Assembly (NCBI RefSeq): GCF_022808915.1
Contig: NZ_JAKZFS010000001.1
Coordinates: forward strand, 186,001-250,000
Reading direction: 5' to 3'
DNA: 64,000 nucleotides
Source: Fundidesulfovibrio terrae
GTDB taxonomy: Bacteria > Desulfobacterota > Desulfovibrionia > Desulfovibrionales > Desulfovibrionaceae
Part shown: piece by piece, positions 1 through 64,000 of the stretch
Layout of the letters: each line of letters opens with the position of its first letter
How positions within the stretch are numbered: position 1 is the stretch's first letter
Notes under the pieces: generated by a model
What the model was told of the DNA's origin: nothing
Databases searched by the model: none
What the model saw: only the letters and a program-made list of their open reading frames with translations
Program-made: the position numbers and the translations under genes

Positions 1-57
1 CCAGAAGCGGACCATGGGCTCGAAGATGTTGGTGGCGAGTTCGTATATGGATTGCAT
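1..57 (-). CDS. N-terminal start of an unidentified gene, cut by the left edge
   Basis: The reverse strand has an ATG at 57 and an open frame of 19 codons to the window edge, beginning MQSIYELATNIFEPMVRFW. It starts 19 bases after the cbiET stop in the same direction, so it is probably the next gene of that operon. Too little is visible to assign a family. The aromatic and hydrophobic tail of the fragment could lead into a membrane segment, but that is a guess. Confidence 0.45.
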   Translation of the reverse strand, partial: MQSIYELATNIFEPMVRFW

Positions 58-76
58 GGGGTTGCCCTAACACAGT

Positions 77-1315
77 TCAGGCGGGTTTGTCCGCCGCCAC
101 GATGAAAACCGGGTTCAGCGCGGCCAGGCGCTGGTCTCCGGCCAGGGGCGCGGCCAGGCTGGCCTGGACCTGGCAGGTCTCGGCGCCCCAGCCGAGCTGG
201 CGGAAATGTTCGAGCGCCGCCTGGAGCGATCCCAGGAGCACCGTGTTGACCACCACCCGTCCGCCTGGGGCGAGCCTGCGGCACGCCTCGGCCAGGGCCG
301 TCGTGCCCTTGCCCAGCGAGCCGCCCACGAACACCCGGTCCGGGTCGGGCAGGATGGAGAAGGCCTCCGGGGCCTCGCCCTTCACGGCCTTGACCTGCCA
401 GGCCCCGCAGGCGCGGATGTTGGCCTTGACCGCCTGGTGGCGTTCCGGATCGCGCTCCACGGCAAAGACCCGTCCGCCGGGCATGAGCGCGCAGGCCTCT
501 ATGCCCACCGCCCCGCACCCGGCGCCCACGTCCCAGAGCACCCCCCCGGCGGGCAGCCGCAGGGCCGCGAGGCTTGCGGCCCGCGCGGGCCATTTGGTGA
601 TGAGGCCGTCCTGCCGCTGGTAGAACTCGTCGGGGCGCCCAAGCACAGGCGGTCCGGCCGGGGCCTGCGCCCCCTCGATCACCACGAGGTTCAGGGCCGA
701 AAAGCTCTCGCCAGAGGCTTCCTGGGGAGAGAAGCGGCGCGCCCGCTCGTCCGGCGAGCCCAGGTCCTCAAGCACCCACACGGTGGCGTCCTCGATGCCG
801 CGCTCCAGGAGCAGCCGGGCCACGGCGTCGGGCGTGTTCTCGTTGTCGGTGTACACGGCGGCCCGGCTCTTGGCGGCCAGGGCCGAGAACAGCGGGCCGG
901 GGTCGCTACGGCCGTGCAGGGACACGGCGGGCAGGTCCTGCCAGGGCAGGCCGATGCGCGCGCAGGCCGCCTGCACCGCGCACACGCCGGGGTGGAAGCG
1001 AAGGCGCTCCCGGCCGAAGCGCTCGATCAGGCGTGCGCCGATGCCGAAGTAGAGCGGATCGCCGTCGGCCAGCACCACCACGCGAAGCCCGTGCTCGAAG
1101 GCCCGGCTGATGCGCGTAAGCGCCGTCTCCAACGGCGAGCCCAGGACCACCCGCTCGCCGCGCAGGTGGGTGAAGCGCTCCAGAAGCCTCGCTCCTCCGG
1201 CCAGCACGTCGGCCGTGACGATGCGTTCCATCTCGGAGCGCGCAAGCCCGCCGCCCATGCCCAGGCCCACCACCTCGATGGCTTTCGCCCCGCCGTTCAA
1301 TGCGTCCCCACCCAT
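77..1315 (-). CDS. cbiET: Precorrin-6Y C5,15-methyltransferase (decarboxylating), CbiE-CbiT fusion
   Basis: This 412-residue protein catalyses the two late corrin-ring methylations (C5 and C15) and the C12 acetate decarboxylation of cobalamin synthesis. Residues 1 to about 205 form a tetrapyrrole methylase domain (VVGLGMGGG near the N-terminus, GDPLYFGIG near residue 85, where SAM binds). Residues from about 215 form a CbiT-type Rossmann methyltransferase with the SAM motif DVGAGCGAVGIE near 262. Length and domain order match CobL/CbiET fusions. It lies on the same strand as cbiD and cbiA but is separated from them by a rightward gene, so it is probably a separate transcript. The ATG at 1315 is the first good start; no strong ribosome site is visible. 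Confidence 0.93.
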   Translation of the reverse strand: MGGDALNGGAKAIEVVGLGMGGGLARSEMERIVTADVLAGGARLLERFTHLRGERVVLGSPLETALTRISRAFEHGLRVVVLADGDPLYFGIGARLIERFGRERLRFHPGVCAVQAACARIGLPWQDLPAVSLHGRSDPGPLFSALAAKSRAAVYTDNENTPDAVARLLLERGIEDATVWVLEDLGSPDERARRFSPQEASGESFSALNLVVIEGAQAPAGPPVLGRPDEFYQRQDGLITKWPARAASLAALRLPAGGVLWDVGAGCGAVGIEACALMPGGRVFAVERDPERHQAVKANIRACGAWQVKAVKGEAPEAFSILPDPDRVFVGGSLGKGTTALAEACRRLAPGGRVVVNTVLLGSLQAALEHFRQLGWGAETCQVQASLAAPLAGDQRLAALNPVFIVAADKPA

Positions 1316-1404
1316 GTCCGCCGCCTTTACTTGCCCGGCCCGCGCCGGTATCTTCAGGTTCGCGGCCCGCCCGGGCCGATTGAAATCAAACAGAAGGACG
1401 CGCC

Positions 1405-1710
1405 ATGATCAAGCACATCGTCATGTGGACCTTGAAGGACGAAGCTCTGGGCAAATCCAAGGCCGAGAACCTGTCCAAAATGAAGGCCCTGCTGGAGGAG
1501 CTGCCCTCCAAGGTGCCCGGCGTGGTGGAACTCGAAGTTGCCACCTCGGGCGTGTTCGAGTCCGTGCCGCAAACGGACATCGTCCTGTACACGGCCTTCA
1601 AGACCAAGGAAGACCTCAAGACCTACGCCGTCCACCCCGAGCACCTGAAGGTGGTGGAGTTCGTCAAGAGCGTGGTGGCCGAACGCCGGGTCATCGATTA
1701 CGAGCTGTAG
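1405..1710 (+). CDS. Dabb-family (stress-responsive A/B barrel) protein
   Basis: This 101-residue protein has the short dimeric alpha-beta barrel pattern of the Dabb family: it starts MIKHIVMWTLKDEA, has the central PGVVELEV strand, and has the FKTKEDLKTYAVHPEHLKVV segment that closes the barrel. AGAAGGA lies about 8 bases before the ATG. Members are small cytosolic proteins, mostly without a proven reaction, and some act on small aromatic or polyketide substrates. It is transcribed against its neighbours, and its 3' end overlaps the cbiD stop by 13 bases, so the two genes converge. Nothing ties it to cobalamin synthesis beyond position. Confidence 0.85.
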   Translation: MIKHIVMWTLKDEALGKSKAENLSKMKALLEELPSKVPGVVELEVATSGVFESVPQTDIVLYTAFKTKEDLKTYAVHPEHLKVVEFVKSVVAERRVIDYEL

Positions 1711-2804
1711 GCCTCGGCCAGCAGACCGCCCTCGAATCCGAAACAACATATCCGCAGGCGCGGCCCGTCCTTGGCGAAGGAGCGGGCCGCCGCCACCGCC
1801 CCTTGCGCCGTGAGCGCCGCGAAGCGCCGTCGCACGGCCCCTTCGGGCACGATCTCCAGGGCGTGCCGGGCCGTGTTGGCCCCGGCCACCTCCCGACAGA
1901 CGTGCTCGTCCGCGCCGGCCCGCCCGGCCAGGCGTGCCAAGGCCTCGAAATCCGTCGGGGCCTCGTGGGCGTGGGTGTAGGCAAGCCCCTGGGCCATCTT
2001 CACCAGCTTGCCGAAGTAGCATCCCCAGACAATCCCGGCAAATCCCAGCCGCGCGGCCCGCTCGATGGAGTAGGCGAAGAAGTCCGCCGCCTGGACGAAG
2101 CATACCTCCGGCAACTCGGGCAGAAGCTCCATGAGCATGCGCTCGCTGCGCCGCCCGGTCGCGAACGCGGCCGTGTCCGCGCCGCTGGCGCGGGCCACCT
2201 CGAGCCCCGAGTCGATGGTGGCCTTCCAGGCGTCCAGGCTGAAGGGTTTCACGATGCCCTGGGTGCCAAGGATGGAGATTCCGCCGAGGATTCCCAGGCG
2301 CGGGTTCAGGGTGCGTGCGGCCATGGCCTCGCCGTCCTCCACCTCGATCACCAGGCTCGCGGCGCCGGAGTGTCCTGCGGCGTGCATGGCTTCGCGTGCC
2401 GCCTGGACGATCTGGGCGCGCGGGGCCGGGTTGATGGCCGCCTGGCCAACGGGCACGGGCAGCCCCGGCCTGGTGACGCGCCCAACGCCCCGGCCGCCTT
2501 CCAGCGCCACCGCGCCGGGCTCGCCGGGGACGAGTTCGGCCAGGCAGGCTATGCGCGCCCTGTTGGTGGCGTCCGGATCGTCCCCGGCGTCCTTGACCAC
2601 CACGGCCCTGGCCCGCCCTTCATCCAGGAAGCCTACCGACGCCACCGCGACCTGAAGCCGCCCGCCCGTGGGCAGGGGGATGTCCACGTGGGCCTTTTTC
2701 CGGCCGGTGAGCAGGAACTCCAGGGCCGCCTTGGCCGCCGCGGCGGCCGCCGAGCCGGTGGTGAAGCCCTGGCGCAGGCACGGGGTTTCGCGGTGTTTCT
2801 TCAC
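1698..2804 (-). CDS. cbiD: Cobalt-precorrin-5B (C1)-methyltransferase
   Basis: CbiD methylates C1 of cobalt-precorrin-5B in the anaerobic, early-cobalt route to cobalamin. The N-terminal LRQGFTTGSAAAAAAKAAL is the family signature, followed by the GRGVGRVTRPGL and GGISILGTQGIVKPFS blocks. The length of 368 residues is normal. The start is GTG at 2804 and overlaps the cbiA stop codon by four bases (GTGA), so the two are translationally coupled with cbiA upstream. The presence of CbiD, rather than oxygen-dependent ring-contraction enzymes, fits an anaerobe. Confidence 0.95.
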   Translation of the reverse strand: MKKHRETPCLRQGFTTGSAAAAAAKAALEFLLTGRKKAHVDIPLPTGGRLQVAVASVGFLDEGRARAVVVKDAGDDPDATNRARIACLAELVPGEPGAVALEGGRGVGRVTRPGLPVPVGQAAINPAPRAQIVQAAREAMHAAGHSGAASLVIEVEDGEAMAARTLNPRLGILGGISILGTQGIVKPFSLDAWKATIDSGLEVARASGADTAAFATGRRSERMLMELLPELPEVCFVQAADFFAYSIERAARLGFAGIVWGCYFGKLVKMAQGLAYTHAHEAPTDFEALARLAGRAGADEHVCREVAGANTARHALEIVPEGAVRRRFAALTAQGAVAAARSFAKDGPRLRICCFGFEGGLLAEAYSS

Positions 2805-4168
2805 GGGCGTGCCTTCCGGCCGCAGGCCATGGCCGCCACGAAAAATCCGGCGATGTCAGGGTTGGAGGCGAAGTGCAGGTGCACGTAGCTGGCCAGGGTG
2901 TTGCCGGAGAGAAACCCTTCCTGGGCCTCGATGATCCCCTTGCGGCCCGAGAGCGCATAGACGGCGGGCGCGTCCGGCGCGGCCTCCAGGCTCGAATAGT
3001 GGAATTCGTGGCCGCGAGCCGTGGTCCCGGCGGGACCCAGGGGGGTGTCGGCAGTGAAGCGGGCCTCCCGGTAGCCCAGGGCGGCGAAGCGCTGGCCCAT
3101 TGCGGCCCGGCAGGGGAACACCCCGGCCATGGGCCACTCGCGCCCTTGCGCGTCCCGCACGGACTCCATCAAGGCCATGAACCCGCCGCATTCGGCGTAG
3201 ACCGGCCTGCCCGAGGCGCAGAAATTCCGGATATCCTGGAGCATGGCGGCGTTGGCGGAGAGCGTCCCGGCGTGCAGCTCGGGATAGCCTCCCGGCAGGT
3301 ACAGTCCGTCCAGGTCCGCCGGCAGGCCCTGGTCCGCCAGAGGCGAAAAGAAGACGAGTTCGGCCCCGGCCGATTCAAGAAGGCGCAGGTTTTCCGCGTA
3401 GGCGAAGCAGAAGGCCCGGTCCCGGGCCACGCCCAGGCGCACGCGCGGGCGAGCCTCGCCCTCGGGCTGTGGCGCGATGCCTCCGGTGTCCGGCAGCGAG
3501 GCCAGTAACGCATCCACGTCCACTCCGGCCTCCACCCAGTCGGCCAGGCGTTCCATCCAGCCGGGGCGGGCGTCCAGATCTTGGGCCGTGACCAGCCCCA
3601 GGTGGCGCGAGGGCATGGCCAGATCGGAGGCCTTGGGCAGGCAGCCCAGCACGGAAATCCCCGCGTCCTCGATGGCCTCGCGCAACATTTCCCGGTGCCC
3701 CGGCCCTCCGGAGCGGTTGCAGACCACCCCGGCCAGGGTCAGTTCCGGGTCGAACCGGGCGAACCCCGAGGCCAACGCGGCGGCGCTGCGGGCCATGCCC
3801 GAGGCGTCCAGCACCAGAAGGACCGGTATCCCCAGCATCTTGGCCATGTGCGCGGCGCTGCCTTTTTCATTCGTGGCCGAAGCCCCGTCGAAGAGTCCCA
3901 TGGCTCCTTCCACAACGGCCACGTCCGCGCCCGCCGAATATCTTTCGAATATTTCCCGGTTGGCCGCCTCGGGGAGCATCCAGGAATCCAGGTTATGGCT
4001 GATCCGCCCGCACGCCAGGGCGTGCAGGCCGGGGTCGATGAAATCCGGCCCGGTCTTGAAGGGCGCGCAACGAAAGCCCCTGCGGGCCAGGGACGCCAAA
4101 AGTCCCAGCGTCAGCGAGGTCTTGCCGCAGCCCGAATGGGTGCCGGAGATGAGCAGGCTTTTGGTCAT
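2801..4168 (-). CDS. cbiA: Cobyrinate a,c-diamide synthase
   Basis: CbiA uses ATP and glutamine to amidate the a and c side chains of cobyrinate. The N-terminal P-loop GTHSGCGKTSLTLGLL and FKTGPDFIDPGLH belong to the DTBS-like ATPase domain. The C-terminal half is a class I glutaminase, with YAECGGFMALM carrying the catalytic Cys and GHEFHYS the His. I place the start at ATG 4168 (MTKSLLISGTHSG), giving 455 residues; an in-frame ATG 24 bases upstream adds eight residues unlike the family. The small HHH gene on the other strand starts 30 bases away, so the two share a short divergent promoter region. Confidence 0.94.
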   Translation of the reverse strand: MTKSLLISGTHSGCGKTSLTLGLLASLARRGFRCAPFKTGPDFIDPGLHALACGRISHNLDSWMLPEAANREIFERYSAGADVAVVEGAMGLFDGASATNEKGSAAHMAKMLGIPVLLVLDASGMARSAAALASGFARFDPELTLAGVVCNRSGGPGHREMLREAIEDAGISVLGCLPKASDLAMPSRHLGLVTAQDLDARPGWMERLADWVEAGVDVDALLASLPDTGGIAPQPEGEARPRVRLGVARDRAFCFAYAENLRLLESAGAELVFFSPLADQGLPADLDGLYLPGGYPELHAGTLSANAAMLQDIRNFCASGRPVYAECGGFMALMESVRDAQGREWPMAGVFPCRAAMGQRFAALGYREARFTADTPLGPAGTTARGHEFHYSSLEAAPDAPAVYALSGRKGIIEAQEGFLSGNTLASYVHLHFASNPDIAGFFVAAMACGRKARP

Positions 4169-4198
4169 GGCCCGCAGATGATAGGGGAACACTCACGC

Positions 4199-4486
4199 AT
4201 GGACAAGCAGACCGAAAAGCTCCTGCGGACCATCCCGGGCGTCGGCCCGGCCATGGCCCGCGACCTGTGGGACCTGGGCATCCGCACCCTGGAGGGACTG
4301 GCCGCCCAGGACCCGGAGGAGATGTACGAGCGCCTGCGCGTGATGGCCGGGGGCAAGATGGACCGGTGCGTGCTCTACGTGTTCCGCTCGGCCGTCTACT
4401 TCGCCAAGACCCCGCCGCACCTGCGCGACCCGCAAAAGCTCCTCTGGTGGACCTGGAAGGACGCCCGCCTCCCAAAACCCCATTAA
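4199..4486 (+). CDS. Helix-hairpin-helix protein, Cdd1 (pathogenicity-locus) family
   Basis: This 95-residue protein begins MDKQTEKLLRTIPGVGPAMARDL; IPGVGPAMA is a helix-hairpin-helix motif of the kind that grips the DNA backbone. The middle (MDRCVLYVFRSAVYF) and the C-terminal WWTWKD complete the small Cdd1-like family. Function is not established; DNA binding is inferred from the HhH motif. The frame stays open far upstream, but that part is antisense to cbiA and has no family resemblance, so ATG 4199 is chosen, with AGGGG about a dozen bases before it. A strong hairpin follows the stop. Confidence 0.8.
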   Translation: MDKQTEKLLRTIPGVGPAMARDLWDLGIRTLEGLAAQDPEEMYERLRVMAGGKMDRCVLYVFRSAVYFAKTPPHLRDPQKLLWWTWKDARLPKPH

Positions 4487-4504
4487 AGTTTTTTGGAAGG
4501 GGGT

Positions 4505-4543
4505 TTGGGGGAGAACCTTTTGTTCACAAAAGGTTTCCCCCAA
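4505..4543. terminator. Bidirectional terminator hairpin
   Basis: The arms TTGGGGG..AACCTTTTG and CAAAAGGTT..CCCCCAA pair over about 16 bases around a short loop. The hairpin sits between two converging genes, the HhH protein ending at 4486 and wrbA ending at 4578, so it can serve both. The internal T and A runs are symmetrical rather than one clean 3' T tract. Confidence 0.7.
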
Positions 4544-4577
4544 TCTTCTCTTCTGCCTTTCTCTTCTTCTCTTTCTC

Positions 4578-5189
4578 TTACGCCACCAATTTCTTCGCGA
4601 TGGCGGCCACGTGCCTGCCCTGCCACCTGGCTCCTGCCAGGTCGGCCTCGGAGGGCATGCGCGACCCGTCGGCTCCGGCGATGGTGCTGGCGCCGTAAGG
4701 AGAGCCGCCCTTGACCTCCTCCACGCCCATCTGCCCCTGGTAGGCGTAGGGTAGGCCCACGATCACCATGCCCTGGTGCAGGAGCGTCACATGGAAGGAG
4801 AGTATGGTGGATTCCTGCCCGCCGTGCTGGGTGGCGGAGCATGTGAACACCGAGCCCACCTTGCCCACCAGCGCCCCCTGCATCCACAGGCCGCCCGTGG
4901 CGTCCAGAAACTGGCGCATCTGGCCGCACATGTTGCCGAAGCGGGTGGGGGTGCCGAAGATGATGGCGTCGGCCTTGGCCAGCTCGTCCACGGTGCATAC
5001 CGGGACGTCCGCCTGGGCCTTCTGGGCGTCCAGGGCGCCCATCTTGGCCAGCACCGCCTCGGACAGGGTCTCGGGGACGCGGCGGAGCAGGGGCACCGCA
5101 CCCGCCACCTGCGATACGCCTTCGGCCACGGCCTTGGCCATGGCTCGGATATGGCCGTACATGGAATAATAGGGAATAAGGACGTTCAT
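4578..5189 (-). CDS. wrbA: NAD(P)H:quinone oxidoreductase, WrbA type
   Basis: WrbA is an FMN-dependent, tetrameric flavodoxin-like enzyme that reduces quinones by two electrons and limits oxidative stress. The signatures are [13 protein letters not shown] at the FMN phosphate loop, [33 protein letters not shown], and the C-terminal [11 protein letters not shown]. The 203 residues match the family. The ribosome site is AAGGAG directly upstream of the ATG at 5189. A possible sigma-70 promoter (TTGTCG, 16 bases, TATCCT) lies 30-55 bases upstream. It is a single-gene unit, divergent from the kup leader. Confidence 0.95.
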
Positions 5190-5217
5190 GCAGTTCTCCT
5201 TTTTCTTTTTCAGATTC

Positions 5218-5245
5218 AGGATACATGCATAGACGAAAACGACAA
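5218..5245 (-). promoter_or_regulatory. Putative sigma-70 promoter of wrbA
   Basis: On the reverse strand TTGTCG (5245-5240) and TATCCT (5223-5218) are 16 bases apart and lie about 30 bases before the wrbA start. Each hexamer has two mismatches to consensus, so this is only a plausible call. Confidence 0.4.
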
Positions 5246-5304
5246 AAAGTGAAGCACCGGTTGTTGTTGACGCGGCGCCTCCGGCGGCGGTAGTCAGGCC
5301 CTAT

Positions 5305-5432
5305 CGCACACTGCCGAATCCCGCTTGCGCGGGAACGGGGGACCCATTTCAACGGGGCGAATCGCGTTTATCCGCGTAGGGCACCTTTCGGCCCGAGCCC
5401 GTCAGCTAACCCCGCAGGCATCGAAGGGAGCG
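5305..5432 (+). promoter_or_regulatory. Cyclic di-AMP riboswitch (ydaO/yuaA type) in the kup leader
   Basis: The leader of the K+ transporter gene carries the conserved blocks of the ydaO class in order: CTGCCGAATCCCGC, ACGGGGGACCCA, GGGGCGAATC, GTAGGGCACC, and then the most diagnostic stretch, CCCGAGCCCGTCAGCTAACC followed by CCGCAGGC and GAAGGGAG. This class binds cyclic di-AMP and usually turns off K+ import or cell-wall genes when the ligand is high. About 50 bases separate it from the kup start. They include a seven-pair hairpin (CTCCGGA and TCCGGGG) and a GGGGAATTCCCC palindrome, which could form the expression platform; I cannot tell whether it acts on transcription or translation. A weak promoter (TTGACG at 5267, TAGTCA at 5291) precedes it. 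Confidence 0.93.
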
Positions 5433-5483
5433 CTCCGGACCGATCCGGGGAATTCCCCCTTTGATTATCCGGAGGCCTATCGC

Positions 5484-7403
5484 ATGCGTCCCTGTTCCCT
5501 GCCCGAAGATTCCCACAACGGGCACCACGCCGCCTGCACCCCCGCCCAGACCGCCTCGCTGGCCCTGGCCGCGCTGGGCGTGGTCTACGGAGACATCGGC
5601 ACCAGCCCCCTCTACACCGTCAAGGAATGCTTCTCCGGGATGCACGCCGTGGAGCCCAACCACGCCAACATCCTGGGCATCATGTCCCTGGTGTTCTGGT
5701 CGCTCATGTGCGTCGTGGGGCTCAAGTACGTCGTCTTCATCATGCGCGCCGACAACAAGGGCGAAGGCGGCATTTACGCCCTGCTGGCCATGCTGCGCGG
5801 AAGCCCGGTGAGCAAGGGCAAGTGGTGGTCCTTCCTGACGGTGCTCGCGGCTTTCGGAGCGGCCCTCCTGTATGGCGACGGGGTGATCACCCCGGCCATC
5901 TCCGTGCTCTCGGCCATCGAAGGCCTGAACATGGCCACGGACGCGGCCGCCGACTACGTTGTGCCCCTGACCTGCCTGGTGCTGATAAGCCTCTTCTTCA
6001 TGCAGAAGCACGGAACGGCCACCATCGGCAAGGTGTTCGGGCCGGTCATGGTGGCGTGGTTCCTGCTCATCGGCGGGCTCGGCGTGGCCGCCATCGCCCA
6101 CCAGCCCAAGATCCTGACCGCCCTGAACCCCGCGCACGCCGTGCACTTCTTCGCCGTGAACCACATTCACGGCATCGTGGCCCTGGCCTCGGTGGTGCTG
6201 TGCATCACCGGCGGCGAGGCTCTCTACGCGGACATGGGCCACTTCGGGCGCATCCCCATCCGCCTCACCTGGTACGGCATCGTCCTGCCGGGGCTCGTGC
6301 TCAACTACTACGGCCAGGGCGCGCTGCTGCTCGACAATCCGGACATCGCCAACGTGAACCCCTTCTACGCCCTGGTGCCGGAGACGTTGCTCTACCCCAT
6401 GGTGGCCCTGTCCACCTTCGCCACGATCATCGCCTCCCAGGCCATGATCTCGGGCGTGTATTCGCTCACCCAGCAGGCCATCCAGCTGGGCTTCACCCCG
6501 CGCATGCACATCATCCACACCTCCAGGGAGGCCATCGGGCAGATATACCTGCCCACGGTCAACTGGATGCTCATGATCGCCTGCATCTCCCTGGTGCTGG
6601 TCTTCAAGGAGTCGAGCCGCCTGGCAGCCGCCTACGGCATCGCCGTCACCGCCACCATGGCCATCACCTCGTTCATGTACTTCGAGGTCACGCGCGTGAA
6701 CTGGAAATGGCCCCTGTGGAAAAGCGCGCCCCTGCTGGCGATCTTCCTGGCCTTCGACGGCTCGTTCCTGGGGGCCAACCTGCTCAAGATCGTGGACGGC
6801 GGCTGGATCACCGTGAGCATCGCCCTGGCCATCCTCATCGTCATGATCACCTGGCGCGACGGCCGGGCGCTTCTCTCGCGCCACTACGAGGCGGCGCGCA
6901 TGCCCCTCGACATCTTCCTCAAGGACATCGCCGAATACCAGCCGCAGCGGAACGCCGGCACGGCCGTGTTCATGTCCATCTCGCCCGTGGGCGTGCCCCA
7001 TACGCTGCTGCACCACTTCAAGCACAACGGCACCCTGCACGAACAGATCATCCTGCTCTCCATCGCCTCGGCCGAGGTGCCCCAGGTGGCAAGCGAGGAG
7101 CGCCTGACCATCACCGACCTGGGACAGGGATTCCACCGCATCGTGGCGCGCTACGGCTTCATGGAAACCCCCAGCATGCCCGAGATCCTCGACCTGGCCA
7201 CCCAGCAGGGCCTTTCCCTGGACGTCTACTCCACGTCGTTCTTCCTGGGGCGCGAGACGCTGCTCACTTCGGGGCCGTCTAAGATGGCCTCGTGGCGCAA
7301 GAAGCTCTTCGTGTTCATGTCGCGCAACTCCTGGAACGCCACGTCGTTCTTCAATTTGCCGCCCGGGCGGGTGGTGGAGCTGGGCAACCAGGTGGAGTTG
7401 TAG
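5484..7403 (+). CDS. kup: KUP/HAK/KT-type potassium uptake protein
   Basis: A 639-residue inner-membrane K+:H+ symporter. After a short hydrophilic N-terminus comes the family signature GVVYGDIGTSPLYTVKE, then about twelve hydrophobic segments to around residue 460 and a cytoplasmic C-terminal domain, the normal Kup layout. I choose ATG 5484 because GGAGG sits eight bases before it; the frame runs open through the riboswitch, but that is not coding. The c-di-AMP riboswitch just upstream links K+ uptake to that second messenger. A canonical terminator follows the stop. Confidence 0.96.
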   Translation: MRPCSLPEDSHNGHHAACTPAQTASLALAALGVVYGDIGTSPLYTVKECFSGMHAVEPNHANILGIMSLVFWSLMCVVGLKYVVFIMRADNKGEGGIYALLAMLRGSPVSKGKWWSFLTVLAAFGAALLYGDGVITPAISVLSAIEGLNMATDAAADYVVPLTCLVLISLFFMQKHGTATIGKVFGPVMVAWFLLIGGLGVAAIAHQPKILTALNPAHAVHFFAVNHIHGIVALASVVLCITGGEALYADMGHFGRIPIRLTWYGIVLPGLVLNYYGQGALLLDNPDIANVNPFYALVPETLLYPMVALSTFATIIASQAMISGVYSLTQQAIQLGFTPRMHIIHTSREAIGQIYLPTVNWMLMIACISLVLVFKESSRLAAAYGIAVTATMAITSFMYFEVTRVNWKWPLWKSAPLLAIFLAFDGSFLGANLLKIVDGGWITVSIALAILIVMITWRDGRALLSRHYEAARMPLDIFLKDIAEYQPQRNAGTAVFMSISPVGVPHTLLHHFKHNGTLHEQIILLSIASAEVPQVASEERLTITDLGQGFHRIVARYGFMETPSMPEILDLATQQGLSLDVYSTSFFLGRETLLTSGPSKMASWRKKLFVFMSRNSWNATSFFNLPPGRVVELGNQVEL

Positions 7404-7414
7404 AGAAGAGATGG

Positions 7415-7446
7415 GGGGAGCGCGCAAAGCCGCGCTCCCCGTTTTT
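7415..7446 (+). terminator. Rho-independent terminator of kup
   Basis: GGGGAGCGCG pairs with CGCGCTCCCC around a CAAAGC loop and is followed by GTTTTTG. It begins about 12 bases after the kup stop. Confidence 0.88.
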
Positions 7447-7447
7447 G

Positions 7448-7735
7448 TCAGATTTTTTCCAGCACCTTCACATCCATCGAAACCGTCAGCTCGGGCGCTT
7501 TGGCCCTCCAGGCCAGCAGGTGCGGGGTCTCCAGGTGCTGTCCGAGCAGTTCGCGGCTCTCCCACTCTTCGAAGAAAACAAACACGCACGCGTTGTCCAG
7601 GCAACGGTGCAGCACGTACGACACGCAGCCGGGGTCCTTGCGCGAGGGCGCAACCATCCCCGTCAGGATGGCCTCCACCTCGGCCTCTCGGCCGGGCTTG
7701 GCGGTGATGGTCGCCGCCACGTTCACATGGTTCAT
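7448..7735 (-). CDS. Antibiotic-biosynthesis-monooxygenase (ABM) domain protein
   Basis: This 95-residue single ABM-domain protein has the typical ferredoxin-like barrel pattern: the N-terminal strand NVAATITAKPGREAEVEAIL, the DPGCVSYVLHRC strand, then FVFFEEWESRELLGQH with the conserved E-W pair, and a closing strand. Relatives such as YgiN act as quinol monooxygenases, though many have no proven substrate. It starts 15 bases after the end of the iron-sulfur flavoprotein gene on the same strand, so the two form a small redox operon, probably under the divergent HxlR regulator. Confidence 0.86.
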   Translation of the reverse strand: MNHVNVAATITAKPGREAEVEAILTGMVAPSRKDPGCVSYVLHRCLDNACVFVFFEEWESRELLGQHLETPHLLAWRAKAPELTVSMDVKVLEKI

Positions 7736-7750
7736 GGCATCCTCCCCGGA

Positions 7751-8368
7751 TCAGCCTTCGCCCCCGGCGGGCATGCCGGGGTATTCGCCCTTGACGGTCG
7801 CCAGCGCCTTGCCCAGGCAGGCGATGGACTGGCCCAGGTGGTGCATGTTGCGAAGACCTTCGGCGTCGCCGCCCACGTCGCCTGGATTGAGCCCGTAGCC
7901 CAGGTTCCAGTACGACGAGCCCGGCACGACCATTCCCGACATCAAATACATGTGGTTGATGCTGTCGTAGGCGTGGGTGCCGCCGCCGCGCCGCACCGCG
8001 ATCACCGCCGCGCCGATCTTGCCGTACAGCAGCCCGCCGTTGGCGATGGCCACCAGCCCCGCGCGGTCGATGAGCGCCTTGAGCTCGGCGGTGACATCGG
8101 TGAAGTAGGTGGGCGAACCCATGATCACGGCGTCGGCCGCGAAGATCTCGGCCAGGCAGTCGTTGGCCACGTCGGTCTTGACCGCGCAGCGCGCGTCCTT
8201 GTTCTCGAAACACTTGTAGCAGGCGATGCAGCCCCTGATCTTGGCCCCGCCCAGCTGGATGAACGAGCTCTCCCAGCCGGCGGCCTGCAAGGGTTTCAAA
8301 GCCTCGCGCAACAGGGTTTCCGTGTTGCCGCCCTTACGGGGGCTGCCGTTTATGGCCACGACTTTCAT
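7751..8368 (-). CDS. Iron-sulfur flavoprotein / NADPH-dependent FMN reductase family
   Basis: This 205-residue protein has a flavodoxin-like fold: MKVVAINGSPRKGGNTETLL is the FMN-binding loop and IMGSPTYFTDVTAELKALIDRAG the second flavin contact. Between them is a cysteine cluster, C-x2-C-x2-C-x7-C (GCIACYKC...ARC), as in archaeal and clostridial iron-sulfur flavoproteins that bind a [4Fe-4S] cluster. The start at 8368 is preceded by an ideal AAGGAGG; longer in-frame starts run into the divergent promoter. It likely moves electrons to oxygen-stress or quinone substrates, but the partner is unknown. Confidence 0.86.
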   Translation of the reverse strand: MKVVAINGSPRKGGNTETLLREALKPLQAAGWESSFIQLGGAKIRGCIACYKCFENKDARCAVKTDVANDCLAEIFAADAVIMGSPTYFTDVTAELKALIDRAGLVAIANGGLLYGKIGAAVIAVRRGGGTHAYDSINHMYLMSGMVVPGSSYWNLGYGLNPGDVGGDAEGLRNMHHLGQSIACLGKALATVKGEYPGMPAGGEG

Positions 8369-8495
8369 GCTTCTTTCCTCCTTGGGGTCCCTTGACGGTC
8401 CTTGGTATGTGCGACATATGCGGCCAACCGGCGACAAACGCAAGTACTGTCCGGAATGTGCCATACTTACACGCTGTATAGTGGAGAACGCGAGC

Positions 8496-8912
8496 ATGCA
8501 GCCCTGCAGGACCAAGGAATTGAACGGCAAGACCTACCGTTGCTTCTTCGAGCTGACCCTCCAGGTGATGGGCGGCAAGTGGAAGCCGGTGATACTCTAC
8601 CATCTGGCCACCGACGGGGTGATGCGCTTCAGCGAATTGCGCCGCAGTATCGGAGCGGTCACCGAGCGCATGCTGGCCCGGCAGCTACGCGAGCTGGAAG
8701 TGGACGGCATCGTGCACCGCGAGGTGTACCGCGAAGTGCCCCCGCGCGTGGAATATTCGCTCACGGACCTGGGCCAGGGGCTGGTGCCGATACTCAGGGA
8801 GCTGCGGGACTGGGGGGCGGTCTACGAACAGCGCATGGGCGGCGCGGAGCTCTTTTCGGGCGAGGGCTATGAACATGCCGGACAGGAAGTGGCTCGCGCG
8901 TCCGGGGAGTAG
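8496..8912 (+). CDS. HxlR-family winged-helix transcriptional regulator
   Basis: A 138-residue regulator with the HxlR signature: a cysteine early (MQPCRTKE), LQVMGGKWKPVILYHL, the recognition helix in MRFSELRRSIGAVTERMLARQLRELE, and the wing REVYREVPPRVEYSLTDLG. HxlR proteins of this kind often sense electrophiles or oxidants through the N-terminal Cys. ATG 8496 is chosen because GGAGAA lies eight bases before it; a longer frame reaches back into the neighbour. It is divergent from the flavoprotein-ABM pair. The shared gap holds an imperfect inverted repeat, TACTTACACGCTGTATAGT (8464-8482), which could be its operator. Confidence 0.88.
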   Translation: MQPCRTKELNGKTYRCFFELTLQVMGGKWKPVILYHLATDGVMRFSELRRSIGAVTERMLARQLRELEVDGIVHREVYREVPPRVEYSLTDLGQGLVPILRELRDWGAVYEQRMGGAELFSGEGYEHAGQEVARASGE

Positions 8913-8929
8913 GAGCCGGGCACGGGGCC

Positions 8930-9286
8930 CTATATTTCCCCGTTCTCGATGAAGCCGCGCAGGGCCACGGCGTTGTTGCGCTGCGTGTCCTTGGCCGCGA
9001 ACAGGAGCGTCACCGTCTCCCGCGCGGCCTGTTCCCTGAGAACGGCGGCCGCCCGGGCCGCCTCCGAAGTGGACAGCTCTTCCAGGTAGCGGCGTTTGAA
9101 TTCCTCCCACCTGTCCGGTTCGTGGTTGAACCAGGCGCGCAGCATGGCCGAAGGGGCCAGCTCCTTGAGCCAGCCGTCCAGGGCGGCCTCGCCCTTGCTC
9201 ACGCCCCGGGGCCAGATGCGGTCCGCCAGGTAGCGTTTGCCGTCGCCCGGCGAGGCCGGGTCGTAGATGCGCTTCACGGCGAGCAT
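8930..9286 (-). CDS. DUF488 family protein
   Basis: This 118-residue protein shows the DUF488 blocks VKRIYDPASPGDGKRYLADRIWPRG, WLKELAPSAMLRAWFNHEPDRWEEFKRRYLEEL and VTLLFAAKDTQRNNAVALR. No reaction is established for the family. ATG 9286 gives the usual N-terminus; a TTG twelve bases upstream would overlap the preceding stop. It ends close to the converging HxlR gene and follows the lysozyme-inhibitor-like gene on the same strand with little or no gap, so those two are likely co-transcribed. Confidence 0.85.
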   Translation of the reverse strand: MLAVKRIYDPASPGDGKRYLADRIWPRGVSKGEAALDGWLKELAPSAMLRAWFNHEPDRWEEFKRRYLEELSTSEAARAAAVLREQAARETVTLLFAAKDTQRNNAVALRGFIENGEI

Positions 9287-9294
9287 GGCGCGCC

Positions 9295-9708
9295 TCAATG
9301 GATGGACACGGTGAGGGTGTACTCGGCGTTTCCCCGCGTGCCCCCCACTTCGATCCGGTAGGTCCCGGTTGCCGGCAGCGCGCCCTTCCAGACCACCGCG
9401 TCGTCGGTTTCTCCCGCGCCGGGCAGCGTCCGGCCTCCCGGGGCGCGGATGACGAAGGCCGCGTTCTCCTCCAGGGCGGTGACGGCCGCGTCCATGGCCT
9501 GCCCGGAGGATGCCTTGAACTCGTATGCGTCCCGGTCTCCCCGGACCACCGCGCCCTGCACCGTGGCCGATGAGGCCCCGCGCTCGAAGCGCAGGGGCTT
9601 TTTGATCTCGCGCGCCTGGGCGGACGCGGCGAGAAGAGCCGCCAGGAGGGCCACGGCCAGGGCCGCGCTTCGGGGGCGCGGCAGGGAATGGAAGGTTGCT
9701 CGGATCAT
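9295..9708 (-). CDS. Exported beta-sandwich protein, lysozyme-inhibitor-like (PliI/PliG) or PPC-like
   Basis: This 137-residue protein starts with a clear Sec signal peptide (basic MIRATFHSLPRPRS, hydrophobic AALAVALLAALLAASAQA, cleavage before REIKK). The mature part has the pattern of small periplasmic inhibitors of g- or i-type lysozyme and of PPC domains: FERGASSATVQGAVVRGD, then DAYEFKASSGQAM, then a GALPATGTYRIEVGG turn and a last strand YTLTVSIH. The inhibitor role is inferred from fold pattern only. ATG 9708 is chosen because it gives the signal peptide; upstream sequence in this frame has no family resemblance. Confidence 0.65.
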   Translation of the reverse strand: MIRATFHSLPRPRSAALAVALLAALLAASAQAREIKKPLRFERGASSATVQGAVVRGDRDAYEFKASSGQAMDAAVTALEENAAFVIRAPGGRTLPGAGETDDAVVWKGALPATGTYRIEVGGTRGNAEYTLTVSIH

Positions 9709-9868
9709 GAGGCCCGTATGCTCCTGATCCCGGCCGCCATCAAGGGAAACTTCCGGGCTTGCGGGCAAGCCCCGGGAAGGGCCAGGGCGGGCAGGCAATG
9801 GTGGGCCTGCGAGGCCCCCGCCATGCGGGGAGCCTCGCCGCTTCGCCTGATGCAGGCCAGGATCAGGG

Positions 9869-10438
9869 TCATCCCTTCTTGAGCTTCTTGCCCACGTTCC
9901 AGCAGCCCCCGAGCGCCGGGCCGATGCCGTAGTAAGAGACCGTGCCCATGTCGAAGAGCAGCGGGCGCACCTTGGCCGGGTCCACATGGCCCTTGTCCGT
10001 GAGCACGGACTCGTCCGCCCAGGTCTTCACGATCTCGCCGATGAACACCTCGTGTTTTTCGAAGTCCACCACCTGGTGCAGGCGGCATTCCATGGCCACC
10101 GGGCATTGCTTTATGAGCGGCGCGTGGGGGAGCTCGCCCGCGTACAGCTTGAACACCTGGGACTTGTCCGTGTTTTTGCCGGTGACGATGCCCACGTAGT
10201 CGGTCTCGACCATGAGGTCCTCCGACGGGATGTTCACGCTGAACTGCCCGTGCTCGTGGATGCCCCGAGGGCTGTAGTGTCCCTTGTTGATGCCCACCGA
10301 GATGTACTGCGGCTGCCCGTGGTTCATGATGCCCACGTGGGCTACAGCCAGGAAGTTGGGGCGGCCGTCCACCACGGTCCCCACGATGGTGGTGAGCGAC
10401 GGGTACATGGCGGTGGCGGGCCCGATATCCTTTTTCAT
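9869..10438 (-). CDS. Flavoredoxin / flavin reductase family protein
   Basis: This 189-residue FMN-binding split-barrel protein resembles Desulfovibrio flavoredoxin, which carries electrons in sulfite or thiosulfate reduction. Visible features are the YPSLTTIVGTVVDGRPNFLAVAHVGIMNH entry strands, the FSVNIPS flavin contact, and the ECRLHQVVDFEKHEVFIGEI segment. ATG 10438 has CCAGGAGGACAG just upstream. A longer frame continues through the MarR gene but does not encode a matching domain. A 16-base palindrome identical in design to the one before the MarR gene lies 22 bases upstream of this start, so MarR control is likely. It is the downstream partner of that regulator. Confidence 0.88.
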   Translation of the reverse strand: MKKDIGPATAMYPSLTTIVGTVVDGRPNFLAVAHVGIMNHGQPQYISVGINKGHYSPRGIHEHGQFSVNIPSEDLMVETDYVGIVTGKNTDKSQVFKLYAGELPHAPLIKQCPVAMECRLHQVVDFEKHEVFIGEIVKTWADESVLTDKGHVDPAKVRPLLFDMGTVSYYGIGPALGGCWNVGKKLKKG

Positions 10439-10459
10439 GGTGCTGTCCTCCTGGTTTAG

Positions 10460-10475
10460 TTGCTTGTGCATGCAA
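10460..10475. promoter_or_regulatory. Putative MarR operator before the flavoredoxin gene
   Basis: TTGCTTGTGCATGCAA is an imperfect palindrome (half site TTGCATG). It differs at one base from the copy at 10945-10960 in front of the regulator gene. Position between the MarR stop and the flavoredoxin ribosome site suits repression of a separate flavoredoxin promoter. Confidence 0.75.
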
Positions 10476-10500
10476 ATTTCACGGGTAAAAAAAAGGGGCG

Positions 10501-10932
10501 TCAGGGGTTGTCCAGGCGCAGGCAGGTCTGGTGGATGGCCTTGGTGATGTCGGCCCCTTCCTGTTCGCCCAGGATTTTCGAGTAGTCGCTGTGCAGGGTC
10601 TTCCAGGCCGCGCCGATGGTTTGGGACATGGACTCTCCCTTGGCGGTGGGGTGGATGTGGGACGCCTTTCCCTGGGAGCGGCGCTCCACGAGCCCCAAGC
10701 GGACCAGTCCGTCCGCCAGGCGGGTCACGGTGGAGGGAGCCAGATGCAGCCGCCCGGCCAGCTCGGAAGGGGTCACGCCCGGCGACTCCATGGCCAGCAT
10801 GAGCAGGAAGGCCTGCGAGGGCGACAGGCCCGTGGGAGCGAAGGCGGCCTCGGCCATGCGCGTGACCGTGCGGGCCAGCGCGTTGGCGGTGAAATAGAGG
10901 CAGCATTCGAGCAGGGTTTTGGTATCGGCCAC
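10501..10932 (-). CDS. MarR-family transcriptional regulator
   Basis: A 143-residue winged-helix regulator. The HTH is in GVTPSELAGRLHLAPSTVTRLADGLVRLGLVERR, followed by the wing QGKASHIHPTAKGE and a C-terminal dimer helix. I choose GTG 10932 (MADTKTLLECC) because AAGGAG stands seven bases before it; upstream ATG candidates lie inside the operator palindrome. Two cysteines near the N-terminus (LLECC) could be redox sensors, as in some MarR proteins, but that is inference. It is followed by flavoredoxin, and both genes carry the same operator. Confidence 0.9.
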   Translation of the reverse strand: MADTKTLLECCLYFTANALARTVTRMAEAAFAPTGLSPSQAFLLMLAMESPGVTPSELAGRLHLAPSTVTRLADGLVRLGLVERRSQGKASHIHPTAKGESMSQTIGAAWKTLHSDYSKILGEQEGADITKAIHQTCLRLDNP

Positions 10933-10944
10933 GGGCGCTCCTTG

Positions 10945-10960
10945 TTGCTTGCGCATGCAA
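10945..10960. promoter_or_regulatory. Putative MarR autoregulatory operator
   Basis: TTGCTTGCGCATGCAA, with flanking G and C extending the symmetry to 18 bases, lies 13 bases before the GTG start of the MarR gene. It matches the site at 10460-10475 at 15 of 16 bases. Confidence 0.78.
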
Positions 10961-11000
10961 CTATCAGGGGAAGGCGGGGGCGTCAAGAGCAGGGAGCTTT

Positions 11001-11041
11001 CCCAGGCGACGCACGCCCGGCCCGGGCGTGCGTCGCCTGGG
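11001..11041. repeat. Perfect 20-bp GC-rich inverted repeat
   Basis: CCCAGGCGACGCACGCCCGG is followed at once by its complement, and flanking TTT and AAA extend the pairing to 23 bases. It lies between the DUF4412 and MarR genes, both leftward. A T tract precedes rather than follows it on the transcribed strand, so it is not a textbook terminator. It could be a terminator without a U tract, an mRNA-stabilising hairpin or a cruciform. Confidence 0.8.
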
Positions 11042-11087
11042 AAAAAAAGGCTGGTCGCGCGCCCCGAGCCGTGTGGCCCGGGGCGCG
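11042..11087 (-). terminator. Probable terminator of the DUF4412 gene
   Basis: On the reverse strand CGCGCCCCGGGCC pairs with GGCTCGGGGCGCG around ACAC (11087-11058). A run of seven T follows nine bases later (11048-11042). The gap between stem and T tract is longer than usual. Confidence 0.55.
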
Positions 11088-11128
11088 GAGATCAATCCGG
11101 GAACCTGGTCTGTCAGGTGCGGGCGCGG

Positions 11129-11773
11129 CTACATGCCGGGCTTCGGGCCCTTGCCGCCGGGCATGCCTTGTCCCATGCCCTGGCCCATGCCGGGCCCCAT
11201 TCCGGGTATGGCCAGGCGCTGGTATCCGGCGGGAACTGAGAACAGCGCGGGGTCGACCGGGCCGGTCTTTATGTTCTTGTATTCCATCGTCATGGTTGTG
11301 GAACCTTCCTTGACGATGGACTTGATGGGATGCCCCAGCTTGTCGGCGAACCAGGCGGTCATCTCGCCCTTGGATTTGTCCTTGAATTCGAAGACGCGTT
11401 TTTCGCAGTCCCAGCCGTCCACGGTCTCACGCCCTACGGTGCGCCACTGGCCCAGGTCCTCGCGGCCTTCCTTGAGGGCTTCCGGACCCATCCGCGAGGG
11501 GTCCAGGGGCATTTCGATGTAGCTCAAGGTCGAGGGCATGAGCATGTACGCTTTCCCGGCGGCGGGATTGGTGATCATCACCTGGCGATGCCCTTCCGCG
11601 GTGGTCTCCATGCGGATCTTGTCGTCCTTGACGTAGGTCTTCCCGGCACCGCCCAGCGTGGGCTTGCCGTCCATGGTCCGGACGATGTCGGCGGAGAATT
11701 CGGCCGCCTGGGCGGCCAGGGACAGGCCCAGGCAGAGGGCCAGGGCGGACAGGAGGCTCCACAGCGGTTTCAT
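11129..11773 (-). CDS. Exported DUF4412 protein with Met/Gly-rich tail
   Basis: This 214-residue periplasmic protein has a Sec signal (MKPLWSLLSALALCLGLSLAAQA, then AEFSAD) and a DUF4412 domain, a LolA-like half-barrel fold: FSADIVRTMDGKPTLGG, GKAYMLMPSTLSYIEMPL, VDGWDCEKRVFEF, HPIKSIVKEGSTTMTMEYKNI. Its last 25 residues are a low-complexity repeat (GMGPGMGQGMGQGM, then PGGKGPKPGM), which could bind soft metals such as Cu(I) through methionine thioethers; that is inference. No partner gene adjoins. Function of the family is unproven. Confidence 0.82.
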   Translation of the reverse strand: MKPLWSLLSALALCLGLSLAAQAAEFSADIVRTMDGKPTLGGAGKTYVKDDKIRMETTAEGHRQVMITNPAAGKAYMLMPSTLSYIEMPLDPSRMGPEALKEGREDLGQWRTVGRETVDGWDCEKRVFEFKDKSKGEMTAWFADKLGHPIKSIVKEGSTTMTMEYKNIKTGPVDPALFSVPAGYQRLAIPGMGPGMGQGMGQGMPGGKGPKPGM

Positions 11774-11863
11774 GCGTGCTCCTTGGATGGCGGCCGCGTG
11801 GCGTGCGGCCGGTTTGCGCGCGCCCCCGGACCGCCGGTCGCGGGGGCGCAGCGCTCATTTGCT

Positions 11864-13087
11864 TCAGACGCCGGGGTCCGCGGCCGGGGCGCAGGTTCCG
11901 GCCGCGCGGCAGGGGCCGGACAGCACTTCCTTGAGGCAGGTGCCCAGGCGCTTGATGCCTTCCTCGATGCGCTCCGGCGTGGAGTTGGAGAAGTTCAGGC
12001 GGAAGGCGTTGTCCGTGCCGTCCACGTAGAAGGGCAGTCCCGGCACGAAAGCCACCTTGCGTTCGATGGCCTTGGCGAAGACCTCCTGCGCGCTCACGCC
12101 GCGCGGCAGCTCGCCCCACAGGAACATGCCGCCTTCGGGCTCGGTGCGGCGCACCTCCTCGGGGAAGTGGCGGATGATGGCGTCCACCATGAGGTCCCGG
12201 CGTTCGCCGTAGGCCTTCTTGATCACGGCGATGTGGGCGTCCAGGTCGTTGTCCTCGAGGAAGCGGTGCAGCACGCGCTGGGCGAAGATGGAGGTGTGCA
12301 GGTCCGACGCCTGCTTGGCCGTGACCAGCGTGTGCATGAGTTCCGGCCCGGTGGCGATCCAGCCGATGCGCATGCCGGGGCTGGCGATCTTGGAGAACGA
12401 GCCCATGAGGGCCATGCGCGAGCCGTCCAGGTAGGCCCGGATGGGGGGCACGGCCTCGCCCTTGAAGCGCAGCTCGCCGTAGGGGTTGTCCTCCAGAAGG
12501 ATGGTGTCGCTGTCCTCGATCAGGCGGGCGGTTTCACGGCGGGTGGCCGCGTCGTAGGTGATGCCCGAAGGGTTCTGGAAGCTGGGCACGGCGTAGAAGA
12601 TTTTGGGGCGGTCCTTGAGGCGCTGGGCCAGCTGGGCCGTGTCCACGCCATGGGGGCCCAGGTCGGCGGTGAGGAAGTTGGCCCCGAAGAGCGAGAACGC
12701 CTGGATGGCCCCCAGGTAGCCGGGACGCTCGATGAGCACGTCGTCGCCCACGTCCAGCATCACCTTGGCCATGAGGTCCAGGCCCTGCTGGGAACCGGTG
12801 GTGATCAGGATTTCGTCCACCGGGATGTCCAGCCCCCACTTCTCCTTGTAGCGCCGGGAGATGAATTCGCGCAGCGGCGGGTGGCCCTCGGTGATGGAGT
12901 ATTGCAGGGCCTGGGGGCCGTTCTCCCTGAGGACGTCGGCGGCGGCGCGGGCGAAGGCCTCGGCCGGGAAGTGGTCGGGGCTGGGCAGTCCGCCCGCGAA
13001 GGAGATGATCTCCGGATTCTGGGTGACTTTAAGGATTTCGCGGATATAGGAGCGGCGGACGCCGGACATTCTGGCACTTAGGCGCAC
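11864..13087 (-). CDS. PLP-dependent class I/II aminotransferase (2-aminoadipate/valine type)
   Basis: This 407-residue fold-type I aminotransferase lacks the MocR DNA-binding domain. It shows ISFAGGLPSPDHFP, GHPPLREFISRRY, TTGSQQGLDLMAKVMLDVGD, the PLP contact PSFQNPSGITY, LLEDNPYGELRF, the PLP lysine in MGSFSKIASPGMRIGW, and the C-terminal RLNFSN arginine that binds the substrate carboxylate. This subgroup includes LysN-like and branched-chain/aromatic transaminases; the substrate cannot be told. The start is GTG 13087, with GGAGG six bases before it. It is downstream of the histidine kinase on the same strand, with a 109-base gap. Confidence 0.92.
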   Translation of the reverse strand: MRLSARMSGVRRSYIREILKVTQNPEIISFAGGLPSPDHFPAEAFARAAADVLRENGPQALQYSITEGHPPLREFISRRYKEKWGLDIPVDEILITTGSQQGLDLMAKVMLDVGDDVLIERPGYLGAIQAFSLFGANFLTADLGPHGVDTAQLAQRLKDRPKIFYAVPSFQNPSGITYDAATRRETARLIEDSDTILLEDNPYGELRFKGEAVPPIRAYLDGSRMALMGSFSKIASPGMRIGWIATGPELMHTLVTAKQASDLHTSIFAQRVLHRFLEDNDLDAHIAVIKKAYGERRDLMVDAIIRHFPEEVRRTEPEGGMFLWGELPRGVSAQEVFAKAIERKVAFVPGLPFYVDGTDNAFRLNFSNSTPERIEEGIKRLGTCLKEVLSGPCRAAGTCAPAADPGV

Positions 13088-13196
13088 GGGAAGCCTCCAA
13101 ATTTCGAGGATAGACGGATGGGCATTGTTTCTTAGGCCACTTCGGGCCGGGGCACAACCCGCGGCGGCGGGAGGATTTGGCCGGCCCCGGGGCTTT

Positions 13197-15779
13197 CTAG
13201 ACGGGCAGGGCCGGGGCCACAGGGATGCGCGCGATGAACCGCGACCCCTTCCCGGGCTCGGACTCCACGCTCAGGGATCCCCCGTGGTTGCGGGTGATGA
13301 TGAAGTAGGACACGGAGAGCCCGAGCCCAGTGCCCAGGCCCGGGGGCTTGGTGGTGAAGAAGGGCTCGAACACTCGTTTGCGCACGGTCTCGTCCATGCC
13401 GGGGCCGTTGTCTTCCACTTCCAGACGGACGTATTCGCCCTCGGGGGCCAGGCGCAGGGTGATGCGGGCTCCGGGCCGTCCGGCCAAGGCCTGGGCCGCG
13501 TTGCGGATTAGGTTCAAGGCCACCTGCTCGATTTCCGTCTGGGTGCAGCGAACCAGGGGCATGTCGCCGTACTCGCGCACGATCTCTATCAGGCGCAGGT
13601 CGTACTTCCGGCCCAGGTCGTAGTCGCTGGAGGCCAGCTCGAGGGCTTTATCCATGAGTTCCGGGAGGTGGCAGGCGGCCATCTTGGATTCGCTGCGGCG
13701 GCTGAACTCCAGGATGTTGGACACGATGCGCGCCGCCCGGGAACCGCTGTCCTGGATGGCGTCGAGGAATGCCGGTATGCCGCGTTCCTCCAGGTAGGCG
13801 TTGACCGAGTCCAGGGGGCATCCGGCGGCGAGGGCGGCGCTCTCGTTGGGGGCCAGGCCCTTTTCCAGCCTGCGCTTGATGATCTGCACGCTTTGCAGGA
13901 TGCCGCCCAGGGGGTTGTTGATCTCGTGGGCCATGCCCGCGGCCAGTCCGCCTACGGAGAGCATCTTTTCCGTCTGCAGCACCACTTCTTCCATGCGCAC
14001 GCGCTGGGTGACGTCGTCCAGGCGGATGACCGCGCCCGTGGCCTGTCCCGCCTTGCGCATGGGGAACACCTGGAGGTCGATCAGCCGCGTTTCTCCGTCA
14101 AAAGGCAGCTTGAGCCTGGGGACGAGCGTGTAGGACGCGTCCGCCAGGGCGGTGGTGATGGATTCAAGGTGGGCTTCGAGCTGGGGAAATGCCTGCGCCA
14201 GGGGTTCTCCGGCCGAGGGGCCGGCCAGCGGGGCGGCGATGGCCTCGGCGGCGGCGTTCATGTAGTCCACGCGGGCTTCGCGGTCCACGCCGATGACCGG
14301 GGAGGGCATGGAGTCCAGGATGTGCTGGATGGTCTGGCGGGCCTGTTCCAGGGCCTCCTGGGTTTTCTTGCTTTCCGTGGTGTCGGTGAACACGGTGGCG
14401 AAAAGGCCGGGACCCGGGCGGAAGGCCGAGATGCGGAAGTGCCGCTCCATGGGCGCGAAGAATATCTCGAAGCTGACGGGCTCGCCGGTGGAGGCCACGT
14501 TGGCATACACGTCCAGGAGGGGCGCTTCGCCGCTGCCGTAGAGTCGCGAGGCCGGACGCCCCAAGGCCTGTTCGCGGCTGATGCCCAGGATGCGCTCGTA
14601 GGCGGGATTCACGTCCAGGATCGTGTAGTCGCGGATCGTCCCCTCCTGGTCCCGGACGAGCTCGTGCAGGCACATGCCCTCGGTCATGGAGGCGAACAGC
14701 GACCGGAACTTGGCCTCGCTCGCGCGCAGTCCCTCTTCGGCCCCGGCCAGCTCCGTGCCCATGGCGTTGAAGGCCCTGGCCAGCACGGCGATCTCGTCCG
14801 TGCCGTCCAGAGGCAGGCCCTTGCCCAGGTCGCGGGTGTCCCGGATGCCCTTGATGTGGCGGGTGATGCGCTCCAGGGGCGTGAGCACGGCTCGGCGCAG
14901 AAGAGTCATGTTCAGCGCGAAGGAGCATGTTCCGGCCAGGGCCACGAACACCAGGGCCAGGTACATGGCCCGCTCCAGGGGGATGATGTCCGAGCGGGGA
15001 TGGCGCACCGTGAGCAGCAAGGCCGGGACGCCCAGGAAGTCGGGAAAGGCGCGGTGCACGGTCAGGCTCTCCGGAGTGGCCTCCCCGAACACGTCCAGGT
15101 CGCCGTTGCGGAGCCCTTCCCGGGCCTTGCTGGCCACGGCCGGGTCGGCCGCGGCCAGGGGGATGGCCGTGAAGTCGAGCTTGAGTTGTTCGCCGATGTC
15201 CGCCGTCAGGGCCTCGTCCAGGAATCTTCCCGCCACCAGCGTGCCGCGTGAGGCTCCCATGCCCATGGAGTTGAGCACGGGCTGCCAGCACATGAGCATG
15301 GGGCCGACCGGGGTCATGATGATGCCCCGGCCTCGGGGGGGACGCCCTCCCGAGCCCGGCAGGCGGATCTCGTCGGACACGTCCCGCAGAAGTTCGCCCA
15401 GGGGAATGGCCTCGCGGGTGCTCAGGTCGTAGGCCGCCCCTTCCAGCAGCCGCCCTGCCGGGTCGTAGAGGAGCATCGTGTTGAGCCCTCCGCCGGACAG
15501 GGCCTCCCAGGAGAAATAGTTGGCCGCCAGGCGCTTGTCCCGGTCGGCGGCGAAGCGGTAGGTGATGTCCGAGGCGCTCTTGAAGCGAAGCGCCGCGTCC
15601 ATGTGGGCCAGTTCGTTGTCCAGGGCGCTGGCTGCCCGGCCCAGGTCGTGGGAGGCGCGCTCCTGGTCGATGCGCGCCACGCCAGCAAGGCTCAGGTAGC
15701 GCACGGCCGCCCATCCGGCCAGGATGGTGAAGAGCGAGGTGGCCAGCGCGATGAGGACCACCTTCTGGCGGATGGTCAT
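13197..15779 (-). CDS. Membrane sensor histidine kinase: CHASE4-like, HAMP, PAS x2, HisKA, HATPase
   Basis: An 860-residue hybrid-free sensor kinase. Transmembrane helix 1 is about residues 8-28 (VVLIALATSLFTILAGWAAV), an extracytoplasmic CHASE4-like domain runs to about 265, transmembrane helix 2 is YLALVFVALAGTCSFALNMTLL, then HAMP, two PAS domains, and the phospho-acceptor His near 618 in GMAHEINNPLGGILQSVQ. The ATPase has N box LNLIRNAAQA, G1 VEDNGPGMDE and G2 GLGTGLGLSVS. ATG 15779 is the start that puts TM1 at the N-terminus. It sits 53 bases after a LivK-like binding protein on the same strand, which may present ligand to it. No response regulator gene adjoins. Confidence 0.92.
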   Translation of the reverse strand: MTIRQKVVLIALATSLFTILAGWAAVRYLSLAGVARIDQERASHDLGRAASALDNELAHMDAALRFKSASDITYRFAADRDKRLAANYFSWEALSGGGLNTMLLYDPAGRLLEGAAYDLSTREAIPLGELLRDVSDEIRLPGSGGRPPRGRGIIMTPVGPMLMCWQPVLNSMGMGASRGTLVAGRFLDEALTADIGEQLKLDFTAIPLAAADPAVASKAREGLRNGDLDVFGEATPESLTVHRAFPDFLGVPALLLTVRHPRSDIIPLERAMYLALVFVALAGTCSFALNMTLLRRAVLTPLERITRHIKGIRDTRDLGKGLPLDGTDEIAVLARAFNAMGTELAGAEEGLRASEAKFRSLFASMTEGMCLHELVRDQEGTIRDYTILDVNPAYERILGISREQALGRPASRLYGSGEAPLLDVYANVASTGEPVSFEIFFAPMERHFRISAFRPGPGLFATVFTDTTESKKTQEALEQARQTIQHILDSMPSPVIGVDREARVDYMNAAAEAIAAPLAGPSAGEPLAQAFPQLEAHLESITTALADASYTLVPRLKLPFDGETRLIDLQVFPMRKAGQATGAVIRLDDVTQRVRMEEVVLQTEKMLSVGGLAAGMAHEINNPLGGILQSVQIIKRRLEKGLAPNESAALAAGCPLDSVNAYLEERGIPAFLDAIQDSGSRAARIVSNILEFSRRSESKMAACHLPELMDKALELASSDYDLGRKYDLRLIEIVREYGDMPLVRCTQTEIEQVALNLIRNAAQALAGRPGARITLRLAPEGEYVRLEVEDNGPGMDETVRKRVFEPFFTTKPPGLGTGLGLSVSYFIITRNHGGSLSVESEPGKGSRFIARIPVAPALPV

Positions 15780-15831
15780 GGCGCTTGCGCTCCGGCGTCC
15801 AGGCGGCGCTTGTTGCGGCGGCGGGGCGGGG

Positions 15832-16983
15832 TCATTTCTCCAGCCTGCGGATGGCGCCGTCCTGCCAGACGCCGATGGAGAGGTTCTCGGCCCGGTAGAG
15901 CTCATGGCGGTCCTTGGAGTAGGGGTGCTCGAAGACCCGGCTGACCCCTTCGAAACGCTCCAGGGATTCCAGGGCCCGCCTGATGGCCTCGCCGTCCTCT
16001 GACCCGGCCGCGCGGATGGCCTGGACGGTGATCTTCGCCCCCTCGTAGGCCGCTTCCACGAACTTGAAGGGGTAGTAGCCCTCGTGGCGGTAGCGGCTGC
16101 GCACCAGGTGGTCCAGTTCGCGCGCCTTGGGGGAGTCCTCCGGGGCGGAGCCCAGCACCCCGGTGAGCCCGTTGGAGAGGCGCACGGGAAGGTCCTTCAC
16201 CGAGCGCAGGAAGAACGGGTACTGGCCGATGAAGCGGGGCCTGTAGCCCACGGCGTCGGCCGAGCGCACGAAGGCGGCCACCTCGGGGGAAAGGCTCAGC
16301 ACGGCCACGGCCTCGGCCGGAGTGCGCGAAAGCTCCCTGGCCTGGGCGGTCATGTCCAGGTCGCCCTGGTCGAACTGGACCACGGCCACGGGGGAGAGGC
16401 CCTTCTCGGCCAGGAGGTCCACCATGTCCTGCCTGGCCAGCTGGCCGTAGGGGGTGGTGTCGCAGGCGATGGCGATGCGCGAGAATTGCCCCGAGGCCCA
16501 GGCGATGAGCGCCCGGATCTGTTCGCGGTCGGGCAGGGTGGCCCGGAAGATGTAGTTTTCGGGAGCGTCCCGGTAGATGAGAGTCAGCTTGGTGGCCGAT
16601 GCCGTGAGCAGCATGAGCGGCTTCCTCGCCTGCTGCATGAGGGGGATGATGGCCAGGGCGTTGCCGCTGTTTGCCGGGCCGAGCACGGCCGCGACCTTGT
16701 CCTGGCCGATCAGGCGGGTGGCGTTTTCCGCCGCCTTGTCCGGGGAGGTCTCGTCGTCGAGGATGGTGGCCTCGATCGCCCTGCCGAGCGCGCCGCCTTC
16801 GCGGTTGGCCTCTTCCAGGGCGATCTCCACCCCCCAGAGCAGGTAGTTGCCGATGTCGGCGGCCGCCCCGGTCAGGGGGATGTCCACCCCTATCCTGACC
16901 GGTTCGGCGAGCACGACGCGCGCCGGAAAGAAGGTCAGCCAGGCAAGCAGGGCGGCCAGAACGGGCATCCTGCGGATCACCAT
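15832..16983 (-). CDS. Periplasmic ABC-type substrate-binding protein, LivK/branched-chain amino acid family
   Basis: This 383-residue type I periplasmic binding protein has a Sec signal at its N-terminus (MVIRRMPVLAALLAWLTFFPARVVLA, then EPVRIG) and the family features VRIGVDIPLTGAAADIGNYLLWGVEIALEEAN, AAVLGPANSGNALAIIPLMQQARKPLMLLTASAT and the second lobe around AIACDTTPYGQLARQDMVDLL. No LivH, M, G or F permease genes are present; the next gene is a sensor kinase. The protein is therefore more likely a sensory ligand-binding partner than a transport component, though a distant permease cannot be excluded. ATG 16983 is chosen for the signal peptide. Confidence 0.88.
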   Translation of the reverse strand: MVIRRMPVLAALLAWLTFFPARVVLAEPVRIGVDIPLTGAAADIGNYLLWGVEIALEEANREGGALGRAIEATILDDETSPDKAAENATRLIGQDKVAAVLGPANSGNALAIIPLMQQARKPLMLLTASATKLTLIYRDAPENYIFRATLPDREQIRALIAWASGQFSRIAIACDTTPYGQLARQDMVDLLAEKGLSPVAVVQFDQGDLDMTAQARELSRTPAEAVAVLSLSPEVAAFVRSADAVGYRPRFIGQYPFFLRSVKDLPVRLSNGLTGVLGSAPEDSPKARELDHLVRSRYRHEGYYPFKFVEAAYEGAKITVQAIRAAGSEDGEAIRRALESLERFEGVSRVFEHPYSKDRHELYRAENLSIGVWQDGAIRRLEK

Positions 16984-17092
16984 GGCGCAGGGCCTCCGGT
17001 AGAGAGGGCGTTCATGGTTGGGGAAGATATTCCGGACAGGCTGGGGCGTAAAGGCCTTTCGTGAATATATCCGGTTCTCGATCATTCGCCGC

Positions 17093-18550
17093 TCACAGGA
17101 TGGGCGAGAGGAGCCTGGCCAGGCGCACCGCGGCCTTGAAGCCGAACCAGCGGCCCTCGTAGTCGAAGGCGGTGGCCCTGAAGCACTGGGCGAAGTCCAC
17201 CTCGAGCATGCCCTCCACCTGGGAGGCGAACTCCCTCTGGGCCACCACCATGGTGAGCTCGAAATTGAGCCTGAAGGAGCGCGTGTCGCAGTTGGCCGTG
17301 CCCACGCAGGCCAGGTCCGAGTCCACCAGGACCACCTTCTGGTGCAGGAAGCCCGGTTGGTAGCGGTAGAACTTGATCCCCTGGCGTTCGAGCTCCGGAA
17401 AGTAGGAGAAGGAGGCCAGAAACACCATGCGGTGGTCGGGCTTGCTTGGCAGCATGACCCGCACGTCCACGCCGCGAAGCGCCGCCAGCTGCAGGGCCGC
17501 CGTGACCTCCCGGTCGGGCACGAAATAGGGGCTGGCGATCCACAGGCGCTTGCGCGCGCTCTCGATGAGCTGGACGAAGGCCAGGGTGTAGGTCTCCAGG
17601 GTGTCCGCCGGGCCGCTGGGCAGGGCCAGCACGTCCGCGCCGTCGCCAGGGAGCCCCTGGGCCGGGGAGAAGTCCCAGGCGAGCTCGGGCAGCGTAAGCG
17701 CCGCCCAGTACCAGTCCTCGGTGAAGCACAGCTGGACCATGGCCGCCGCGGGGCCCTCGCAGCGGACGTGGGTGTCGCGCCAGGGGCCGAAGCGGCGGCT
17801 GCGCCCCATGTACTCGTCGCCCACGTTGTGGCCGCCCACGAAGGCCACGCGCCCGTCGGCCACCACGATCTTGCGGTGGTTGCGGAAGTTCACCTGCAGG
17901 CGGTTTCGCCATCCCTTGGTGGTGTTGAAGGCGCGTGCGTCCACGCCGGAGCGGCGCAGGTCCGTGAGATACGCCGCGGGCAGGGCGTGGCAGCCCACCT
18001 CGTCGTAGAGGAGCTTGACCCGCACCCCGCGCATGGCCGCCGCTTCCAGGCGTTTTTTGAGCTCCCGCCCGGCCTGGTCGTCGTGGATGATGAAGAACTG
18101 CACCAGCACGTAGTCCCGGGCCTGGTCCACGGCCTCGTGGATGGCCTGGAAGGTGGCCTCGCCGCCGACCAGCAGGGAGACTCCGTTGCCGCTGGTGAAG
18201 GGCATGCCCGCCAGGTGCTCCAGCACCGCCAGATGGTCCCTGGGGTGCCGCCCGGCCGGATCGGGGTTGGCGGCGTTGCGGGCCAGCTCCTGGCGCAGGG
18301 CGTCCAGCTCCGGGCTGCCGCTTCTTCTCGCGCTCACGTAGCCCACGAACCGGTCGCGCCCGAAGACCCAATAGAGCGGCACGGCCACGTAGGGAAAGGT
18401 GATCATGGACATGACCCAGGCGATGGCCCCCTGGGAGGATCGCGTGGAGAAAAGCGCGTTCACGGCGGAGGCCACGCCCGCGGTATGGAAAACGGCCAGC
18501 ACCCACACCAGGATGTACTCGAGGGTGCGCACAAAATCCGTTTCGATCAC
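17093..18550 (-). CDS. cls: Cardiolipin synthase (phospholipase D family)
   Basis: This 485-residue membrane enzyme joins two phosphatidylglycerol molecules to cardiolipin and glycerol. Two N-terminal hydrophobic segments (EYILVWVLAVFHTAG and AIAWVMSMITFPYVAVPLYWVFGR) precede two HKD motifs, HRKIVVADGRVAFVGGHN and HQKVVLVDSDLACVGTANCD, the paired catalytic His-Lys-Asp sets. The start is GTG 18550 with GGAGG upstream. Length and layout are those of bacterial ClsA-type proteins. It is first in a leftward series followed by the LivK-like gene with a 109-base gap. Confidence 0.94.
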   Translation of the reverse strand: MIETDFVRTLEYILVWVLAVFHTAGVASAVNALFSTRSSQGAIAWVMSMITFPYVAVPLYWVFGRDRFVGYVSARRSGSPELDALRQELARNAANPDPAGRHPRDHLAVLEHLAGMPFTSGNGVSLLVGGEATFQAIHEAVDQARDYVLVQFFIIHDDQAGRELKKRLEAAAMRGVRVKLLYDEVGCHALPAAYLTDLRRSGVDARAFNTTKGWRNRLQVNFRNHRKIVVADGRVAFVGGHNVGDEYMGRSRRFGPWRDTHVRCEGPAAAMVQLCFTEDWYWAALTLPELAWDFSPAQGLPGDGADVLALPSGPADTLETYTLAFVQLIESARKRLWIASPYFVPDREVTAALQLAALRGVDVRVMLPSKPDHRMVFLASFSYFPELERQGIKFYRYQPGFLHQKVVLVDSDLACVGTANCDTRSFRLNFELTMVVAQREFASQVEGMLEVDFAQCFRATAFDYEGRWFGFKAAVRLARLLSPIL

Positions 18551-18729
18551 GCCGGGGCCTCCTTAGTCCGTGATTGACCGCGTAGCACGTCCCGGCCGCG
18601 AAAGCCACGGCCGTGCGCGGCCGGATCCGCTCCGCTCCTGCCCGGAGTTGACACGGCCGCCCCCGTTGTGCAGGAACATGAAATATCCCCACCTGCGAGC
18701 GCGCAGAGCGCTCCGGCCAGGAGGCCCAC

Positions 18730-20136
18730 ATGCAGGACTACCGCGTCGAAACCGACAGCATGGGCGAGGTCAAGGTCGCCTCGGACAAGCTCTGGGGCGC
18801 TCAGACGCAGCGCTCCCTGGAACATTTCAGCATCGGGCGCGAACTCATGCCCCCGGAGATGATCGAGGCGTACGCCTACCTCAAGAAGGGCTCTGCCCAG
18901 GCCAACCACGCCCTGGGACGCCTGGACGCGGACAGGCTTTCCATGATCGCCTCCGTCTGCGACGAGATCCTGGCCGGACGCCACGACGGCATGTTCCCCC
19001 TGCACGTCTGGATGACCGGCAGCGGCACCCAGTTCAACATGAACGTCAACGAGGTCATCTCCAACCGCTGCTCCCAGATGGCCGGGGAGGCGCTCGGCAG
19101 CAAGAAGCCCGTGCATCCCAACGACCACGTGAACATGTCCCAGTCCTCCAACGACACCTTCCCCTCGGCCATGTACATGGCCGCCGCCCTGGGCACGGCC
19201 CGCTCGCTCATCCCGGCCGCGCGCGGACTGCGCGAGGCGATCGCCGCGAAAGCGGAGGCCTGGGCGGACATCATCAAGATCGGGCGCACCCACCTGCAGG
19301 ACGCCACGCCCCTGACCCTGGGGCAGGAGTTCTCGGGCTATGCGGGCCTTCTGGATGACGCCGTGGAGCGCCTGCTTGAGGCCCTGCCCGGGGTGTGCCG
19401 CCTGGCCCTGGGCGGCACGGCCGTGGGCACGGGCATCAACGCCCCTCCGGGGTTCGACGGCCTGGCCGCCGCGCGCCTCGCGGAGCTCACGGGGCTGCCC
19501 TTCGTCACCGCGCCCAACAAGTTCACGGTGCAGGGCTCCCACGACGCCCTGGTCCACCTCTCCGGGACCATAAAGGCCCTGGCCGTGGCCCTCTACAAGA
19601 TCGCCAACGACATCCGGCTGCTGGCCTGCGGCCCCCGGGCCGGTTTCGCGGAGCTCAAGCTCCCGGCCAACGAGCCGGGGTCCTCCATCATGCCCGGCAA
19701 GGTCAATCCCACCCAGTGCGAGGCCCTGGCCATGGCCTCGGCCCAGGCCATGGCCAACGACGTGGCCGTGGCCATGGGGGGGGCCGGGGGATACCTGGAG
19801 ATGAACGTCTACAAGCCGCTCATGATCCACAACGTCATGCAGTCCATCCGGATACTTTCGGACTGCATGGCCAACTTCCGCAAGTACGCGGTGGACGGCC
19901 TGGAGGCCGACAAGCGGCGCATAGGAAGCTTCGTGGAGCGCTCGCTCATGCTGGTGACGGCGCTTTCCCCGGTGATCGGCTACGACAAGGCCTCGCAGAT
20001 CGCCCACCACTCCATGGAGCACGACCTGACCCTGCGCGAGGCGGCGTTGGAGCTCGGTTTCGTGGACGCGGCCGAATACGACCGGGTGGTGGTGCCCTCG
20101 AGGATGGTGCGGCCGTACGTGGCCGGGAAGGAGTGA
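18730..20136 (+). CDS. fumC: Class II fumarate hydratase
   Basis: This 468-residue iron-free fumarase interconverts fumarate and malate. Signatures: [60 protein letters not shown], and the superfamily loop [16 protein letters not shown] with the active serine. Length is normal for the homotetrameric family. Ribosome site CCAGGAGG stands directly before the ATG. It is a single-gene unit, convergent with phoU six bases downstream of its stop. Close paralogues (aspartase, argininosuccinate lyase) fit less well because of the GTNAPPG-like [10 protein letters not shown] segment. Confidence 0.95.
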
Positions 20137-20142
20137 GAGGGG

Positions 20143-20811
20143 CTAGAACGGCTGGCAGTGGTGCTTGATGGACACCCCGCGCACCCAGAAGATGGCCGCT
20201 TCGGCCACGTTGGTGGAGAGGTCCCCCACGCGCTCCAGGGAGCGGGCCATCATGACCGTGCGGATGGCCCGGTCCAGGCTGGGCGCGTTGCACACGTTCG
20301 ATTCGACGTCCATGCAGGACTTGAGCACCTTCATGTTCAGCTCGTCGGCCAGGGAGTCCGCGGCGCACACCTGCCGGGCCAGGTCCGGGTCCTGGTCGCG
20401 GAAGGCCTGCACGGCCATGCGGTACATCGAAAGCACCTGAGCGCCCAGAGCGGCCAGATCGGGCATGACCGGCCCCTGGGCCGCCTGGGAAAGCAGCACC
20501 GCCTGCTCGGCCACGTTGACGGCTTCGTCGCCGATGCGCTCCAGGTCCACCACCATGCGCATGCAGGAGATGATGAACCGAAGGTCCATGGCCACGGGCT
20601 GGTCCAGGGCCAGGAGCCTGAGCGACAGGGTGTCCGCCTCGCACTCCATGGCGTTGATCTCGCGGTCGGAGTCGATCACCTGGCGGGCCGGTTCCGGATC
20701 GCGGTTGACGATGGCGGCCAGGGCCTTGTCCAGGGCCCGCTCGGTGTAGGCCGCCATCTGGAGTACCTTGACCTTGAGCTGCTCCAATTCCTTCTGAAAT
20801 CTCGGGTCCAT
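20143..20811 (-). CDS. phoU: Phosphate transport/signalling regulator PhoU
   Basis: This 222-residue all-alpha protein has two PhoU repeats: the first carries DREINAMECEADTLSLRLLALDQPVAMDLRF and ERIGDEAVNVAE, the second ADELNMKVLKSCMD and LERVGDLSTNVAEAAIFWVRG. The E-R-I/V-G-D motifs bind metal clusters. PhoU couples the Pst transporter to PhoR and damps signalling when phosphate is plentiful. ATG 20811 follows AGGAGG at normal spacing. It is last in the leftward series phoB-phoR-pstB-phoU, 107 bases after pstB. Confidence 0.95.
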   Translation of the reverse strand: MDPRFQKELEQLKVKVLQMAAYTERALDKALAAIVNRDPEPARQVIDSDREINAMECEADTLSLRLLALDQPVAMDLRFIISCMRMVVDLERIGDEAVNVAEQAVLLSQAAQGPVMPDLAALGAQVLSMYRMAVQAFRDQDPDLARQVCAADSLADELNMKVLKSCMDVESNVCNAPSLDRAIRTVMMARSLERVGDLSTNVAEAAIFWVRGVSIKHHCQPF

Positions 20812-20918
20812 GCGCCCCTCCTGATATGGCGCCGCCATGCGGGCGCGCTGCTCCCCGGGCGCTGGTCCCGGGATGGCGGTCATTGTGGCTTGGGGCCGCG
20901 CGCTCGCGGCCTCGGTCA

Positions 20919-21680
20919 TCAGCCGAAACGGCCGGTGATGTAGTCTTCCGTCTGCTTGTTGGCCGGACGGGTGAAGATGGTTTCGGTCTGGTCCATCTCG
21001 ACGAGCTTGCCCATGTAGAAGAAGCCGGTCATGTCCGAGACGCGGGCCGCCTGCTGCATGGAGTGGGTGACGATGATGATGGTCAGGTTCTGCTTGAGCT
21101 CGTGGATGAGCTCCTCGATCTTCTGGGTGGCGATGGGGTCCAGGGCCGAGGCGGGCTCGTCCATGAGCAGGATTTCCGGCTCCACCGCCAGGGCGCGGGC
21201 GATGCACAGGCGCTGCTGCTGGCCGCCGGAGAGGCCCAGGGCGCTTACGTGCAGGCGGTCCTTCACCTCACCCCAGAGCGCAGCCTGCTTGAGGCTCTTC
21301 TCCACCTGGCGGGCGATGAAGGCGTTGTCGGAGATGCCGTTGACTCGAAGCCCGTAGGCCACGTTCTCAAAGATGGTCTTGGGAAAGGGGTTGGGCTTCT
21401 GGAAGACCATGCCCACGCGCCTGCGCAGCTCCACCACGTCGATGCCGTCCGCGTAGATGTCCTGGCCGTCCAGGGTGAGGCTGCCCTCCACCCGGGCGAT
21501 GTCGATCAGGTCGTTCATGCGGTTTAAGCACCGCAGGTAGGTGGATTTGCCGCATCCGGACGGGCCGATGAGGGCCGTGACCTGATGGGTCTGGATATCC
21601 ATGTTCACCGAGTGCAGGGCCTTGAACTCGCCGTAGTAGAAGTCCAGGTTGCGCGCGGACATTTTCGGTGCGGTCGTCAT
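20919..21680 (-). CDS. pstB: Phosphate ABC transporter ATP-binding protein
   Basis: This 253-residue ATPase powers high-affinity phosphate import. It has Walker [10 protein letters not shown], the PstB-typical [10 protein letters not shown] after it, Q-loop VFQKPNPFP, signature LSGGQQQR, Walker [12 protein letters not shown] and the switch His in VTHSMQQA. The C-terminal [18 protein letters not shown] is diagnostic of PstB. The membrane subunits PstC and PstA and the binding protein PstS are not in the window; they must be elsewhere. It lies 27 bases after phoR, so it is co-transcribed with the signalling genes. Confidence 0.97.
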
Positions 21681-21707
21681 GCGTGGGTCCTTGTGAACGA
21701 TACGGAT

Positions 21708-23087
21708 TTACAGCGCCTCGGGCAGGCTGAAACAGAATGCCGCCCCCGTGGCCCGGTCCTGGGCCTGCTCCACCCAGATCCGGCCGCCGTGGCGCTCGAC
21801 GATGTGCTTGGCGATGGCCAGCCCCAGGCCCGTGCCGCCCTCGCCCTTCACGCGCGGCCTGTCCACCCGGTAGAAGCGCTCGAAGACGCGCAGGCGTTCC
21901 GCCTCGGGAACCCCGGGCCCCATGTCCGACACGCAGAAGGTGACGTCCGCCTGGCCTGGCCGGTGCGAGACGGTGACCGTGGAGCCTTCGGGGCCGTACT
22001 TGATGGCGTTCTCCAAAAGATTGCGGAACACCTGGGTCAGCTGGGAGGCGTCGGCCATGATTTCCGGGCCGTCTCCGGGCAGGAGGCTTTCCACGGTCAC
22101 GTCCCGGTCGCGGGCCAGGGTGGCGCATTCGCGAAGGGCCGCGCGGAAGCTCTCGCCGGCCCTGATGCGGGTCTTCACCGGCGGCTGGCGGTCGTTCTCG
22201 ATGCGCGCCAGGCTTAAGAGCTCTTCCACCATCTTGGACATGTGGTTGGCGTTCTTCACGATCACGTCCAGGAAGCGACGCTCCTGGCCCTCGCGGAATT
22301 TTTTTTCGCCCAGAAGCGTCTCGGCGTAGCCCTTGATGGAGGTCAGCGGCGTGCGCAGCTCGTGGGAGACGTTGGCCACGAAGTCGCGGCGAACCTTGTC
22401 CAGGCGCCTGAATTCGGTGAGGTCGTGGAAGACCAGCACGGCCCCGAGTCCGGCCCCTTGTCCGGTTTGCTGCTGGCTCGGGCGCACCAGGCTCACGTCG
22501 AAGTAGCGGTCCTGGCCGGGTTCGATCTGGATGGAGACCACGGCCGGGCGGGTGGCGTCCTGCCAGTTGAGCACGGTTTCGACGGCGGTCTGGAGTTCCG
22601 GGCAGGGCAAGGCTTCGATGGGCAGCCTGCCCACTGCCCCGGACGCCTGGGGGAAGTTGTCCTCCAGGGCCTTGTTGGTGAGTATCACGCGTCCGTCCTC
22701 GCCCAGCACCATGAGCCCCTCGCGCATGCCGCCCAGCACCGTCTCGATGCGCTGCTTCTCGGCGGCCAGCAGGGTGATCTGGGCTTCGATGCCGCTGGCC
22801 ATGGCGTTGACGCTCTGGGCCAGCTCCTCCATGGCCATGCCGGACCCGGGCCACAGCCTGCGCCCATAGTCGCCGTCGCCCACGGCCTTGATGACCTCGG
22901 CGCCCTGGCGGAGGAACCGGGCCTGGCGCACGGTCAGAAGCCAGCTGAACAGGGCGGACGCGGCCACGGTGACGCCCACGGCCAGGGTGACGCCCGCCGT
23001 GTCCGTCTGGACGCGGCTTAAGACGAACATCCCCAGGCAGCCGGCCACGAGGTGCGAGGCGAAGATGCGCAGGCCGAAATCGACCAT
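21708..23087 (-). CDS. phoR: Phosphate regulon sensor histidine kinase PhoR
   Basis: A 459-residue kinase. Two N-terminal transmembrane helices (LRIFASHLVAGCLGMFVLS and GVTLAVGVTVAASALFSWLL) have almost no periplasmic loop, as usual for PhoR. A HAMP-like linker, a PAS domain (about 125-235), phospho-acceptor in FVANVSHELRTPLTSIKGYAETLL, N box FRNLLENAIKYGP, and G2 GEGGTGLGLAIAKHIVERHGG follow. ATG 23087 gives this layout. The gap from phoB is 11 bases, so the pair is an operon and PhoB is its cognate regulator. Confidence 0.94.
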   Translation of the reverse strand: MVDFGLRIFASHLVAGCLGMFVLSRVQTDTAGVTLAVGVTVAASALFSWLLTVRQARFLRQGAEVIKAVGDGDYGRRLWPGSGMAMEELAQSVNAMASGIEAQITLLAAEKQRIETVLGGMREGLMVLGEDGRVILTNKALEDNFPQASGAVGRLPIEALPCPELQTAVETVLNWQDATRPAVVSIQIEPGQDRYFDVSLVRPSQQQTGQGAGLGAVLVFHDLTEFRRLDKVRRDFVANVSHELRTPLTSIKGYAETLLGEKKFREGQERRFLDVIVKNANHMSKMVEELLSLARIENDRQPPVKTRIRAGESFRAALRECATLARDRDVTVESLLPGDGPEIMADASQLTQVFRNLLENAIKYGPEGSTVTVSHRPGQADVTFCVSDMGPGVPEAERLRVFERFYRVDRPRVKGEGGTGLGLAIAKHIVERHGGRIWVEQAQDRATGAAFCFSLPEAL

Positions 23088-23098
23088 GACGGAAGGTC

Positions 23099-23782
23099 CT
23101 ATTCCTTGAAGCGGTAGCCCACGCCGCGCACGGTCTCGACCAGCGCGGAGTACGGCCCGAGCTTCTGGCGCAGGCGGCGCACATGGGTGTCCACGGTGCG
23201 GGCGTAGCCCTCGAATTCGTAGCCCCAGACGGTGTTGAGCAGCTGGTCGCGGGTGAGCACGCGGCCCTGGCTCTTGAAGAGTTCGGCCAGCAGCTTGAAC
23301 TCGGTGGCGGTCAGCGCGATCTCCGTTCCCTGGGATTCGGCGCGGTGGGCGTCCAGGTCCACGCTCAGGCCGTCCCTGCGCAGCACCTGCTTGGGGGCGG
23401 AGTCGGAGCCCAGGCGCTTGAGCACGGCCCGGGCCCTGAGGATCAGCTCGCGGGGGCTGAAGGGCTTGACCACGTAGTCGTCGGCGCCCAGCTCCAGGCC
23501 CACGATGCGGTCCACCTCCTCGCCGCGCGCGGTGAGCATGATCACCGGCACTTGGGCGGTCTTGGGGTCGCGCTTGATGTTCTTGCAGACCTCGAAGCCG
23601 TCCGCGCCGGGCAGCATGATGTCCAGGAGCACCAGGTCGGGGCGCTGGCGGCGGATCTTGGCCAGGGCGTCCAGGCCGTCTCCGGCCGTGGTCACCTCGA
23701 AGCCCGCGTTGCGGAAGTTGTATTCCAGGAGCTGCAGTATGTCTTCGTCGTCTTCGACGATAAGCACGCTTTCCTTGGTCAT
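23099..23782 (-). CDS. phoB: Phosphate regulon response regulator PhoB (OmpR family)
   Basis: A 227-residue regulator with receiver residues ED near the N-terminus (LIVEDDEDILQLL), phospho-acceptor Asp in LVLLDIMLPGADGFEVC, and Lys in VVKPFSPREL; then a winged-helix trans-reg-C domain (LTATEFKLLAELFKSQGRVLTRDQLLNTVWG and RTVDTHVRRLRQKLG). ATG 23782 is preceded by GGAGGATAT. It heads the leftward operon phoB-phoR-pstB-phoU. A Pho-box-like repeat about 65 bases upstream would allow autoregulation. Confidence 0.95.
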   Translation of the reverse strand: MTKESVLIVEDDEDILQLLEYNFRNAGFEVTTAGDGLDALAKIRRQRPDLVLLDIMLPGADGFEVCKNIKRDPKTAQVPVIMLTARGEEVDRIVGLELGADDYVVKPFSPRELILRARAVLKRLGSDSAPKQVLRRDGLSVDLDAHRAESQGTEIALTATEFKLLAELFKSQGRVLTRDQLLNTVWGYEFEGYARTVDTHVRRLRQKLGPYSALVETVRGVGYRFKE

Positions 23783-23844
23783 GGCCGTATATCCTCCGGA
23801 TGCTGCCAAAGATCACGGGCCTGTGACGGGGCCATGGTGACGAT

Positions 23845-23862
23845 GTTACGATTGGGTGACAT
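23845..23862 (-). promoter_or_regulatory. Possible Pho box upstream of phoB
   Basis: Reverse strand ATGTCAC-CCAA-TCGTAAC has the 7-4-7 spacing of a Pho box; the first half matches CTGTCAT at five of seven bases, the second more weakly. The 317-base gap between phoB and the divergent dehydrogenase holds no other element that I recognise. Confidence 0.35.
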
Positions 23863-24099
23863 TTCCCGAGGGAAAGCGCAAGCCGGGCCGCACGGGCCGG
23901 GAGGGGGAATTGTTACGGCCGGGGACGGGGCGGCCGTAACGTGGCCCGCTGACGCTTCCCTTTCCTTCCGGGGGATGCCTCCAGGTCAGGCGCATGTCCG
24001 ATCCGGAGAAAATGCCGCCTGTGGTTGCTGCCGCCTTGCCACGGGTGTATTCGGTCGGCTGAAAACCCATCTGTTTTTCGACTCCCGGAGGAAACACCT

Positions 24100-24888
24100 A
24101 TGGATCTGAATCTTGCCGGAAAACAGGCTTTCATTTCTGGTTCCACGCAGGGGATCGGCCTGGCCGCCGCCGTGGCCCTGGCCAGGGAGGGCGCGCATGT
24201 GACGGTGAACGGTCGCGGCGAGGATTCCGTGGCCGCGGCGCTGGAACACGTCAGGGCGGCCGCGCCCGGCTGCGCCGTGGAAGGCTTCGCGGGCGATCTG
24301 GCCACTGCCGAGGCGGCGGACAGGCTCCTTGCGCGGCTTCCCGCCGTGGACATCCTGGTGAACAACCTGGGCATCTACGAGGCCAAGCCCTTCGAGGACA
24401 TCCCCGACGACGACTGGCGGCGTTTCTTCGAGGTGAACGTCCTGAGCGCCGTCAGGCTGTCCCGGGCCTACCTGCCGGGGATGAAGGCGCGCGACTGGGG
24501 CCGCATCGTCTTCCTGAGCAGCGAGAGCGGCATCCAGATACCTGTGGAGATGGTCCACTACGGGGTGACCAAGACCGCCCTGCTCGGACTGTCGCGCGGG
24601 ATCGCGGAATCCTGCTCCGGAACCGGGGTGACCTCCAACGCCATCCTGCCCGGCCCCACCCGCACGGCCGGCGTGGACGGGTTCGTCGCCTCGCTTGGCG
24701 GCGGGAAAAGCTTCGAGGATTTTCAGCAGGAGTTCTTCGACCGGGTGCGCCCCTCGTCGCTCCTCAAGCGCTTCGCCCGCCCGGAGGAGGTGGCGAGCCT
24801 CATAGCCTACGTGTGCAGCCCGCTCTCGTCCGCCACCAACGGCGCGGCGCTCAGGGTGGACGGCGGCGTGGTGCGGGCCTGCTTCTAG
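24100..24888 (+). CDS. Short-chain dehydrogenase/reductase (SDR)
   Basis: A 262-residue classical SDR. Cofactor motif is SGSTQGIGLAAAVAL (a T-G-x3-G-x-G variant with S for the first T), NNLG replaces NNAG, and the catalytic set is Ser in FLSSESG with Y-x3-K in MVHYGVTKTA. The PEEVASLIAYVCSPLSSATNGAALRVDGG ending is typical of 3-oxoacyl reductase-like SDRs. Substrate is unknown. ATG 24100 has CGGAGG just upstream. It is divergent from phoB, and its stop overlaps the stop of the long activase gene by four bases. Confidence 0.9.
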   Translation: MDLNLAGKQAFISGSTQGIGLAAAVALAREGAHVTVNGRGEDSVAAALEHVRAAAPGCAVEGFAGDLATAEAADRLLARLPAVDILVNNLGIYEAKPFEDIPDDDWRRFFEVNVLSAVRLSRAYLPGMKARDWGRIVFLSSESGIQIPVEMVHYGVTKTALLGLSRGIAESCSGTGVTSNAILPGPTRTAGVDGFVASLGGGKSFEDFQQEFFDRVRPSSLLKRFARPEEVASLIAYVCSPLSSATNGAALRVDGGVVRACF

Positions 24889-27800
24889 CGCCTGGGCAAG
24901 GCGTCCCTCATGGCCTCGTGCAGGCGCATGGCCTGCAGGCAGAAGGCCTCCAGGCGGGCCTCTATGAGCTGGGGGAAGGGATTGCCGTCGGTCTCCACGG
25001 TGACGAGCGGGAGCGGCCCCCGCGCCTGCGGGGGAAGCCGCCTGACGCGCCAGGGGTAGATCCGGGCCAGGGTGTCGGTGGTGAAGCTCTTCGTCAGCAC
25101 CGATTCGGCCAAGCGGGCGGGCATGCAGCCGAACGGCCCGATGGCCATCACCCCGCAGGCCGGGTTCAGGATGTCGTGCAAAGCCGCGCCCACGGTGAGG
25201 ATGGCCTCCCCCGTGAGCATGGGCGACATGAGGGCCGATCCCGCCCGCAGGGCTTCGCGCACGTCCGGCTCGTGGTTCGCCACCAGCCCGGAAGGCAAAG
25301 TCGCCTCGCGCACCTGCCGGTAGACACGCCGCTTGAACCACTGCTTGAGACGGCCCTTCATGTCCGGGCGCTCCGTGATCGCTTCGTTCTGGAGCCAGTC
25401 CGTGTAGAACACCCATTCGCTGACGGGGGAGGTGCGCACCACCATGCCCCGCCTGGCCAGGTTCTCCATCAGGTTCTGGCGCGAGAGGGGATCGTGGCGC
25501 ACGTAGATCTCCCCCAGAAGCGACACCCGGGGCAGCTCCGATACCTTGGCGGTCAGGGGAATGCGCGCGAGCGTCGCGGACTCCCGGCGCATGGCCGCCA
25601 GCGCCTCCTTCCAGGAGCGGCCCATGGCCTCCCCGACGCGTCGCGCCGCCGCCCCAAGCGCCTCCTGGGCCTCGCCCCGGTCGCGGGCGCAGGCCGCAAG
25701 CCCCGCGCGCATCTCCTCGAAGAAGTCTCCCGCCACCGTGCCGCGCCAGATGGCCAGGGTGACGCTGCCCGGAAGCCCGGAGTAGCCGTTGTCCGCGCTG
25801 GGGGTGAGCACGGCCGCGTCCGGGATCTCCAGGCGGGCGATGAGCCGGGAGGTGAACTCCTGGTATTGGCCGAACCGGCAGGGGCCGCCCGCTCCGGGCA
25901 TGAAGTAGGCCGTGGCCTCTTCCGGCGGCCGGTCGGCCAGGTGCTGAAGCAGGGTGCCCACGGTGAGCTGCAGGGGCAGGCACTCCTTGCAGGAGGAGTT
26001 GCCGCGCCCGAGCTTCAGGGCCTCTTCTCCGGCGGGAGGCAAGGCTACGCCCCGGATGCCGGACGCGGCGAGCCCCGCGGCCGAGAAGGCCGTGCCGTAG
26101 GGATTCATGCTGGGCAGGGCCAGGCGCACGCGGCTGTGGGTCAGGGGCAGCCATTCCCCGGAGGAGGTGACGATGCCCGCCTGCCCATGGCGGCCCAGCA
26201 TGCGCGCCGGGCGGTGGAGGCTGGGCCGGAGCGGAGCGGCGGTTCGCCGCCTGTGGCTGGCCGCGATGTCCAGGAAGGCCTCGACGCGCGTCTCCAGCCC
26301 CGCGTCGGCCGTGTGGCTGTCCAGCTCCAGTGTGAGCGAGGGCTTGAGTCCCATGATGTCGCGGAAATACCCCAGCAGGAAGGAGTCCGGGCCGCAGGAG
26401 AAGTTGGTGACGTAGGCCCCGAAAAGATCGGGCCGCGCGGCCGCGAAGCGCGCCCCGGCCAGGATGGCCCGGCCCTGCCCCCAGTAGACCGCCCGGTCGC
26501 CCGGTTCGCCAAGGTCGCCCGGGGGCAGCGGCAGGATGTCGCAGGGGATGGCCAGGGCCCCGCGCGTGGCCAGCTTCTCGGGCACGGCCTTGTTGGCCTG
26601 GGGGGCGAAGGCGTTGTAGGAGCGCCCGAAGACCGCCACGCCGAGCATGTCCGGGGTGTCCTCCAGGCGGGACAGGGCTTCGCGTCCCATCTGGGCCAGG
26701 TCGCGGCGGCAGAGTATCTGCGCCGTGAGCCCCGCCTGGAAGGCCGCGCGCGCGGCGCGCTCGTCCGCGCCCAGGCTTCTGGCGGCCTGCAGGAAGGCCC
26801 CTTCGGCCTGGGCCAGCCCCCGGGTGAAATCGAGCGTCGGCGTCAGGAGCCTGGGGCCGTACGCGGCAAGCTCCGGGAAGGCGGCCCGCAGGGCGAACGG
26901 CTCCCCCTGCAGAAGCACGCAGGTGCAGGACGCCCCCTGGCCGCCCGGTGCGGGAACGCCCCGGATGTGGGGCAGGAACACCGCGTCCGGGCGCTTGGCG
27001 AGAAGATCGGCCATGAACCCGTGGGCCAGTTCGCCGGGATGGCACAGGGCCGAGCCCATGCGCCGCATGCCCTCGGGGTCCGCCTTGTCGCCCAGGGCCA
27101 CGTCGAAGCCCAGCTCCTTAAGAAAGGCTGAGAAGAGCGGATAGTAGGTATTGACCAGATAGGAGCGTGAAAGCCCCACCACGGGCCTCAATCCGGACGG
27201 GGCGGGGTCGTGGTCCCTGAAGACGCGGCGGCTTCGGGCCTGGACCAGGTCCAGCTGGCCCGCGTCCCGGAGCTTCCTGGCGCGGCCCTGGCGCAGGTTC
27301 TCGAAGCGGTTGCAGATGCCGCCGAAGGGGTGGACCTTCCCGGCCACCTCGATGCGGGCGACTACGCATCCCCGGTCGCAGCCCGCCCGTCCGCCCGGGC
27401 CCCCCTTGCCGCCGCGGCAGGTGAAGGGCTCGCGCTGCCCGGCCTCGCGGGCCGAAAGCCCGTCCAGGTCGAAATCCCCCTCGGGAAGCTCACCCCGGCG
27501 CATGCGGGAGTCCACCTCCAGGGCCACGCCCAGGGCCCCCATGAGGCCGGGGTCCGGGGGCACCACCACGCGCTTGCCCGTGAGCATGGCCATGGCCGCC
27601 GGAACGGCCCGGTTGTAGCAGACCCCTCCCTGCATGAACACCCGCTCGCCAACGGGGCGGCTGCCCTTCACCCGGCTGACGTAGTTCAGGCACACGGAAT
27701 GGACGAGCCCGGCCAGGATGTCCGGCAGGGGCACGCCCTCCTGCACGGCCGCCTTGATGTCCGAGCCGATGAAGGCCGCGCACTGGTCGTTGAAGTTGGG

Positions 27801-29189
27801 GGTGGCCGAGGCCGAGAGGGCCAGGTCCGCGATGTCCCGGGTGTCCACGCCCAGGGTCTCCCGGGCGGACTCCTCCAGGAAGGAGCCTGTGCCCGCGCTG
27901 CAGGCCTCGTTCATGGCCGAATCGCAGGGATGGCCGCGCCAGAGGAAGGTGTACTTGGCGTCCTGCCCGCCGATCTCGAAGATGGTGTCCACCTCGGGGT
28001 CGTAGTGGGCGGCGGCCGCGGCATGGGCCACGATCTCGTTGATGGCCGCCGTGGCCTGGGCGTGCAGGGCGGCGATGGCCCGTCCCGAGCCCGTGACCCC
28101 GAGACCCTCGACGCGCACCCGTGCCGGGAGCTGGGCGGACAGGCTCGCGTACACCCGGCGCGACGCCCCGATGGGGTCGCCCTCGGTGCGCAGGTACTCC
28201 CCAGCCAGCACGGCCCGGTCCAAGCGGCGCAGCACCACCCCCTTGGTGGTGGTGGAGCCCACGTCCAGGCCCACGATGACCTCGTCTCCGGCGTGCGCCC
28301 TGGCCCGGTGGCTCTCTTTGAACTCCACCATGCCGAGCGAGCCCGAGATGGGCGGCAACATGTTGAAGCCGTGGGCGCGGCCGGTGAGCACGGAACCCTC
28401 GCCCGGCGGGGGAGGGGCGTTGTCCAGGGCCCAGAGCGCAGCGCCCAGGGCCTCGAACCAGGGGGCGGATTCGGGGACGACCAGCCCGGCGATCTCCTGG
28501 CGCAGGAAGCGCGCCAGATAGGGGTTGGCCGCGCAGCCTCCGGTGAGCAGCACCGTGTCCCGGGGCATGGATTGGATCAGCTCCAGGCACTTGGAGGCCA
28601 TCATGCGCCCGAGCCCGGCGGCCACCGACGGCCGGGACGCTCCCTTGTTCAGGGCGTGGGTGCAGTCGGACTTGCAGAACACCGAACAGCGCCCGGATAC
28701 GGCGTGGGGCTCGGCCCCGTGGTCCATGGCCGCCAGGTCGGAAAGCCCGAGGCCCATGCGCGAGAGCTGTTGCAGGAGGAATTCGCCGGTGCCGGAGGCG
28801 CATTTGTTGCCGGACTGGATCTCGCGCACCCGCCCGGAGGCGTCCAGGCGGTAGGCCATGAAGGTCTCGCCCCCGGCGCTTACGACCGTGGCCGCCCGGG
28901 TGTTTTCCGGCAGCACGAAGCGCGCGGCCAGTTCCACGGCCTCGGGTTCGGAAAGGGAGGGCAGGCGGGTCAGCTCGCGCAGCCTGCGGCCGGTGGCGGC
29001 CACGGGGAGCGAGCGCCAGCCGGGTTCGGCCTCGAGCAGTTCGAGCAGGGTGCGCACGGGGTCGCCGCCGTGGGCGCGGCTTCGGGCGCGCACCACGCGC
29101 GGCTCGCCGGGAGACCGGCTCAGGCGGACAAGACCGATGGAGGAGGCCCCCAGGCACAGGCCGAGGGCGTCCGTGGAGTCGGGGCGCAT
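24885..29189 (-). CDS. Giant acyl-CoA dehydratase activase (BcrAD/BadFG ATPase, DUF2229, dehydratase-like)
   Basis: This 1434-residue multidomain protein begins with an ASKHA ATPase of the BcrAD/BadFG type (CASGTGEFLLQQL, then a cysteine pair in CSVFCKSDCTHALNKG), followed by a second ASKHA domain (VGLDVGSTTTKGVVLRR, GGQDAKYTF, NEACSAGTGSFLEE), DUF2229 (VGLSRSYLVNTYYPLFSAFLKELGF), and a C-terminal region like 2-hydroxyacyl-CoA dehydratase (NFSCGPDSFLLGYFRDIMG, SCKECLPLQLTVGTLLQ). Activases use ATP to inject one electron into a partner dehydratase through a [4Fe-4S] cluster between subunits. In this fused family the real substrate is not known. It stands alone, with no separate dehydratase subunit beside it. 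Confidence 0.88.
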   Translation of the reverse strand: MRPDSTDALGLCLGASSIGLVRLSRSPGEPRVVRARSRAHGGDPVRTLLELLEAEPGWRSLPVAATGRRLRELTRLPSLSEPEAVELAARFVLPENTRAATVVSAGGETFMAYRLDASGRVREIQSGNKCASGTGEFLLQQLSRMGLGLSDLAAMDHGAEPHAVSGRCSVFCKSDCTHALNKGASRPSVAAGLGRMMASKCLELIQSMPRDTVLLTGGCAANPYLARFLRQEIAGLVVPESAPWFEALGAALWALDNAPPPPGEGSVLTGRAHGFNMLPPISGSLGMVEFKESHRARAHAGDEVIVGLDVGSTTTKGVVLRRLDRAVLAGEYLRTEGDPIGASRRVYASLSAQLPARVRVEGLGVTGSGRAIAALHAQATAAINEIVAHAAAAAHYDPEVDTIFEIGGQDAKYTFLWRGHPCDSAMNEACSAGTGSFLEESARETLGVDTRDIADLALSASATPNFNDQCAAFIGSDIKAAVQEGVPLPDILAGLVHSVCLNYVSRVKGSRPVGERVFMQGGVCYNRAVPAAMAMLTGKRVVVPPDPGLMGALGVALEVDSRMRRGELPEGDFDLDGLSAREAGQREPFTCRGGKGGPGGRAGCDRGCVVARIEVAGKVHPFGGICNRFENLRQGRARKLRDAGQLDLVQARSRRVFRDHDPAPSGLRPVVGLSRSYLVNTYYPLFSAFLKELGFDVALGDKADPEGMRRMGSALCHPGELAHGFMADLLAKRPDAVFLPHIRGVPAPGGQGASCTCVLLQGEPFALRAAFPELAAYGPRLLTPTLDFTRGLAQAEGAFLQAARSLGADERAARAAFQAGLTAQILCRRDLAQMGREALSRLEDTPDMLGVAVFGRSYNAFAPQANKAVPEKLATRGALAIPCDILPLPPGDLGEPGDRAVYWGQGRAILAGARFAAARPDLFGAYVTNFSCGPDSFLLGYFRDIMGLKPSLTLELDSHTADAGLETRVEAFLDIAASHRRRTAAPLRPSLHRPARMLGRHGQAGIVTSSGEWLPLTHSRVRLALPSMNPYGTAFSAAGLAASGIRGVALPPAGEEALKLGRGNSSCKECLPLQLTVGTLLQHLADRPPEEATAYFMPGAGGPCRFGQYQEFTSRLIARLEIPDAAVLTPSADNGYSGLPGSVTLAIWRGTVAGDFFEEMRAGLAACARDRGEAQEALGAAARRVGEAMGRSWKEALAAMRRESATLARIPLTAKVSELPRVSLLGEIYVRHDPLSRQNLMENLARRGMVVRTSPVSEWVFYTDWLQNEAITERPDMKGRLKQWFKRRVYRQVREATLPSGLVANHEPDVREALRAGSALMSPMLTGEAILTVGAALHDILNPACGVMAIGPFGCMPARLAESVLTKSFTTDTLARIYPWRVRRLPPQARGPLPLVTVETDGNPFPQLIEARLEAFCLQAMRLHEAMRDALPRR

Positions 29190-29231
29190 GGGTGTGGAGG
29201 CGGCGTGCCCGGATGGTCCCTTGCGCGAGGG

Positions 29232-30503
29232 TTAGTCCGCGTCCTGAAGCAGGGCCTGGATCTCCTCGCGGATGATCTGGGCGGCGGCCGCGGGAACGGC
29301 TTTCTTCATCTCGGCCAGAAGGTCCTGGCGCAACTGGGCCAGCTCGTCCCTGGAGGCCAGGGCGGACACGTCCGGGGAGTCGCCCGAAGGGATGCGCGCC
29401 TCCAGCTCGTCCAGGCGCTGTCCGGTGCGGGCGGCCATTTCATCCAGCATGGAGGACATGTCGGCCGGCACGGCGTCGATGCGGTTCTGCACGGCGTCGA
29501 TGGCGCCCTGGAGGCGGGCCGAGGCTTCCTCGATCATGGGAGCCGGGTCGGCTCCGGCGGCGGCTCCGGTGGAGAGTTCGGCCTTGAGCGCATCCAGGCG
29601 TTCGTCGAGGCGGGCCTCCACCTGGGCGGCGAGGGCTTCCACGTCCACGGCGGGAGCGGCTTCGGTGGAAATTTCGGGCTGCGGCAGCGCGGCCAGGACG
29701 TCGTCCTTGACGCGGGCGGCCAGAGCCTCCTCGTCCATGGCGGCGGGTTCCGGCAGGGAGGAGAGGATGTCCTGCCTGATGCGCTGGGCCAGGGCCTCTT
29801 CGTCGGGCGCGGCGGGCTCGGGCAGCGCGGCCAGGATTTCGTCCTTGATGCGCGAAGCCAGGGCGTCTTCGTCCATGGCGGCGGGCAGCCCGGCCTGGAG
29901 GGCCTCGATGCGGGCTTCCAGGCTCTCGCGCAGTTCGGCGATCAGGGGCGCGGGATCGGCGGCGGCCTCGGCAGGGGCGGGAATGTCGGCCTTGATGCCG
30001 GACACGGCCTCGTCCAGCATGGCCTTGAAGGAAGCGGCCAGGGTGTTGCCCATGGTGGAGAGCTTGTCCTCCAGGGCGTCCAGGCGCGCGCTCAGGGCCT
30101 CGGCCGCCTGGTCCGAGACCACGGCCGGGGCGGCCTCGGGGGCAGCCTGAGGCGGCGCGGCGGCCACGGTTTCGCCCAGGAAGTCGTCGGGAAGCTCCGG
30201 CAGGTCCAGGCCGCCGGGCTGGTTCTTCTCGGCGTCGGCCAGCAGGGCGTCCAGGCCGTCCAGGTCGATGTCGCCTTCGCCGCCGGCCTTTGGCTCGTCG
30301 CCGGGCAGGTGCAGGTCGTCCAGCCCCGGGATGTCCGGGGCGGGGGCTTCCGTCTTGGAGTCGGGTGCTTCCGCGAAGAGGTCTTCAAGTTCCCGCTCGA
30401 AGCTCAGATCGACCCCGCCTTCGGCTCCCTCCTGCTTGGAGGCGTTGGGGCCGTGCTCGATGATGTCGGTCAGCTCGATGATGTCGTCGGGGGACTTGGA
30501 CAT
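29232..30503 (-). CDS. Acidic Ala/Glu-rich repeat and coiled-coil protein, no known family
   Basis: This 423-residue soluble protein has no recognisable catalytic domain. The first 110 residues are acidic and disordered-looking, with short D/E-L motifs (DIIELTDIIEH, FERELEDLFAE, DLPELPDDFLGE). The middle (about 210-290) holds three tandem copies of a 27-residue unit, roughly MDEEALAxRIKDDILAALPEPA. The rest is heptad-like helix ending in REEIQALLQDAD. No signal peptide or membrane helix. GGAGG is five bases before ATG 30503. It may be a scaffold or polar-organising protein, but that is a guess. It lies downstream of cytochrome c3, behind a terminator. Confidence 0.75.
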   Translation of the reverse strand: MSKSPDDIIELTDIIEHGPNASKQEGAEGGVDLSFERELEDLFAEAPDSKTEAPAPDIPGLDDLHLPGDEPKAGGEGDIDLDGLDALLADAEKNQPGGLDLPELPDDFLGETVAAAPPQAAPEAAPAVVSDQAAEALSARLDALEDKLSTMGNTLAASFKAMLDEAVSGIKADIPAPAEAAADPAPLIAELRESLEARIEALQAGLPAAMDEDALASRIKDEILAALPEPAAPDEEALAQRIRQDILSSLPEPAAMDEEALAARVKDDVLAALPQPEISTEAAPAVDVEALAAQVEARLDERLDALKAELSTGAAAGADPAPMIEEASARLQGAIDAVQNRIDAVPADMSSMLDEMAARTGQRLDELEARIPSGDSPDVSALASRDELAQLRQDLLAEMKKAVPAAAAQIIREEIQALLQDAD

Positions 30504-30525
30504 GAGGGCCTCCGCGCGTGCGCTG

Positions 30526-30556
30526 AAAAAGGCGCGGGCGGCCAGGAGCCGCCCGC
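30526..30556 (-). terminator. Terminator of the cytochrome c3 gene
   Basis: Reverse strand GCGGGCGGC pairs with GCCGCCCGC around CTCCT-like loop bases, followed by GCCTTTTTC. It begins 14 bases after the cytochrome stop. Confidence 0.8.
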
Positions 30557-30569
30557 ATCCGGTCTGATG

Positions 30570-30968
30570 CTACTGTTGGGGATGGCAGGCGTTGCACGCG
30601 ATGGGCGCGTTCTTGCCGCCTTCCTTGGCCTTCTTGTGGCAGCCCACGCAGCTCTTGGTGGAGTCACCCTTGTGATAGGCCATGTAATAGCTCTTGTCGC
30701 TGGTCTTGTCGGCCGGGTCGACGTTGGCGTGGCAGCCGGCGCCGGAGCACTTCATGTTGGCTCCGTCCTTGTGGTGGCAAGACTTGCAGTCGGCCTTGTG
30801 CCCGGCGGTTTCATGGCTGAACTTCACCGGGGCCTTGGTCGCGGTCGCGCCAGCGGGCACCTTCAGATCCATCGCGCCTTTGGGAGCGTCGACGGCCCAC
30901 AGGGAGGGCAGGCAGAAAACGCCCACCAGCATGGCACACACCACCATAACGAAAAACGGTTTCTTCAT
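30570..30968 (-). CDS. Periplasmic tetrahaem class III cytochrome c (cytochrome c3 family)
   Basis: This 132-residue protein has a Sec signal (MKKPFFVMVVCAMLVGVFCLPSLWA). The mature part has four haem sites: CKSCH, CSGAGCH (a CX4CH site), CVGCH and CNACH, plus extra His residues (KFSHETAGH, AYHKGD) for bis-His ligation. Cytochrome c3 shuttles electrons between periplasmic hydrogenases or formate dehydrogenases and transmembrane redox complexes in sulfate reducers. ATG 30968 follows GAGGAGG; a longer in-frame start adds seven residues before the signal. A promoter with a perfect -35 and a downstream terminator make it a single-gene transcript. Confidence 0.95.
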   Translation of the reverse strand: MKKPFFVMVVCAMLVGVFCLPSLWAVDAPKGAMDLKVPAGATATKAPVKFSHETAGHKADCKSCHHKDGANMKCSGAGCHANVDPADKTSDKSYYMAYHKGDSTKSCVGCHKKAKEGGKNAPIACNACHPQQ

Positions 30969-31019
30969 TCCCATCCACCTCCTCACCAAAAAAAAGTTGA
31001 AGGAAAAAATTCACATGGA

Positions 31020-31048
31020 CTCTAAGTGCAGAAAAGCAGACGTGTCAA
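31020..31048 (-). promoter_or_regulatory. Probable sigma-70 promoter of cytochrome c3
   Basis: Reverse strand TTGACA (31048-31043), 17 bases, then TTAGAG (31025-31020). The -35 is perfect, the -10 poor. It would give a leader of roughly 45 bases before the ribosome site. Confidence 0.6.
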
Positions 31049-31075
31049 GGCGCGGGGGGAATAAAACGCGTCGAA

Positions 31076-31816
31076 TCAACCCATTCCGTACTTCTGAGCA
31101 TACCCCCTTGGGGTGAGCATGCGCCCTCCGGCCAGGCGGGTCTGGCTGTTGCCCACCACCACGATGGTGAGCATGTCCGCGGCCTCGGGATCGGCTTCCG
31201 TCAGGGTGGAAACCCGCACGGACTGGCCTTCGCGCCATGCCTGGCGGACCATCCCCACAGGGGTCTGCGGGCCGCGATGTCCCTGAATGATCTCGAATGC
31301 GCGCGCCAGAAGCCCGGAGCGGCGTCGCGAGCGCGGATTGTACAGAACCAGGACGAAGTCCGCCGAGGCGGCCGCCTCAAGGCGCTTCTCGATGAGTTCC
31401 CAGGGGGTGAGCAGGTCGGAGAGGCTCACGCAGGCGAAGTCGTGGGTGAGCGGCGCGCCCAGCAGGGCGGCCGCCCCTGTGAGCGCCGGGATGCCCGGGA
31501 CCACCTCGCAGGACACCGTGTCCAGGAGCCCTCGCACCTCAAGGAGTTCCAGCACCAGCCCGGCCATGCCGTAGACCCCGGCGTCGCCGCCGGAAACCAC
31601 CACGGTGTCCCGGCCGGACAAGGCCTCTTCAATGGCCATGGAGCAGCGCTCCACCTCGCCCATCATGCCGGTGGAGATGATCCGCTTGCCTTCGAGAAGC
31701 TGCGCCGGGACGAGGTCCAGGTAGGTGGAATAGCCCGCCACCGCATGGGCTTCGGCCAGGGCGCGCGAGGCCAGGGGCGCGGTCAGGGCCGCATCGCCGG
31801 GCCCTAGCCCCACCAC
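31076..31816 (-). CDS. cbiH: Precorrin-3B C17-methyltransferase
   Basis: This tetrapyrrole methylase of about 246 residues methylates C17 with ring contraction in anaerobic cobalamin synthesis. Motifs: VVGLGPGDAALTAPLASRAL, VAGYSTYLDLV, VVVSGGDAGVYGMAGLVLEL, VVPGIPALTGAAALLGAPLTHDFACVSLSDLLTPW, and VLYNPRSRRRSGLLARAFEI. The start is uncertain. No ATG fits well: GTG 31816 lies just after the cbiG stop but cuts into the first strand (LTVVG); a CTG six bases earlier or an ATG about 100 bases upstream inside cbiG are alternatives. It is the last gene of hemL-cbiG-cbiH. Confidence 0.92.
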   Translation of the reverse strand: MVGLGPGDAALTAPLASRALAEAHAVAGYSTYLDLVPAQLLEGKRIISTGMMGEVERCSMAIEEALSGRDTVVVSGGDAGVYGMAGLVLELLEVRGLLDTVSCEVVPGIPALTGAAALLGAPLTHDFACVSLSDLLTPWELIEKRLEAAASADFVLVLYNPRSRRRSGLLARAFEIIQGHRGPQTPVGMVRQAWREGQSVRVSTLTEADPEAADMLTIVVVGNSQTRLAGGRMLTPRGYAQKYGMG

Positions 31817-31818
31817 GG

Positions 31819-32847
31819 TCAGCTTGCCGCAGCCAGGGCCACTGTGACGGTTTTCGTTTTCATCTTGGGCAAAAGGAGCGTGTCCGCTCCCGTGGCCAGC
31901 AGCGCGGCTGCTTCGCATACGCTTTCGACTCCCATATGTTTGAGGGCGTTGGCGGAGGGGTTGGGCACGGCCACTTCCCCAAGCCGCGACGCCGGAAAAA
32001 AGATCAGATCCAGGCCCAGGACGTCGGCCGCCTCGCGGAGGCCGGGCTCGCCGCGCTTGGCCTCGATGCTGGCCAGGGCGGCCAGGCTTTTCACGGCCAC
32101 GCCGCGCCGGGCGCAGGCCTCGCGCACGGCTTCGACGATCTCGGAGGCGGGCGTGCCCTTGCGGCACCCCGTCCCGGCAACCACCACGCGCGGACGAAGC
32201 TTCAGGCACGCGGCGGGGAAGGACCCCTCGCGCCAGGACACGGCCACGCAGGGGCGGTCCGCCTCCAGCAGGTGCGGCGCGCCCACCCATTCGAAAAGTC
32301 CGCAATGAGCCTGGGGGATCACCAGCCGGGCCTCGGGGTCGAACACCTGGACGATGCGGCCCTCGAGAAGCCCGGCGTTCACGTTCTTCACCGCCCCCAG
32401 GTTCTCGATGGCGAGATTCGAGTCGCGGGCCAGAAGGTCCAGGGAGGGCAGCCCGGCGGTGTCCGTGGCCGTGGTGATCACGGCCTCGCCGCCGCTGACG
32501 GCCGCCGCGCGCCGGGCCAGGTCGTTGGCCCCGCCCAGGTGCCCGGACAGCAGGCTCACGGCGTGGCGGCCCGCCTGATCCAGCGCCACCACCGCCGGGT
32601 CCTGGGATTTGCCCTTGAGCAGAGGGGCCACGGCGCGCACCACGATGCCGCAGGCGGCCACGAACAGGTGTCCCTGGTAGGAGTGGAAGACCTCCGCCAC
32701 CTGGGCCGGGAGAGAGTCGAAGGCTTTCTCGTCGGGCCCGGCCAGCTTGCGCGGCAGGTACAGGTCCGCCCCGAACTCCCCCGCGAGCCCGCGGGCCAGG
32801 CGCGCGCCCTGGGGAGTCAGGGCGTAGACGGCCAGACGTCCGGTCAT
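31819..32847 (-). CDS. cbiG: Cobalt-precorrin-5A hydrolase
   Basis: CbiG opens the delta-lactone of cobalt-precorrin-5A and releases acetaldehyde, the step before CbiD. This 342-residue copy has the N-terminal domain (FVAACGIVVRAVAPLLKGKSQDPAVVALDQAGRHAVSLLSGHLGGANDLARRAA), the linker, and the C-terminal CbiG domain (VAGTGCRKGTPASEIVEAV, the FFPASRLGEVAVPNPSA block and ESVCEAAALLATGA). It is 34 bases downstream of hemL on the same strand and abuts cbiH, so the three are one transcript. CbiG and CbiD together confirm the anaerobic route. Confidence 0.95.
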   Translation of the reverse strand: MTGRLAVYALTPQGARLARGLAGEFGADLYLPRKLAGPDEKAFDSLPAQVAEVFHSYQGHLFVAACGIVVRAVAPLLKGKSQDPAVVALDQAGRHAVSLLSGHLGGANDLARRAAAVSGGEAVITTATDTAGLPSLDLLARDSNLAIENLGAVKNVNAGLLEGRIVQVFDPEARLVIPQAHCGLFEWVGAPHLLEADRPCVAVSWREGSFPAACLKLRPRVVVAGTGCRKGTPASEIVEAVREACARRGVAVKSLAALASIEAKRGEPGLREAADVLGLDLIFFPASRLGEVAVPNPSANALKHMGVESVCEAAALLATGADTLLLPKMKTKTVTVALAAAS

Positions 32848-32881
32848 GGGCGCATCCGGTCGTGCGCGGCCGGGGGCGTCA

Positions 32882-34150
32882 TCAGAGTTTCACCCGCTTC
32901 GCCGCCTCCAGGGTCAGATCGTAATCCGCCTCGGTGTGGGCGAAGGAGGTGAAGGAGCACTCGTAGCCCAGCGACGCCAGGTACACGCCCTGCTCGCGCA
33001 TCTGCTTGTAGATGGCGGTGTAGACCTTGCCGTCGGAGGTGCGGGCGGCGGCCATGTCCGTAACGGGGCGGTCGGTGAAGTACATGGTGAAGGCCGAGGC
33101 CACCTTGTTCAAGGTCACGGGCACGCCCTTGGAGCGGATGATGGCCGCGAACTCGTCGGCCAGCTCGCCGGTACGCTTCTCCAGGGCGGCGTAGTCGCGT
33201 TTCTCCAGCTCGAGCAGGTTGGCCAGGCCGGCGGCCATGGCCACGGGGTTGCCCGAGAGCGTCCCGGCCTGGAACACCGGGCCGCAGGGGGAGAGCTTCT
33301 CCATGATGTCGCGGCGGCCGCCGTAGGCGCCCACGGGGAAGCCCGCGCCGATGATCTTGCCGAGCGTGGTCAGGTCCGGGCGCACGCCGTAGCGGCCCTG
33401 GGCTCCGTGGAGGCTCCAGCGGAAGCCGGTGATGACCTCGTCGAAGATGAGCACGGTGCCGTATTCGTCGCAGATTGCGCGCAGGCCCTCCAGGTAGCCG
33501 GGCTTGGGCAGCACCAGGCCCATGTTGCCCGGGGCGGGCTCCACGATGATGGCCGCGATCTCCTTGCCCCTTGCCTTGAAGGCCTCTTTCACGGCCTCCA
33601 GGTCGTTGTAGGGCAGCACGATGGTGTGGGCCACGGTGGCGGCCGGGACGCCCGGGGTGCCGGGGGCGGCCTGCACGGCCACGCCCGATCCGGCGGCGGC
33701 CAGGAAGGCGTCGGCGTGGCCGTGGTAGCAGCCGTCGAACTTGATGACGCAGTCGCGCCCGGTGAAGCCGCGCGCCAGGCGAAGCGCGCTCATGGTGGCT
33801 TCGGTGCCGGAGTTGACCATGCGCACCATCTCTACCGAGGGCATGAGCTTGGTGATCTTCTCGGCCAGGTCCACCTCGGCGGGACAGGGCGCGCCGAAGC
33901 TCGAGCCGTTGTCCAGGGCAGCCTTGGCGGCGGCGTGCACCACGGGGTCGGCGTGGCCCAGCAGCATGGGGCCCCAGCTCATGACGTAGTCCACGTACCC
34001 GTTGCCGTCCACGTCGTAAATTTTCGAGCCCTCGGCGCGGGCGATGAACAGGGGCTCGGACTCCACGGCCTTGCAGGCGCGGATGGGCGAGTTGACCCCG
34101 CCGGGGATCAGGGTCTGGGCCTTGGCGTACAGCGTGGAGGACAGGGACAT
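32882..34150 (-). CDS. hemL: Glutamate-1-semialdehyde 2,1-aminomutase
   Basis: HemL makes 5-aminolevulinate from glutamate-1-semialdehyde in the C5 route that feeds haem, sirohaem and cobalamin. This 422-residue PLP enzyme shows [62 protein letters not shown] and the PLP lysine in [21 protein letters not shown] 34150 has AAGGAG upstream; a longer frame begins 63 bases earlier without family resemblance. As first gene of the hemL-cbiG-cbiH set it sits where tetrapyrrole supply and corrin synthesis would be co-expressed. Confidence 0.96.
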
Positions 34151-34309
34151 GGGCGGCGCTCCTTGATGGAAATTGGAAGCCCCGTCCATACCCGCAGGCG
34201 GGCACGCGGGCAAGTGCGGGACGGCATGTCCGGTCTTGCGCTTCTTCAGGGCCGCGCCTATGGAGGATCATGCCGGAATATCCATCCGGCTCCATCAAGG
34301 AGGGCCTCC

Positions 34310-34846
34310 ATGCTCGCCACAGACGAACTCAAAGCCGAACACCGGGGCATCGAGATCATGCTGCGCATCCTCGGGCAACTGGCCGACGCCGCTCAGTCAG
34401 GGCGCGGCCTGGACAAGGCCGACGCCGCCGATGTCATCGAATTTTTGAGAACCTTTGCCGACAAGTGCCACCACAGCAAGGAGGAGGACCTGCTCTTCCC
34501 GGCCCTGGAGGCGGCGGGAATCCCACGCCAGGGCGGCCCCGTGGGGGTGATGCTGCATGAGCACGACATCGGGCGGGGCTTCATCAAGGGCATGTCGGAC
34601 TCCCTGGCTTCGGGGGACATGGTCGGATTCGCGGGTGCGGCCAGGGGCTACATCGAACTCCTCTCGAACCACATCGCCAAGGAGGACAACGTGCTCTTCA
34701 AGATGGCCGACCAGGCGCTCTCCCCGCAAAAGCAGGAGGAACTGGTCCGGGCCTTCGCGGCCATGGAGCGCGACCACATGGGCGAGGGCGTGCACGAAGC
34801 CTTCCACGCCATGATGGACCGGTTGGCCGTCAAGTACCTGGGCTAG
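34310..34846 (+). CDS. Hemerythrin HHE-domain protein
   Basis: This 178-residue four-helix protein has the di-iron ligand pattern: EHRGIEIM, then KCHHSKEEDLLFPAL, EHDIGRGFIKG, and NHIAKEDNVLFKMAD. Such proteins bind oxygen, nitric oxide or peroxide, or help repair iron-sulfur centres in anaerobes. Ribosome site AAGGAGGG is directly upstream of ATG 34310. It is divergent from hemL across a 159-base gap in which I see no clear operator. A hairpin follows the stop, and AT-rich foreign-looking DNA starts about 70 bases later. Confidence 0.88.
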   Translation: MLATDELKAEHRGIEIMLRILGQLADAAQSGRGLDKADAADVIEFLRTFADKCHHSKEEDLLFPALEAAGIPRQGGPVGVMLHEHDIGRGFIKGMSDSLASGDMVGFAGAARGYIELLSNHIAKEDNVLFKMADQALSPQKQEELVRAFAAMERDHMGEGVHEAFHAMMDRLAVKYLG

Positions 34847-34855
34847 AGGGCGAAC

Positions 34856-34888
34856 AAAAAAGGCGGGTTCCGGAATTCGGAACCCGCC
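34856..34888 (-). terminator. Terminator hairpin at the core/AT-rich junction
   Basis: GGCGGGTTCCG and CGGAACCCGCC pair over 11 bases around a short AT loop. The T run (TTTTTTGTT) follows the stem on the reverse strand, so by sequence it would stop leftward transcripts coming from the AT-rich patch. The stem may also protect the 3' end of the rightward hemerythrin mRNA. Confidence 0.72.
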
Positions 34889-34922
34889 GCCGTTACGCCG
34901 GTCATCCGGCCAGTCATTAGGT

Positions 34923-35453
34923 ATGGCGAGCCGTCCTAGTGGTGGCCTGCCATTTTTGATCCAAAGCGTTGACGTCCCGGAGCCCCTTTTCATAGCATGC
35001 ACCAAGGTTCCACATGAATTGAGGAAAATATATGAAGAGTACATTTCCGGACCAGTTTGGGCTGCTTTCCGGGCAAACATATTAGCAATACGGAAAAAAA
35101 ATTTTCGTCAATAATGATGGTTTTGAGGATTACGAAGTACTTTCAAATTATTGTGAAAATTGTGGATGGGATTTTCCCTCTAACAAATTAGAGCTTCATC
35201 ATCTCCATCATCGTAGTCTTTGGAGGGAGAAGCCCGAAGATGTTCTTCTGGTATGTGCGAAATGTCATTCAAGACTTGATGATATACGAGCAGAAGAAGG
35301 GAAAAACGATCAGATGAAGCCTACGATGATGCCAGAATCGCTGGGTGGCTTAGGGCAAAGTACGGAGAGGATTGGATGGTATGCTACAATCCAGATGTTT
35401 TAATCGAGGAGGCCGTGGAAAGATTGGCTGAATTAGACGATGAATATTGGTGA
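34923..35453 (+). pseudogene. Frameshifted HNH-type zinc endonuclease gene
   Basis: Three frames join into one protein. Frame one runs from MASRPSGGLPFL to FRANILAIRKK. After an eight-A run near 35095 the next frame reads FVNNDGFEDYEVLSNYCENCGWDF, then LELHHLHHRSLW, then DVLLVCAKCHSRLDDIRAEE. Near 35310 the reading must move again to DEAYDDARIAGWLRAKYGEDW through ELDDEYW. The C-x2-C, H-H and C-x2-C set is a zinc-ribboned HNH nuclease. Two shifts suggest a decayed gene, though errors at homopolymers are possible. Composition is AT-rich against a 67% GC background, which points to recent transfer. Confidence 0.72.
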
Positions 35454-35481
35454 TCATGCGTCTTGTGATTGTCAGAGTACA

Positions 35482-36104
35482 TCAATAAAATAAGGCTTCA
35501 AGGCAGGTAATACTTCTGACCTCATTGACCAAGTCAATGTCCTTTAAGGGTGTTGATTTCTCAATGAACTCCTTGTAGTTTTCTGCGGATTCTAAAATGA
35601 CGTGTGCAGTTTTTCTAGCAAAAACAAAATTTCCAGGAAAGCGCCATTCACGTTCATGAGACCAATCAACAGGAGTTGTTGTGTTGGGAGAGTAATGAAC
35701 TACTCGCCAATGCTCTTCAGGTGGTAATATGTTTTTTGCTACGTTCTTGTCTTCATATATAACCGGACGGCAGCCCAAGGCAAAAGCATAATTTACTTGA
35801 AATCCTAGCCCGACACCAGTGTATCTTGTTTTATCGTATCCTTTTCGTTCCTTATACTCTCGCTCAAATTTTAAATTTTGACAAATAGAGTAAAGGGGAA
35901 TGTTTTGAAAGCATGCCGCGCCTCGATCTCCAATTATAAATGCCTCTGCTGGCTTGCTGGCAATAATTGTTTTTTCGCACAATATTTTAATAAGAACATC
36001 GACCGCCGATTTATCTCCCGCAGGACGAGTTAAATGAAAGATGCTGTGTGTTAAATCGGAACGTGACGAAAGCCTGCCAATCCAGTCACTTACGTCATAG
36101 CTCA

Positions 36105-36105
<1 letters not shown>
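35482..36105 (-). CDS. AbiGi/DUF2971-like putative abortive-infection protein
   Basis: This 207-residue AT-rich gene encodes a protein starting MSYDVSDWIGRLSSRSDLTHSIFHLTRP. The SDLTH..HLTR start, ILCEKTII, ACFQNIPLYSICQNL, VGLGFQVNYAFALGCRPVIYED, then VDWSHEREWRFPGN is the layout of AbiGi- and DUF2971-type proteins found in phage-defence loci. That link is by pattern, not search, and the enzymatic role is unknown. Its ATG shares one base with the alaS stop (TAATG), so it would be translated by coupling to alaS. Codon use is clearly unlike alaS, and an HNH pseudogene lies beside it. Confidence 0.6.
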
Positions 36106-38750
<2,645 letters not shown>

Positions 38751-38773
38751 GGGGGTTGTCTCCTCAAGAATTT

Positions 38774-38851
38774 CGAGAGGAAACTTTTTGAAAAAAGTTT
38801 CCTCTCGAGCTCTCCTTCACAAACTTTTAACGGGCTTCGCGTCTAAGCCCG
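38774..38851 (-). terminator. Two hairpins between recA and alaS
   Basis: CGGGCTT..AAGCCCG (38831-38851) lies just after the recA stop and is followed on the reverse strand by TTAAAAG. A longer, nearly perfect 16-bp inverted repeat, CGAGAGGAAACTTTTT (38774-38789) with its complement (38792-38807), follows. Either or both may end recA transcripts, and the second resembles the A/T-cored hairpin at 4505-4543. Confidence 0.6.
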
Positions 38852-38857
38852 GAAATA

Positions 38858-39898
38858 TTACTCTTGGGCTTCGGCGGCGGCTTCCTTGAGCCCCAGGTGC
38901 TCGTAGATCTTGTCCTCGATCTGCTGCTTGATCTCGGGGTGCTCGCGCAAGAACTCCCGCACGTTCTCCTTGCCCTGGCCCAGGCGCTCCGAGCCGTAGG
39001 CGAACCACGCGCCGGATTTATCGACAATATTCATCTCCACGCCCATGTCGATGAGCTCGCCCTCGCGGGAGATGCCCGTGCCGTAGAGGATGTCGAACTG
39101 CGCCTCGCGGAACGGCGGGGCCACCTTGTTCTTCACCACCTTCACCCGGCAGCGCGACCCGTAGACTTCTTCCTTGTCCTTCAGGGTCTGGATCTTGCGG
39201 ATGTCCATGCGGGTGGAGGCGTAGAACTTGAGCGCGTGGCCGCCCGTGGTGGTCTCGGGGTTGCCGTAGCCGGTCTGGCCGATCTTCATGCGGATCTGGT
39301 TGATGAAGATGACCGCGCTCTGGGACTTGTGGATGGTGCCGGTGAGCTTGCGCATGGCGTGGCTCATGAGGCGCGCCTGCCCGCCCACCTGGGTCTCGCC
39401 CATCTCGCCTTCCAGTTCGGCCTGAGGGATGAGCGCGGCCACCGAGTCGATGACGATCACGTCCACGGCGCTGGAGCGCACCAGCAGGTCGCAGATGTCC
39501 AGGGCCTGCTCGCCGTAATCGGGCTGCGAGATGAGCAGTTCGTCGGTCTTCACGCCCAGGCGCTTGGCGTAGTTGACGTCGAGTGCGTGCTCGGCGTCGA
39601 TGAAGGCCGCCGTGCCGCCCTTTTTCTGGGATTCGGCGATGATGTGCAGGGCCAGGGTGGTCTTGCCCGAGGATTCCGGGCCGAAAATTTCGGTGACGCG
39701 CCCCTTGGGGATTCCCCCGATGCCCAGCGCCAAGTCCACGCCGATGGAGCCCGTGGGGATGGACGGGATGGCCGCGTGGGTCTCCTCGTCCAGGCGCATG
39801 ACGGAGCCCTGGCCGTATTTGCGCTCGATGGTGGTCAGGGCGGTGGTCAGGGCCTCGAGGCGGGCGTCCTGGGCGTTGGAGGCGGATTTCTTGGCCAT
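38858..39898 (-). CDS. recA: Recombinase RecA
   Basis: This 346-residue strand-exchange ATPase has Walker [31 protein letters not shown], Walker [13 protein letters not shown], the DNA-binding loop L1 [33 protein letters not shown], and an acidic C-terminus. ATG 39898 ([14 protein letters not shown]) is the usual start; the longer frame upstream lacks resemblance. About 30 bases before the start lies ATGCCCAAGGGGCAT (39928-39942), a 6-3-6 inverted repeat in the promoter region that may be an operator, but it is not a LexA box that I recognise. Confidence 0.98.
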
Positions 39899-40068
39899 GG
39901 GAGGGACATCCTTGTGAAATGTGGGAAATGCCCAAGGGGCATAGCAAAACGAAGTCCGAGGGGCAACGGGCATCTTGTCCCGGTGCCCGGCCCGTTGTCC
40001 GCGTCGCAACGCTTGCCGCAATCCCGCGAGGGGCGTACGTTCACGGCAAACTCACACAAGGAGGTCGT

Positions 40069-40482
40069 ATGAGCTTTCTTAAAGAGTTCAAGGAATTCGC
40101 CATGCGCGGCAACGTCATGGACCTCGCCGTGGGTGTGATCATCGGCGCTTCTTTCGGCAAGATCGTATCGTCGTTGGTGGCCGACGTGATCATGCCGCCG
40201 GTGGGGATGCTGCTCGGGGGAGTGGACTTCACCAGCCTCAAGCTCACCCTGGCCGCCCCCATCGAGGGGATGAAGAGCGCCACCCTGAACTACGGCAACT
40301 TCATCCAGACCCTGGTTGACTTCACCATCGTCGCCTTCGCCATCTTCCTCATGGTCAAGGGCATCAACGCCCTCAAACGAAGGGGGGAGAAGCCCGAGGA
40401 GCCGGCCGCGCCGCCGCCGGTTCCGCCCGACGTGGCGCTGCTTACGGAGATACGCGACCTGCTCAAGGCGCGCCAAGCCTAG
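40069..40482 (+). CDS. mscL: Large-conductance mechanosensitive channel
   Basis: This 137-residue inner-membrane channel opens under extreme turgor. The N-terminal [44 protein letters not shown] is the family signature with TM1, TM2 is [23 protein letters not shown], and the C-terminal bundle ends [26 protein letters not shown] stands right before ATG 40069. It is divergent from recA and followed 117 bases later by the PP-loop gene. Confidence 0.97.
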
Positions 40483-40599
40483 TATCGCCTTTTGCGGCCT
40501 TCGTTGGTAGGCTTGCCCGGGCAGCGGCCGCGAGGCCGCCGTCCGGGCGCCGCGCGCCCGGGCGTGCCCGCCATCTGCAAGGAGAGTATTTCCCCGCCC

Positions 40600-41724
40600 A
40601 TGAAACAATACGACGTTTTGGCCATGTTCTCAGGCGGCCTGGACTCCATCCTGGCTGCGAAATCAGTTGCCGCGCAGGGGCTTGCGGTGCTCGGCCTGCA
40701 CTTCACCAGCCCCTTCTTCGGCCATCCGGACAAGATAGCGGGATGGTCCGCCGACTACGGCCTGGACATCGAGGCCGTGGACGTGGGGCCCGAGTACGTG
40801 GCCATGATGGACGCCCGGCCGCTCCACGGCGTGGGCAAGGGCCTGAACCCCTGCGTGGACTGCAAGATTCTCATGCTGGCGCGCTGCCGGGAGCTTCTTG
40901 GCGTGTACGGGGCCAAGTTCATCGTCACCGGCGAGGTGAAGGGCCAGCGGCCCATGTCCCAGCGCCGCGACGCCCTGGACATCATCAGCCGCGACGCCGG
41001 GGTGCGCGACGTGCTCCTGCGCCCGTTGTGCGCCAAGACCATGAAGCCCACCCCCATGGAGGAGTCAGGGCTTGTCGACCGCGAGAGGCTGCACGCCTTC
41101 GGGGGGCGCACGAGAAAGCCGCAGTTCAGGCTGGCCCGGGAACTGGGCATCACCAAATTCCCCCAGCCGGCCGGGGGCTGCAAACTCACGGAATTCGAGT
41201 CCGCCAAGCGCTACGTGCCGGTGTTCATGCACGCCAGGCCCGCCACCGACGCCGATTTCCACCTGGCCAACGTGGGCCGCCAGTTCTGGGCCGGGGCGCA
41301 CTGGATGGCCATGGGCCGCAACCGCGAGGACAACGAGACCCTGGCCCGCTTGGCCCGCCCCGGCGACCGGCTTCTGGACGTGATGGGCTTCCCGAGCCCG
41401 CTGGGCCTTGTTCGGGCGCTGCCGGGCGTGGACTGGAACGACGCCGCCCTCTCGGACGCGGCCGCGCTCCTTGCCTCGTACGCGCCCAAGGCCGCGGCCT
41501 CGGGCGAGCCCGTGCAGGTGCTCGCGCGCCTGGTGACGGACGCCGGGGCCACCGGTGCGGGCTCGCCCGGCGAGACCATGCCCTGGCCGGACGGCGAGGA
41601 CCGCGTGCTGACCGTTGCCCCTTCGCGCGCCACCCGCCTGGGGCTGGCCGACGTGGACTGGGAGGCGCTCATCCCGGTCAAGAAGGCCATGTTCGGCGAA
41701 TCCCAGGAGGACGACGGATACTGA
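40600..41724 (+). CDS. PP-loop ATPase with C-terminal NFACT-R-like domain, probable RNA thiolation
   Basis: This 374-residue protein starts with a PP-loop nucleotide-binding motif (FSGGLDSILAAKSVAAQG), as in ThiI and MnmA, and has a paired cysteine (NPCVDCKILML) and FIVTGEVKGQRPMSQRRDALDIIS. From about residue 215, FHLANVGRQFWAGAHWMAMGRNREDNETL resembles the NFACT-R (DUF814) RNA-binding domain, which comparative work has described joined to PP-loop thiolation enzymes. It likely adenylates a uridine or other base for sulfur transfer; the RNA target is unknown. ATG 40600 lies after CAAGGAGAG. Confidence 0.78.
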   Translation: MKQYDVLAMFSGGLDSILAAKSVAAQGLAVLGLHFTSPFFGHPDKIAGWSADYGLDIEAVDVGPEYVAMMDARPLHGVGKGLNPCVDCKILMLARCRELLGVYGAKFIVTGEVKGQRPMSQRRDALDIISRDAGVRDVLLRPLCAKTMKPTPMEESGLVDRERLHAFGGRTRKPQFRLARELGITKFPQPAGGCKLTEFESAKRYVPVFMHARPATDADFHLANVGRQFWAGAHWMAMGRNREDNETLARLARPGDRLLDVMGFPSPLGLVRALPGVDWNDAALSDAAALLASYAPKAAASGEPVQVLARLVTDAGATGAGSPGETMPWPDGEDRVLTVAPSRATRLGLADVDWEALIPVKKAMFGESQEDDGY

Positions 41725-41946
41725 TCGCGCGAAATGCCCTCCTGGCGTAACTTTGGGGCGTCCGCCAACGTCTCCCTTGCAGCCGCGCTTGCCTCCGGGA
41801 GGGGCGGCGCGGTCAGGCCCCGGCGGGCGTTGGGAGACAACCGCCGGGGCCGGCCCGTTTCGCGCTTTTCCGTGCGGGCCGCCCGTCGGCCTGGGCGCGT
41901 TCGTCCCGCGTGAACCCTCGGTCGGGCCCGGCCCGGAGAACGATCC

Positions 41947-42708
41947 ATGATCCTGATCGCGACCCCCTGCTACAACGGCACCGTCCACGCCCAGTACATG
42001 ATCTCGCTCTTCAACATGGTGCGCACCCTGGGCAACGAGGGCGTCGCCTCCGACATCATGACCCCTTCCCACGAGAGCCTCATCACCCGGGCCCGCAACT
42101 TCATCGCCAACGAGTTCGTGCGCCACGAGGAATACAGCCACCTGCTCTTCATCGACTCGGACCTGTCCTTCCCGGCGGACACCGCCCTGCGCTACCTGCG
42201 CGCGGACAAGGACATCGTCTGCGGCGTCTACCCGCTGAAGTACCTGGACCTGGGCAAGGTGCGCTCCGTGCCCGGGGGGCTCTCGGACCCGGAGGCCGAG
42301 GCCGCCTCCCTGGACTACACCGTGAAGTTCAAGTCCGGCGAGGAGCCTGACGACAACGGCTTCATGAGCGTGGAGTACGGCTCCACGGGGTTCATGCTGA
42401 TAAAGCGCCGGGTGTTCGTGGAGATGGCCAGGGCCCATCCGGAGCTTCGCTACAAGTACTCCTACGCCGCGCTCTACGACCACGTGTTCGACAACTACGC
42501 CTTCTTCGACACCCTCATCGACCCCGACACCCGCGACTACCTCCCCGAGGACTACTCCTTCTGCAAGCGCTGGACGGCGCTCGGCGGGGAGGTCCACGCC
42601 GACATGCTGAGCCGGTTCGCCCACATCGGCAGCCGGGTCTACCAGGGGGACTATCCCCGCTTCGCCTCGTACAAGAGCCAGGAGGCGGACGGGCACGGCG
42701 GCGGCTGA
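41947..42708 (+). CDS. Glycosyltransferase-like protein (Anp1/GT-A type)
   Basis: This 253-residue soluble protein has a GT-A pattern: MILIATPCYNGTVHAQYMISL at the nucleotide-sugar strand, ESLITRARNFIANEFV, and LLFIDSDLSFPAD containing the D-x-D metal site. C-terminal parts (EYGSTGFMLIKRRVF, LPEDYSFCKRW) fit the same fold as Anp1/van1-like and phage-encoded glycosyltransferases. Donor and acceptor are unknown. Upstream lies a 222-base GC-rich gap with no recognisable element. A deacetylase gene follows on the same strand after 167 bases, so a cell-envelope polysaccharide role is possible. Confidence 0.8.
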   Translation: MILIATPCYNGTVHAQYMISLFNMVRTLGNEGVASDIMTPSHESLITRARNFIANEFVRHEEYSHLLFIDSDLSFPADTALRYLRADKDIVCGVYPLKYLDLGKVRSVPGGLSDPEAEAASLDYTVKFKSGEEPDDNGFMSVEYGSTGFMLIKRRVFVEMARAHPELRYKYSYAALYDHVFDNYAFFDTLIDPDTRDYLPEDYSFCKRWTALGGEVHADMLSRFAHIGSRVYQGDYPRFASYKSQEADGHGGG

Positions 42709-42875
42709 GGCCGGCGCTTTCCTTTCCTGGCGGCCCGCTCCCGCCCCTGCCTTACGGTCCCTCCCGCCGGGCTCGGCCGGATTTTCGCCGTCCGCACCGG
42801 TTCTCAAATCCCTCGTTAATGAGTATGCTTGTGTCCTGCCCGCACGGGCATGTGGGTCACAAGGAGTAGCCTCTC

Positions 42876-43892
42876 ATGAACAGACGCCATTTTCTCGGAG
42901 TCCTCGGCGCCTCGGCCGCAGTCTGCGCCATGGGAGGGACGGCCCGGGCGTTCAGAGCCCCGATGCCCAACGGCAAGGGGCCCAAGGGCAAGGGAATGGT
43001 GACCTTCACCTTCGACGACGGCATCGCCTCGACCAACCGCTACGCCCTGCCGGTGCTCAAGAGATGGGGCATGGCGGCCACCGCGGGCATCGTGGTGGGC
43101 AAGATGCTTTCGGACGACAACGACTACATGGACCTCGCTTCCGTGCGCGAACTGGAGAGCAACGGCTGGGAGATCGCCTCCCACGGCATGAGCCGGGTGA
43201 ACCCCCTGAACATCCCCAGGCTCTACGAGCAGGAGCCCCTCTCGGGGTGGCGCCCGGACAAGGACAACCCCGCCCATTTCCAGGCCCGCTACGATTACGA
43301 ATACGTGCCCGGCCTCTCTCAGGACGGAACGGCCTACAAGGCGGTGGAAAGCCTGAACCGGCTGCTGGACACGCCCGGCACCTACTGGCTCGACCGGACC
43401 ATCGCCGAGCTGCACGTGCACGTCCTGCGCGGGGGCGACCCGGAGTCCCTGAACATCCGGACCGGATCGCTGCAGCGGGGCATGGAGGAATCCAAGCGGT
43501 CCCTGACGGAACTCGGGTTCACCGTGGACACCTTCGTGGCCCCGAAAAATTACTGGACGCAGGACGAAGAGAACCTCTGCAAGCGCTATTACGCCCGCGC
43601 CTGCGCCCAGAACGATTCGGACAACCGCCGGGCCACGTTCAACCCCTATTCCATCAAGCGCTTCACGGTGCGCAAGGGCGACACGCCCCAGACGCTCGTG
43701 AACACCATCAAGGACCACAGCCTCGCAGCCGGCAGCTGGGTGGTGTTCTGCCTGCACGGCGTGGGCGAGGACCTGGGCTGGGGCACCTACCCCGTGGAGA
43801 GCCTCGATTCCGTCTGCGCATGGATTGCGGAGCAGAAGATCCCGGTGGTGACGGTGCGCGAGGGCTGCAGGCTGATGCTCGAAACCCGGTAG
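42876..43892 (+). CDS. Exported polysaccharide deacetylase (CE4 family)
   Basis: This 338-residue protein begins MNRRHFLGVLGASAAVCAMGGTARA; the RRHFLG pattern followed by a hydrophobic core looks like a Tat signal, or possibly a Sec signal. The CE4 domain shows MVTFTFDDGIASTNRYALPVL (catalytic Asp and metal Asp), GWEIASHGMSRV (metal His) and the late FCLHGVGED segment. It should remove N-acetyl groups from a polysaccharide or peptidoglycan. There is an insert of about 80 residues (roughly 120-200) not usual for the core domain. AAGGAG lies eleven bases before the ATG. Confidence 0.86.
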   Translation: MNRRHFLGVLGASAAVCAMGGTARAFRAPMPNGKGPKGKGMVTFTFDDGIASTNRYALPVLKRWGMAATAGIVVGKMLSDDNDYMDLASVRELESNGWEIASHGMSRVNPLNIPRLYEQEPLSGWRPDKDNPAHFQARYDYEYVPGLSQDGTAYKAVESLNRLLDTPGTYWLDRTIAELHVHVLRGGDPESLNIRTGSLQRGMEESKRSLTELGFTVDTFVAPKNYWTQDEENLCKRYYARACAQNDSDNRRATFNPYSIKRFTVRKGDTPQTLVNTIKDHSLAAGSWVVFCLHGVGEDLGWGTYPVESLDSVCAWIAEQKIPVVTVREGCRLMLETR

Positions 43893-43926
43893 TGCCCTGG
43901 GCCCAATAGATCGGAGAGGCGTTGCA

Positions 43927-44160
43927 ATGAAGGTCGCGGAAGGTCAGCTCGAGCTGCTCCAGCATGTGGCGGAGCAGCTGCGCACGGATAAAAGCCTGGC
44001 TGGAGAACTCATCCGGGAATACATCGACGGCATGGTCAAGGATCAGGCCGTGGCCCCGGACGTGCTGCCCAACACGGTGCACATCAAGCACGACAAGGAG
44101 CCCGTCAGGCACCCCGACGTCTCCCCCGATTCGGGCAGGGTGGTGGACCGCTCCGCCTGA
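43927..44160 (+). CDS. Small hypothetical protein
   Basis: A 77-residue polar protein, MKVAEGQLELLQHVAEQLRT onward, predicted as helix in its first half and a proline-containing polar tail (HDKEPVRHPDVSPDSGR). No family recognised. GGAGAGG sits before the ATG, coding bias is like its neighbours, and it begins 35 bases after the deacetylase, so it is probably real and co-transcribed. It converges on lrgB. Confidence 0.6.
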   Translation: MKVAEGQLELLQHVAEQLRTDKSLAGELIREYIDGMVKDQAVAPDVLPNTVHIKHDKEPVRHPDVSPDSGRVVDRSA

Positions 44161-44178
44161 GGCGCGGCCAGGTCCCCC

Positions 44179-44865
44179 TCAGCCCAGAAGCCACACAGCC
44201 AGCGGCGCGCACGCCGCCGTGAACATCCCCGCCAGAATCATGGCCAGCCCGGCCATGGACCCCGGCAGCTCCCCCTCCATGAGGGCCGACGCCGTGCCCT
44301 GGGCATGGGCGGCCGTGCCCAGGGACAGCCCTCGCGCCACGGGATCGGTTATGCCGAGCCTCGTCAGGAGGGGCGCGCCGATGAGCCCCCCCAGCGTCCC
44401 CGTGGCCACCACGAAGGCCGCAGCCAGGGGCGGGATGCCGCCGCTCAGCCTGGCGATCTCCACCGCGAAGGGGATGGACACCCCCTTGGGGACGATGGAC
44501 ATCACCACCTCCCGGGGCAGTCCCCCGGCCTTGGCGATGAAGCCGGCCGACAGCATGGCCGCGAGCGACCCGCAGGCCACGCTGGCCGCGATGGGCAGGG
44601 CGTATTTCCCGATCAGCCTCCGGCAGCGGTAGAGCGGCACGGCCAGGCCGACCGTGGCCGGGCCCAGAGGGAAGGTCATGATGTCGCGGCCTTCGGCGTA
44701 GGACTCGAAGGGGATGCCGCAGGCCACGAGCACGGCCACCACCGCCGCGGAGCTCAGGATGACCACGTTGAGCAGCGGATGGACGTAGCGCAGGTACAGC
44801 CGCCGGAAGGCGACGTAGGCCGCGAGCGTCACGGCGATGCTGAAGAGGACCACCAGGTGCTGCAC
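44179..44865 (-). CDS. lrgB: LrgB/CidB-family membrane protein
   Basis: A 228-residue inner-membrane protein with seven or so hydrophobic segments and the family stretch MTFPLGPATVGLAVPLYR, PKGVSIPFAVEIARLSGGIPPLAAAFVVATGTLGGLIG, and LGTAAHAQGTASAL. LrgB/CidB proteins take part in holin-like control of murein hydrolases or in export of glycolate- or pyruvate-like metabolites. GTG 44865 is the start, two bases after the lrgA stop, so the pair is coupled. Confidence 0.9.
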   Translation of the reverse strand: MQHLVVLFSIAVTLAAYVAFRRLYLRYVHPLLNVVILSSAAVVAVLVACGIPFESYAEGRDIMTFPLGPATVGLAVPLYRCRRLIGKYALPIAASVACGSLAAMLSAGFIAKAGGLPREVVMSIVPKGVSIPFAVEIARLSGGIPPLAAAFVVATGTLGGLIGAPLLTRLGITDPVARGLSLGTAAHAQGTASALMEGELPGSMAGLAMILAGMFTAACAPLAVWLLG

Positions 44866-44867
44866 GG

Positions 44868-45233
44868 TCAGCCCTCCCGCCCTTGCCGGTCAATGCGCTG
44901 GGTGATGAAGCCCACGGTCCAGAGCGGCAGCAGCGTGCTGACCAGGATGGCCGCAAGCAGCGTCCAGGCGTGCTCGCGGAAGACGCCGCCCCAGTTCATC
45001 AGGCCCACCGTGATGGGGATGAAGAAGAACACCAGGTGCCTGAGCAGGAAGTCCGCCGCTTCCTGGACGTATTCGAGCTTGACCACGCCAAGCCGCAGAA
45101 GCGCGAACAGCGCGGCCACGCCGACCACGTTGCCCGGCACGGGCAGGCCGGTTGCGGCCACGAACCAGGTGCTGGCCCGGTAGATGGCCCACAGCAGCGC
45201 CGTCTGGGCGGCGAGCAGCAGAAGTTTTCGCAT
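44868..45233 (-). CDS. lrgA: LrgA/CidA-family holin-like protein
   Basis: A 121-residue membrane protein with four hydrophobic helices and the CidA/LrgA pattern: TGLPVPGNVVGVAALFALLRLG, VQEAADFLLRHLVFFFIPITVGLMNW and AILVSTLLPLWTVGFITQ. It is thought to act with LrgB, which follows two bases later. ATG 45233 is chosen; in-frame starts 16 and 25 codons upstream (the latter a MASSLAQS-type extension) are possible but less typical. Confidence 0.88.
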   Translation of the reverse strand: MRKLLLLAAQTALLWAIYRASTWFVAATGLPVPGNVVGVAALFALLRLGVVKLEYVQEAADFLLRHLVFFFIPITVGLMNWGGVFREHAWTLLAAILVSTLLPLWTVGFITQRIDRQGREG

Positions 45234-45386
45234 GGGGTATGCCTTGCCGGATAGGGATTGCGCGAGCGAGGAGGCCATCTTGGCGGATCGCTTCCGCGAA
45301 GGCAAGCCCGCCGGGGCCGCTATCCGGGATCGAGCCTGAACGCCTGGCCGTCTTCCCGGACCGGAGCCGGGGCTCAGGCGGGGCCG

Positions 45387-47057
45387 TCAGGCCTGCTGGC
45401 CGGCCGGTCCGGGTTCCAGGGGGAGCCGGATGGTGAAGGTGCTCCCCTGCCCGGGGTCGGAGTTAACCTCGAGGGTTCCCCGATGGTTGCTGGTGACGAT
45501 GAAGTAGGACACCGACAACCCCAGGCCCGTGCCCTCGCCCACTGGTTTGGTGGTGAAGAAGGGCTCGAATATCTTGCGGCGGACGGCGTCGTCCATGCCG
45601 GGGCCGTTGTCTTGTATCTCGATGCGGACGAAGCCGTCGTCGCGCCTGGTGCGCAGTGTGATCCTGGGGGAGGGGGAGCCCGCCAGGGCGTGGGCGGCGT
45701 TGCCCAGGATGTTCATCACCACCTGCTGGATCTGCGGCCTGGAACAGGGCAGCTGGGGCAGGTCCGGCGCGTAGTCGCGCTCCATGGGGATTTTCCGGAA
45801 GTCGTACTTCTTCTTGAGGTTGTACTCGGTGGCGCACAGGGCCACCGTGTCGTCCAGCAGCCCGTTGACGTCGGTGGCGGTGCGGACGGGCTCGCTCTTG
45901 CGGCTGAATTCCAGCATGCTGCTCACGATCCGGGTGGCCCGCGTGCCCGCGTCGCGCACGTTGTCCAGGAAGGCGAGTATTCCCCGGTTGTCCATGAACT
46001 CCCGTATGCCCTGGAGGGAGCACCCGGCGTCGCGGGCGGCCTGGAGATTGGCCGGGCTGTCCTCGGTCAGGCGGCGCCGGAGCACCTGGACGCTCTGCAG
46101 GATGCCGCCCAGGGGGTTGTTGATCTCGTGGGCCATGCCCGCGGCCAGGCCGCCGACGGAGATCATCTTTTCGGTCTGGATGAGCACCTCCTGCATGTTC
46201 TGGCGCTCGGTGATGTCCCGGGCGATGCCCATGAAGACCGTCCTCCCAGCCAATTCCAGAGCAACCACACGCACTTCCACGGGGAACGTGCTCCCGTCCT
46301 TTCGCCTGTGCCGGGTCTGGAAGACCTCTCCGCCGGTTCCGTCGAGGCCCGCCAGCATTTTTTGCGTGGATTCGTGGTCGTATTCCGCGTCCACGTCCGC
46401 AATGCGCATCCGGAGCAGTTCCTCGCGGGTGAACTGCGTCTGGCTCTGGGCGGTGGAGTTCACGTCCACGAGGCGTCCTTCCCCGTCGGCCAGATAGATG
46501 GCGTCTCCGGCGCAGTCGACGAGCATGCGGTAGCGGGCCTCGCTCTGCTTCAGGGCCTCCTCGGCCTCCTTACGGGCGGAGATGTCGGTGTGGGTGCCGG
46601 TCATGCGCAACGGATTGCCGGCCTCGTCGAACTCGACGGCCTTGCCGCGCGTGAGCACCCACTTGAGTCCCCCGGATTTGGTCTTCAGGCGTTGCTCGAC
46701 CTGGAAGATTTCAGCCCGCCCCTCCAGGTAGTCGGCCAGGCGCTCGGTGGTGGCGGCCAGGTCGTCCCGATAGACGAGATCCTTCCATATCTTGGCGTTC
46801 TCGCGCACCTCTTCCTGGGTATACCCCAGGATGGCGCAGCCGCGCCGGCTCATGTAGAATTCATCCGTTTTCAGGTTGGCGTCCCACAGCCCGTCGTTGG
46901 CCCCTTCCAGGGCGAACCGGAGCCGCTCCTCGCTTTCCTGCAGCGCGTTCCCCGTGTGCAGGCATTCCTGCCGCGCCGATTCCAATGCGGCAATCCGCCT
47001 GTGTGCGGTCTCGAGTTCCGTCGTGAGCCGCTCAACGGTATTTCCGGTGTCCTGCAT
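45387..47057 (-). CDS. Cytosolic sensor histidine kinase: coiled coil, PAS x2, HisKA, HATPase
   Basis: A 556-residue kinase without membrane segments. An N-terminal coiled coil (ERLTTELETAHRRIAALESA) leads to two PAS domains (about 45-165 and 175-295; PAC ends TGTHTDISARKEAEEAL and MGIARDITERQNMQ). The phospho-acceptor His is near 310 in GMAHEINNPLGGILQSVQ, with N box NILGNAAHALAG, G1 DNGPGMDDAVRRKIFEPFFTTKP and G2 GEGTGLGLSVS. The kinase core, including a segment of about 35 residues after the H box (GCSLQGIREFMDNRGILAFLD), is very close to the membrane kinase at 13197-15779. No regulator gene adjoins. ATG 47057 is preceded by AGGGG. Confidence 0.9.
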   Translation of the reverse strand: MQDTGNTVERLTTELETAHRRIAALESARQECLHTGNALQESEERLRFALEGANDGLWDANLKTDEFYMSRRGCAILGYTQEEVRENAKIWKDLVYRDDLAATTERLADYLEGRAEIFQVEQRLKTKSGGLKWVLTRGKAVEFDEAGNPLRMTGTHTDISARKEAEEALKQSEARYRMLVDCAGDAIYLADGEGRLVDVNSTAQSQTQFTREELLRMRIADVDAEYDHESTQKMLAGLDGTGGEVFQTRHRRKDGSTFPVEVRVVALELAGRTVFMGIARDITERQNMQEVLIQTEKMISVGGLAAGMAHEINNPLGGILQSVQVLRRRLTEDSPANLQAARDAGCSLQGIREFMDNRGILAFLDNVRDAGTRATRIVSSMLEFSRKSEPVRTATDVNGLLDDTVALCATEYNLKKKYDFRKIPMERDYAPDLPQLPCSRPQIQQVVMNILGNAAHALAGSPSPRITLRTRRDDGFVRIEIQDNGPGMDDAVRRKIFEPFFTTKPVGEGTGLGLSVSYFIVTSNHRGTLEVNSDPGQGSTFTIRLPLEPGPAGQQA

Positions 47058-47177
47058 GGATGACCCCTGGAGCGCGCGAACACTGTGCGTGCGATTTCCC
47101 CGCGCGCCGGCGCGGGGTTCGTTCAGTGTTCTCACAACCGACGGGAGAAGCGCAAGCTCGGGAGTCCGCTTCCTAGA

Positions 47178-47444
47178 CTAGGGTTGCCTGCAGGCCTCGA
47201 TCCTGGCGCTGGCCAGGGCTTCGCCGGCAACGCGCTGGGCCTGTTCGGCCTTGGCCCTCTCCACCACGCCGAAGACGTACTCCACGCCGTCGGGCGGCAG
47301 CGAGCGCACGCTCTCCGACCAGGCGAGGCACTGCCCGGCGAAGCGGAAGATGCCGATGGCCTGCTGCTCCAGGCGGCGGCTTTCCCCCTGGTAATAGGTG
47401 ATGATGGCGGTGCGTTTCGCCTCGAGCTCATTGGCGTCGTGCAT
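47178..47444 (-). CDS. Small hypothetical protein
   Basis: An 88-residue helical protein starting MHDANELEAKRTAIITYYQG and ending EALASARIEACRQP. No known family. The helix-rich middle (GESRRLEQQAIGIFRFAGQ, VVERAKAEQAQRVAGEALA) suggests an all-alpha fold. The ATG at 47444 has GGGGGGTATCCC before it; an upstream in-frame start at 47492 is also possible. It lies between a kinase and the formyltransferase fusion without tight coupling to either. Confidence 0.5.
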   Translation of the reverse strand: MHDANELEAKRTAIITYYQGESRRLEQQAIGIFRFAGQCLAWSESVRSLPPDGVEYVFGVVERAKAEQAQRVAGEALASARIEACRQP

Positions 47445-47596
47445 GGGATACCCCCCTTTTCCCATGAGTACGGAGAGCGGGGGGCGATTCATCCATGGGG
47501 GGTGAAATATTCCGTTTCCCGGCGCGGAGGATCATGGCGGGAATGCCCCGGAATCGAGGATTTGCGGGGATGGCCTTGTGTTGTGCAGGCCTGCCG

Positions 47597-49279
47597 CTAG
47601 GAACGGGCCGCCCTGTTCCTCTTGAATGCGTACAGGGAAATCCCTTCGTAATCGAGCACCACGCCGGCTGCGCTGTGGCGCCCGCTGATTCCGAGCCTTT
47701 TGATGTCGTAAAGCGACTCGGAGCTGTTCAATGTCCCGCCGTATGCCGAAAAATTCGCCCTGATGCCGGCGCTCTGGAAGGCGCGTGTCGAACTTTCGCT
47801 GATGTGGTGCTTGCCCCCGAAAGGAAACGATATGATGTCGACACTCGTTTTGGTGATGCTTTCCAGCGCCTTCTTGCATTCGAGGCATTCCTCGTATGCT
47901 TCTTCATAGCGTGTCTCGCCCAGGTTCACGTGGTTGACGGTATGGGCGCAGATCGAATGCCCTGCGTCCGCTGCCCGTTCGATGTCCGTAGAGGTCATGT
48001 TGGGGAACGACAGCGGATGGTTGCTGTCATGCTCGAACACCCGGCCGGTGTCGATGAAGCCGGACGACACGAAAATGCCGCCGGGAATCCCGAGGTGATT
48101 CAGGATGGGGACAGCATATTCGCAGACGCTGGCGTAGCAGTCGTCGAACGTGACGCTGAATATGTCGCGCTCGAACCTTCTTGCGCGTTCGATGTGGTCT
48201 ACGACCTCTTCCAGGCTGGCCGGGGAATAATGCCTCTTGAGGGCGAGCATGTGCCTGATGAACTGGAACATGTCCGTCGAGAGGTTGTCGTCGCACGGCG
48301 AGATTCTATGGTAGAGAAACACCACCCCCCTGTGGGCGTTTGTCTTTTTCCTTATCCAGCGCAGAAGCCCCGGGAGGTTGCCCTTGATGGCGACCACGCT
48401 CCACAGGGCTTTCAGGATCTGGACGGACAAGCCGGGGAGGTCGAGCGTTTCTCCTGTCTTGTCCGCGAGGGCGCGTCTTTGCTTCAGTCCGGGAGAGGTG
48501 TTGGGCCTGATGCCCTTGCCGGATTGGGCGGCCCCGCACGGCCGGTTGTCCAGGATTGCCTGCACGGCGTCGCGCAGGGCGAGGATGCCGATCTCGTCAA
48601 GCTTGAGCCGCAGCGTGTCCAGCTTTTCGTTGCCGTGGATCGGGATGGTCTTCTCGGAGAGCACGTCGCCGGTATCCAGGCCGCTCTCCACGCGGTGCAC
48701 CGTGACGGACGCCTCCTCGCGCTTGTCGTAAAGCTCCCAGAATCCGTGCGGCATCCCCCTGTATTCCGGGACTTTTCCCTTGTGTATGTTGATGCTCCCC
48801 ATTCTGGGGAGAGAGAAGATATGATCTTTCAGGATGCGGGTGCCGCAGACGATGCCGAGGTCGGCCCGCAGGCCCGACAGTGTAGACGCCGTGGACGGGG
48901 CGTTCATGTCCCCCACGGTGAAGAGCGGAACCGAGTACAGGTCGCGTATGTCCTCGAGGGAAAAGGGGCGGTCCGGGAAGGCCTTTTTGGCCACGTCCAT
49001 CACGTCCGCGTCGCTGACGAAGGAGCGCTCACGGGCTTCCAGGGAGCCCAGGATGGACGAAAGCACACGGAACGGAATGTATTTCAGGCCGTCCCGCCCG
49101 ATGTTCCTTTTCAGGTTCCGGATGCGCCTGCCCAGGGGCTGGCGGTTGGTGTCGTGTATGATTCCGGCTATCTCGACGCCGCCGAGCTCGCGAATCGCCC
49201 GGATCATGTCCACCGTGCTCAAACTGTCGTTCCCAACGAGAAACACGACCCTCAGCGGCATGTCCGGGCCTGTAGGCAT
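47597..49279 (-). CDS. Fusion of a formyltransferase domain and a polysaccharide deacetylase domain
   Basis: A 560-residue two-domain protein. Residues 1 to about 250 form a formyltransferase of the methionyl-tRNA/sugar N-formyltransferase fold, with LGIVCGTRILKDHIFSLP and the catalytic block GSINIHKGKVPEYRGMPHGFWELYDK, then VESGLDTGDVL. Residues from about 320 form a CE4 deacetylase: GVVFLYHRISP, SVTFDDCYASVCEYAVPIL, ICAHTVNHVNLG and ISFPFGGKHH. The join implies that one protein deacetylates an amino sugar and then formylates it, which is inference. ATG 49279 has GAGGAG upstream. Coding GC is lower than in neighbours (about 58%), suggesting transfer of a surface-polysaccharide gene. Confidence 0.85.
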   Translation of the reverse strand: MPTGPDMPLRVVFLVGNDSLSTVDMIRAIRELGGVEIAGIIHDTNRQPLGRRIRNLKRNIGRDGLKYIPFRVLSSILGSLEARERSFVSDADVMDVAKKAFPDRPFSLEDIRDLYSVPLFTVGDMNAPSTASTLSGLRADLGIVCGTRILKDHIFSLPRMGSINIHKGKVPEYRGMPHGFWELYDKREEASVTVHRVESGLDTGDVLSEKTIPIHGNEKLDTLRLKLDEIGILALRDAVQAILDNRPCGAAQSGKGIRPNTSPGLKQRRALADKTGETLDLPGLSVQILKALWSVVAIKGNLPGLLRWIRKKTNAHRGVVFLYHRISPCDDNLSTDMFQFIRHMLALKRHYSPASLEEVVDHIERARRFERDIFSVTFDDCYASVCEYAVPILNHLGIPGGIFVSSGFIDTGRVFEHDSNHPLSFPNMTSTDIERAADAGHSICAHTVNHVNLGETRYEEAYEECLECKKALESITKTSVDIISFPFGGKHHISESSTRAFQSAGIRANFSAYGGTLNSSESLYDIKRLGISGRHSAAGVVLDYEGISLYAFKRNRAARS

Positions 49280-49407
49280 TTTTCGCTCCTCACGAGACGG
49301 CGTGCTCAACTCGCTCTGAACTATTGAAAATAGTAAAGCAACCCGCGGGAAGCAAGGTAGGGAACCCCGACACTGAGGGCGCGGCGGAAGGGTGGCGCGG
49401 CGAACAC

Positions 49408-49441
49408 GAAAAAGGGCCTACGATTTTCATCGTAAGCCCTT
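49408..49441 (-). terminator. Terminator downstream of the tRNA-Phe 3' end
   Basis: On the reverse strand AAGGGCTTACGAT pairs with ATCGTAGGCCCTT (one mismatch) around a short loop, followed by TTTTTC. It stands 8 bases past the CCA end of the tRNA fragment and would terminate the tRNA transcript in the uninterrupted ancestor. Confidence 0.8.
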
Positions 49442-49448
49442 GATTTCG

Positions 49449-49493
49449 TGGTGCCGAGGGAGAGAATTGAACTCCCGACACGGGGATTTTCAG
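49449..49493 (-). other. tRNA-Phe 3' half: left attachment site of the island
   Basis: The reverse strand reads CTGAAAATCCCC, then GTGTC, then the T arm GGGAGTTCAATTCTCTC and CCTCGGCACCA. The anticodon loop CTGAAAA gives anticodon GAA (Phe). The 5' half is missing: bases beyond 49493 do not complete the anticodon stem (TGT instead of the needed GGGG), and no GCCGAGG acceptor strand lies upstream. A 3' tRNA remnant flanking low-GC DNA is what an integrated element leaves at one end. An intact tRNA-Phe should stand at the other end, beyond the window. Confidence 0.82.
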
Positions 49494-49781
49494 ACACTAC
49501 CCCTGAGCTTCGCAACCTCCTCAAATTGCTATAGCTCGCTGGAATGATAACGGAAAATACTCCATGCCCTGGTAGATTGTTTCGAGTTTTAGCTGAATTT
49601 GGAAGGGGTTTCACACACGGATTCACACACGGGACTGGCTCTAAGGTCAGGCTCGTCGTGCTTGCCCAACATCGAGCATCGCGCTAGCCCCGCCGAACTC
49701 AAATCTCATGTGCTTGTTCGACGTGGCCGACTTTGGGCAACCCATTCATTAAAGTCGTATCGCTTTATTGTGAAATGTTTT

Positions 49782-51539
49782 TTAGCGCCTTTGATGTCTC
49801 CACCTGTTCGCAACCTGCCTGAGTTGCTCAATGGACATGGCCTTGCTCTGCCAACCTTTGTCAAAGTTGATGTCATGCGACTTAGGCAACTGCTCGGATG
49901 TGAGATTTCTAATCATAATCCGTGATGGCAACATTGCCGCTTGGCCAACAAAAATCGCCTCTTGACGCCGCAATCCAGAAAGCATCTTGGTCAGACTCGC
50001 CATTGAATCAGGTAGAACGCCTCGAACATGTTCACGATCTGAATCATTTGTTATACGAAGTACAACCCAGGAATTACACTGTGACAATACCGTAGACTCT
50101 ACTTCGCTAGGCCGCTGTGACACTAGAAAGAGGCCAATTCCGTACTTTCTGCCTTCCTTGGCAATTCGTCTAATTGCATTTTGGGCAGCAGCATACTGCG
50201 CCTCCCCACTGTTCGGGACGTAACGATGTGCTTCCTCACAAACGAGAACGACAGGGCTGACTTCTCTCTCCTCAGCAGATTGCCAGATTTTCAGTGAAAA
50301 AAGAGTTCTTGCGATCGCTGCGCTGGCAGTGCCCGCTACTTCATTCGGTACTCCAGAAAGATCAACAACCCTTACAGCAGAATCTTCTCCTAGAAGTTGA
50401 GCAAGCACCGATGGCATAGGATCATCTGATCCGTCCCATGGCTTCATCATAAACGAAAGTCTCTCATCTTTCATCAACGACTCAAGCTTTCGAAGTACCT
50501 TGTTGTAGTCCTCGTGATCCTTCTTGTTTTTGTTATTTGGCCTCTGTTCGTTGATCGCGCCAACCAGGCCAATACCATATCTTGATCCATTTATTTCTCC
50601 AAAATCATCCAGGCCAACTGGGTCGCCCAGAATATATGGTATAGGGGCGTCGACCGTAAGATCGCCAGGTGTGAGGCCAAGAACTTCTTTTGCAGATTTA
50701 TAACGAGCAATTAACAAAGCGTTCTTAACAATATTCGATTGTGACGTCGCAGCATACTCAGTTTTTCCGATTAAAAGACCGATCGTCTCTTCAAGATCAA
50801 GAAGCCAGTAAGGTAGAGACAGTGTGCCCTCATCTGTTGAAAGCCTTTTGTGACCGTCAAAAGCATTTCCATATTCGTTGTGCGGGTCAAGTATGATGAT
50901 TTGCGGAAGCCAATTGTCTCTGCCTGCATTCTTACCATGTTCTATGACACTGTGTATAATTGCGGCAACTGCTCCGGACTTACCAGAACCTGTTGACCCA
51001 AGAATCGCAGTATGTTTACCAAGAAGTTCGTTTAAATCAGCATAGCACGGAGCCCCTCCCGCGCCAACATGCTCTCCTAGCTGAATAACAGCACCCTTGA
51101 AGTGCCCATAAATAAATCGCAGTTCTGACCTGGGTGTCAAATAAACAGTTTGTTGGGGCAATGGGTAGGTCGCCACGCCCCGCTCAAATTTTAGTTTCGA
51201 CAGCCCGGCCTCATCATGCGTCCATTCTCCTTCTCCAAAAAGATCAGCTTCAACAATTCGTTCATCTGGAGCTGCATGAGGGATGAGGCCGCGTTCGACC
51301 TCATACTCCGCTTTCATTCGCAGCCTTCCCACAAGCGCATAAATAAGACGTCGCCCAAAATGTATGCGGACGATTGAGCCAAATTGCCCGATAGGATATG
51401 ACTCACCAGCGTAGACTCGCGAAAGTTCCGTAAGGCCCGGGTCTAGCTCAGCTATGATGCGTGAGCCATCAACTTCGATAATTTTCCCGATTGCCAAGTT
51501 TTCAACTGGCTCACCTGGATTTCGCTTTTTAATGCTCAT
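49782..51539 (-). CDS. HerA-type hexameric ATPase of a SIR2-HerA defence pair
   Basis: A 585-residue HerA/FtsK-superfamily motor. An N-terminal HAS-barrel-like domain (NLAIGKIIEVDGSRIIAEL) is followed by Walker A GSTGSGKSGAVAAI (about 181), IIILDPHNEYGNAF, Walker B VVLVCEEAHRYVP, the arginine-rich GRKYGIGLFLVSQRPSEVESTVLSQCNSWVVLRI and a C-terminal RQEAIFVGQA lid. ATG 51539 overlaps the SIR2 stop (ATGA), so the two are coupled. HerA with a SIR2 partner is an established anti-phage pair in which the complex acts on NAD+ and DNA during infection. Confidence 0.92.
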   Translation of the reverse strand: MSIKKRNPGEPVENLAIGKIIEVDGSRIIAELDPGLTELSRVYAGESYPIGQFGSIVRIHFGRRLIYALVGRLRMKAEYEVERGLIPHAAPDERIVEADLFGEGEWTHDEAGLSKLKFERGVATYPLPQQTVYLTPRSELRFIYGHFKGAVIQLGEHVGAGGAPCYADLNELLGKHTAILGSTGSGKSGAVAAIIHSVIEHGKNAGRDNWLPQIIILDPHNEYGNAFDGHKRLSTDEGTLSLPYWLLDLEETIGLLIGKTEYAATSQSNIVKNALLIARYKSAKEVLGLTPGDLTVDAPIPYILGDPVGLDDFGEINGSRYGIGLVGAINEQRPNNKNKKDHEDYNKVLRKLESLMKDERLSFMMKPWDGSDDPMPSVLAQLLGEDSAVRVVDLSGVPNEVAGTASAAIARTLFSLKIWQSAEEREVSPVVLVCEEAHRYVPNSGEAQYAAAQNAIRRIAKEGRKYGIGLFLVSQRPSEVESTVLSQCNSWVVLRITNDSDREHVRGVLPDSMASLTKMLSGLRRQEAIFVGQAAMLPSRIMIRNLTSEQLPKSHDINFDKGWQSKAMSIEQLRQVANRWRHQRR

Positions 51540-52687
51540 CGTTCCCCCCGGAGCAACCGAGTTAAGTTCTCGAATTTCCACCAAAGGAGGTCTGTTTTCA
51601 CTTCCACAGAGAACTCACCATGAAAAAAACCACGGTTCGAATAAATCAATACCTGGTCTCGAATCCCATCTTCTTCATTCCACGCCTTCAGCTGGCCAGT
51701 TGGCACGTCTTCGCTTGTAAATGCTATAATAGTCAGATCACCTGCTGACTCGCGAAGAGCCCTGTCAATCTCAATGTTAATGTGTGTGTCCCCAAAACTG
51801 TAACCACATATGACCAGCACGCGTTGCGAACCCATTTTCGGCCTCATAATGTGCCTTGCCCTGTCCATCAATTGAGCATACGGGTCCAGTTGTGTTTCAC
51901 GATGTTTTGTTGAGGCTGGCCAAATAAGAATTCTACGCTCATCGCCAGAGTCTTTTATTTGGAGACATGATCCCACTCTGCGCGGCAGGGGGTCGTCTGT
52001 AAGTTCACACCAATTGATTGATCCATGGAGTTTAAGGACACGAGCGGCCAACCCATCACGCTCAAAGGTTTGAGGATTCCACCAGCCCGTAACACCACCA
52101 TCAATTCCATCCGAGTAAGAAACTCGCTCTAAAGCCAATGCATCTTCAATAGCGGTGTCGTAATTGAGCACGAGATAATCTACTACTTGTCCTGGCGATG
52201 TCTTCCCGACGCGAACAGGACGATGCACGGCCTCCACAAACGACCTATGTGTGTCAATTACAATATTTTTTTCGACAATTAAGGCTATGACATTTTTAAT
52301 TTTATTGACTGCGCTTCTGAGTTGCTTGGCTGTATACTCTGCTGTTCCTAATGACATCTTGTTCAGGGTGGCACCACGTTCGTCTCGACGCTCCACAATG
52401 GCGAGCATATCAACTAGCTCGCTTAAATAGTCTTCAATGTGTGCAGACCTAGAGCCTCCGAACTGATTTTTAAATTCATTTAAAATTGTCTTGCTTGCGT
52501 CATCTAATTCACTGCTTCCAAGTACCGAATCTGTCAATTCAGTGATCAAAGGAAGTCCAGCACACCGACTACAGCCTGCTCCCACAAGAAATATACGCCC
52601 CCCCTGAATGAGAAGGTCGTCTAATTTGGCAATGGCCTCAGAAAATTGAGCTCCTCGAAACACAGACAGGTCGTCTGGAGATGCCAT
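51536..52687 (-). CDS. SIR2-domain NADase-type defence effector
   Basis: A 383-residue SIR2-fold protein. NAD-binding GAGCSRCAGLP is at residues 36-46, then LVLNYDTAIEDALAL (the N-x-D site of defence SIR2 proteins), KLHGSINW with the catalytic His, and VLVICGYSFGDTHINIEIDRAL. Defence SIR2 proteins deplete NAD+ on phage infection, causing abortive growth arrest. AAGGAGGG stands four bases before ATG 52687. It is upstream of and overlaps HerA. A probable promoter lies in the 112-base gap to the Res gene. Confidence 0.92.
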   Translation of the reverse strand: MASPDDLSVFRGAQFSEAIAKLDDLLIQGGRIFLVGAGCSRCAGLPLITELTDSVLGSSELDDASKTILNEFKNQFGGSRSAHIEDYLSELVDMLAIVERRDERGATLNKMSLGTAEYTAKQLRSAVNKIKNVIALIVEKNIVIDTHRSFVEAVHRPVRVGKTSPGQVVDYLVLNYDTAIEDALALERVSYSDGIDGGVTGWWNPQTFERDGLAARVLKLHGSINWCELTDDPLPRRVGSCLQIKDSGDERRILIWPASTKHRETQLDPYAQLMDRARHIMRPKMGSQRVLVICGYSFGDTHINIEIDRALRESAGDLTIIAFTSEDVPTGQLKAWNEEDGIRDQVLIYSNRGFFHGEFSVEVKTDLLWWKFENLTRLLRGER

Positions 52688-52799
52688 GCGCCCTCCTTAA
52701 TAACTACAAGCATTGTATAAATGTGTACTGAGAATAGCGCCATGAGCAACTATAAGGATTGTGGCAAGTTTGCGGACTAGTACCATGTTAGCCAGCGAA

Positions 52800-55523
52800 C
52801 TAGGCTCCCTCAGTCCCATGTCCATGTAAATTGCCTTGCTCTGGAAATTCAGGCTCCTTCTCAAACGTCGAATAAAGCTGGCTAAAACTCTTCGGACGAT
52901 ACTTATCCCATTCTGTTTGCAGAACGTACAAGGGCTTGATGCTCTTCCCTGATTGTGCGGACGCGTCCTTGCACCAATCGACTAAACGTTTCCACTTTAG
53001 AGGAACATCAAGGTCGGCCTTCCCCTTGGTTTCGATGACCCAAATATCCAATTCCGACTCCTTCACGATGAAGTCTGGGTAGTAGTTAGCGATGCCACCG
53101 TCCGCGTTTCTGTACTCGACCTTGAAATAGGTGCTCTGGGAGTTCTTGATGAACGAAACGATGTCATCACATCCATCCAGGAAGGCAGCAAATTCAAGTT
53201 CGAAATGGCTGTCACCCACCACCTTGTTAAAGATGGACTTTTTGGGAACGACATAGGCTTGGTCATTCACCAGGAAGGGGCGTGTCTTGCGGAACTGAAT
53301 ATGGTCCCTGACTTCGGTAGTCCCCTTGTCATGGACCGTGAGGGCATTCACCGCAGATTTGAAGTTCTCCACGATTGCCTTAGTTGCCGCTTGGTCTGAG
53401 AGGTTCCGCAGAACATTTAAATCCGACAGGTCGACTTCCTTTTCGAAGAGATACCCCGTGATGTAATCCTTGAGCTTTCCAAATAGGATGTCGAACCCAC
53501 CAACCAAGCGGAGGTCCCTCATGATGAGTTGGCAAAAGTACCCTATGACCGCCTGGGGACTAGGTTCCAGGCTCATGTCGAGAACCGTCGAATGGCTTAT
53601 CTTGTCGCTATCAATATCCTTGAAGATAATCTCCCGCTGCTCCTCCTCGGTATATTCATGAATCTTGAGCTTGGGAGTTTTGACCTCTGAAACGTCCAGT
53701 TCATGGAGGTTCTTGTATTCTCGGTAAATTCTTGGAGTGAGAACGGGCAGTTTGATGTCCATCTCATCAAGGTCTTTTTGCGGGTTCTCTTTGTCGACCT
53801 CAATGACCATCGGCGACTTGGGCTTGGTCTTCTCGCCCATCTCGGCGTATTCAAGTTCAACGCCTTCGCTCTTGATGGACTCGACAAACTGGATAAACGC
53901 TTCAGTTCCAACCACGCTCACTTTCTCTTGAACGGGTTCGCCCCTGAACATCCTCCTCAACCCTCTGCCAAGGGTCTGTTCGGGAAGGATTTTGCTCTTC
54001 GCCTTGTATGGACGCAAACCGACGATGGATACTACGTTTTGAACGTCCCAGCCTTCCCGAAGCATCATGACCGAAACAATCACCTCATAGGGGCTTGCTG
54101 GATCATCTATAACCCTGCTGGCTTCGCGCAGCTTGTCCAGTTCGTCCTGGGCCTTCTTTCCAGCAGCCTCGGAGATTTCACCGTTGGCTTTCGTATGGAT
54201 GACCAGGACCTTCCCACCCAACTCGGGATAGTTCTTCTCGTAGTATTGTCCCACCTCGTCGCAAGTCTGAGTGTCGTCAGTCATGACGAACAGGATGGGC
54301 TTCTTCCCTGTCGAGGAAAGCTCCTTCTTGACGTTCCTCCATTCGAGGTAGCCAAGATGGAGATAGTCCCTGTACTGTTCTGAGTACTGATCGCTTTTTC
54401 TTTCTTGGAGCTTCGCCCTGGACGCCGAGTCAGGAAGCACCGGAGTCTTCACGACCCCCTGCCTAATGGCTTCAACCAAGGGATAGTCGCTGATCGTCTG
54501 CACGAACATCGCACCGTTCGTGTGCTTCGGCGTGGCTGAAAGATCGAACTGAGCCGAAAGCTTGCTATCCTTGAGACGTAGCTGGCTTGAAATGTCTTCG
54601 ATACTTTTGAACCAAGCCAGGTTCTTATCATGGATATGATGAGCTTCGTCGTTGATCACCACGAGGTTCGGCACCTCTCTGATGATCTTCCCAAGGTCCG
54701 TCTTCGAATCGGTGGTCTTTCCCGTCGGACGTTTGCCGAGAAAGTAGTCCATGGTGTTGTCGTCATCGATCGAGGGAGTGCTTCCGTTCTCGAACACACG
54801 ATGGATATTGGTCAGGAAGATGTTTCCTGTGTCCGATAGGACGCCGATGTCGTCCTGGATGTGCAAGGTTACTTGGAAGTCATCCTTCCAGTTCTGCCCT
54901 TCATATCCATTCTCGGGCAGGACGGGGTCTTGATGAAAAATCTTTAGCCCTTGGAAGTCGTCGTAGAGCCTGTCCAGGACGATGATGTTTGGCGCGATGA
55001 GCAGGAAGTTCGTGCTCAGGTCAGAACCTTCCTCATATCGTTTGTGGAAGTATGACCACGCCACAAGCAGGCTCATGATTTTGGTCTTGCCTGCGCCGGT
55101 GGCCATCTTCACCACGTACCGGGTCCAGTCCTCGTCGAACATCCCCTGAGAGATATGCCCCGAAGAGTCGTACTTCATCAGAGAGTACGGATCACGGGCC
55201 TGTTCGATCTCGTACAGCCAGATGACGGACTCAACCGCCTCACGCTGGCAGAAGTAGTACTGGAACCTGAACATGGTCCCATCAGCCTTAGGGATCATGT
55301 GCTCTTCATCGAACCAGTACTTGAGCAGGGCCTTGGTGGTTTCGCTGGCTCCGGCGTAACCTCTTTCACGCCACTTGATCACACCCTTGCGGATTTTATG
55401 GACCAGCGGAGGGAGGAGTTTTTCATACCCCATTTCGTCCAGCATGGCGTCACCTGGATACCAGCGAATATCGGGGGTAAGGATGGCGTGAGGGTCATTC
55501 GGAAACGTCGACGGCAGAGCCAT
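52800..55523 (-). CDS. res: Type III restriction enzyme, Res (helicase/endonuclease) subunit
   Basis: A 907-residue SF2 translocase. Walker A is MATGAGKTKIM (about 140-150), the DEAH box NDEAHHIHD, motif III LSATPKHTNGAMF and motif VI QTLGRGLRRMF. The nuclease is at the C-terminus: YYPDFIVKESELDIWVIETKGK gives PD..E-x-K near residue 820. It cuts DNA with the Mod subunit after ATP-driven movement between two head-to-head sites. Its ATG shares a base with the mod stop (TAATG), so the pair is coupled. Length matches the family. Confidence 0.94.
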   Translation of the reverse strand: MALPSTFPNDPHAILTPDIRWYPGDAMLDEMGYEKLLPPLVHKIRKGVIKWRERGYAGASETTKALLKYWFDEEHMIPKADGTMFRFQYYFCQREAVESVIWLYEIEQARDPYSLMKYDSSGHISQGMFDEDWTRYVVKMATGAGKTKIMSLLVAWSYFHKRYEEGSDLSTNFLLIAPNIIVLDRLYDDFQGLKIFHQDPVLPENGYEGQNWKDDFQVTLHIQDDIGVLSDTGNIFLTNIHRVFENGSTPSIDDDNTMDYFLGKRPTGKTTDSKTDLGKIIREVPNLVVINDEAHHIHDKNLAWFKSIEDISSQLRLKDSKLSAQFDLSATPKHTNGAMFVQTISDYPLVEAIRQGVVKTPVLPDSASRAKLQERKSDQYSEQYRDYLHLGYLEWRNVKKELSSTGKKPILFVMTDDTQTCDEVGQYYEKNYPELGGKVLVIHTKANGEISEAAGKKAQDELDKLREASRVIDDPASPYEVIVSVMMLREGWDVQNVVSIVGLRPYKAKSKILPEQTLGRGLRRMFRGEPVQEKVSVVGTEAFIQFVESIKSEGVELEYAEMGEKTKPKSPMVIEVDKENPQKDLDEMDIKLPVLTPRIYREYKNLHELDVSEVKTPKLKIHEYTEEEQREIIFKDIDSDKISHSTVLDMSLEPSPQAVIGYFCQLIMRDLRLVGGFDILFGKLKDYITGYLFEKEVDLSDLNVLRNLSDQAATKAIVENFKSAVNALTVHDKGTTEVRDHIQFRKTRPFLVNDQAYVVPKKSIFNKVVGDSHFELEFAAFLDGCDDIVSFIKNSQSTYFKVEYRNADGGIANYYPDFIVKESELDIWVIETKGKADLDVPLKWKRLVDWCKDASAQSGKSIKPLYVLQTEWDKYRPKSFSQLYSTFEKEPEFPEQGNLHGHGTEGA

Positions 55524-57790
55524 TAGATTTTCACCTCCACCACCTTGGTCGTGTCGTTTCCAAAGATGTCGATCACTTTCACCGCCACCTTGTACTTGCC
55601 CTTCTCGGGGTAGTCGTACTTGCCGCTCATAAGTTCGAGTCGGCGTTCACTCTTGGTTCGGAATGACTGCCATTCGTTCTCGAAGATGTAGTTGCCCGTC
55701 CAGACTTGGCGCTCTTCCCCGTCTTCGAGGATCGTGATGATCTCCTTGCGGCTCTCGTAGTCGAAGTCCACCGCCCAATAATCGATCCAATCCGTCCACT
55801 TCTTGGTCAGGACCTCTCGGGATACGACGCCGCTCTTGTCCTTGCTGATCTTCACCACCTGCCCGCCGTCGATGGTGACTTTGCTGCCTCCATCCTTGAG
55901 GGATTCCCCCAGGCTATCAAGGTCGTCCTGGCGGTAAAACACCCCGAAGTCCTTGAGGTGAAGTTGGATGGTCTTCCCTTGGACCTTGGGCATGATGTCA
56001 ACGAATGCCACATCATAGAACTTGACTTGATTACGTTCGATGGCGCGCCGATCAAACACGTCTTTCGGGATGTACTTCAGGCTGAGGGTGACACCCTTTT
56101 GTCTGGCTTCGTCCTGAATGGCTGGAACCAGCCCCATCTCGAACTCGAAGCCAAGGATGTCCGCCTTGCTGATCTTGTTCTGGCGACACGCATCTATGGC
56201 TTCATTGACCTGGGCCAGCGTCACCGGCGCATCAATAGGGCCGACCAGAACCACCGTGCTTCCCTTCTTCCCGTGGAATGGGGATAGCTGGAATATCCGT
56301 TCTGCCTTGTAGGCGGAAAGGATGAGGGTCAGGTAGTGCTCTTCACGTTGCAGGGTCTGGGCCTTCCTCTGCTCCTCGGGCAAGGTGGGGTCGATGCCCA
56401 CGAAGTACTGACGTTCGTATTTGCCGAGGTTCAGGATTTCAAAGCTGCGGTAGGGTTTGCCTGATTGCTTGAGTTCGCGCTGTACGCCGATCATACGTTT
56501 TCTGGTTGTATGAATGGCAAACCTGCCAAGATCACAGCCAATCCACTTCCTGCCGAGCTTTTCCGCGACTGCTAGCGTTGTACCTGAGCCACAGAAAAAG
56601 TCTGCGACAAGGTCATCCTTGTTCGATGTTGCACGTATTATTCTATCAAGCAGAGCTTCTGGTTTTTGGGTTGCGTAGTCAACAAGCTCATTAGATTGAT
56701 TATGAATCTTATTGATGTCTGTCCAAATGTCTTGAAGAACCGTCCCCTCGTATTCGCTCTCATAACATTTTAGCCTTGGCATCCCACCGTCTTTTTTGGG
56801 GTAATGAATTCTTCCTTTTTTTTCGAACTCTTCCATTTTGTCTATAGTGCAGGCCCAAGTCCTATTTTTCGATGGCCATGCACCTTTCCATTCGTAAACT
56901 AAGTTTCCTCCGTCTCCATGTCTCGGGGCATCCATGGGTATTCTATTGTATCTTTCTTTTCTGTCATCATCATATTGGTCAAAAAACTGTTCTAAATATT
57001 CAGCGCTTGGCTTTTGCAAAACTTTATTCCATGTCCTTTTGTCTGAATTTGAATAATACAGGACCACGTCATGGATCATGCCGCAGCGAGAAGGGTCATT
57101 GTGCGCGAATGCCCTTCTCCAAATGATTTGGTTTATGAAATTGGAACAACCAAACACATCATCGAGAACGCTTCGCACAACGTGAGACACCTTGGGGCCA
57201 ATATGAACAAAAATACTTCCATCGCTGGCAAGCAAAGATTTTATTAGCAACAATCTTTCATATACCATCGAAAGGTAGGAGTCAGCACCCCTCCCCCAGG
57301 TGTCTCGGTATGCAAGCTCTTCAATGATGCTGGGCTCCTTTGTTAATGTTTCTGGCCCAACACCAATGTTAAACGAAAAGTCAGCACCCACGTCAAACGG
57401 TGGGTCGATGTAGACCAGCTTTAACCCGCCAGCCTTTTCAATCTCTTCGCGCATGGGACCGTTCTTAAGCGAGGAAAGGACCAGCTTGTTGTCGCCCCAG
57501 ATGAGCTTGTTTGACCACCCGCTTTGCTGTCTGCCGCTGTTTGTGTCGCAAGAAAAAAGACTGAACGAGTCCTTTCCGACAACCATGTTGGCGTCCTTGC
57601 GAGGTTCGTCTATCTGCTCGATGGACTGGAATGGCAGCACTACGTTGGTCACTTCACTGGTCTTGCCAGCCCAGACAAGTTCAACTTCGGGAACGTTTTC
57701 GAACAACTGGGACTTGTATTTCGCAGGGAGCTTTTCGCCTCTATCAATCATTGCTTTCAGCTGTTCTTTCTCGTGGTCAGTGAAATTCAT
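55523..57790 (-). CDS. mod: Type III DNA methyltransferase, Mod subunit
   Basis: A 755-residue adenine methyltransferase. Motif IV DPPF is at about 129 and motif I FFCGSGTTLAVAE near 405, the order of beta-class enzymes, with the target recognition region between them. Mod fixes the recognition site and protects host DNA. ATG 57790 has AAGGAG nine bases before it; an earlier start adds seven residues. The middle of the gene (about 56.5-57.4 kb) is much richer in A and T than both ends, as if the recognition domain had been swapped. It is upstream of res. Confidence 0.94.
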   Translation of the reverse strand: MNFTDHEKEQLKAMIDRGEKLPAKYKSQLFENVPEVELVWAGKTSEVTNVVLPFQSIEQIDEPRKDANMVVGKDSFSLFSCDTNSGRQQSGWSNKLIWGDNKLVLSSLKNGPMREEIEKAGGLKLVYIDPPFDVGADFSFNIGVGPETLTKEPSIIEELAYRDTWGRGADSYLSMVYERLLLIKSLLASDGSIFVHIGPKVSHVVRSVLDDVFGCSNFINQIIWRRAFAHNDPSRCGMIHDVVLYYSNSDKRTWNKVLQKPSAEYLEQFFDQYDDDRKERYNRIPMDAPRHGDGGNLVYEWKGAWPSKNRTWACTIDKMEEFEKKGRIHYPKKDGGMPRLKCYESEYEGTVLQDIWTDINKIHNQSNELVDYATQKPEALLDRIIRATSNKDDLVADFFCGSGTTLAVAEKLGRKWIGCDLGRFAIHTTRKRMIGVQRELKQSGKPYRSFEILNLGKYERQYFVGIDPTLPEEQRKAQTLQREEHYLTLILSAYKAERIFQLSPFHGKKGSTVVLVGPIDAPVTLAQVNEAIDACRQNKISKADILGFEFEMGLVPAIQDEARQKGVTLSLKYIPKDVFDRRAIERNQVKFYDVAFVDIMPKVQGKTIQLHLKDFGVFYRQDDLDSLGESLKDGGSKVTIDGGQVVKISKDKSGVVSREVLTKKWTDWIDYWAVDFDYESRKEIITILEDGEERQVWTGNYIFENEWQSFRTKSERRLELMSGKYDYPEKGKYKVAVKVIDIFGNDTTKVVEVKI

Positions 57791-57896
57791 TACGCGTCGC
57801 TCCTTCAACAAATACTGCGAAAGTTACTAGCAAATCAGAACGCATAACAAAAGAAAATGGGCCGATTTCTCGACCCGGTAAAAATGTTTCCTCAAA

Positions 57897-58823
57897 CTAC
57901 GCAGCAAGCTTCCTATCCCGAAGGATTTCAGAAAACTGCGCCCGTTTCTTCTCCAGTGCCAGGCACTGCTTGAGCAGGGTGGTCTGCTCATCCACCTGAC
58001 GCGCGTTCATTTCCTTCATAGCACAAACCCCATACCGCTCGCACACGTAGCCCCGGTATTCTTCCCAGAGGTCGTCATTGAGACCTAGCTGAGCGAATAT
58101 CTCAGCGAGTCGGTCAGCATCGGAAATCTTCCCTGTTTCGGTAGAGATTTCCGAGTTATTCAACCAGTTGAGAAGACCTTCACCCATGGCAGGGCTAGGC
58201 GTCAACCGGGTTCCGTCAAAAATCCCGGTCCTGTCTTTGCTCGCGGTTGCTACATGGCCTTCAATCGAGAGGTCCATGACCACAGTGAACTCGTATTCGA
58301 GTCCTTCTCGCTGTATTGGCGCGAGTCCAACCTTGCTGACCTTGGTCTTTCCATGCTCAGAAGTGACCTCATAGCCGGTCTTGGTGCGCATGGTCACGAT
58401 GACATGGCATGAGCTTGCGAGTATCGCATCTACCAACTGATTGTGTTGAGGGGTAACTTCCCGCCAAGCATCAAATGAGTTTCTAACTGCCTTGGCAGTT
58501 CGATCATGGAGCGTAAGTATTCCGCCTTCTCCAGCCCACGCATGGGACAGGCTGTCGATAATGAGCACATTGTAGCCAGCTTCCTCAGCCGCCTTGATGC
58601 CCTCGATATATTTTCGAGGTTCAAAGGGCGGATCGAGCTTGAGCACGTCATAATCGACGATGTTCGCGTAGAGCGAGCCAGAGCCTCTTTCGGTGTCGAT
58701 CATAGCGATCCGTCCACCGAGACCCTTGGCGATCTGAAGCGAGCTAAAAGTTTTACCGCTTCCAGCTGGGCCAGTGAGAGCCAAACGAAGCTTGGAACTA
58801 CTTCTTTGAGCCTTCTGAAACAT
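57897..58823 (-). CDS. Sak4/AAA_24-like RecA-fold ATPase
   Basis: A 308-residue RecA-core ATPase starting MFQKAQRSSSKLRLALTGPAGSGKTFSSLQIAKGLGG, with Walker A GPAGSGKT, IAMIDTERGSGSLYA, and Walker B VLIIDSLSHAW. This pattern fits the phage and island ATPases (Sak4, AAA_24) that help single-strand annealing recombination. C-terminal half (MKEMNARQVDEQTTLLKQC) is helical. ATG 58823 follows GGAGG. The Fe-S exonuclease-like gene nearby suggests a recombinase/exonuclease pair. Its start overlaps the end of a 60-residue Cys/His protein gene. Confidence 0.82.
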   Translation of the reverse strand: MFQKAQRSSSKLRLALTGPAGSGKTFSSLQIAKGLGGRIAMIDTERGSGSLYANIVDYDVLKLDPPFEPRKYIEGIKAAEEAGYNVLIIDSLSHAWAGEGGILTLHDRTAKAVRNSFDAWREVTPQHNQLVDAILASSCHVIVTMRTKTGYEVTSEHGKTKVSKVGLAPIQREGLEYEFTVVMDLSIEGHVATASKDRTGIFDGTRLTPSPAMGEGLLNWLNNSEISTETGKISDADRLAEIFAQLGLNDDLWEEYRGYVCERYGVCAMKEMNARQVDEQTTLLKQCLALEKKRAQFSEILRDRKLAA

Positions 58824-58980
58824 GGTGACCTCCATGATCTGGACGCAGGCATTGCCCGCGATGTTTGTTGAAGCACGTTTTGTGGAAGATTCGGTCTTCG
58901 CTGTAGGCATTGATACCTACTGTAACCTTCGTCATCTCTTCCGATGACTCAATGATTTCTTGGCAATACCAACAAACCAT
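58798..58980 (-). CDS. Tiny Cys/His-rich putative zinc-binding protein
   Basis: A 60-residue protein opening MVCWYCQEIIESSEE, then IFHKTCFNKHRGQC. The C-x2-C, H-x2-C, with spacing of roughly 30 residues, fits a LIM/ZZ-like zinc knuckle. GAGGCGATGAG precedes the ATG. It starts nine bases after the nuclease gene ends and overlaps the next gene by 26 bases, which fits a compact operon. Family unknown; short length keeps confidence modest. Confidence 0.55.
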   Translation of the reverse strand: MVCWYCQEIIESSEEMTKVTVGINAYSEDRIFHKTCFNKHRGQCLRPDHGGHHVSEGSKK

Positions 58981-58989
58981 CTCATCGCC

Positions 58990-59874
58990 TCAGAAACCTA
59001 CAACGGATTTGAGAGGTATCTTAACTACGCGGCGTTCCTTGAGGTCCTGATGATACAGGAGCCAATGTCGTTCGCCGAAGGTCTGAACAGCCTTCTCATC
59101 GTGCATGAAGCACAACGACTCATATTCGCACCAGCCGCAGTGAACTCCTGGGCATGGCCAGAAATGACCAGCCTTGATATCAGCAGCAACTTTTCTGCAA
59201 AGTCGGTAGAGTTCCAGGAAATCAGGCAAACTGCGTCGACCTTCATCCCAGATGACTTTTGGTTCCTTTGTTCTGACCAGATGGATCAGGGCCACGGGGG
59301 AATTTGTCTGTGATGTTTCTGGCGTGAAAGGCTGACTGTACAGGTAAGCGTAGAACGTCAGTTCCATTGCAAGCCTGCCGAGGCCTTCATGTGGAGTCTT
59401 TGCAGCAGTCTTCAAATCTGCGATACAAAAAGACCCCTTAGTATCTGTATGTATGAGCAGATCGATGTAGCCGAGTTGGTTTATCTCTGGATGCTCAACC
59501 AGTGTTATTGGATGTATCAACGGTGACGAGAGCTTGAGTTCAACCTGTGACACAGGCAGAGGTCCAAGCTGCTCAAGAAAGGCTTTGGATTCAGCCAAGC
59601 ACCTTGCTTGAGCCTTGAGGTATTCGCCTTCATCTGTGTAGTCGCACAATTCAATCGTATTCTCTTCCCAGAAACTTCTCGAAGCGTGTTCGAGCACGTC
59701 AACGGGTGGAGAGTCTCGGTAGAGAAGTCCGCATTGAACCTGGTGATGGATCGCGGACCCTTCGACCAAGCTCTTTGCTCGTTTGAGAGGTCGTAGGCCC
59801 AGCTCGTAATGCAGCCGGTATTTCTCCGAGCATCCGAGGTAGGTATTGATCCTCGTTTTCGAGAGGGTGAGCAT
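58990..59874 (-). CDS. PD-(D/E)XK nuclease with Fe-S cysteines (Cas4/RecB-like exonuclease)
   Basis: A 294-residue nuclease. The N-terminal LSKTRINTYLGCSEKYRLHYE carries the first of four cysteines; VEGSAIHHQVQ, then GYIDLLIHTDT and FCIADLKTA form the PD-(D/E)XK core (D..D-x-K); the C-terminal CPGVHCGWCEYESLC carries the other cysteines of a [4Fe-4S] cluster, as in Cas4, AddB and related 5' exonucleases. ATG 59874 has AGGAG upstream. In this setting it probably resects DNA for the neighbouring ATPase; CRISPR genes are absent. Confidence 0.87.
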   Translation of the reverse strand: MLTLSKTRINTYLGCSEKYRLHYELGLRPLKRAKSLVEGSAIHHQVQCGLLYRDSPPVDVLEHASRSFWEENTIELCDYTDEGEYLKAQARCLAESKAFLEQLGPLPVSQVELKLSSPLIHPITLVEHPEINQLGYIDLLIHTDTKGSFCIADLKTAAKTPHEGLGRLAMELTFYAYLYSQPFTPETSQTNSPVALIHLVRTKEPKVIWDEGRRSLPDFLELYRLCRKVAADIKAGHFWPCPGVHCGWCEYESLCFMHDEKAVQTFGERHWLLYHQDLKERRVVKIPLKSVVGF

Positions 59875-60002
59875 GGGATAGCTCCTATGTTTTGGACGTT
59901 CCAGAAAATGGAATAGGGAGGCAGCTATATTTCGAGCCACCTCCCCACCATGAGAGTTCGCAAGCGTGTTCGCGTGTTTGTTCAGTAGCAAATCGCTAAT
60001 CG

Positions 60003-60911
60003 CTAGGCTGCTTCTTGAAGATTCCCCCGATCAGCGCCAGCATCCAGGTGGATACGGCGTCGGGGCATTTCGTCGATGGCAGCGTCGATGGCTGTTTTGA
60101 GGTTCGCGAAGTCGCTGGTGACCTTTTGCCTGAGCACGTCTTGGTAAGTGACGGCATAGGGGTTCCCGTTCACGGTTTTCACCAGAGTGCGGGCTTCGTC
60201 GACCAGCGCGGCGAGTTTGTCGTCCTGGAACAGGTTCCTTTCGGAGAAACCGTCCAAGAATTCATTGATCCTGTTAGTCATATTTGACCTGAGAATCTTC
60301 GGCTTGTCGCCGCCTGTAACCTTGTCAGAGAGATGGGTAATGACCTCGCTGAATTCCTCGCGAAGAGCGGCAATAGCCAGTTCACGAGTTTCAGCCATAA
60401 GGTCCTGAAATTTCTCCTTCTCACGCTGGTAAGTTTCCGGCGAGAGAAAGGTTGCCTTGGTGGGCACGTCGAGCAGCATAAAGCGCCACTCGAACTTGAA
60501 TTTGGTCCGAATATCCTGGGGATAGTCGGTGTCATTGAACAGCTCGCCGAGAGCTGTCTTGGCTTCTTCGCGGGCGTCCACGTAGAACTCCGCAAAGGAG
60601 TTCACCTTGTTCATGAAATCGGACTGGAACATTTCCAGGCGATTATCGATCTCATCGATCGATTCTTTGGGCACTAGGTGAAGCCCAGAGATGGGAAACG
60701 GCAACGCATATCGTTGCAACAATTTTCTCGCCATCTGTATCGTGGCTTTCAATGGGGATAGAACTTCCGGGTTCACCAAAAGTTTCTTACCCTTGAGCCA
60801 CTCGGTATTCCCGAGATTGCCCATGAGGCTTTGATTGATGTCTTTGGCACCGGTCCAACACGAGGTAGCGAGCTGGACTAAACAAGCCTTTTTGAAGATG
60901 TCATTGCTCAT
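60003..60911 (-). CDS. DUF3150 family protein
   Basis: A 302-residue helical protein: MSNDIFKKACLVQLATSCWTG, NLGNTEWLKGKKLLVNPEVL, ALPFPISGLHLVPKES and GFSERNLFQDDKLAALV are the pattern of DUF3150, a family found in mobile elements near AAA ATPases. Function unknown. AAAGGAGA lies just before ATG 60911. Upstream lies the 229-base hairpin-rich gap. Downstream, after about 130 bases, is the Fe-S nuclease. Confidence 0.75.
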   Translation of the reverse strand: MSNDIFKKACLVQLATSCWTGAKDINQSLMGNLGNTEWLKGKKLLVNPEVLSPLKATIQMARKLLQRYALPFPISGLHLVPKESIDEIDNRLEMFQSDFMNKVNSFAEFYVDAREEAKTALGELFNDTDYPQDIRTKFKFEWRFMLLDVPTKATFLSPETYQREKEKFQDLMAETRELAIAALREEFSEVITHLSDKVTGGDKPKILRSNMTNRINEFLDGFSERNLFQDDKLAALVDEARTLVKTVNGNPYAVTYQDVLRQKVTSDFANLKTAIDAAIDEMPRRRIHLDAGADRGNLQEAA

Positions 60912-61008
60912 GTGAAAGTCTCCTTTATGGTCTTTGCAGACCATAGTTGCGGGTGGGGTCGCAGAGCATCTTGCAACAATGCAATGGGCTCAAATGTTAC
61001 AACCCTTG

Positions 61009-61155
61009 GGGTACACGATATTCCGTATACCCTGAAATCATAGACTTTTTGGGAGTTGGACGGGTGAACGGTTCCTGAGATTGGGGGGGTGGGTGAAATT
61101 TCATCCACCCTGGAATGATTGACTTTTCTGGAACATAGGCGGGAAATATCCCGCC
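61009..61155. repeat. Three palindromic hairpins with a repeated spacer
   Basis: Inverted repeats lie at 61009-61032 (GGGTA/TACCC arms), 61087-61110 (GGGTGG/CCACCC arms around TGAAATTTCA) and 61138-61155 (GGCGGGA/TCCCGCC). The first two are 78 bases apart, and each is followed by a related spacer, CTGAAATCATAGACTTTTT and CTGGAATGATTGACTTTTC. All sit in the 259-base region between DUF2997 and DUF3150. They may be RNA hairpins controlling DUF3150, or protein-binding iterons. Confidence 0.7.
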
Positions 61156-61173
61156 CCTGTGAAAATGCACCGC

Positions 61174-61374
61174 TCAGCCGCATAGGTTGATGTGCTTGCG
61201 CAGTTCAACATCGTTCTTTTGATAGAACATTGGCGTAAGGCATCTGGATGTTTCGTGGCCAAGTAGGCCTTTGAGGAATTGAGATTCTTCAAGACACACT
61301 GGGCCAGCGAAACCTGTTGTTTCGATGCGGACTTCGCCAGTATTGTCGATGTCGACGATGATTTGTTTAGCCAT
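61174..61374 (-). CDS. DUF2997 family small protein
   Basis: A 66-residue protein, MAKQIIVDIDNTGEVRIETTGFAGPVCLEESQFLKGLLGHE: this opening (two strands, GFAG, C..E..F) is the DUF2997 pattern. The family has no known function, but it repeatedly neighbours DUF1257. ATG 61374 is chosen; twelve codons upstream there is another start. It follows DUF1257 by about 105 bases on the same strand. The extra C-terminal part (RCLTPMFYQKNDVELRKH) is not family-typical. Confidence 0.72.
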   Translation of the reverse strand: MAKQIIVDIDNTGEVRIETTGFAGPVCLEESQFLKGLLGHETSRCLTPMFYQKNDVELRKHINLCG

Positions 61375-61479
61375 AGGCAAAGCACCTCTGATCCCACATA
61401 TGCTATGCATTGTGGATTGTTTGTTTTTGGCCGCGCGCCAGAATTGAGTGAACAGTGAGACTGCTAGAGAAGGAAGCGA

Positions 61480-61902
61480 CTAGGCAGAGAGAACCAATCG
61501 GATGCCCGTGTCTGTTTTCTTTTCGATGACGCGGTAATTGCGTCTCCTGGCTTCCAGGATGGTTCTTTCGACCGCGTAAGCTTGCTTGAGCTTTCCGCCA
61601 TTGTCGCCAATTGCGATCTTCAAGCGAGTGTCCCAGTAATCGGCGAGCAGCAAGAATTTCGTTCCTTGCTGAACTACACCGATCTCATAGGATGCGTTTG
61701 GGATGTGAATCGCGTGATGGCATTTGCCGAGGTCTTTCTCGGTGATGCCTTCTGGCAATGGTGTAGATTCTGGATTTACTAGGCGTCCATACCAGACGTA
61801 GGTTGTTTGCCCAGCGCAAAATTCAAGACCAAGTCTTTGGCAAGCTTTCTTCAAACTGGCCAGATCGTTAATCTCGACTTCTATTTTGCTTACATGTGAC
61901 AA
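61480..61902 (-). CDS. DUF1257 (Ycf35-like) protein
   Basis: A 140-residue protein starting MSHVSKIEVEINDLASLKKACQRLGLEF, the exact DUF1257 opening, and ending EARRRNYRVIEKKTDTGIRLVLSA. Plastid Ycf35 belongs to this family; function unknown. The start is TTG 61902 with GGAGG six bases before it; longer frames overlap the AAA gene and lack resemblance. It starts 13 bases after the end of the Ycf46-like gene and is thus co-transcribed. Confidence 0.85.
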   Translation of the reverse strand: MSHVSKIEVEINDLASLKKACQRLGLEFCAGQTTYVWYGRLVNPESTPLPEGITEKDLGKCHHAIHIPNASYEIGVVQQGTKFLLLADYWDTRLKIAIGDNGGKLKQAYAVERTILEARRRNYRVIEKKTDTGIRLVLSA

Positions 61903-61915
61903 AACGCACCTCCAG

Positions 61916-63349
61916 TTATTGAACTGTTGGAGTTGAAGTTGGACCAGTTCGTATTCTGCGAGTCTCTTCAGGCTCATCATCAGGTGTATTGGCAGGACGC
62001 GCGCGAGTTCTTGCCCAGTTGCGTAGGGCTTCGATTTCTTCACGCATTGTCCTTGAGAGAGGTATCACTGAGTGAAATGCCGTTTCCATGTCTGTGAACA
62101 TGGATTCGCGGCATATCTGCTCAATCTCAGCTCCTGAATAACCGTTGAGGTTGGCAGCGTATTCGAGAGGTATCTTTGTACCGTATCGAGCGTTCATGAT
62201 CTTGAGGATATCACGTCGCTCTCTGAGGCTTGGCAGGTCCACCATGAATATGGCATCAAACCGGCCAGCTCGTATCGTTTCGGGAGGGAGCTTGGTGATG
62301 TCGTTGGCAGTCGCCATGACGAACACGGGTGAGGTGTTCTCCTGGAGCCAAGTGAGCAAATGGCTGAACATGCCAGAAGTAGTTCCAGCATCGGTCTCGC
62401 CAGAGCTTTTGACTCCTGACAGGGCTTTTTCGAGTTCATCAAGCCACACGACGCACTCGCCAAATGACGAGATGATCTGTGTTGCCTGACGAATCTTCTT
62501 CTCACTCTCTCCGACTAGGGAGCCCTTCAAGGCTCCGATATCTAATCGGATCAATGGCCAACCGAGTATTGACGCGGCGGCTTTGCAAGAGAGACTCTTT
62601 CCTGTGCCGGGTATCCCGACGAGTAAGAGGCCTTTTGGCCTGGGTAAGCTTTCGTTACCAGGCGTAAACGCCTTCGCACGGGACTTGATGTAGGCTTTGA
62701 GCTGACTCAAGCCTCCGACATTAGACAAATGCTCAGGTTCCCAGACTTCGAGAAGCCCTGATTTTCTGATCAGTTGCGCTTTCAGTTGGGCGATGATGTT
62801 TGAGGAGAAGTAGCGGCGTTTGACGAGTGATAGGGCGTATGCGCATTCGGCTTCGTATTCGGTGAGTCCACGTGCCAGCCGAGCAGCTTTGCGGTTCGGT
62901 CTGACATTCAGTGGGTTGCCGAGTTCATTCTGGAGTATGTAAAGGTCTTCAGTATCAGGAAGTGGAAGGTCAAGAACTGTAAATATAGATTTCAGTTCTG
63001 GACGCATTTGGATTTGAGGAGAGATCACGACGAGGCAGTTGCCTTTCGCTTTCCACGTATCAGATCCGTTTTGTATGCATTGAATCACCTCAACGGAATC
63101 CGTGAACAAGTGTAGATTGTGAGCTAACATAACTGCATCTTGAACAGTGTCCAACCAACGTAGCATCTCAACAGGGTCGCGTACTTCCTCCAGGATCTTT
63201 TGACTACCAGCGAGTCGTATGCCACGCTGGCAGTCCCAGGCGAAGAATCGCCAGTGACCGTCAAATGGGATGATCTTTTCGGCTCTTGCTGGCTCAGTTG
63301 TGAGCAGAAGCAATGCCGGAAAACCTGCCTTCAAGTATTCCTGTAGCAT
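61916..63349 (-). CDS. Ycf46-like AAA+ ATPase
   Basis: A 477-residue protein. Residues 1-200 form a RecA-like Ycf46 N-domain (MLQEYLKAGFPALLLLTTEPARAE, FFAWDCQRGI, CLVVISPQIQMRPELKSIFTVLDLPLPD). The AAA+ core follows: Walker A GIPGTGKS at 245-252, Walker B VVWLDELEK at 300-308, sensor 1 and arginine region in VMATANDITKLPPETIRAGRFD, sensor 2 in YSGAEIEQICRES. Ycf46 is a plastid and cyanobacterial ATPase linked to CO2 response there. ATG 63349 has GGAGG eight bases upstream; the ATG 15 bases earlier overlaps the ribosome site. It heads the leftward module. Confidence 0.85.
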   Translation of the reverse strand: MLQEYLKAGFPALLLLTTEPARAEKIIPFDGHWRFFAWDCQRGIRLAGSQKILEEVRDPVEMLRWLDTVQDAVMLAHNLHLFTDSVEVIQCIQNGSDTWKAKGNCLVVISPQIQMRPELKSIFTVLDLPLPDTEDLYILQNELGNPLNVRPNRKAARLARGLTEYEAECAYALSLVKRRYFSSNIIAQLKAQLIRKSGLLEVWEPEHLSNVGGLSQLKAYIKSRAKAFTPGNESLPRPKGLLLVGIPGTGKSLSCKAAASILGWPLIRLDIGALKGSLVGESEKKIRQATQIISSFGECVVWLDELEKALSGVKSSGETDAGTTSGMFSHLLTWLQENTSPVFVMATANDITKLPPETIRAGRFDAIFMVDLPSLRERRDILKIMNARYGTKIPLEYAANLNGYSGAEIEQICRESMFTDMETAFHSVIPLSRTMREEIEALRNWARTRARPANTPDDEPEETRRIRTGPTSTPTVQ

Positions 63350-63361
63350 GCTGAAAACCTC

Positions 63362-63399
63362 CATATATGTAGTTACAATACAATTTCTATATATGCAGG
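63362..63399 (-). promoter_or_regulatory. AT-rich inverted repeat before the Ycf46-like gene
   Basis: CATATATGTAG (63362-63372) and CTATATATG (63388-63396) form an inverted repeat with one looped base around 15 AT-rich bases. TATATA on the reverse strand could be a -10 box. The site lies 13-47 bases before the AAA start and could be the operator of the module. Confidence 0.35.
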
Positions 63400-63428
63400 C
63401 AGAATGTTAAAACTCTTCAAAGCAATGA

Positions 63429-63731
63429 TTGCGCGCGCAAAATAGTAACTTGCACATGCGAGTGTTCAGCAAAGGATTTCCTGGTGCGCCAGGAGACAGA
63501 AAAGATGTCTGAGCTCGTGAGATCAGGAGCAGAGGCTTCTGAGATCTAAGAGAAAGGGATTTCCTTGGGAGCCAACGCGAGCTTCCGATCAGGTCTTGAC
63601 GGGGCACATGATCCCGGAGACACACCCATGTTGTGGGTAAACGAGACCGTCTGGAGACGGTACGCCATGTCGAGCTGGCATGGTGTTGGAAATGACCGTA
63701 GGATGCCTTTGGGAGGACATCCTGGGATCAA
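63429..63731 (+). ncRNA. Candidate structured RNA, multi-hairpin, upstream of pRiA4b ORF-3-like gene
   Basis: In a 397-base gap without protein genes, the sequence is GC-rich and dense in hairpins: TTGCGCGCGCAA; ACTTGC/GCGAGT; TCCTGG/CCAGGA; AGACA/TGTCT; AGGAGC/GCTTCT; GGGAGC/GCTTCC. Then a closed multi-branch unit: TGATCCC (63609) pairs with GGGATCA (63724-63730) and encloses ACCCA/TGGGT, ACCGTC/GACGGT, CGCCATG/CATGGTG and AGGATG/CATCCT. No open frame fits. Direction is inferred from the gene that starts 17 bases later. It may be an untranslated leader, a trans-acting RNA or an element end. Confidence 0.5.
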
Positions 63732-63746
63732 AAAGACGGGAGAGAT

Positions 63747-64000
63747 ATGATCTACCAGCTACACGTGCAGCTGCTCGGGATAACCCCGCTGATTTGGCGC
63801 AGGATTCAGGTGCCGGGAGAAGTCTCCCTATTTCGACTCAATCTGCTCATCCAGCGAGCTATGGGCTGGAAGAATACTCACTTGAGTGAGTTCAACATAG
63901 ATAGCCGTAAATACGGTGCGACAGAACAAGACCACTTTGCAGAAGGTGTTTACGAATTCAAGAAATTCAAGCTGTCTCAAGTTGTGACAGCTGCTGGGCA
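63747..64000 (+). CDS. pRiA4b ORF-3-like protein, cut by the right edge
   Basis: The first 84 residues, MIYQLHVQLLGITPLIWRRI onward, have the pRiA4b ORF-3 signature: L-x-G-I-x-P-x-I-W-R-R-I-x-V-P, then LFRLNLLIQRAMGW and HLSEFNI. Such proteins, also called IS1096 passenger-like, are common in plasmids and mobile elements; function unknown. GGGAGAG stands right before the ATG. It is the only rightward gene in the island and begins after the hairpin-rich region. Confidence 0.82.
   Translation, partial: MIYQLHVQLLGITPLIWRRIQVPGEVSLFRLNLLIQRAMGWKNTHLSEFNIDSRKYGATEQDHFAEGVYEFKKFKLSQVVTAAG

Follow-up and report, generated by a model that had tools for sequence, protein, structure and literature searches.

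A seven-gene cassette joining a Ycf46-type ATPase triad and DUF3150 to Sak4-like and nuclease genes on an integrative element of Fundidesulfovibrio terrae

The window analysed here, a stretch of 64,000 nucleotides from Fundidesulfovibrio terrae, contains seven minus-strand genes that overlap or are separated by short gaps. The first encodes a classical AAA+ ATPase of the Ycf46 type with an N-terminal domain (61916..63349; 477 amino acids from the likely start at 63349, with a longer alternative start at 63364; Pfam AAA, 3e-25). It matches phrog_8638 in PHROGs (7e-104); the solved structures closest to its residues about 241-424 are Cdc48/VCP-type ATPases, and Walker A, Walker B, sensor and arginine-finger-like motifs can be read by eye. 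The label Ycf46 comes from the initial annotation, and we use it provisionally. Next come a 140-residue DUF1257 (Ycf35-like) protein (61480..61902, likely non-ATG start at 61902; PF06868, 2.4e-5, 24.9 bits against a cut-off of 22.2), a 66-residue DUF2997 protein (61174..61374, start at 61374; PF11211, 8e-10, and alignment) and a 302-residue DUF3150 protein (60003..60911, start at 60911; PF11348, 4e-12, and alignment). To our knowledge, neither Ycf46 nor Ycf35 has a settled role. The remaining three genes encode a 294-residue RecB/Cas4-like PD-(D/E)XK nuclease, probably an Fe-S protein (58990..59874, start at 59874; PDDEXK_1, 7e-20), a 60-residue Cys/His protein with C-x2-C and H-x2-C motifs that probably binds zinc (58798..58980, start at 58980), and a Sak4-like, RecA-fold single-strand annealing protein (57897..58823, start at 58823; Pfam AAA_24, 2e-23). 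All these starts are likely ones, chosen by comparison with a second copy in the same genome and with Solidesulfovibrio copies. The initial annotation had counted seven or eight genes; we confirm seven, in the order, direction and spacing that it gave, and do not count an eighth.

The Sak4 assignment is further supported by a match to the Sak4-like annealase family phrog_124 (1e-11), although the top PHROG of this protein is phrog_1366 (1e-86), to which no function is assigned. The nuclease matches the phage exonuclease family phrog_69 (5e-15), and its residues C15, H43, D138, D153, K155, Y175, C246, C249 and C255 are invariant in nine of nine aligned family members. From its PD-(D/E)XK motifs and four cysteines (C15, C246, C249 and C255), it is probably Cas4/AddB-like with a predicted iron-sulfur cluster. 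It does not qualify as a Cas4 that serves CRISPR adaptation, since it scores 16.5 bits with the NCBIfam cas4 model, whose cut-off is 65; NCBIfam found little for the cassette proteins as a whole. Having Sak4-like and PD-(D/E)XK genes adjacent on a mobile element, the locus has the gene content of a Red-like annealing module; annealing and resection are predicted activities of these proteins, the catalytic residues of the nuclease being conserved. Searches of solved structures gave no match for the Sak4-like protein or the nuclease. The 60-residue protein matched no family in Pfam, PHROGs or NCBIfam, and its profile found no counterpart in loci L012 and L013.

The cassette lies in an element of ~24 kb integrated in a tRNA-Phe gene. 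The left repeat (attL, 49437..49493) is a 57-bp imperfect direct repeat of the 3' part of tRNA-Phe, with 25 + 19 identical bases; its mate (L004 13665-13721) and the tRNA gene (L004 13677-13752) are outside the window. The tRNA location mentioned in the initial annotation is thus real, yet beyond the 64,000 nucleotides. The integrase of the element falls into one cluster with a protein that Pfam assigns to Phage_integrase, and the integrase, tRNA target, direct repeats and atypical GC together mark a tRNA-integrated element, which supports the earlier view of the seven genes as its DNA-processing cassette. In the island proteins that were put to Pfam, some of which had no match, we recognised no relaxase, T4SS or phage structural genes. 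On the other side of the ATPase gene is a plus-strand pRiA4b ORF-3-like gene (63747..64000; Pfam, 7e-22) that continues past the window end. Below the cassette are the two defence systems that had been noted next to it, all on the minus strand: a type III R-M-like methylase (55523-57811) and restriction subunit (52800-55523), and a SIR2-like gene (51536-52687) with a HerA-like ATPase (49782-51584).

All seven genes occur a second time, in the same order and with 83% DNA identity, in another island of the same genome (86% identity for the DUF1257 protein; 75% over 57 residues for the Cys/His protein). The second island shares the pRiA4b ORF-3-like gene (88% identity) but carries different cargo, so we regard the seven genes as backbone and the defence genes as cargo. 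A search for its flanking repeat yielded nothing beyond a 14-base match. Six of the seven genes are found in the same order in Solidesulfovibrio aerotolerans; together with the second copy, this makes the cassette more than a chance assembly.

Beyond these genomes, the ATPase, DUF1257, DUF2997 and DUF3150 form a core whose order is repeated in many viral contigs as well as on plasmids and in a phage. Among 39 loci found by ATPase similarity (41 minus L022 and L023; some are near-copy viral contigs, e.g., L027-L029 and L048/L052), the triad of ATPase, DUF1257 and DUF2997 is present in 34 and the full order in 27; the five loci without the full triad end at, or no more than 84 bp past, the last gene found. 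An independent search based on DUF2997 gave the same picture, with DUF1257 alongside in 27 and a module-type ATPase in 28 of the 30 loci listed. The homologues do not occur singly, as gene order is strongly conserved. Exceptions include G296, where DUF3150 precedes the ATPase, and five large viral contigs (L045-L048, L052) with the triad but no detected DUF3150. A viral scan with DUF3150 gave one locus. In phage Tunturi_3, DUF1257 was found by profile, and tblastn with DUF1257 against phages had no match. In phage Firecracker, a relative of Mycobacterium phage Dylan, the gene after the ATPase matches the DUF3150 profile only at E 0.01, and the DUF1257 and DUF2997 profiles found nothing there below 0.3.

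This distribution bears on the suggestion in the initial annotation that the cassette itself serves defence, which our results do not support. Such a reading, in which the ATPase and DUF proteins sense invading DNA or restrain an effector (as in anti-defence or toxin-antitoxin systems) and leave the action on DNA to the nuclease and Sak4, would fit the adjoining type III R-M-like and SIR2-HerA genes and the resemblance of the AAA domain to IetA of PADLOC (1.8e-16). The SGI1 element employs as its antitoxin an AAA+ ATPase that belongs to the SpoVK/Ycf46/Vps4 superfamily (PMC10954446), and MoxR-VWA terms appear in an article dealing with conflict systems (PMC7159879). However, a term search of the main text of the latter returned none of DUF3150, Ycf46, DUF1257 or DUF2997. 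The IetA match is limited to the AAA domain, and the PADLOC scan, which covered the five cassette proteins other than DUF2997 and the 60-residue protein, gave the core only AAA-domain matches (IetA, TRIP13) and weak Cas4 matches. The core is carried by Tunturi_3, and related ATPases occur in 29 viral contigs, most with the triad; in the two genome copies, the core is constant and the cargo differs. We therefore consider a defence function improbable.

Two alternative machines partner DUF3150. One is the Ycf46-type triad; the other consists of a CobS-like (MoxR) ATPase and a CobT/VWA protein. Among 30 DUF3150 loci listed, 15 adjoin MoxR/CobT, eight (including the second copy in the window's genome) adjoin the triad, none adjoins both and seven have neither within ~1.5 kb. 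One of these seven (L155) proved to be triad-type once more flank was read, and two have DUF2997 at 1.5-2.2 kb on the same contig and strand. The counts use a rebuilt MoxR/VWA profile, the first one (from two sequences) having caught one of the 15 MoxR loci; Pfam calls CobT in one alternative-type locus, and the others were assigned by profiles. Since a different machine thus occupies the same place in related islands, the function of both becomes testable. DUF3150 is not named in any paper of the literature library searched.

An exonuclease and an annealing protein (Sak4, Rad52, ERF or RecT/Bet) are frequent neighbours in both settings. In the 15 MoxR-type loci (113 of 144 listed neighbour proteins scanned), a nuclease is present in 13, namely 11 with a like Fe-S-type signature, one of the window's family (L148) and one YqaJ (L152), and an annealase in nine (six ERF, two RecT, one Rad52). 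Pfam counted five ERF and two RecT, the assignment to specific proteins being made from clusters and reading; five of the six ERF loci belong to a single bacterial family, the one that includes the window's genome, so the linkage counts are not independent. At L148, Rad52, the nuclease and RadC are joined to MoxR-DUF3150. Among 19 triad-type loci, chosen by us rather than drawn at random, 13 have a nuclease and nine an annealase (four Sak4, five Rad52-like). The Rad52-like label of L015, L017, L018 and L021 depends on an iterated in-house profile: a single-sequence Rad52 search found only L148 and L017, and Pfam assigns SWIM, not Rad52, to the L015 protein. The same element loci supplied the sequences for the annealase and nuclease profiles. 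The linkage is not universal. Many viral contigs with the core have no adjacent annealase; the 25 commonest families listed among 116 neighbours scanned from 23 loci, 18 of them viral (166 proteins in 24 loci overall, 140 of them listed), include a single annealase, the L013 Sak4. Tunturi_3 has exonuclease genes 7-9 kb from the core and no annotated annealase, and three loci with DUF3150 (Burkholderia plasmid L009, phage MinM2 L008 and Manganitrophus plasmid L005) have no annotated annealase within 8-9 kb.

The recombination genes could be mere neighbours of a system for replication, partition or copy control that remodels forks or maintains the element. Both islands contain Prim-Pol/AAA_25 genes, and ParB, UvrD, RadC, SSB and sliding-clamp genes lie near the core in other loci. 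However, Prim-Pol is several kilobases away from the cassette and was not found by tblastn in the L012 and L013 stretches, where the nuclease and Sak4 remain attached, and the annealase-exonuclease linkage is repeated with both machine types. We regard this explanation, too, as unlikely.

The clearest case of linkage is an IncC plasmid with the order AAA, unknown, SSB, Bet, Exo, DUF3150, VWA. A Pseudomonas plasmid (28% identity in DUF3150) has SSB, RecT, Exo, AAA, unknown, DUF3150, unknown, vWA. The Bet/Exo operon of the IncC plasmid and of a Salmonella island is also the nearest known context for the window's genes, so that assignment of the cassette to a known plasmid or conjugation system holds only in part; in the annotation seen there, no function is named for AAA, DUF3150 or VWA. 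We read this likeness in these two; for the related SXT/R391 elements, nearly all recA-independent hybrids are reported to depend on the bet and exo homologues (PMC2786100). Both in the two loci read and in the window, annealase and exonuclease genes lie on a mobile element and run in the same direction as the AAA gene, DUF3150 and the gene for a partner adaptor beside them. The IncC operon differs in having a MoxR/CobS-like ATPase and VWA in place of Ycf46-DUF1257-DUF2997, RecT/Bet with a YqaJ/lambda-type exonuclease in place of Sak4 with a RecB/Cas4-like nuclease, and an SSB gene inside, unlike the window's element. Annealing recombination of the HK620 type in phages likewise uses a Sak4-family protein, described in the accessible portion of PMC5928155 as an ATP-dependent annealase acting with SSB; the element in the window has no called SSB gene, and a nuclease and an AAA machine are attached.

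Phage cobST pairs share the MoxR/CobS-type ATPase and CobT-type protein of the alternative setting. We rejected the inclusion of all such pairs in this system, because four of five loci (L132-L136), in Rhizobium phage RHph_X66, Roseobacter phage CRP-810, Escherichia phage Cyrano and Stenotrophomonas phage DLP_6, have neighbouring CobT and CobS with no DUF3150-sized gene between. The large "peptidase" of DLP_6 contains a weak DUF3150 profile match (8e-4). In the fifth, P-TIM68, several unnamed genes intervene, with no DUF3150 match among those tested.

Without DUF3150, the triad also occurs on chromosomes. In the phylum of the window's genome, chromosomal operons have the same triad, usually in the same order, and several lie beside Hsp70 or HEAT genes. 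None of the 15 has DUF3150 or recombination genes, the same annealase and nuclease profiles having been used as a control; thus, recombination is not the general activity of the triad. Module ATPases can be aligned with the chromosomal ones, and in a tree the 29 element and 14 chromosomal ATPases (14 of 15, as the L130 ATPase, interrupted by N, was left out) fall on opposite sides of one branch (95/96). Two unlabelled ATPases from phages (Firecracker, Javan368), both on long branches, group with the chromosomal ones. Cyanobacterial and plastid Ycf46, Ycf35 and DUF2997 are assigned to the same families by Pfam name (DUF1257, DUF2997). As far as the excerpt of PMC4284462 goes, cyanobacterial duf2997 and ycf35 are adjacent with the ferredoxin gene fed7 beside them, and the cluster is without DUF3150 or recombination genes.

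That ferredoxin neighbour would suit a metallocofactor or metal-insertion machine that resembles NorQD or the cobaltochelatase CobST and whose iron client would be the nuclease or some other protein of the element. The same holds for plastid ycf35 and ycf46, which track habitat together with the heme oxygenase gene pbsA (excerpt of PMC5940233), for the CobS/CobT-like alternative partner of DUF3150, and for the four conserved cysteines of the partner nucleases. In passages available to us, NorQD inserts metal (PMC13036017), and viral CobST has been proposed to boost B12 (PMC8651126). However, the IncC plasmid and the Salmonella island use a YqaJ/lambda-type exonuclease instead, and L131 has the core and Rad52 with no nuclease called nearby. 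We know of no Fe-S cluster in the YqaJ/lambda-type family. The MoxR/CobS ATPase and CobT-VWA of cobaltochelatase are absent from the window's core, and overall we think metal insertion doubtful.

We favor, with moderate confidence, the view that the seven genes serve a family of integrative elements as their recombination module. In this view, the RecB/Cas4-like nuclease would resect DNA ends, and the Sak4-like protein would anneal the resected single strands. DUF1257 and DUF2997 may be adaptors of the Ycf46-type AAA+ ring, which would act through DUF3150 to load, unload or remodel recombination or replication-fork complexes. In the CobS/CobT-type elements, a MoxR-family ring and a VWA adaptor would replace the triad, leaving DUF3150 as the common part; MoxR-VWA machines remodel their targets, according to the portion of PMC13036017 available. 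What we observed directly is which genes are present and in what order, the exchange of one machine for the other, the recurrent linkage to exonuclease and annealase genes, and two copies whose cargo differs; we infer physical contact between the AAA protein, adaptors and DUF3150, an annealase-nuclease-DNA complex as the target, and the direction of remodelling.

AlphaFold2 models of DUF1257 and DUF3150 have pLDDT values of 92.8 and 81.7, respectively. A Foldseek search of the PDB left both without a match below E 0.001, and VIA-align gave weak ones (best Z 5.1, rmsd 3.3 over 74, for DUF1257; best Z 10.0, rmsd 3.8 over 126, helical bundles, for DUF3150); we therefore make no fold claim. A viral library search with DUF3150 returned its relatives, the best at 2e-13, together with a single protein from Mycobacterium phage Dylan at 2.7e-4.

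A broader proposal, which we offer tentatively, is that DUF3150 marks undescribed AAA+-driven recombination machines of plasmids, integrative elements and phages, in which the triad and CobS-CobT, unrelated ATPase machines, would be functionally equivalent in loading or recycling annealases. The operon ties Ycf46 and Ycf35 to annealases and exonucleases, and CobS/CobT can substitute for them, giving one testable hypothesis for all. If it is true, plastid Ycf46 and Ycf35 would belong to a protein-remodelling machine as its house-keeping branch, and where CobS/CobT genes lie beside DUF3150, they would have been misread as vitamin B12 genes; this counsels caution before all CobS/CobT pairs of plasmids and phages are put down as B12 genes. 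Our data on which genes travel together and which are swapped keep their value even if the mechanism differs. IncC and SXT-type elements in E. coli offer tractable systems, a Bet/Exo phenotype having already been measured (PMC2786100, in part). The IncC-type DUF3150 is matched by 1,102 plasmid records, two of which we read, and the class, if real, possibly extends to them.

Positions 57897-63364 of the window hold seven minus-strand genes. The first to be transcribed encodes a classical AAA+ ATPase, and it is followed by DUF1257, DUF2997, DUF3150, a PD-(D/E)XK nuclease, a Cys/His protein of 60 residues, and a Sak4-like ATPase; comparison with other copies placed their starts, in the same order, at 63349, 61902, 61374, 60911, 59874, 58980, and 58823. 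The initial annotation had the gene list and order right, and its count of "seven or eight genes" settles at seven, with no eighth. The motifs of the AAA+ ATPase read as intact, and the nuclease retains the PD-(D/E)XK residues and four cysteines.

The genes lie in an integrative element. GC content drops from ~0.67 to ~0.5 near 49 kb of the window and recovers ~24 kb further on. Beyond the window (stretch L004), a tyrosine integrase gene (12562-13635), whose product clusters with a Pfam Phage_integrase protein, adjoins tRNA-Phe (13677-13752), and a 57-bp imperfect direct repeat at window positions 49437-49493 has its mate in the tRNA gene (25 and 19 identical bases). Besides the seven genes, the element contains HerA and SIR2-like genes, a type III R-M-like pair, a pRiA4b ORF-3-like gene, Prim-Pol/AAA_25 genes, and the integrase. 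Of its proteins that were scanned, none was recognised as a relaxase, a secretion component, or a phage structural protein.

A second low-GC island in the same genome (G000:C3, ~396-428 kb) repeats all seven genes with their order unchanged, and the two copies share 83% DNA identity and 75-94% protein identity. The ORF-3-like gene (88% identity) and a Prim-Pol gene (34%) are also common to both islands. The defence genes of the first island are all absent from the second, where a large protein whose STAND-like match falls below threshold lies instead. Since the seven genes are kept and the defence genes are not, the former are the element backbone and the latter its cargo. At G000:C3 401887-408455, the second island encodes proteins with N-termini resembling ParB-type proteins, a helicase, and a B12-binding radical SAM enzyme, possibly a further cargo cluster. 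Two loci of Solidesulfovibrio aerotolerans keep the seven-gene order without the 60-residue gene, and one of them has an integrase ~3 kb past the module.

We refer to the Ycf46-type ATPase, DUF1257 (Ycf35-like), and DUF2997 as the triad and to the triad with DUF3150 as the core. ATPase scans gave 39 loci: 29 are viral contigs, a few of them mutual near-copies, and 10 are usable loci from genomes. The four core genes stand in this order on a single strand in 27 of the 39, and 34 have at least the triad; the remaining five stop at or just past the last gene found. The core also occurs on Manganitrophus plasmids and in phage Tunturi_3. Because selecting loci by ATPase similarity favours a conserved order, a second search used DUF2997, which was found in 45 of the 395 genomes of the phylum: among the 30 loci shown, DUF1257 lies alongside in 27, a module-type ATPase in 28, and DUF3150 was called in three (within a flank of ~1.5 kb). 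Fifteen viral loci (L030-L042, L050, L051) share a ~308-residue protein encoded upstream of the core; its longest member has no Pfam match. In Tunturi_3 gp103 (L007:5195-6790), a Walker-B-like segment apparently precedes the Walker-A-like one, a layout that looks like a permuted AAA domain (judged by eye).

DUF3150 itself was found in 31 of the 395 genomes and pairs with one or the other of two machines. A MoxR/CobS-like ATPase and/or a CobT-like gene adjoins it in 15 of the 30 loci shown (one CobT-like protein matches Pfam CobT at 2e-15 and CobT_C at 2e-8), triad genes adjoin it in eight, including the second copy in the window genome, and both machines in none. Neither lies within ~1.5 kb in seven: one is triad-type once the flank is extended (L155), one is on too short a contig (L154), two have DUF2997 1.5-2.2 kb away along the contig on the strand of DUF3150, and the last three were assigned to neither type. 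The order differs in genome G296, with DUF3150 ahead of the ATPase. From its occurrence with both machines we infer that DUF3150 may be their client or the adaptor that links them to the client.

Fifteen MoxR-type loci were examined out to ~8 kb. Eleven encode an unnamed protein within ~1.1 kb upstream of MoxR, with C38, H64, E84, D100, E116, K118, C207, C210, and C216 kept in at least 10 of the 11, the predicted signature of an Fe-S PD-(D/E)XK nuclease like that of the window; profile comparison with the window nuclease gave 81% probability over 45 columns. In locus L148, a nuclease of the window's own family is accompanied by Rad52 and RadC; locus L152 has a YqaJ exonuclease. Single-strand annealing proteins (annealases: Sak4, Rad52, ERF, RecT/Bet) were found in nine of the 15 (six ERF-type, two RecT, and one Rad52, with ERF and RecT assigned partly by reading). 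With the same profiles, nine of 19 triad-type loci of our choosing have an annealase (four Sak4, five Rad52-like) and 13 of the 19 a nuclease; SSB and UvrD are also present in four of the Rad52-like loci. Nucleases and annealases thus accompany either machine.

The best known example, found on a genomic island of Salmonella and on an IncC plasmid of E. coli, has AAA, an unknown gene, SSB, Bet, Exo, DUF3150, and VWA, all in one direction; a Pseudomonas plasmid carries SSB, RecT, Exo, AAA, an unknown gene, DUF3150 (28% identical), another unknown gene, and vWA. The IncC-type DUF3150 matched 1,102 of 72,556 plasmid records, 970 of the 1,102 typed as conjugative. In SXT/R391 elements, nearly all hybrids that arise in the absence of recA are attributed to the bet and exo homologues (PMC2786100); the same paper mentions orthologues in IncA/C, and the term cobS is absent from it.

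In the mechanism that we consider most likely, the nuclease would generate single strands, the Sak4-like protein would then anneal them, and the AAA machine, via DUF3150, would load or recycle both proteins. HK620 Sak4 is reported to be an ATP-dependent annealase aided by SSB (PMC5928155). The window ATPase is related to Cdc48-type remodellers, and remodelling of protein targets is reported for MoxR-VWA rings (PMC13036017). Against this model, no annealase adjoins the core or DUF3150 in a large number of viral contigs and in three named records, DUF3150 was not detected in five large viral contigs with the triad, and the triads found on chromosomes imply an activity wider than recombination. 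In SGI1, a Ycf46-superfamily ATPase acts as an antitoxin (PMC10954446). Possibly the core inserts metal instead, as the cysteines of the partner nucleases, a ferredoxin link in cyanobacteria (PMC4284462), and a plastid distribution shared with a heme oxygenase gene (PMC5940233) would favour.

Fifteen DUF3150-less loci from the DUF2997 search, examined with longer flanks (L116-L130), are chromosomal in appearance. Several adjoin Hsp70-like genes (by Pfam, L116, L123, L128) or HEAT-repeat genes (L116, L126), and the operon points to a protein-remodelling system. One branch of the ATPase tree (support 95/96) separates 29 element from 14 chromosomal ATPases, with two unlabelled long-branched phage ATPases on the chromosomal side. 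As a control, the profiles used on element loci found DUF3150, annealase, SSB, RadC, UvrD, integrase, or like nucleases in none of the 15, a contrast that is qualitative because element loci supplied the annealase and nuclease profiles and a single bacterial family accounts for five of the six ERF loci. A ~65-residue protein, DUF2997-like by eye, also lies beside several of them, and L128 (G208:C115) is rearranged as DUF1257, AAA, DUF2997, Hsp70-like.

Every single protein family of the module is already known. In the open-licence literature, DUF2997 occurs in two papers, DUF1257 in three, Ycf46 in 32, and Ycf35 in 31; the 15 matches listed for each of the last two are mostly plastid genome papers. 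The same literature yielded no mention of DUF3150, which may be described elsewhere, and no description of the operon, the machine swap, or the link to annealing recombination. We therefore regard the module as a variant of the annealing recombination carried by mobile elements, and a bolder reading may also hold.

Part of the module may be present in a laboratory phage: in Mycobacterium phage Firecracker (gp100-gp99, L010:5473-8065), a module-type ATPase gene is followed by one whose score against the DUF3150 profile is borderline (E 0.01), and one protein of its relative Dylan matches the DUF3150 model at 2.7e-4. In Streptococcus satellite phage Javan368, where DUF1257, DUF2997, and DUF3150 were not called at the locus (L011), a module-like AAA ATPase (L011:5974-7551, 29% identity) has nearby a protein of 574 residues that probably contains a membrane segment.
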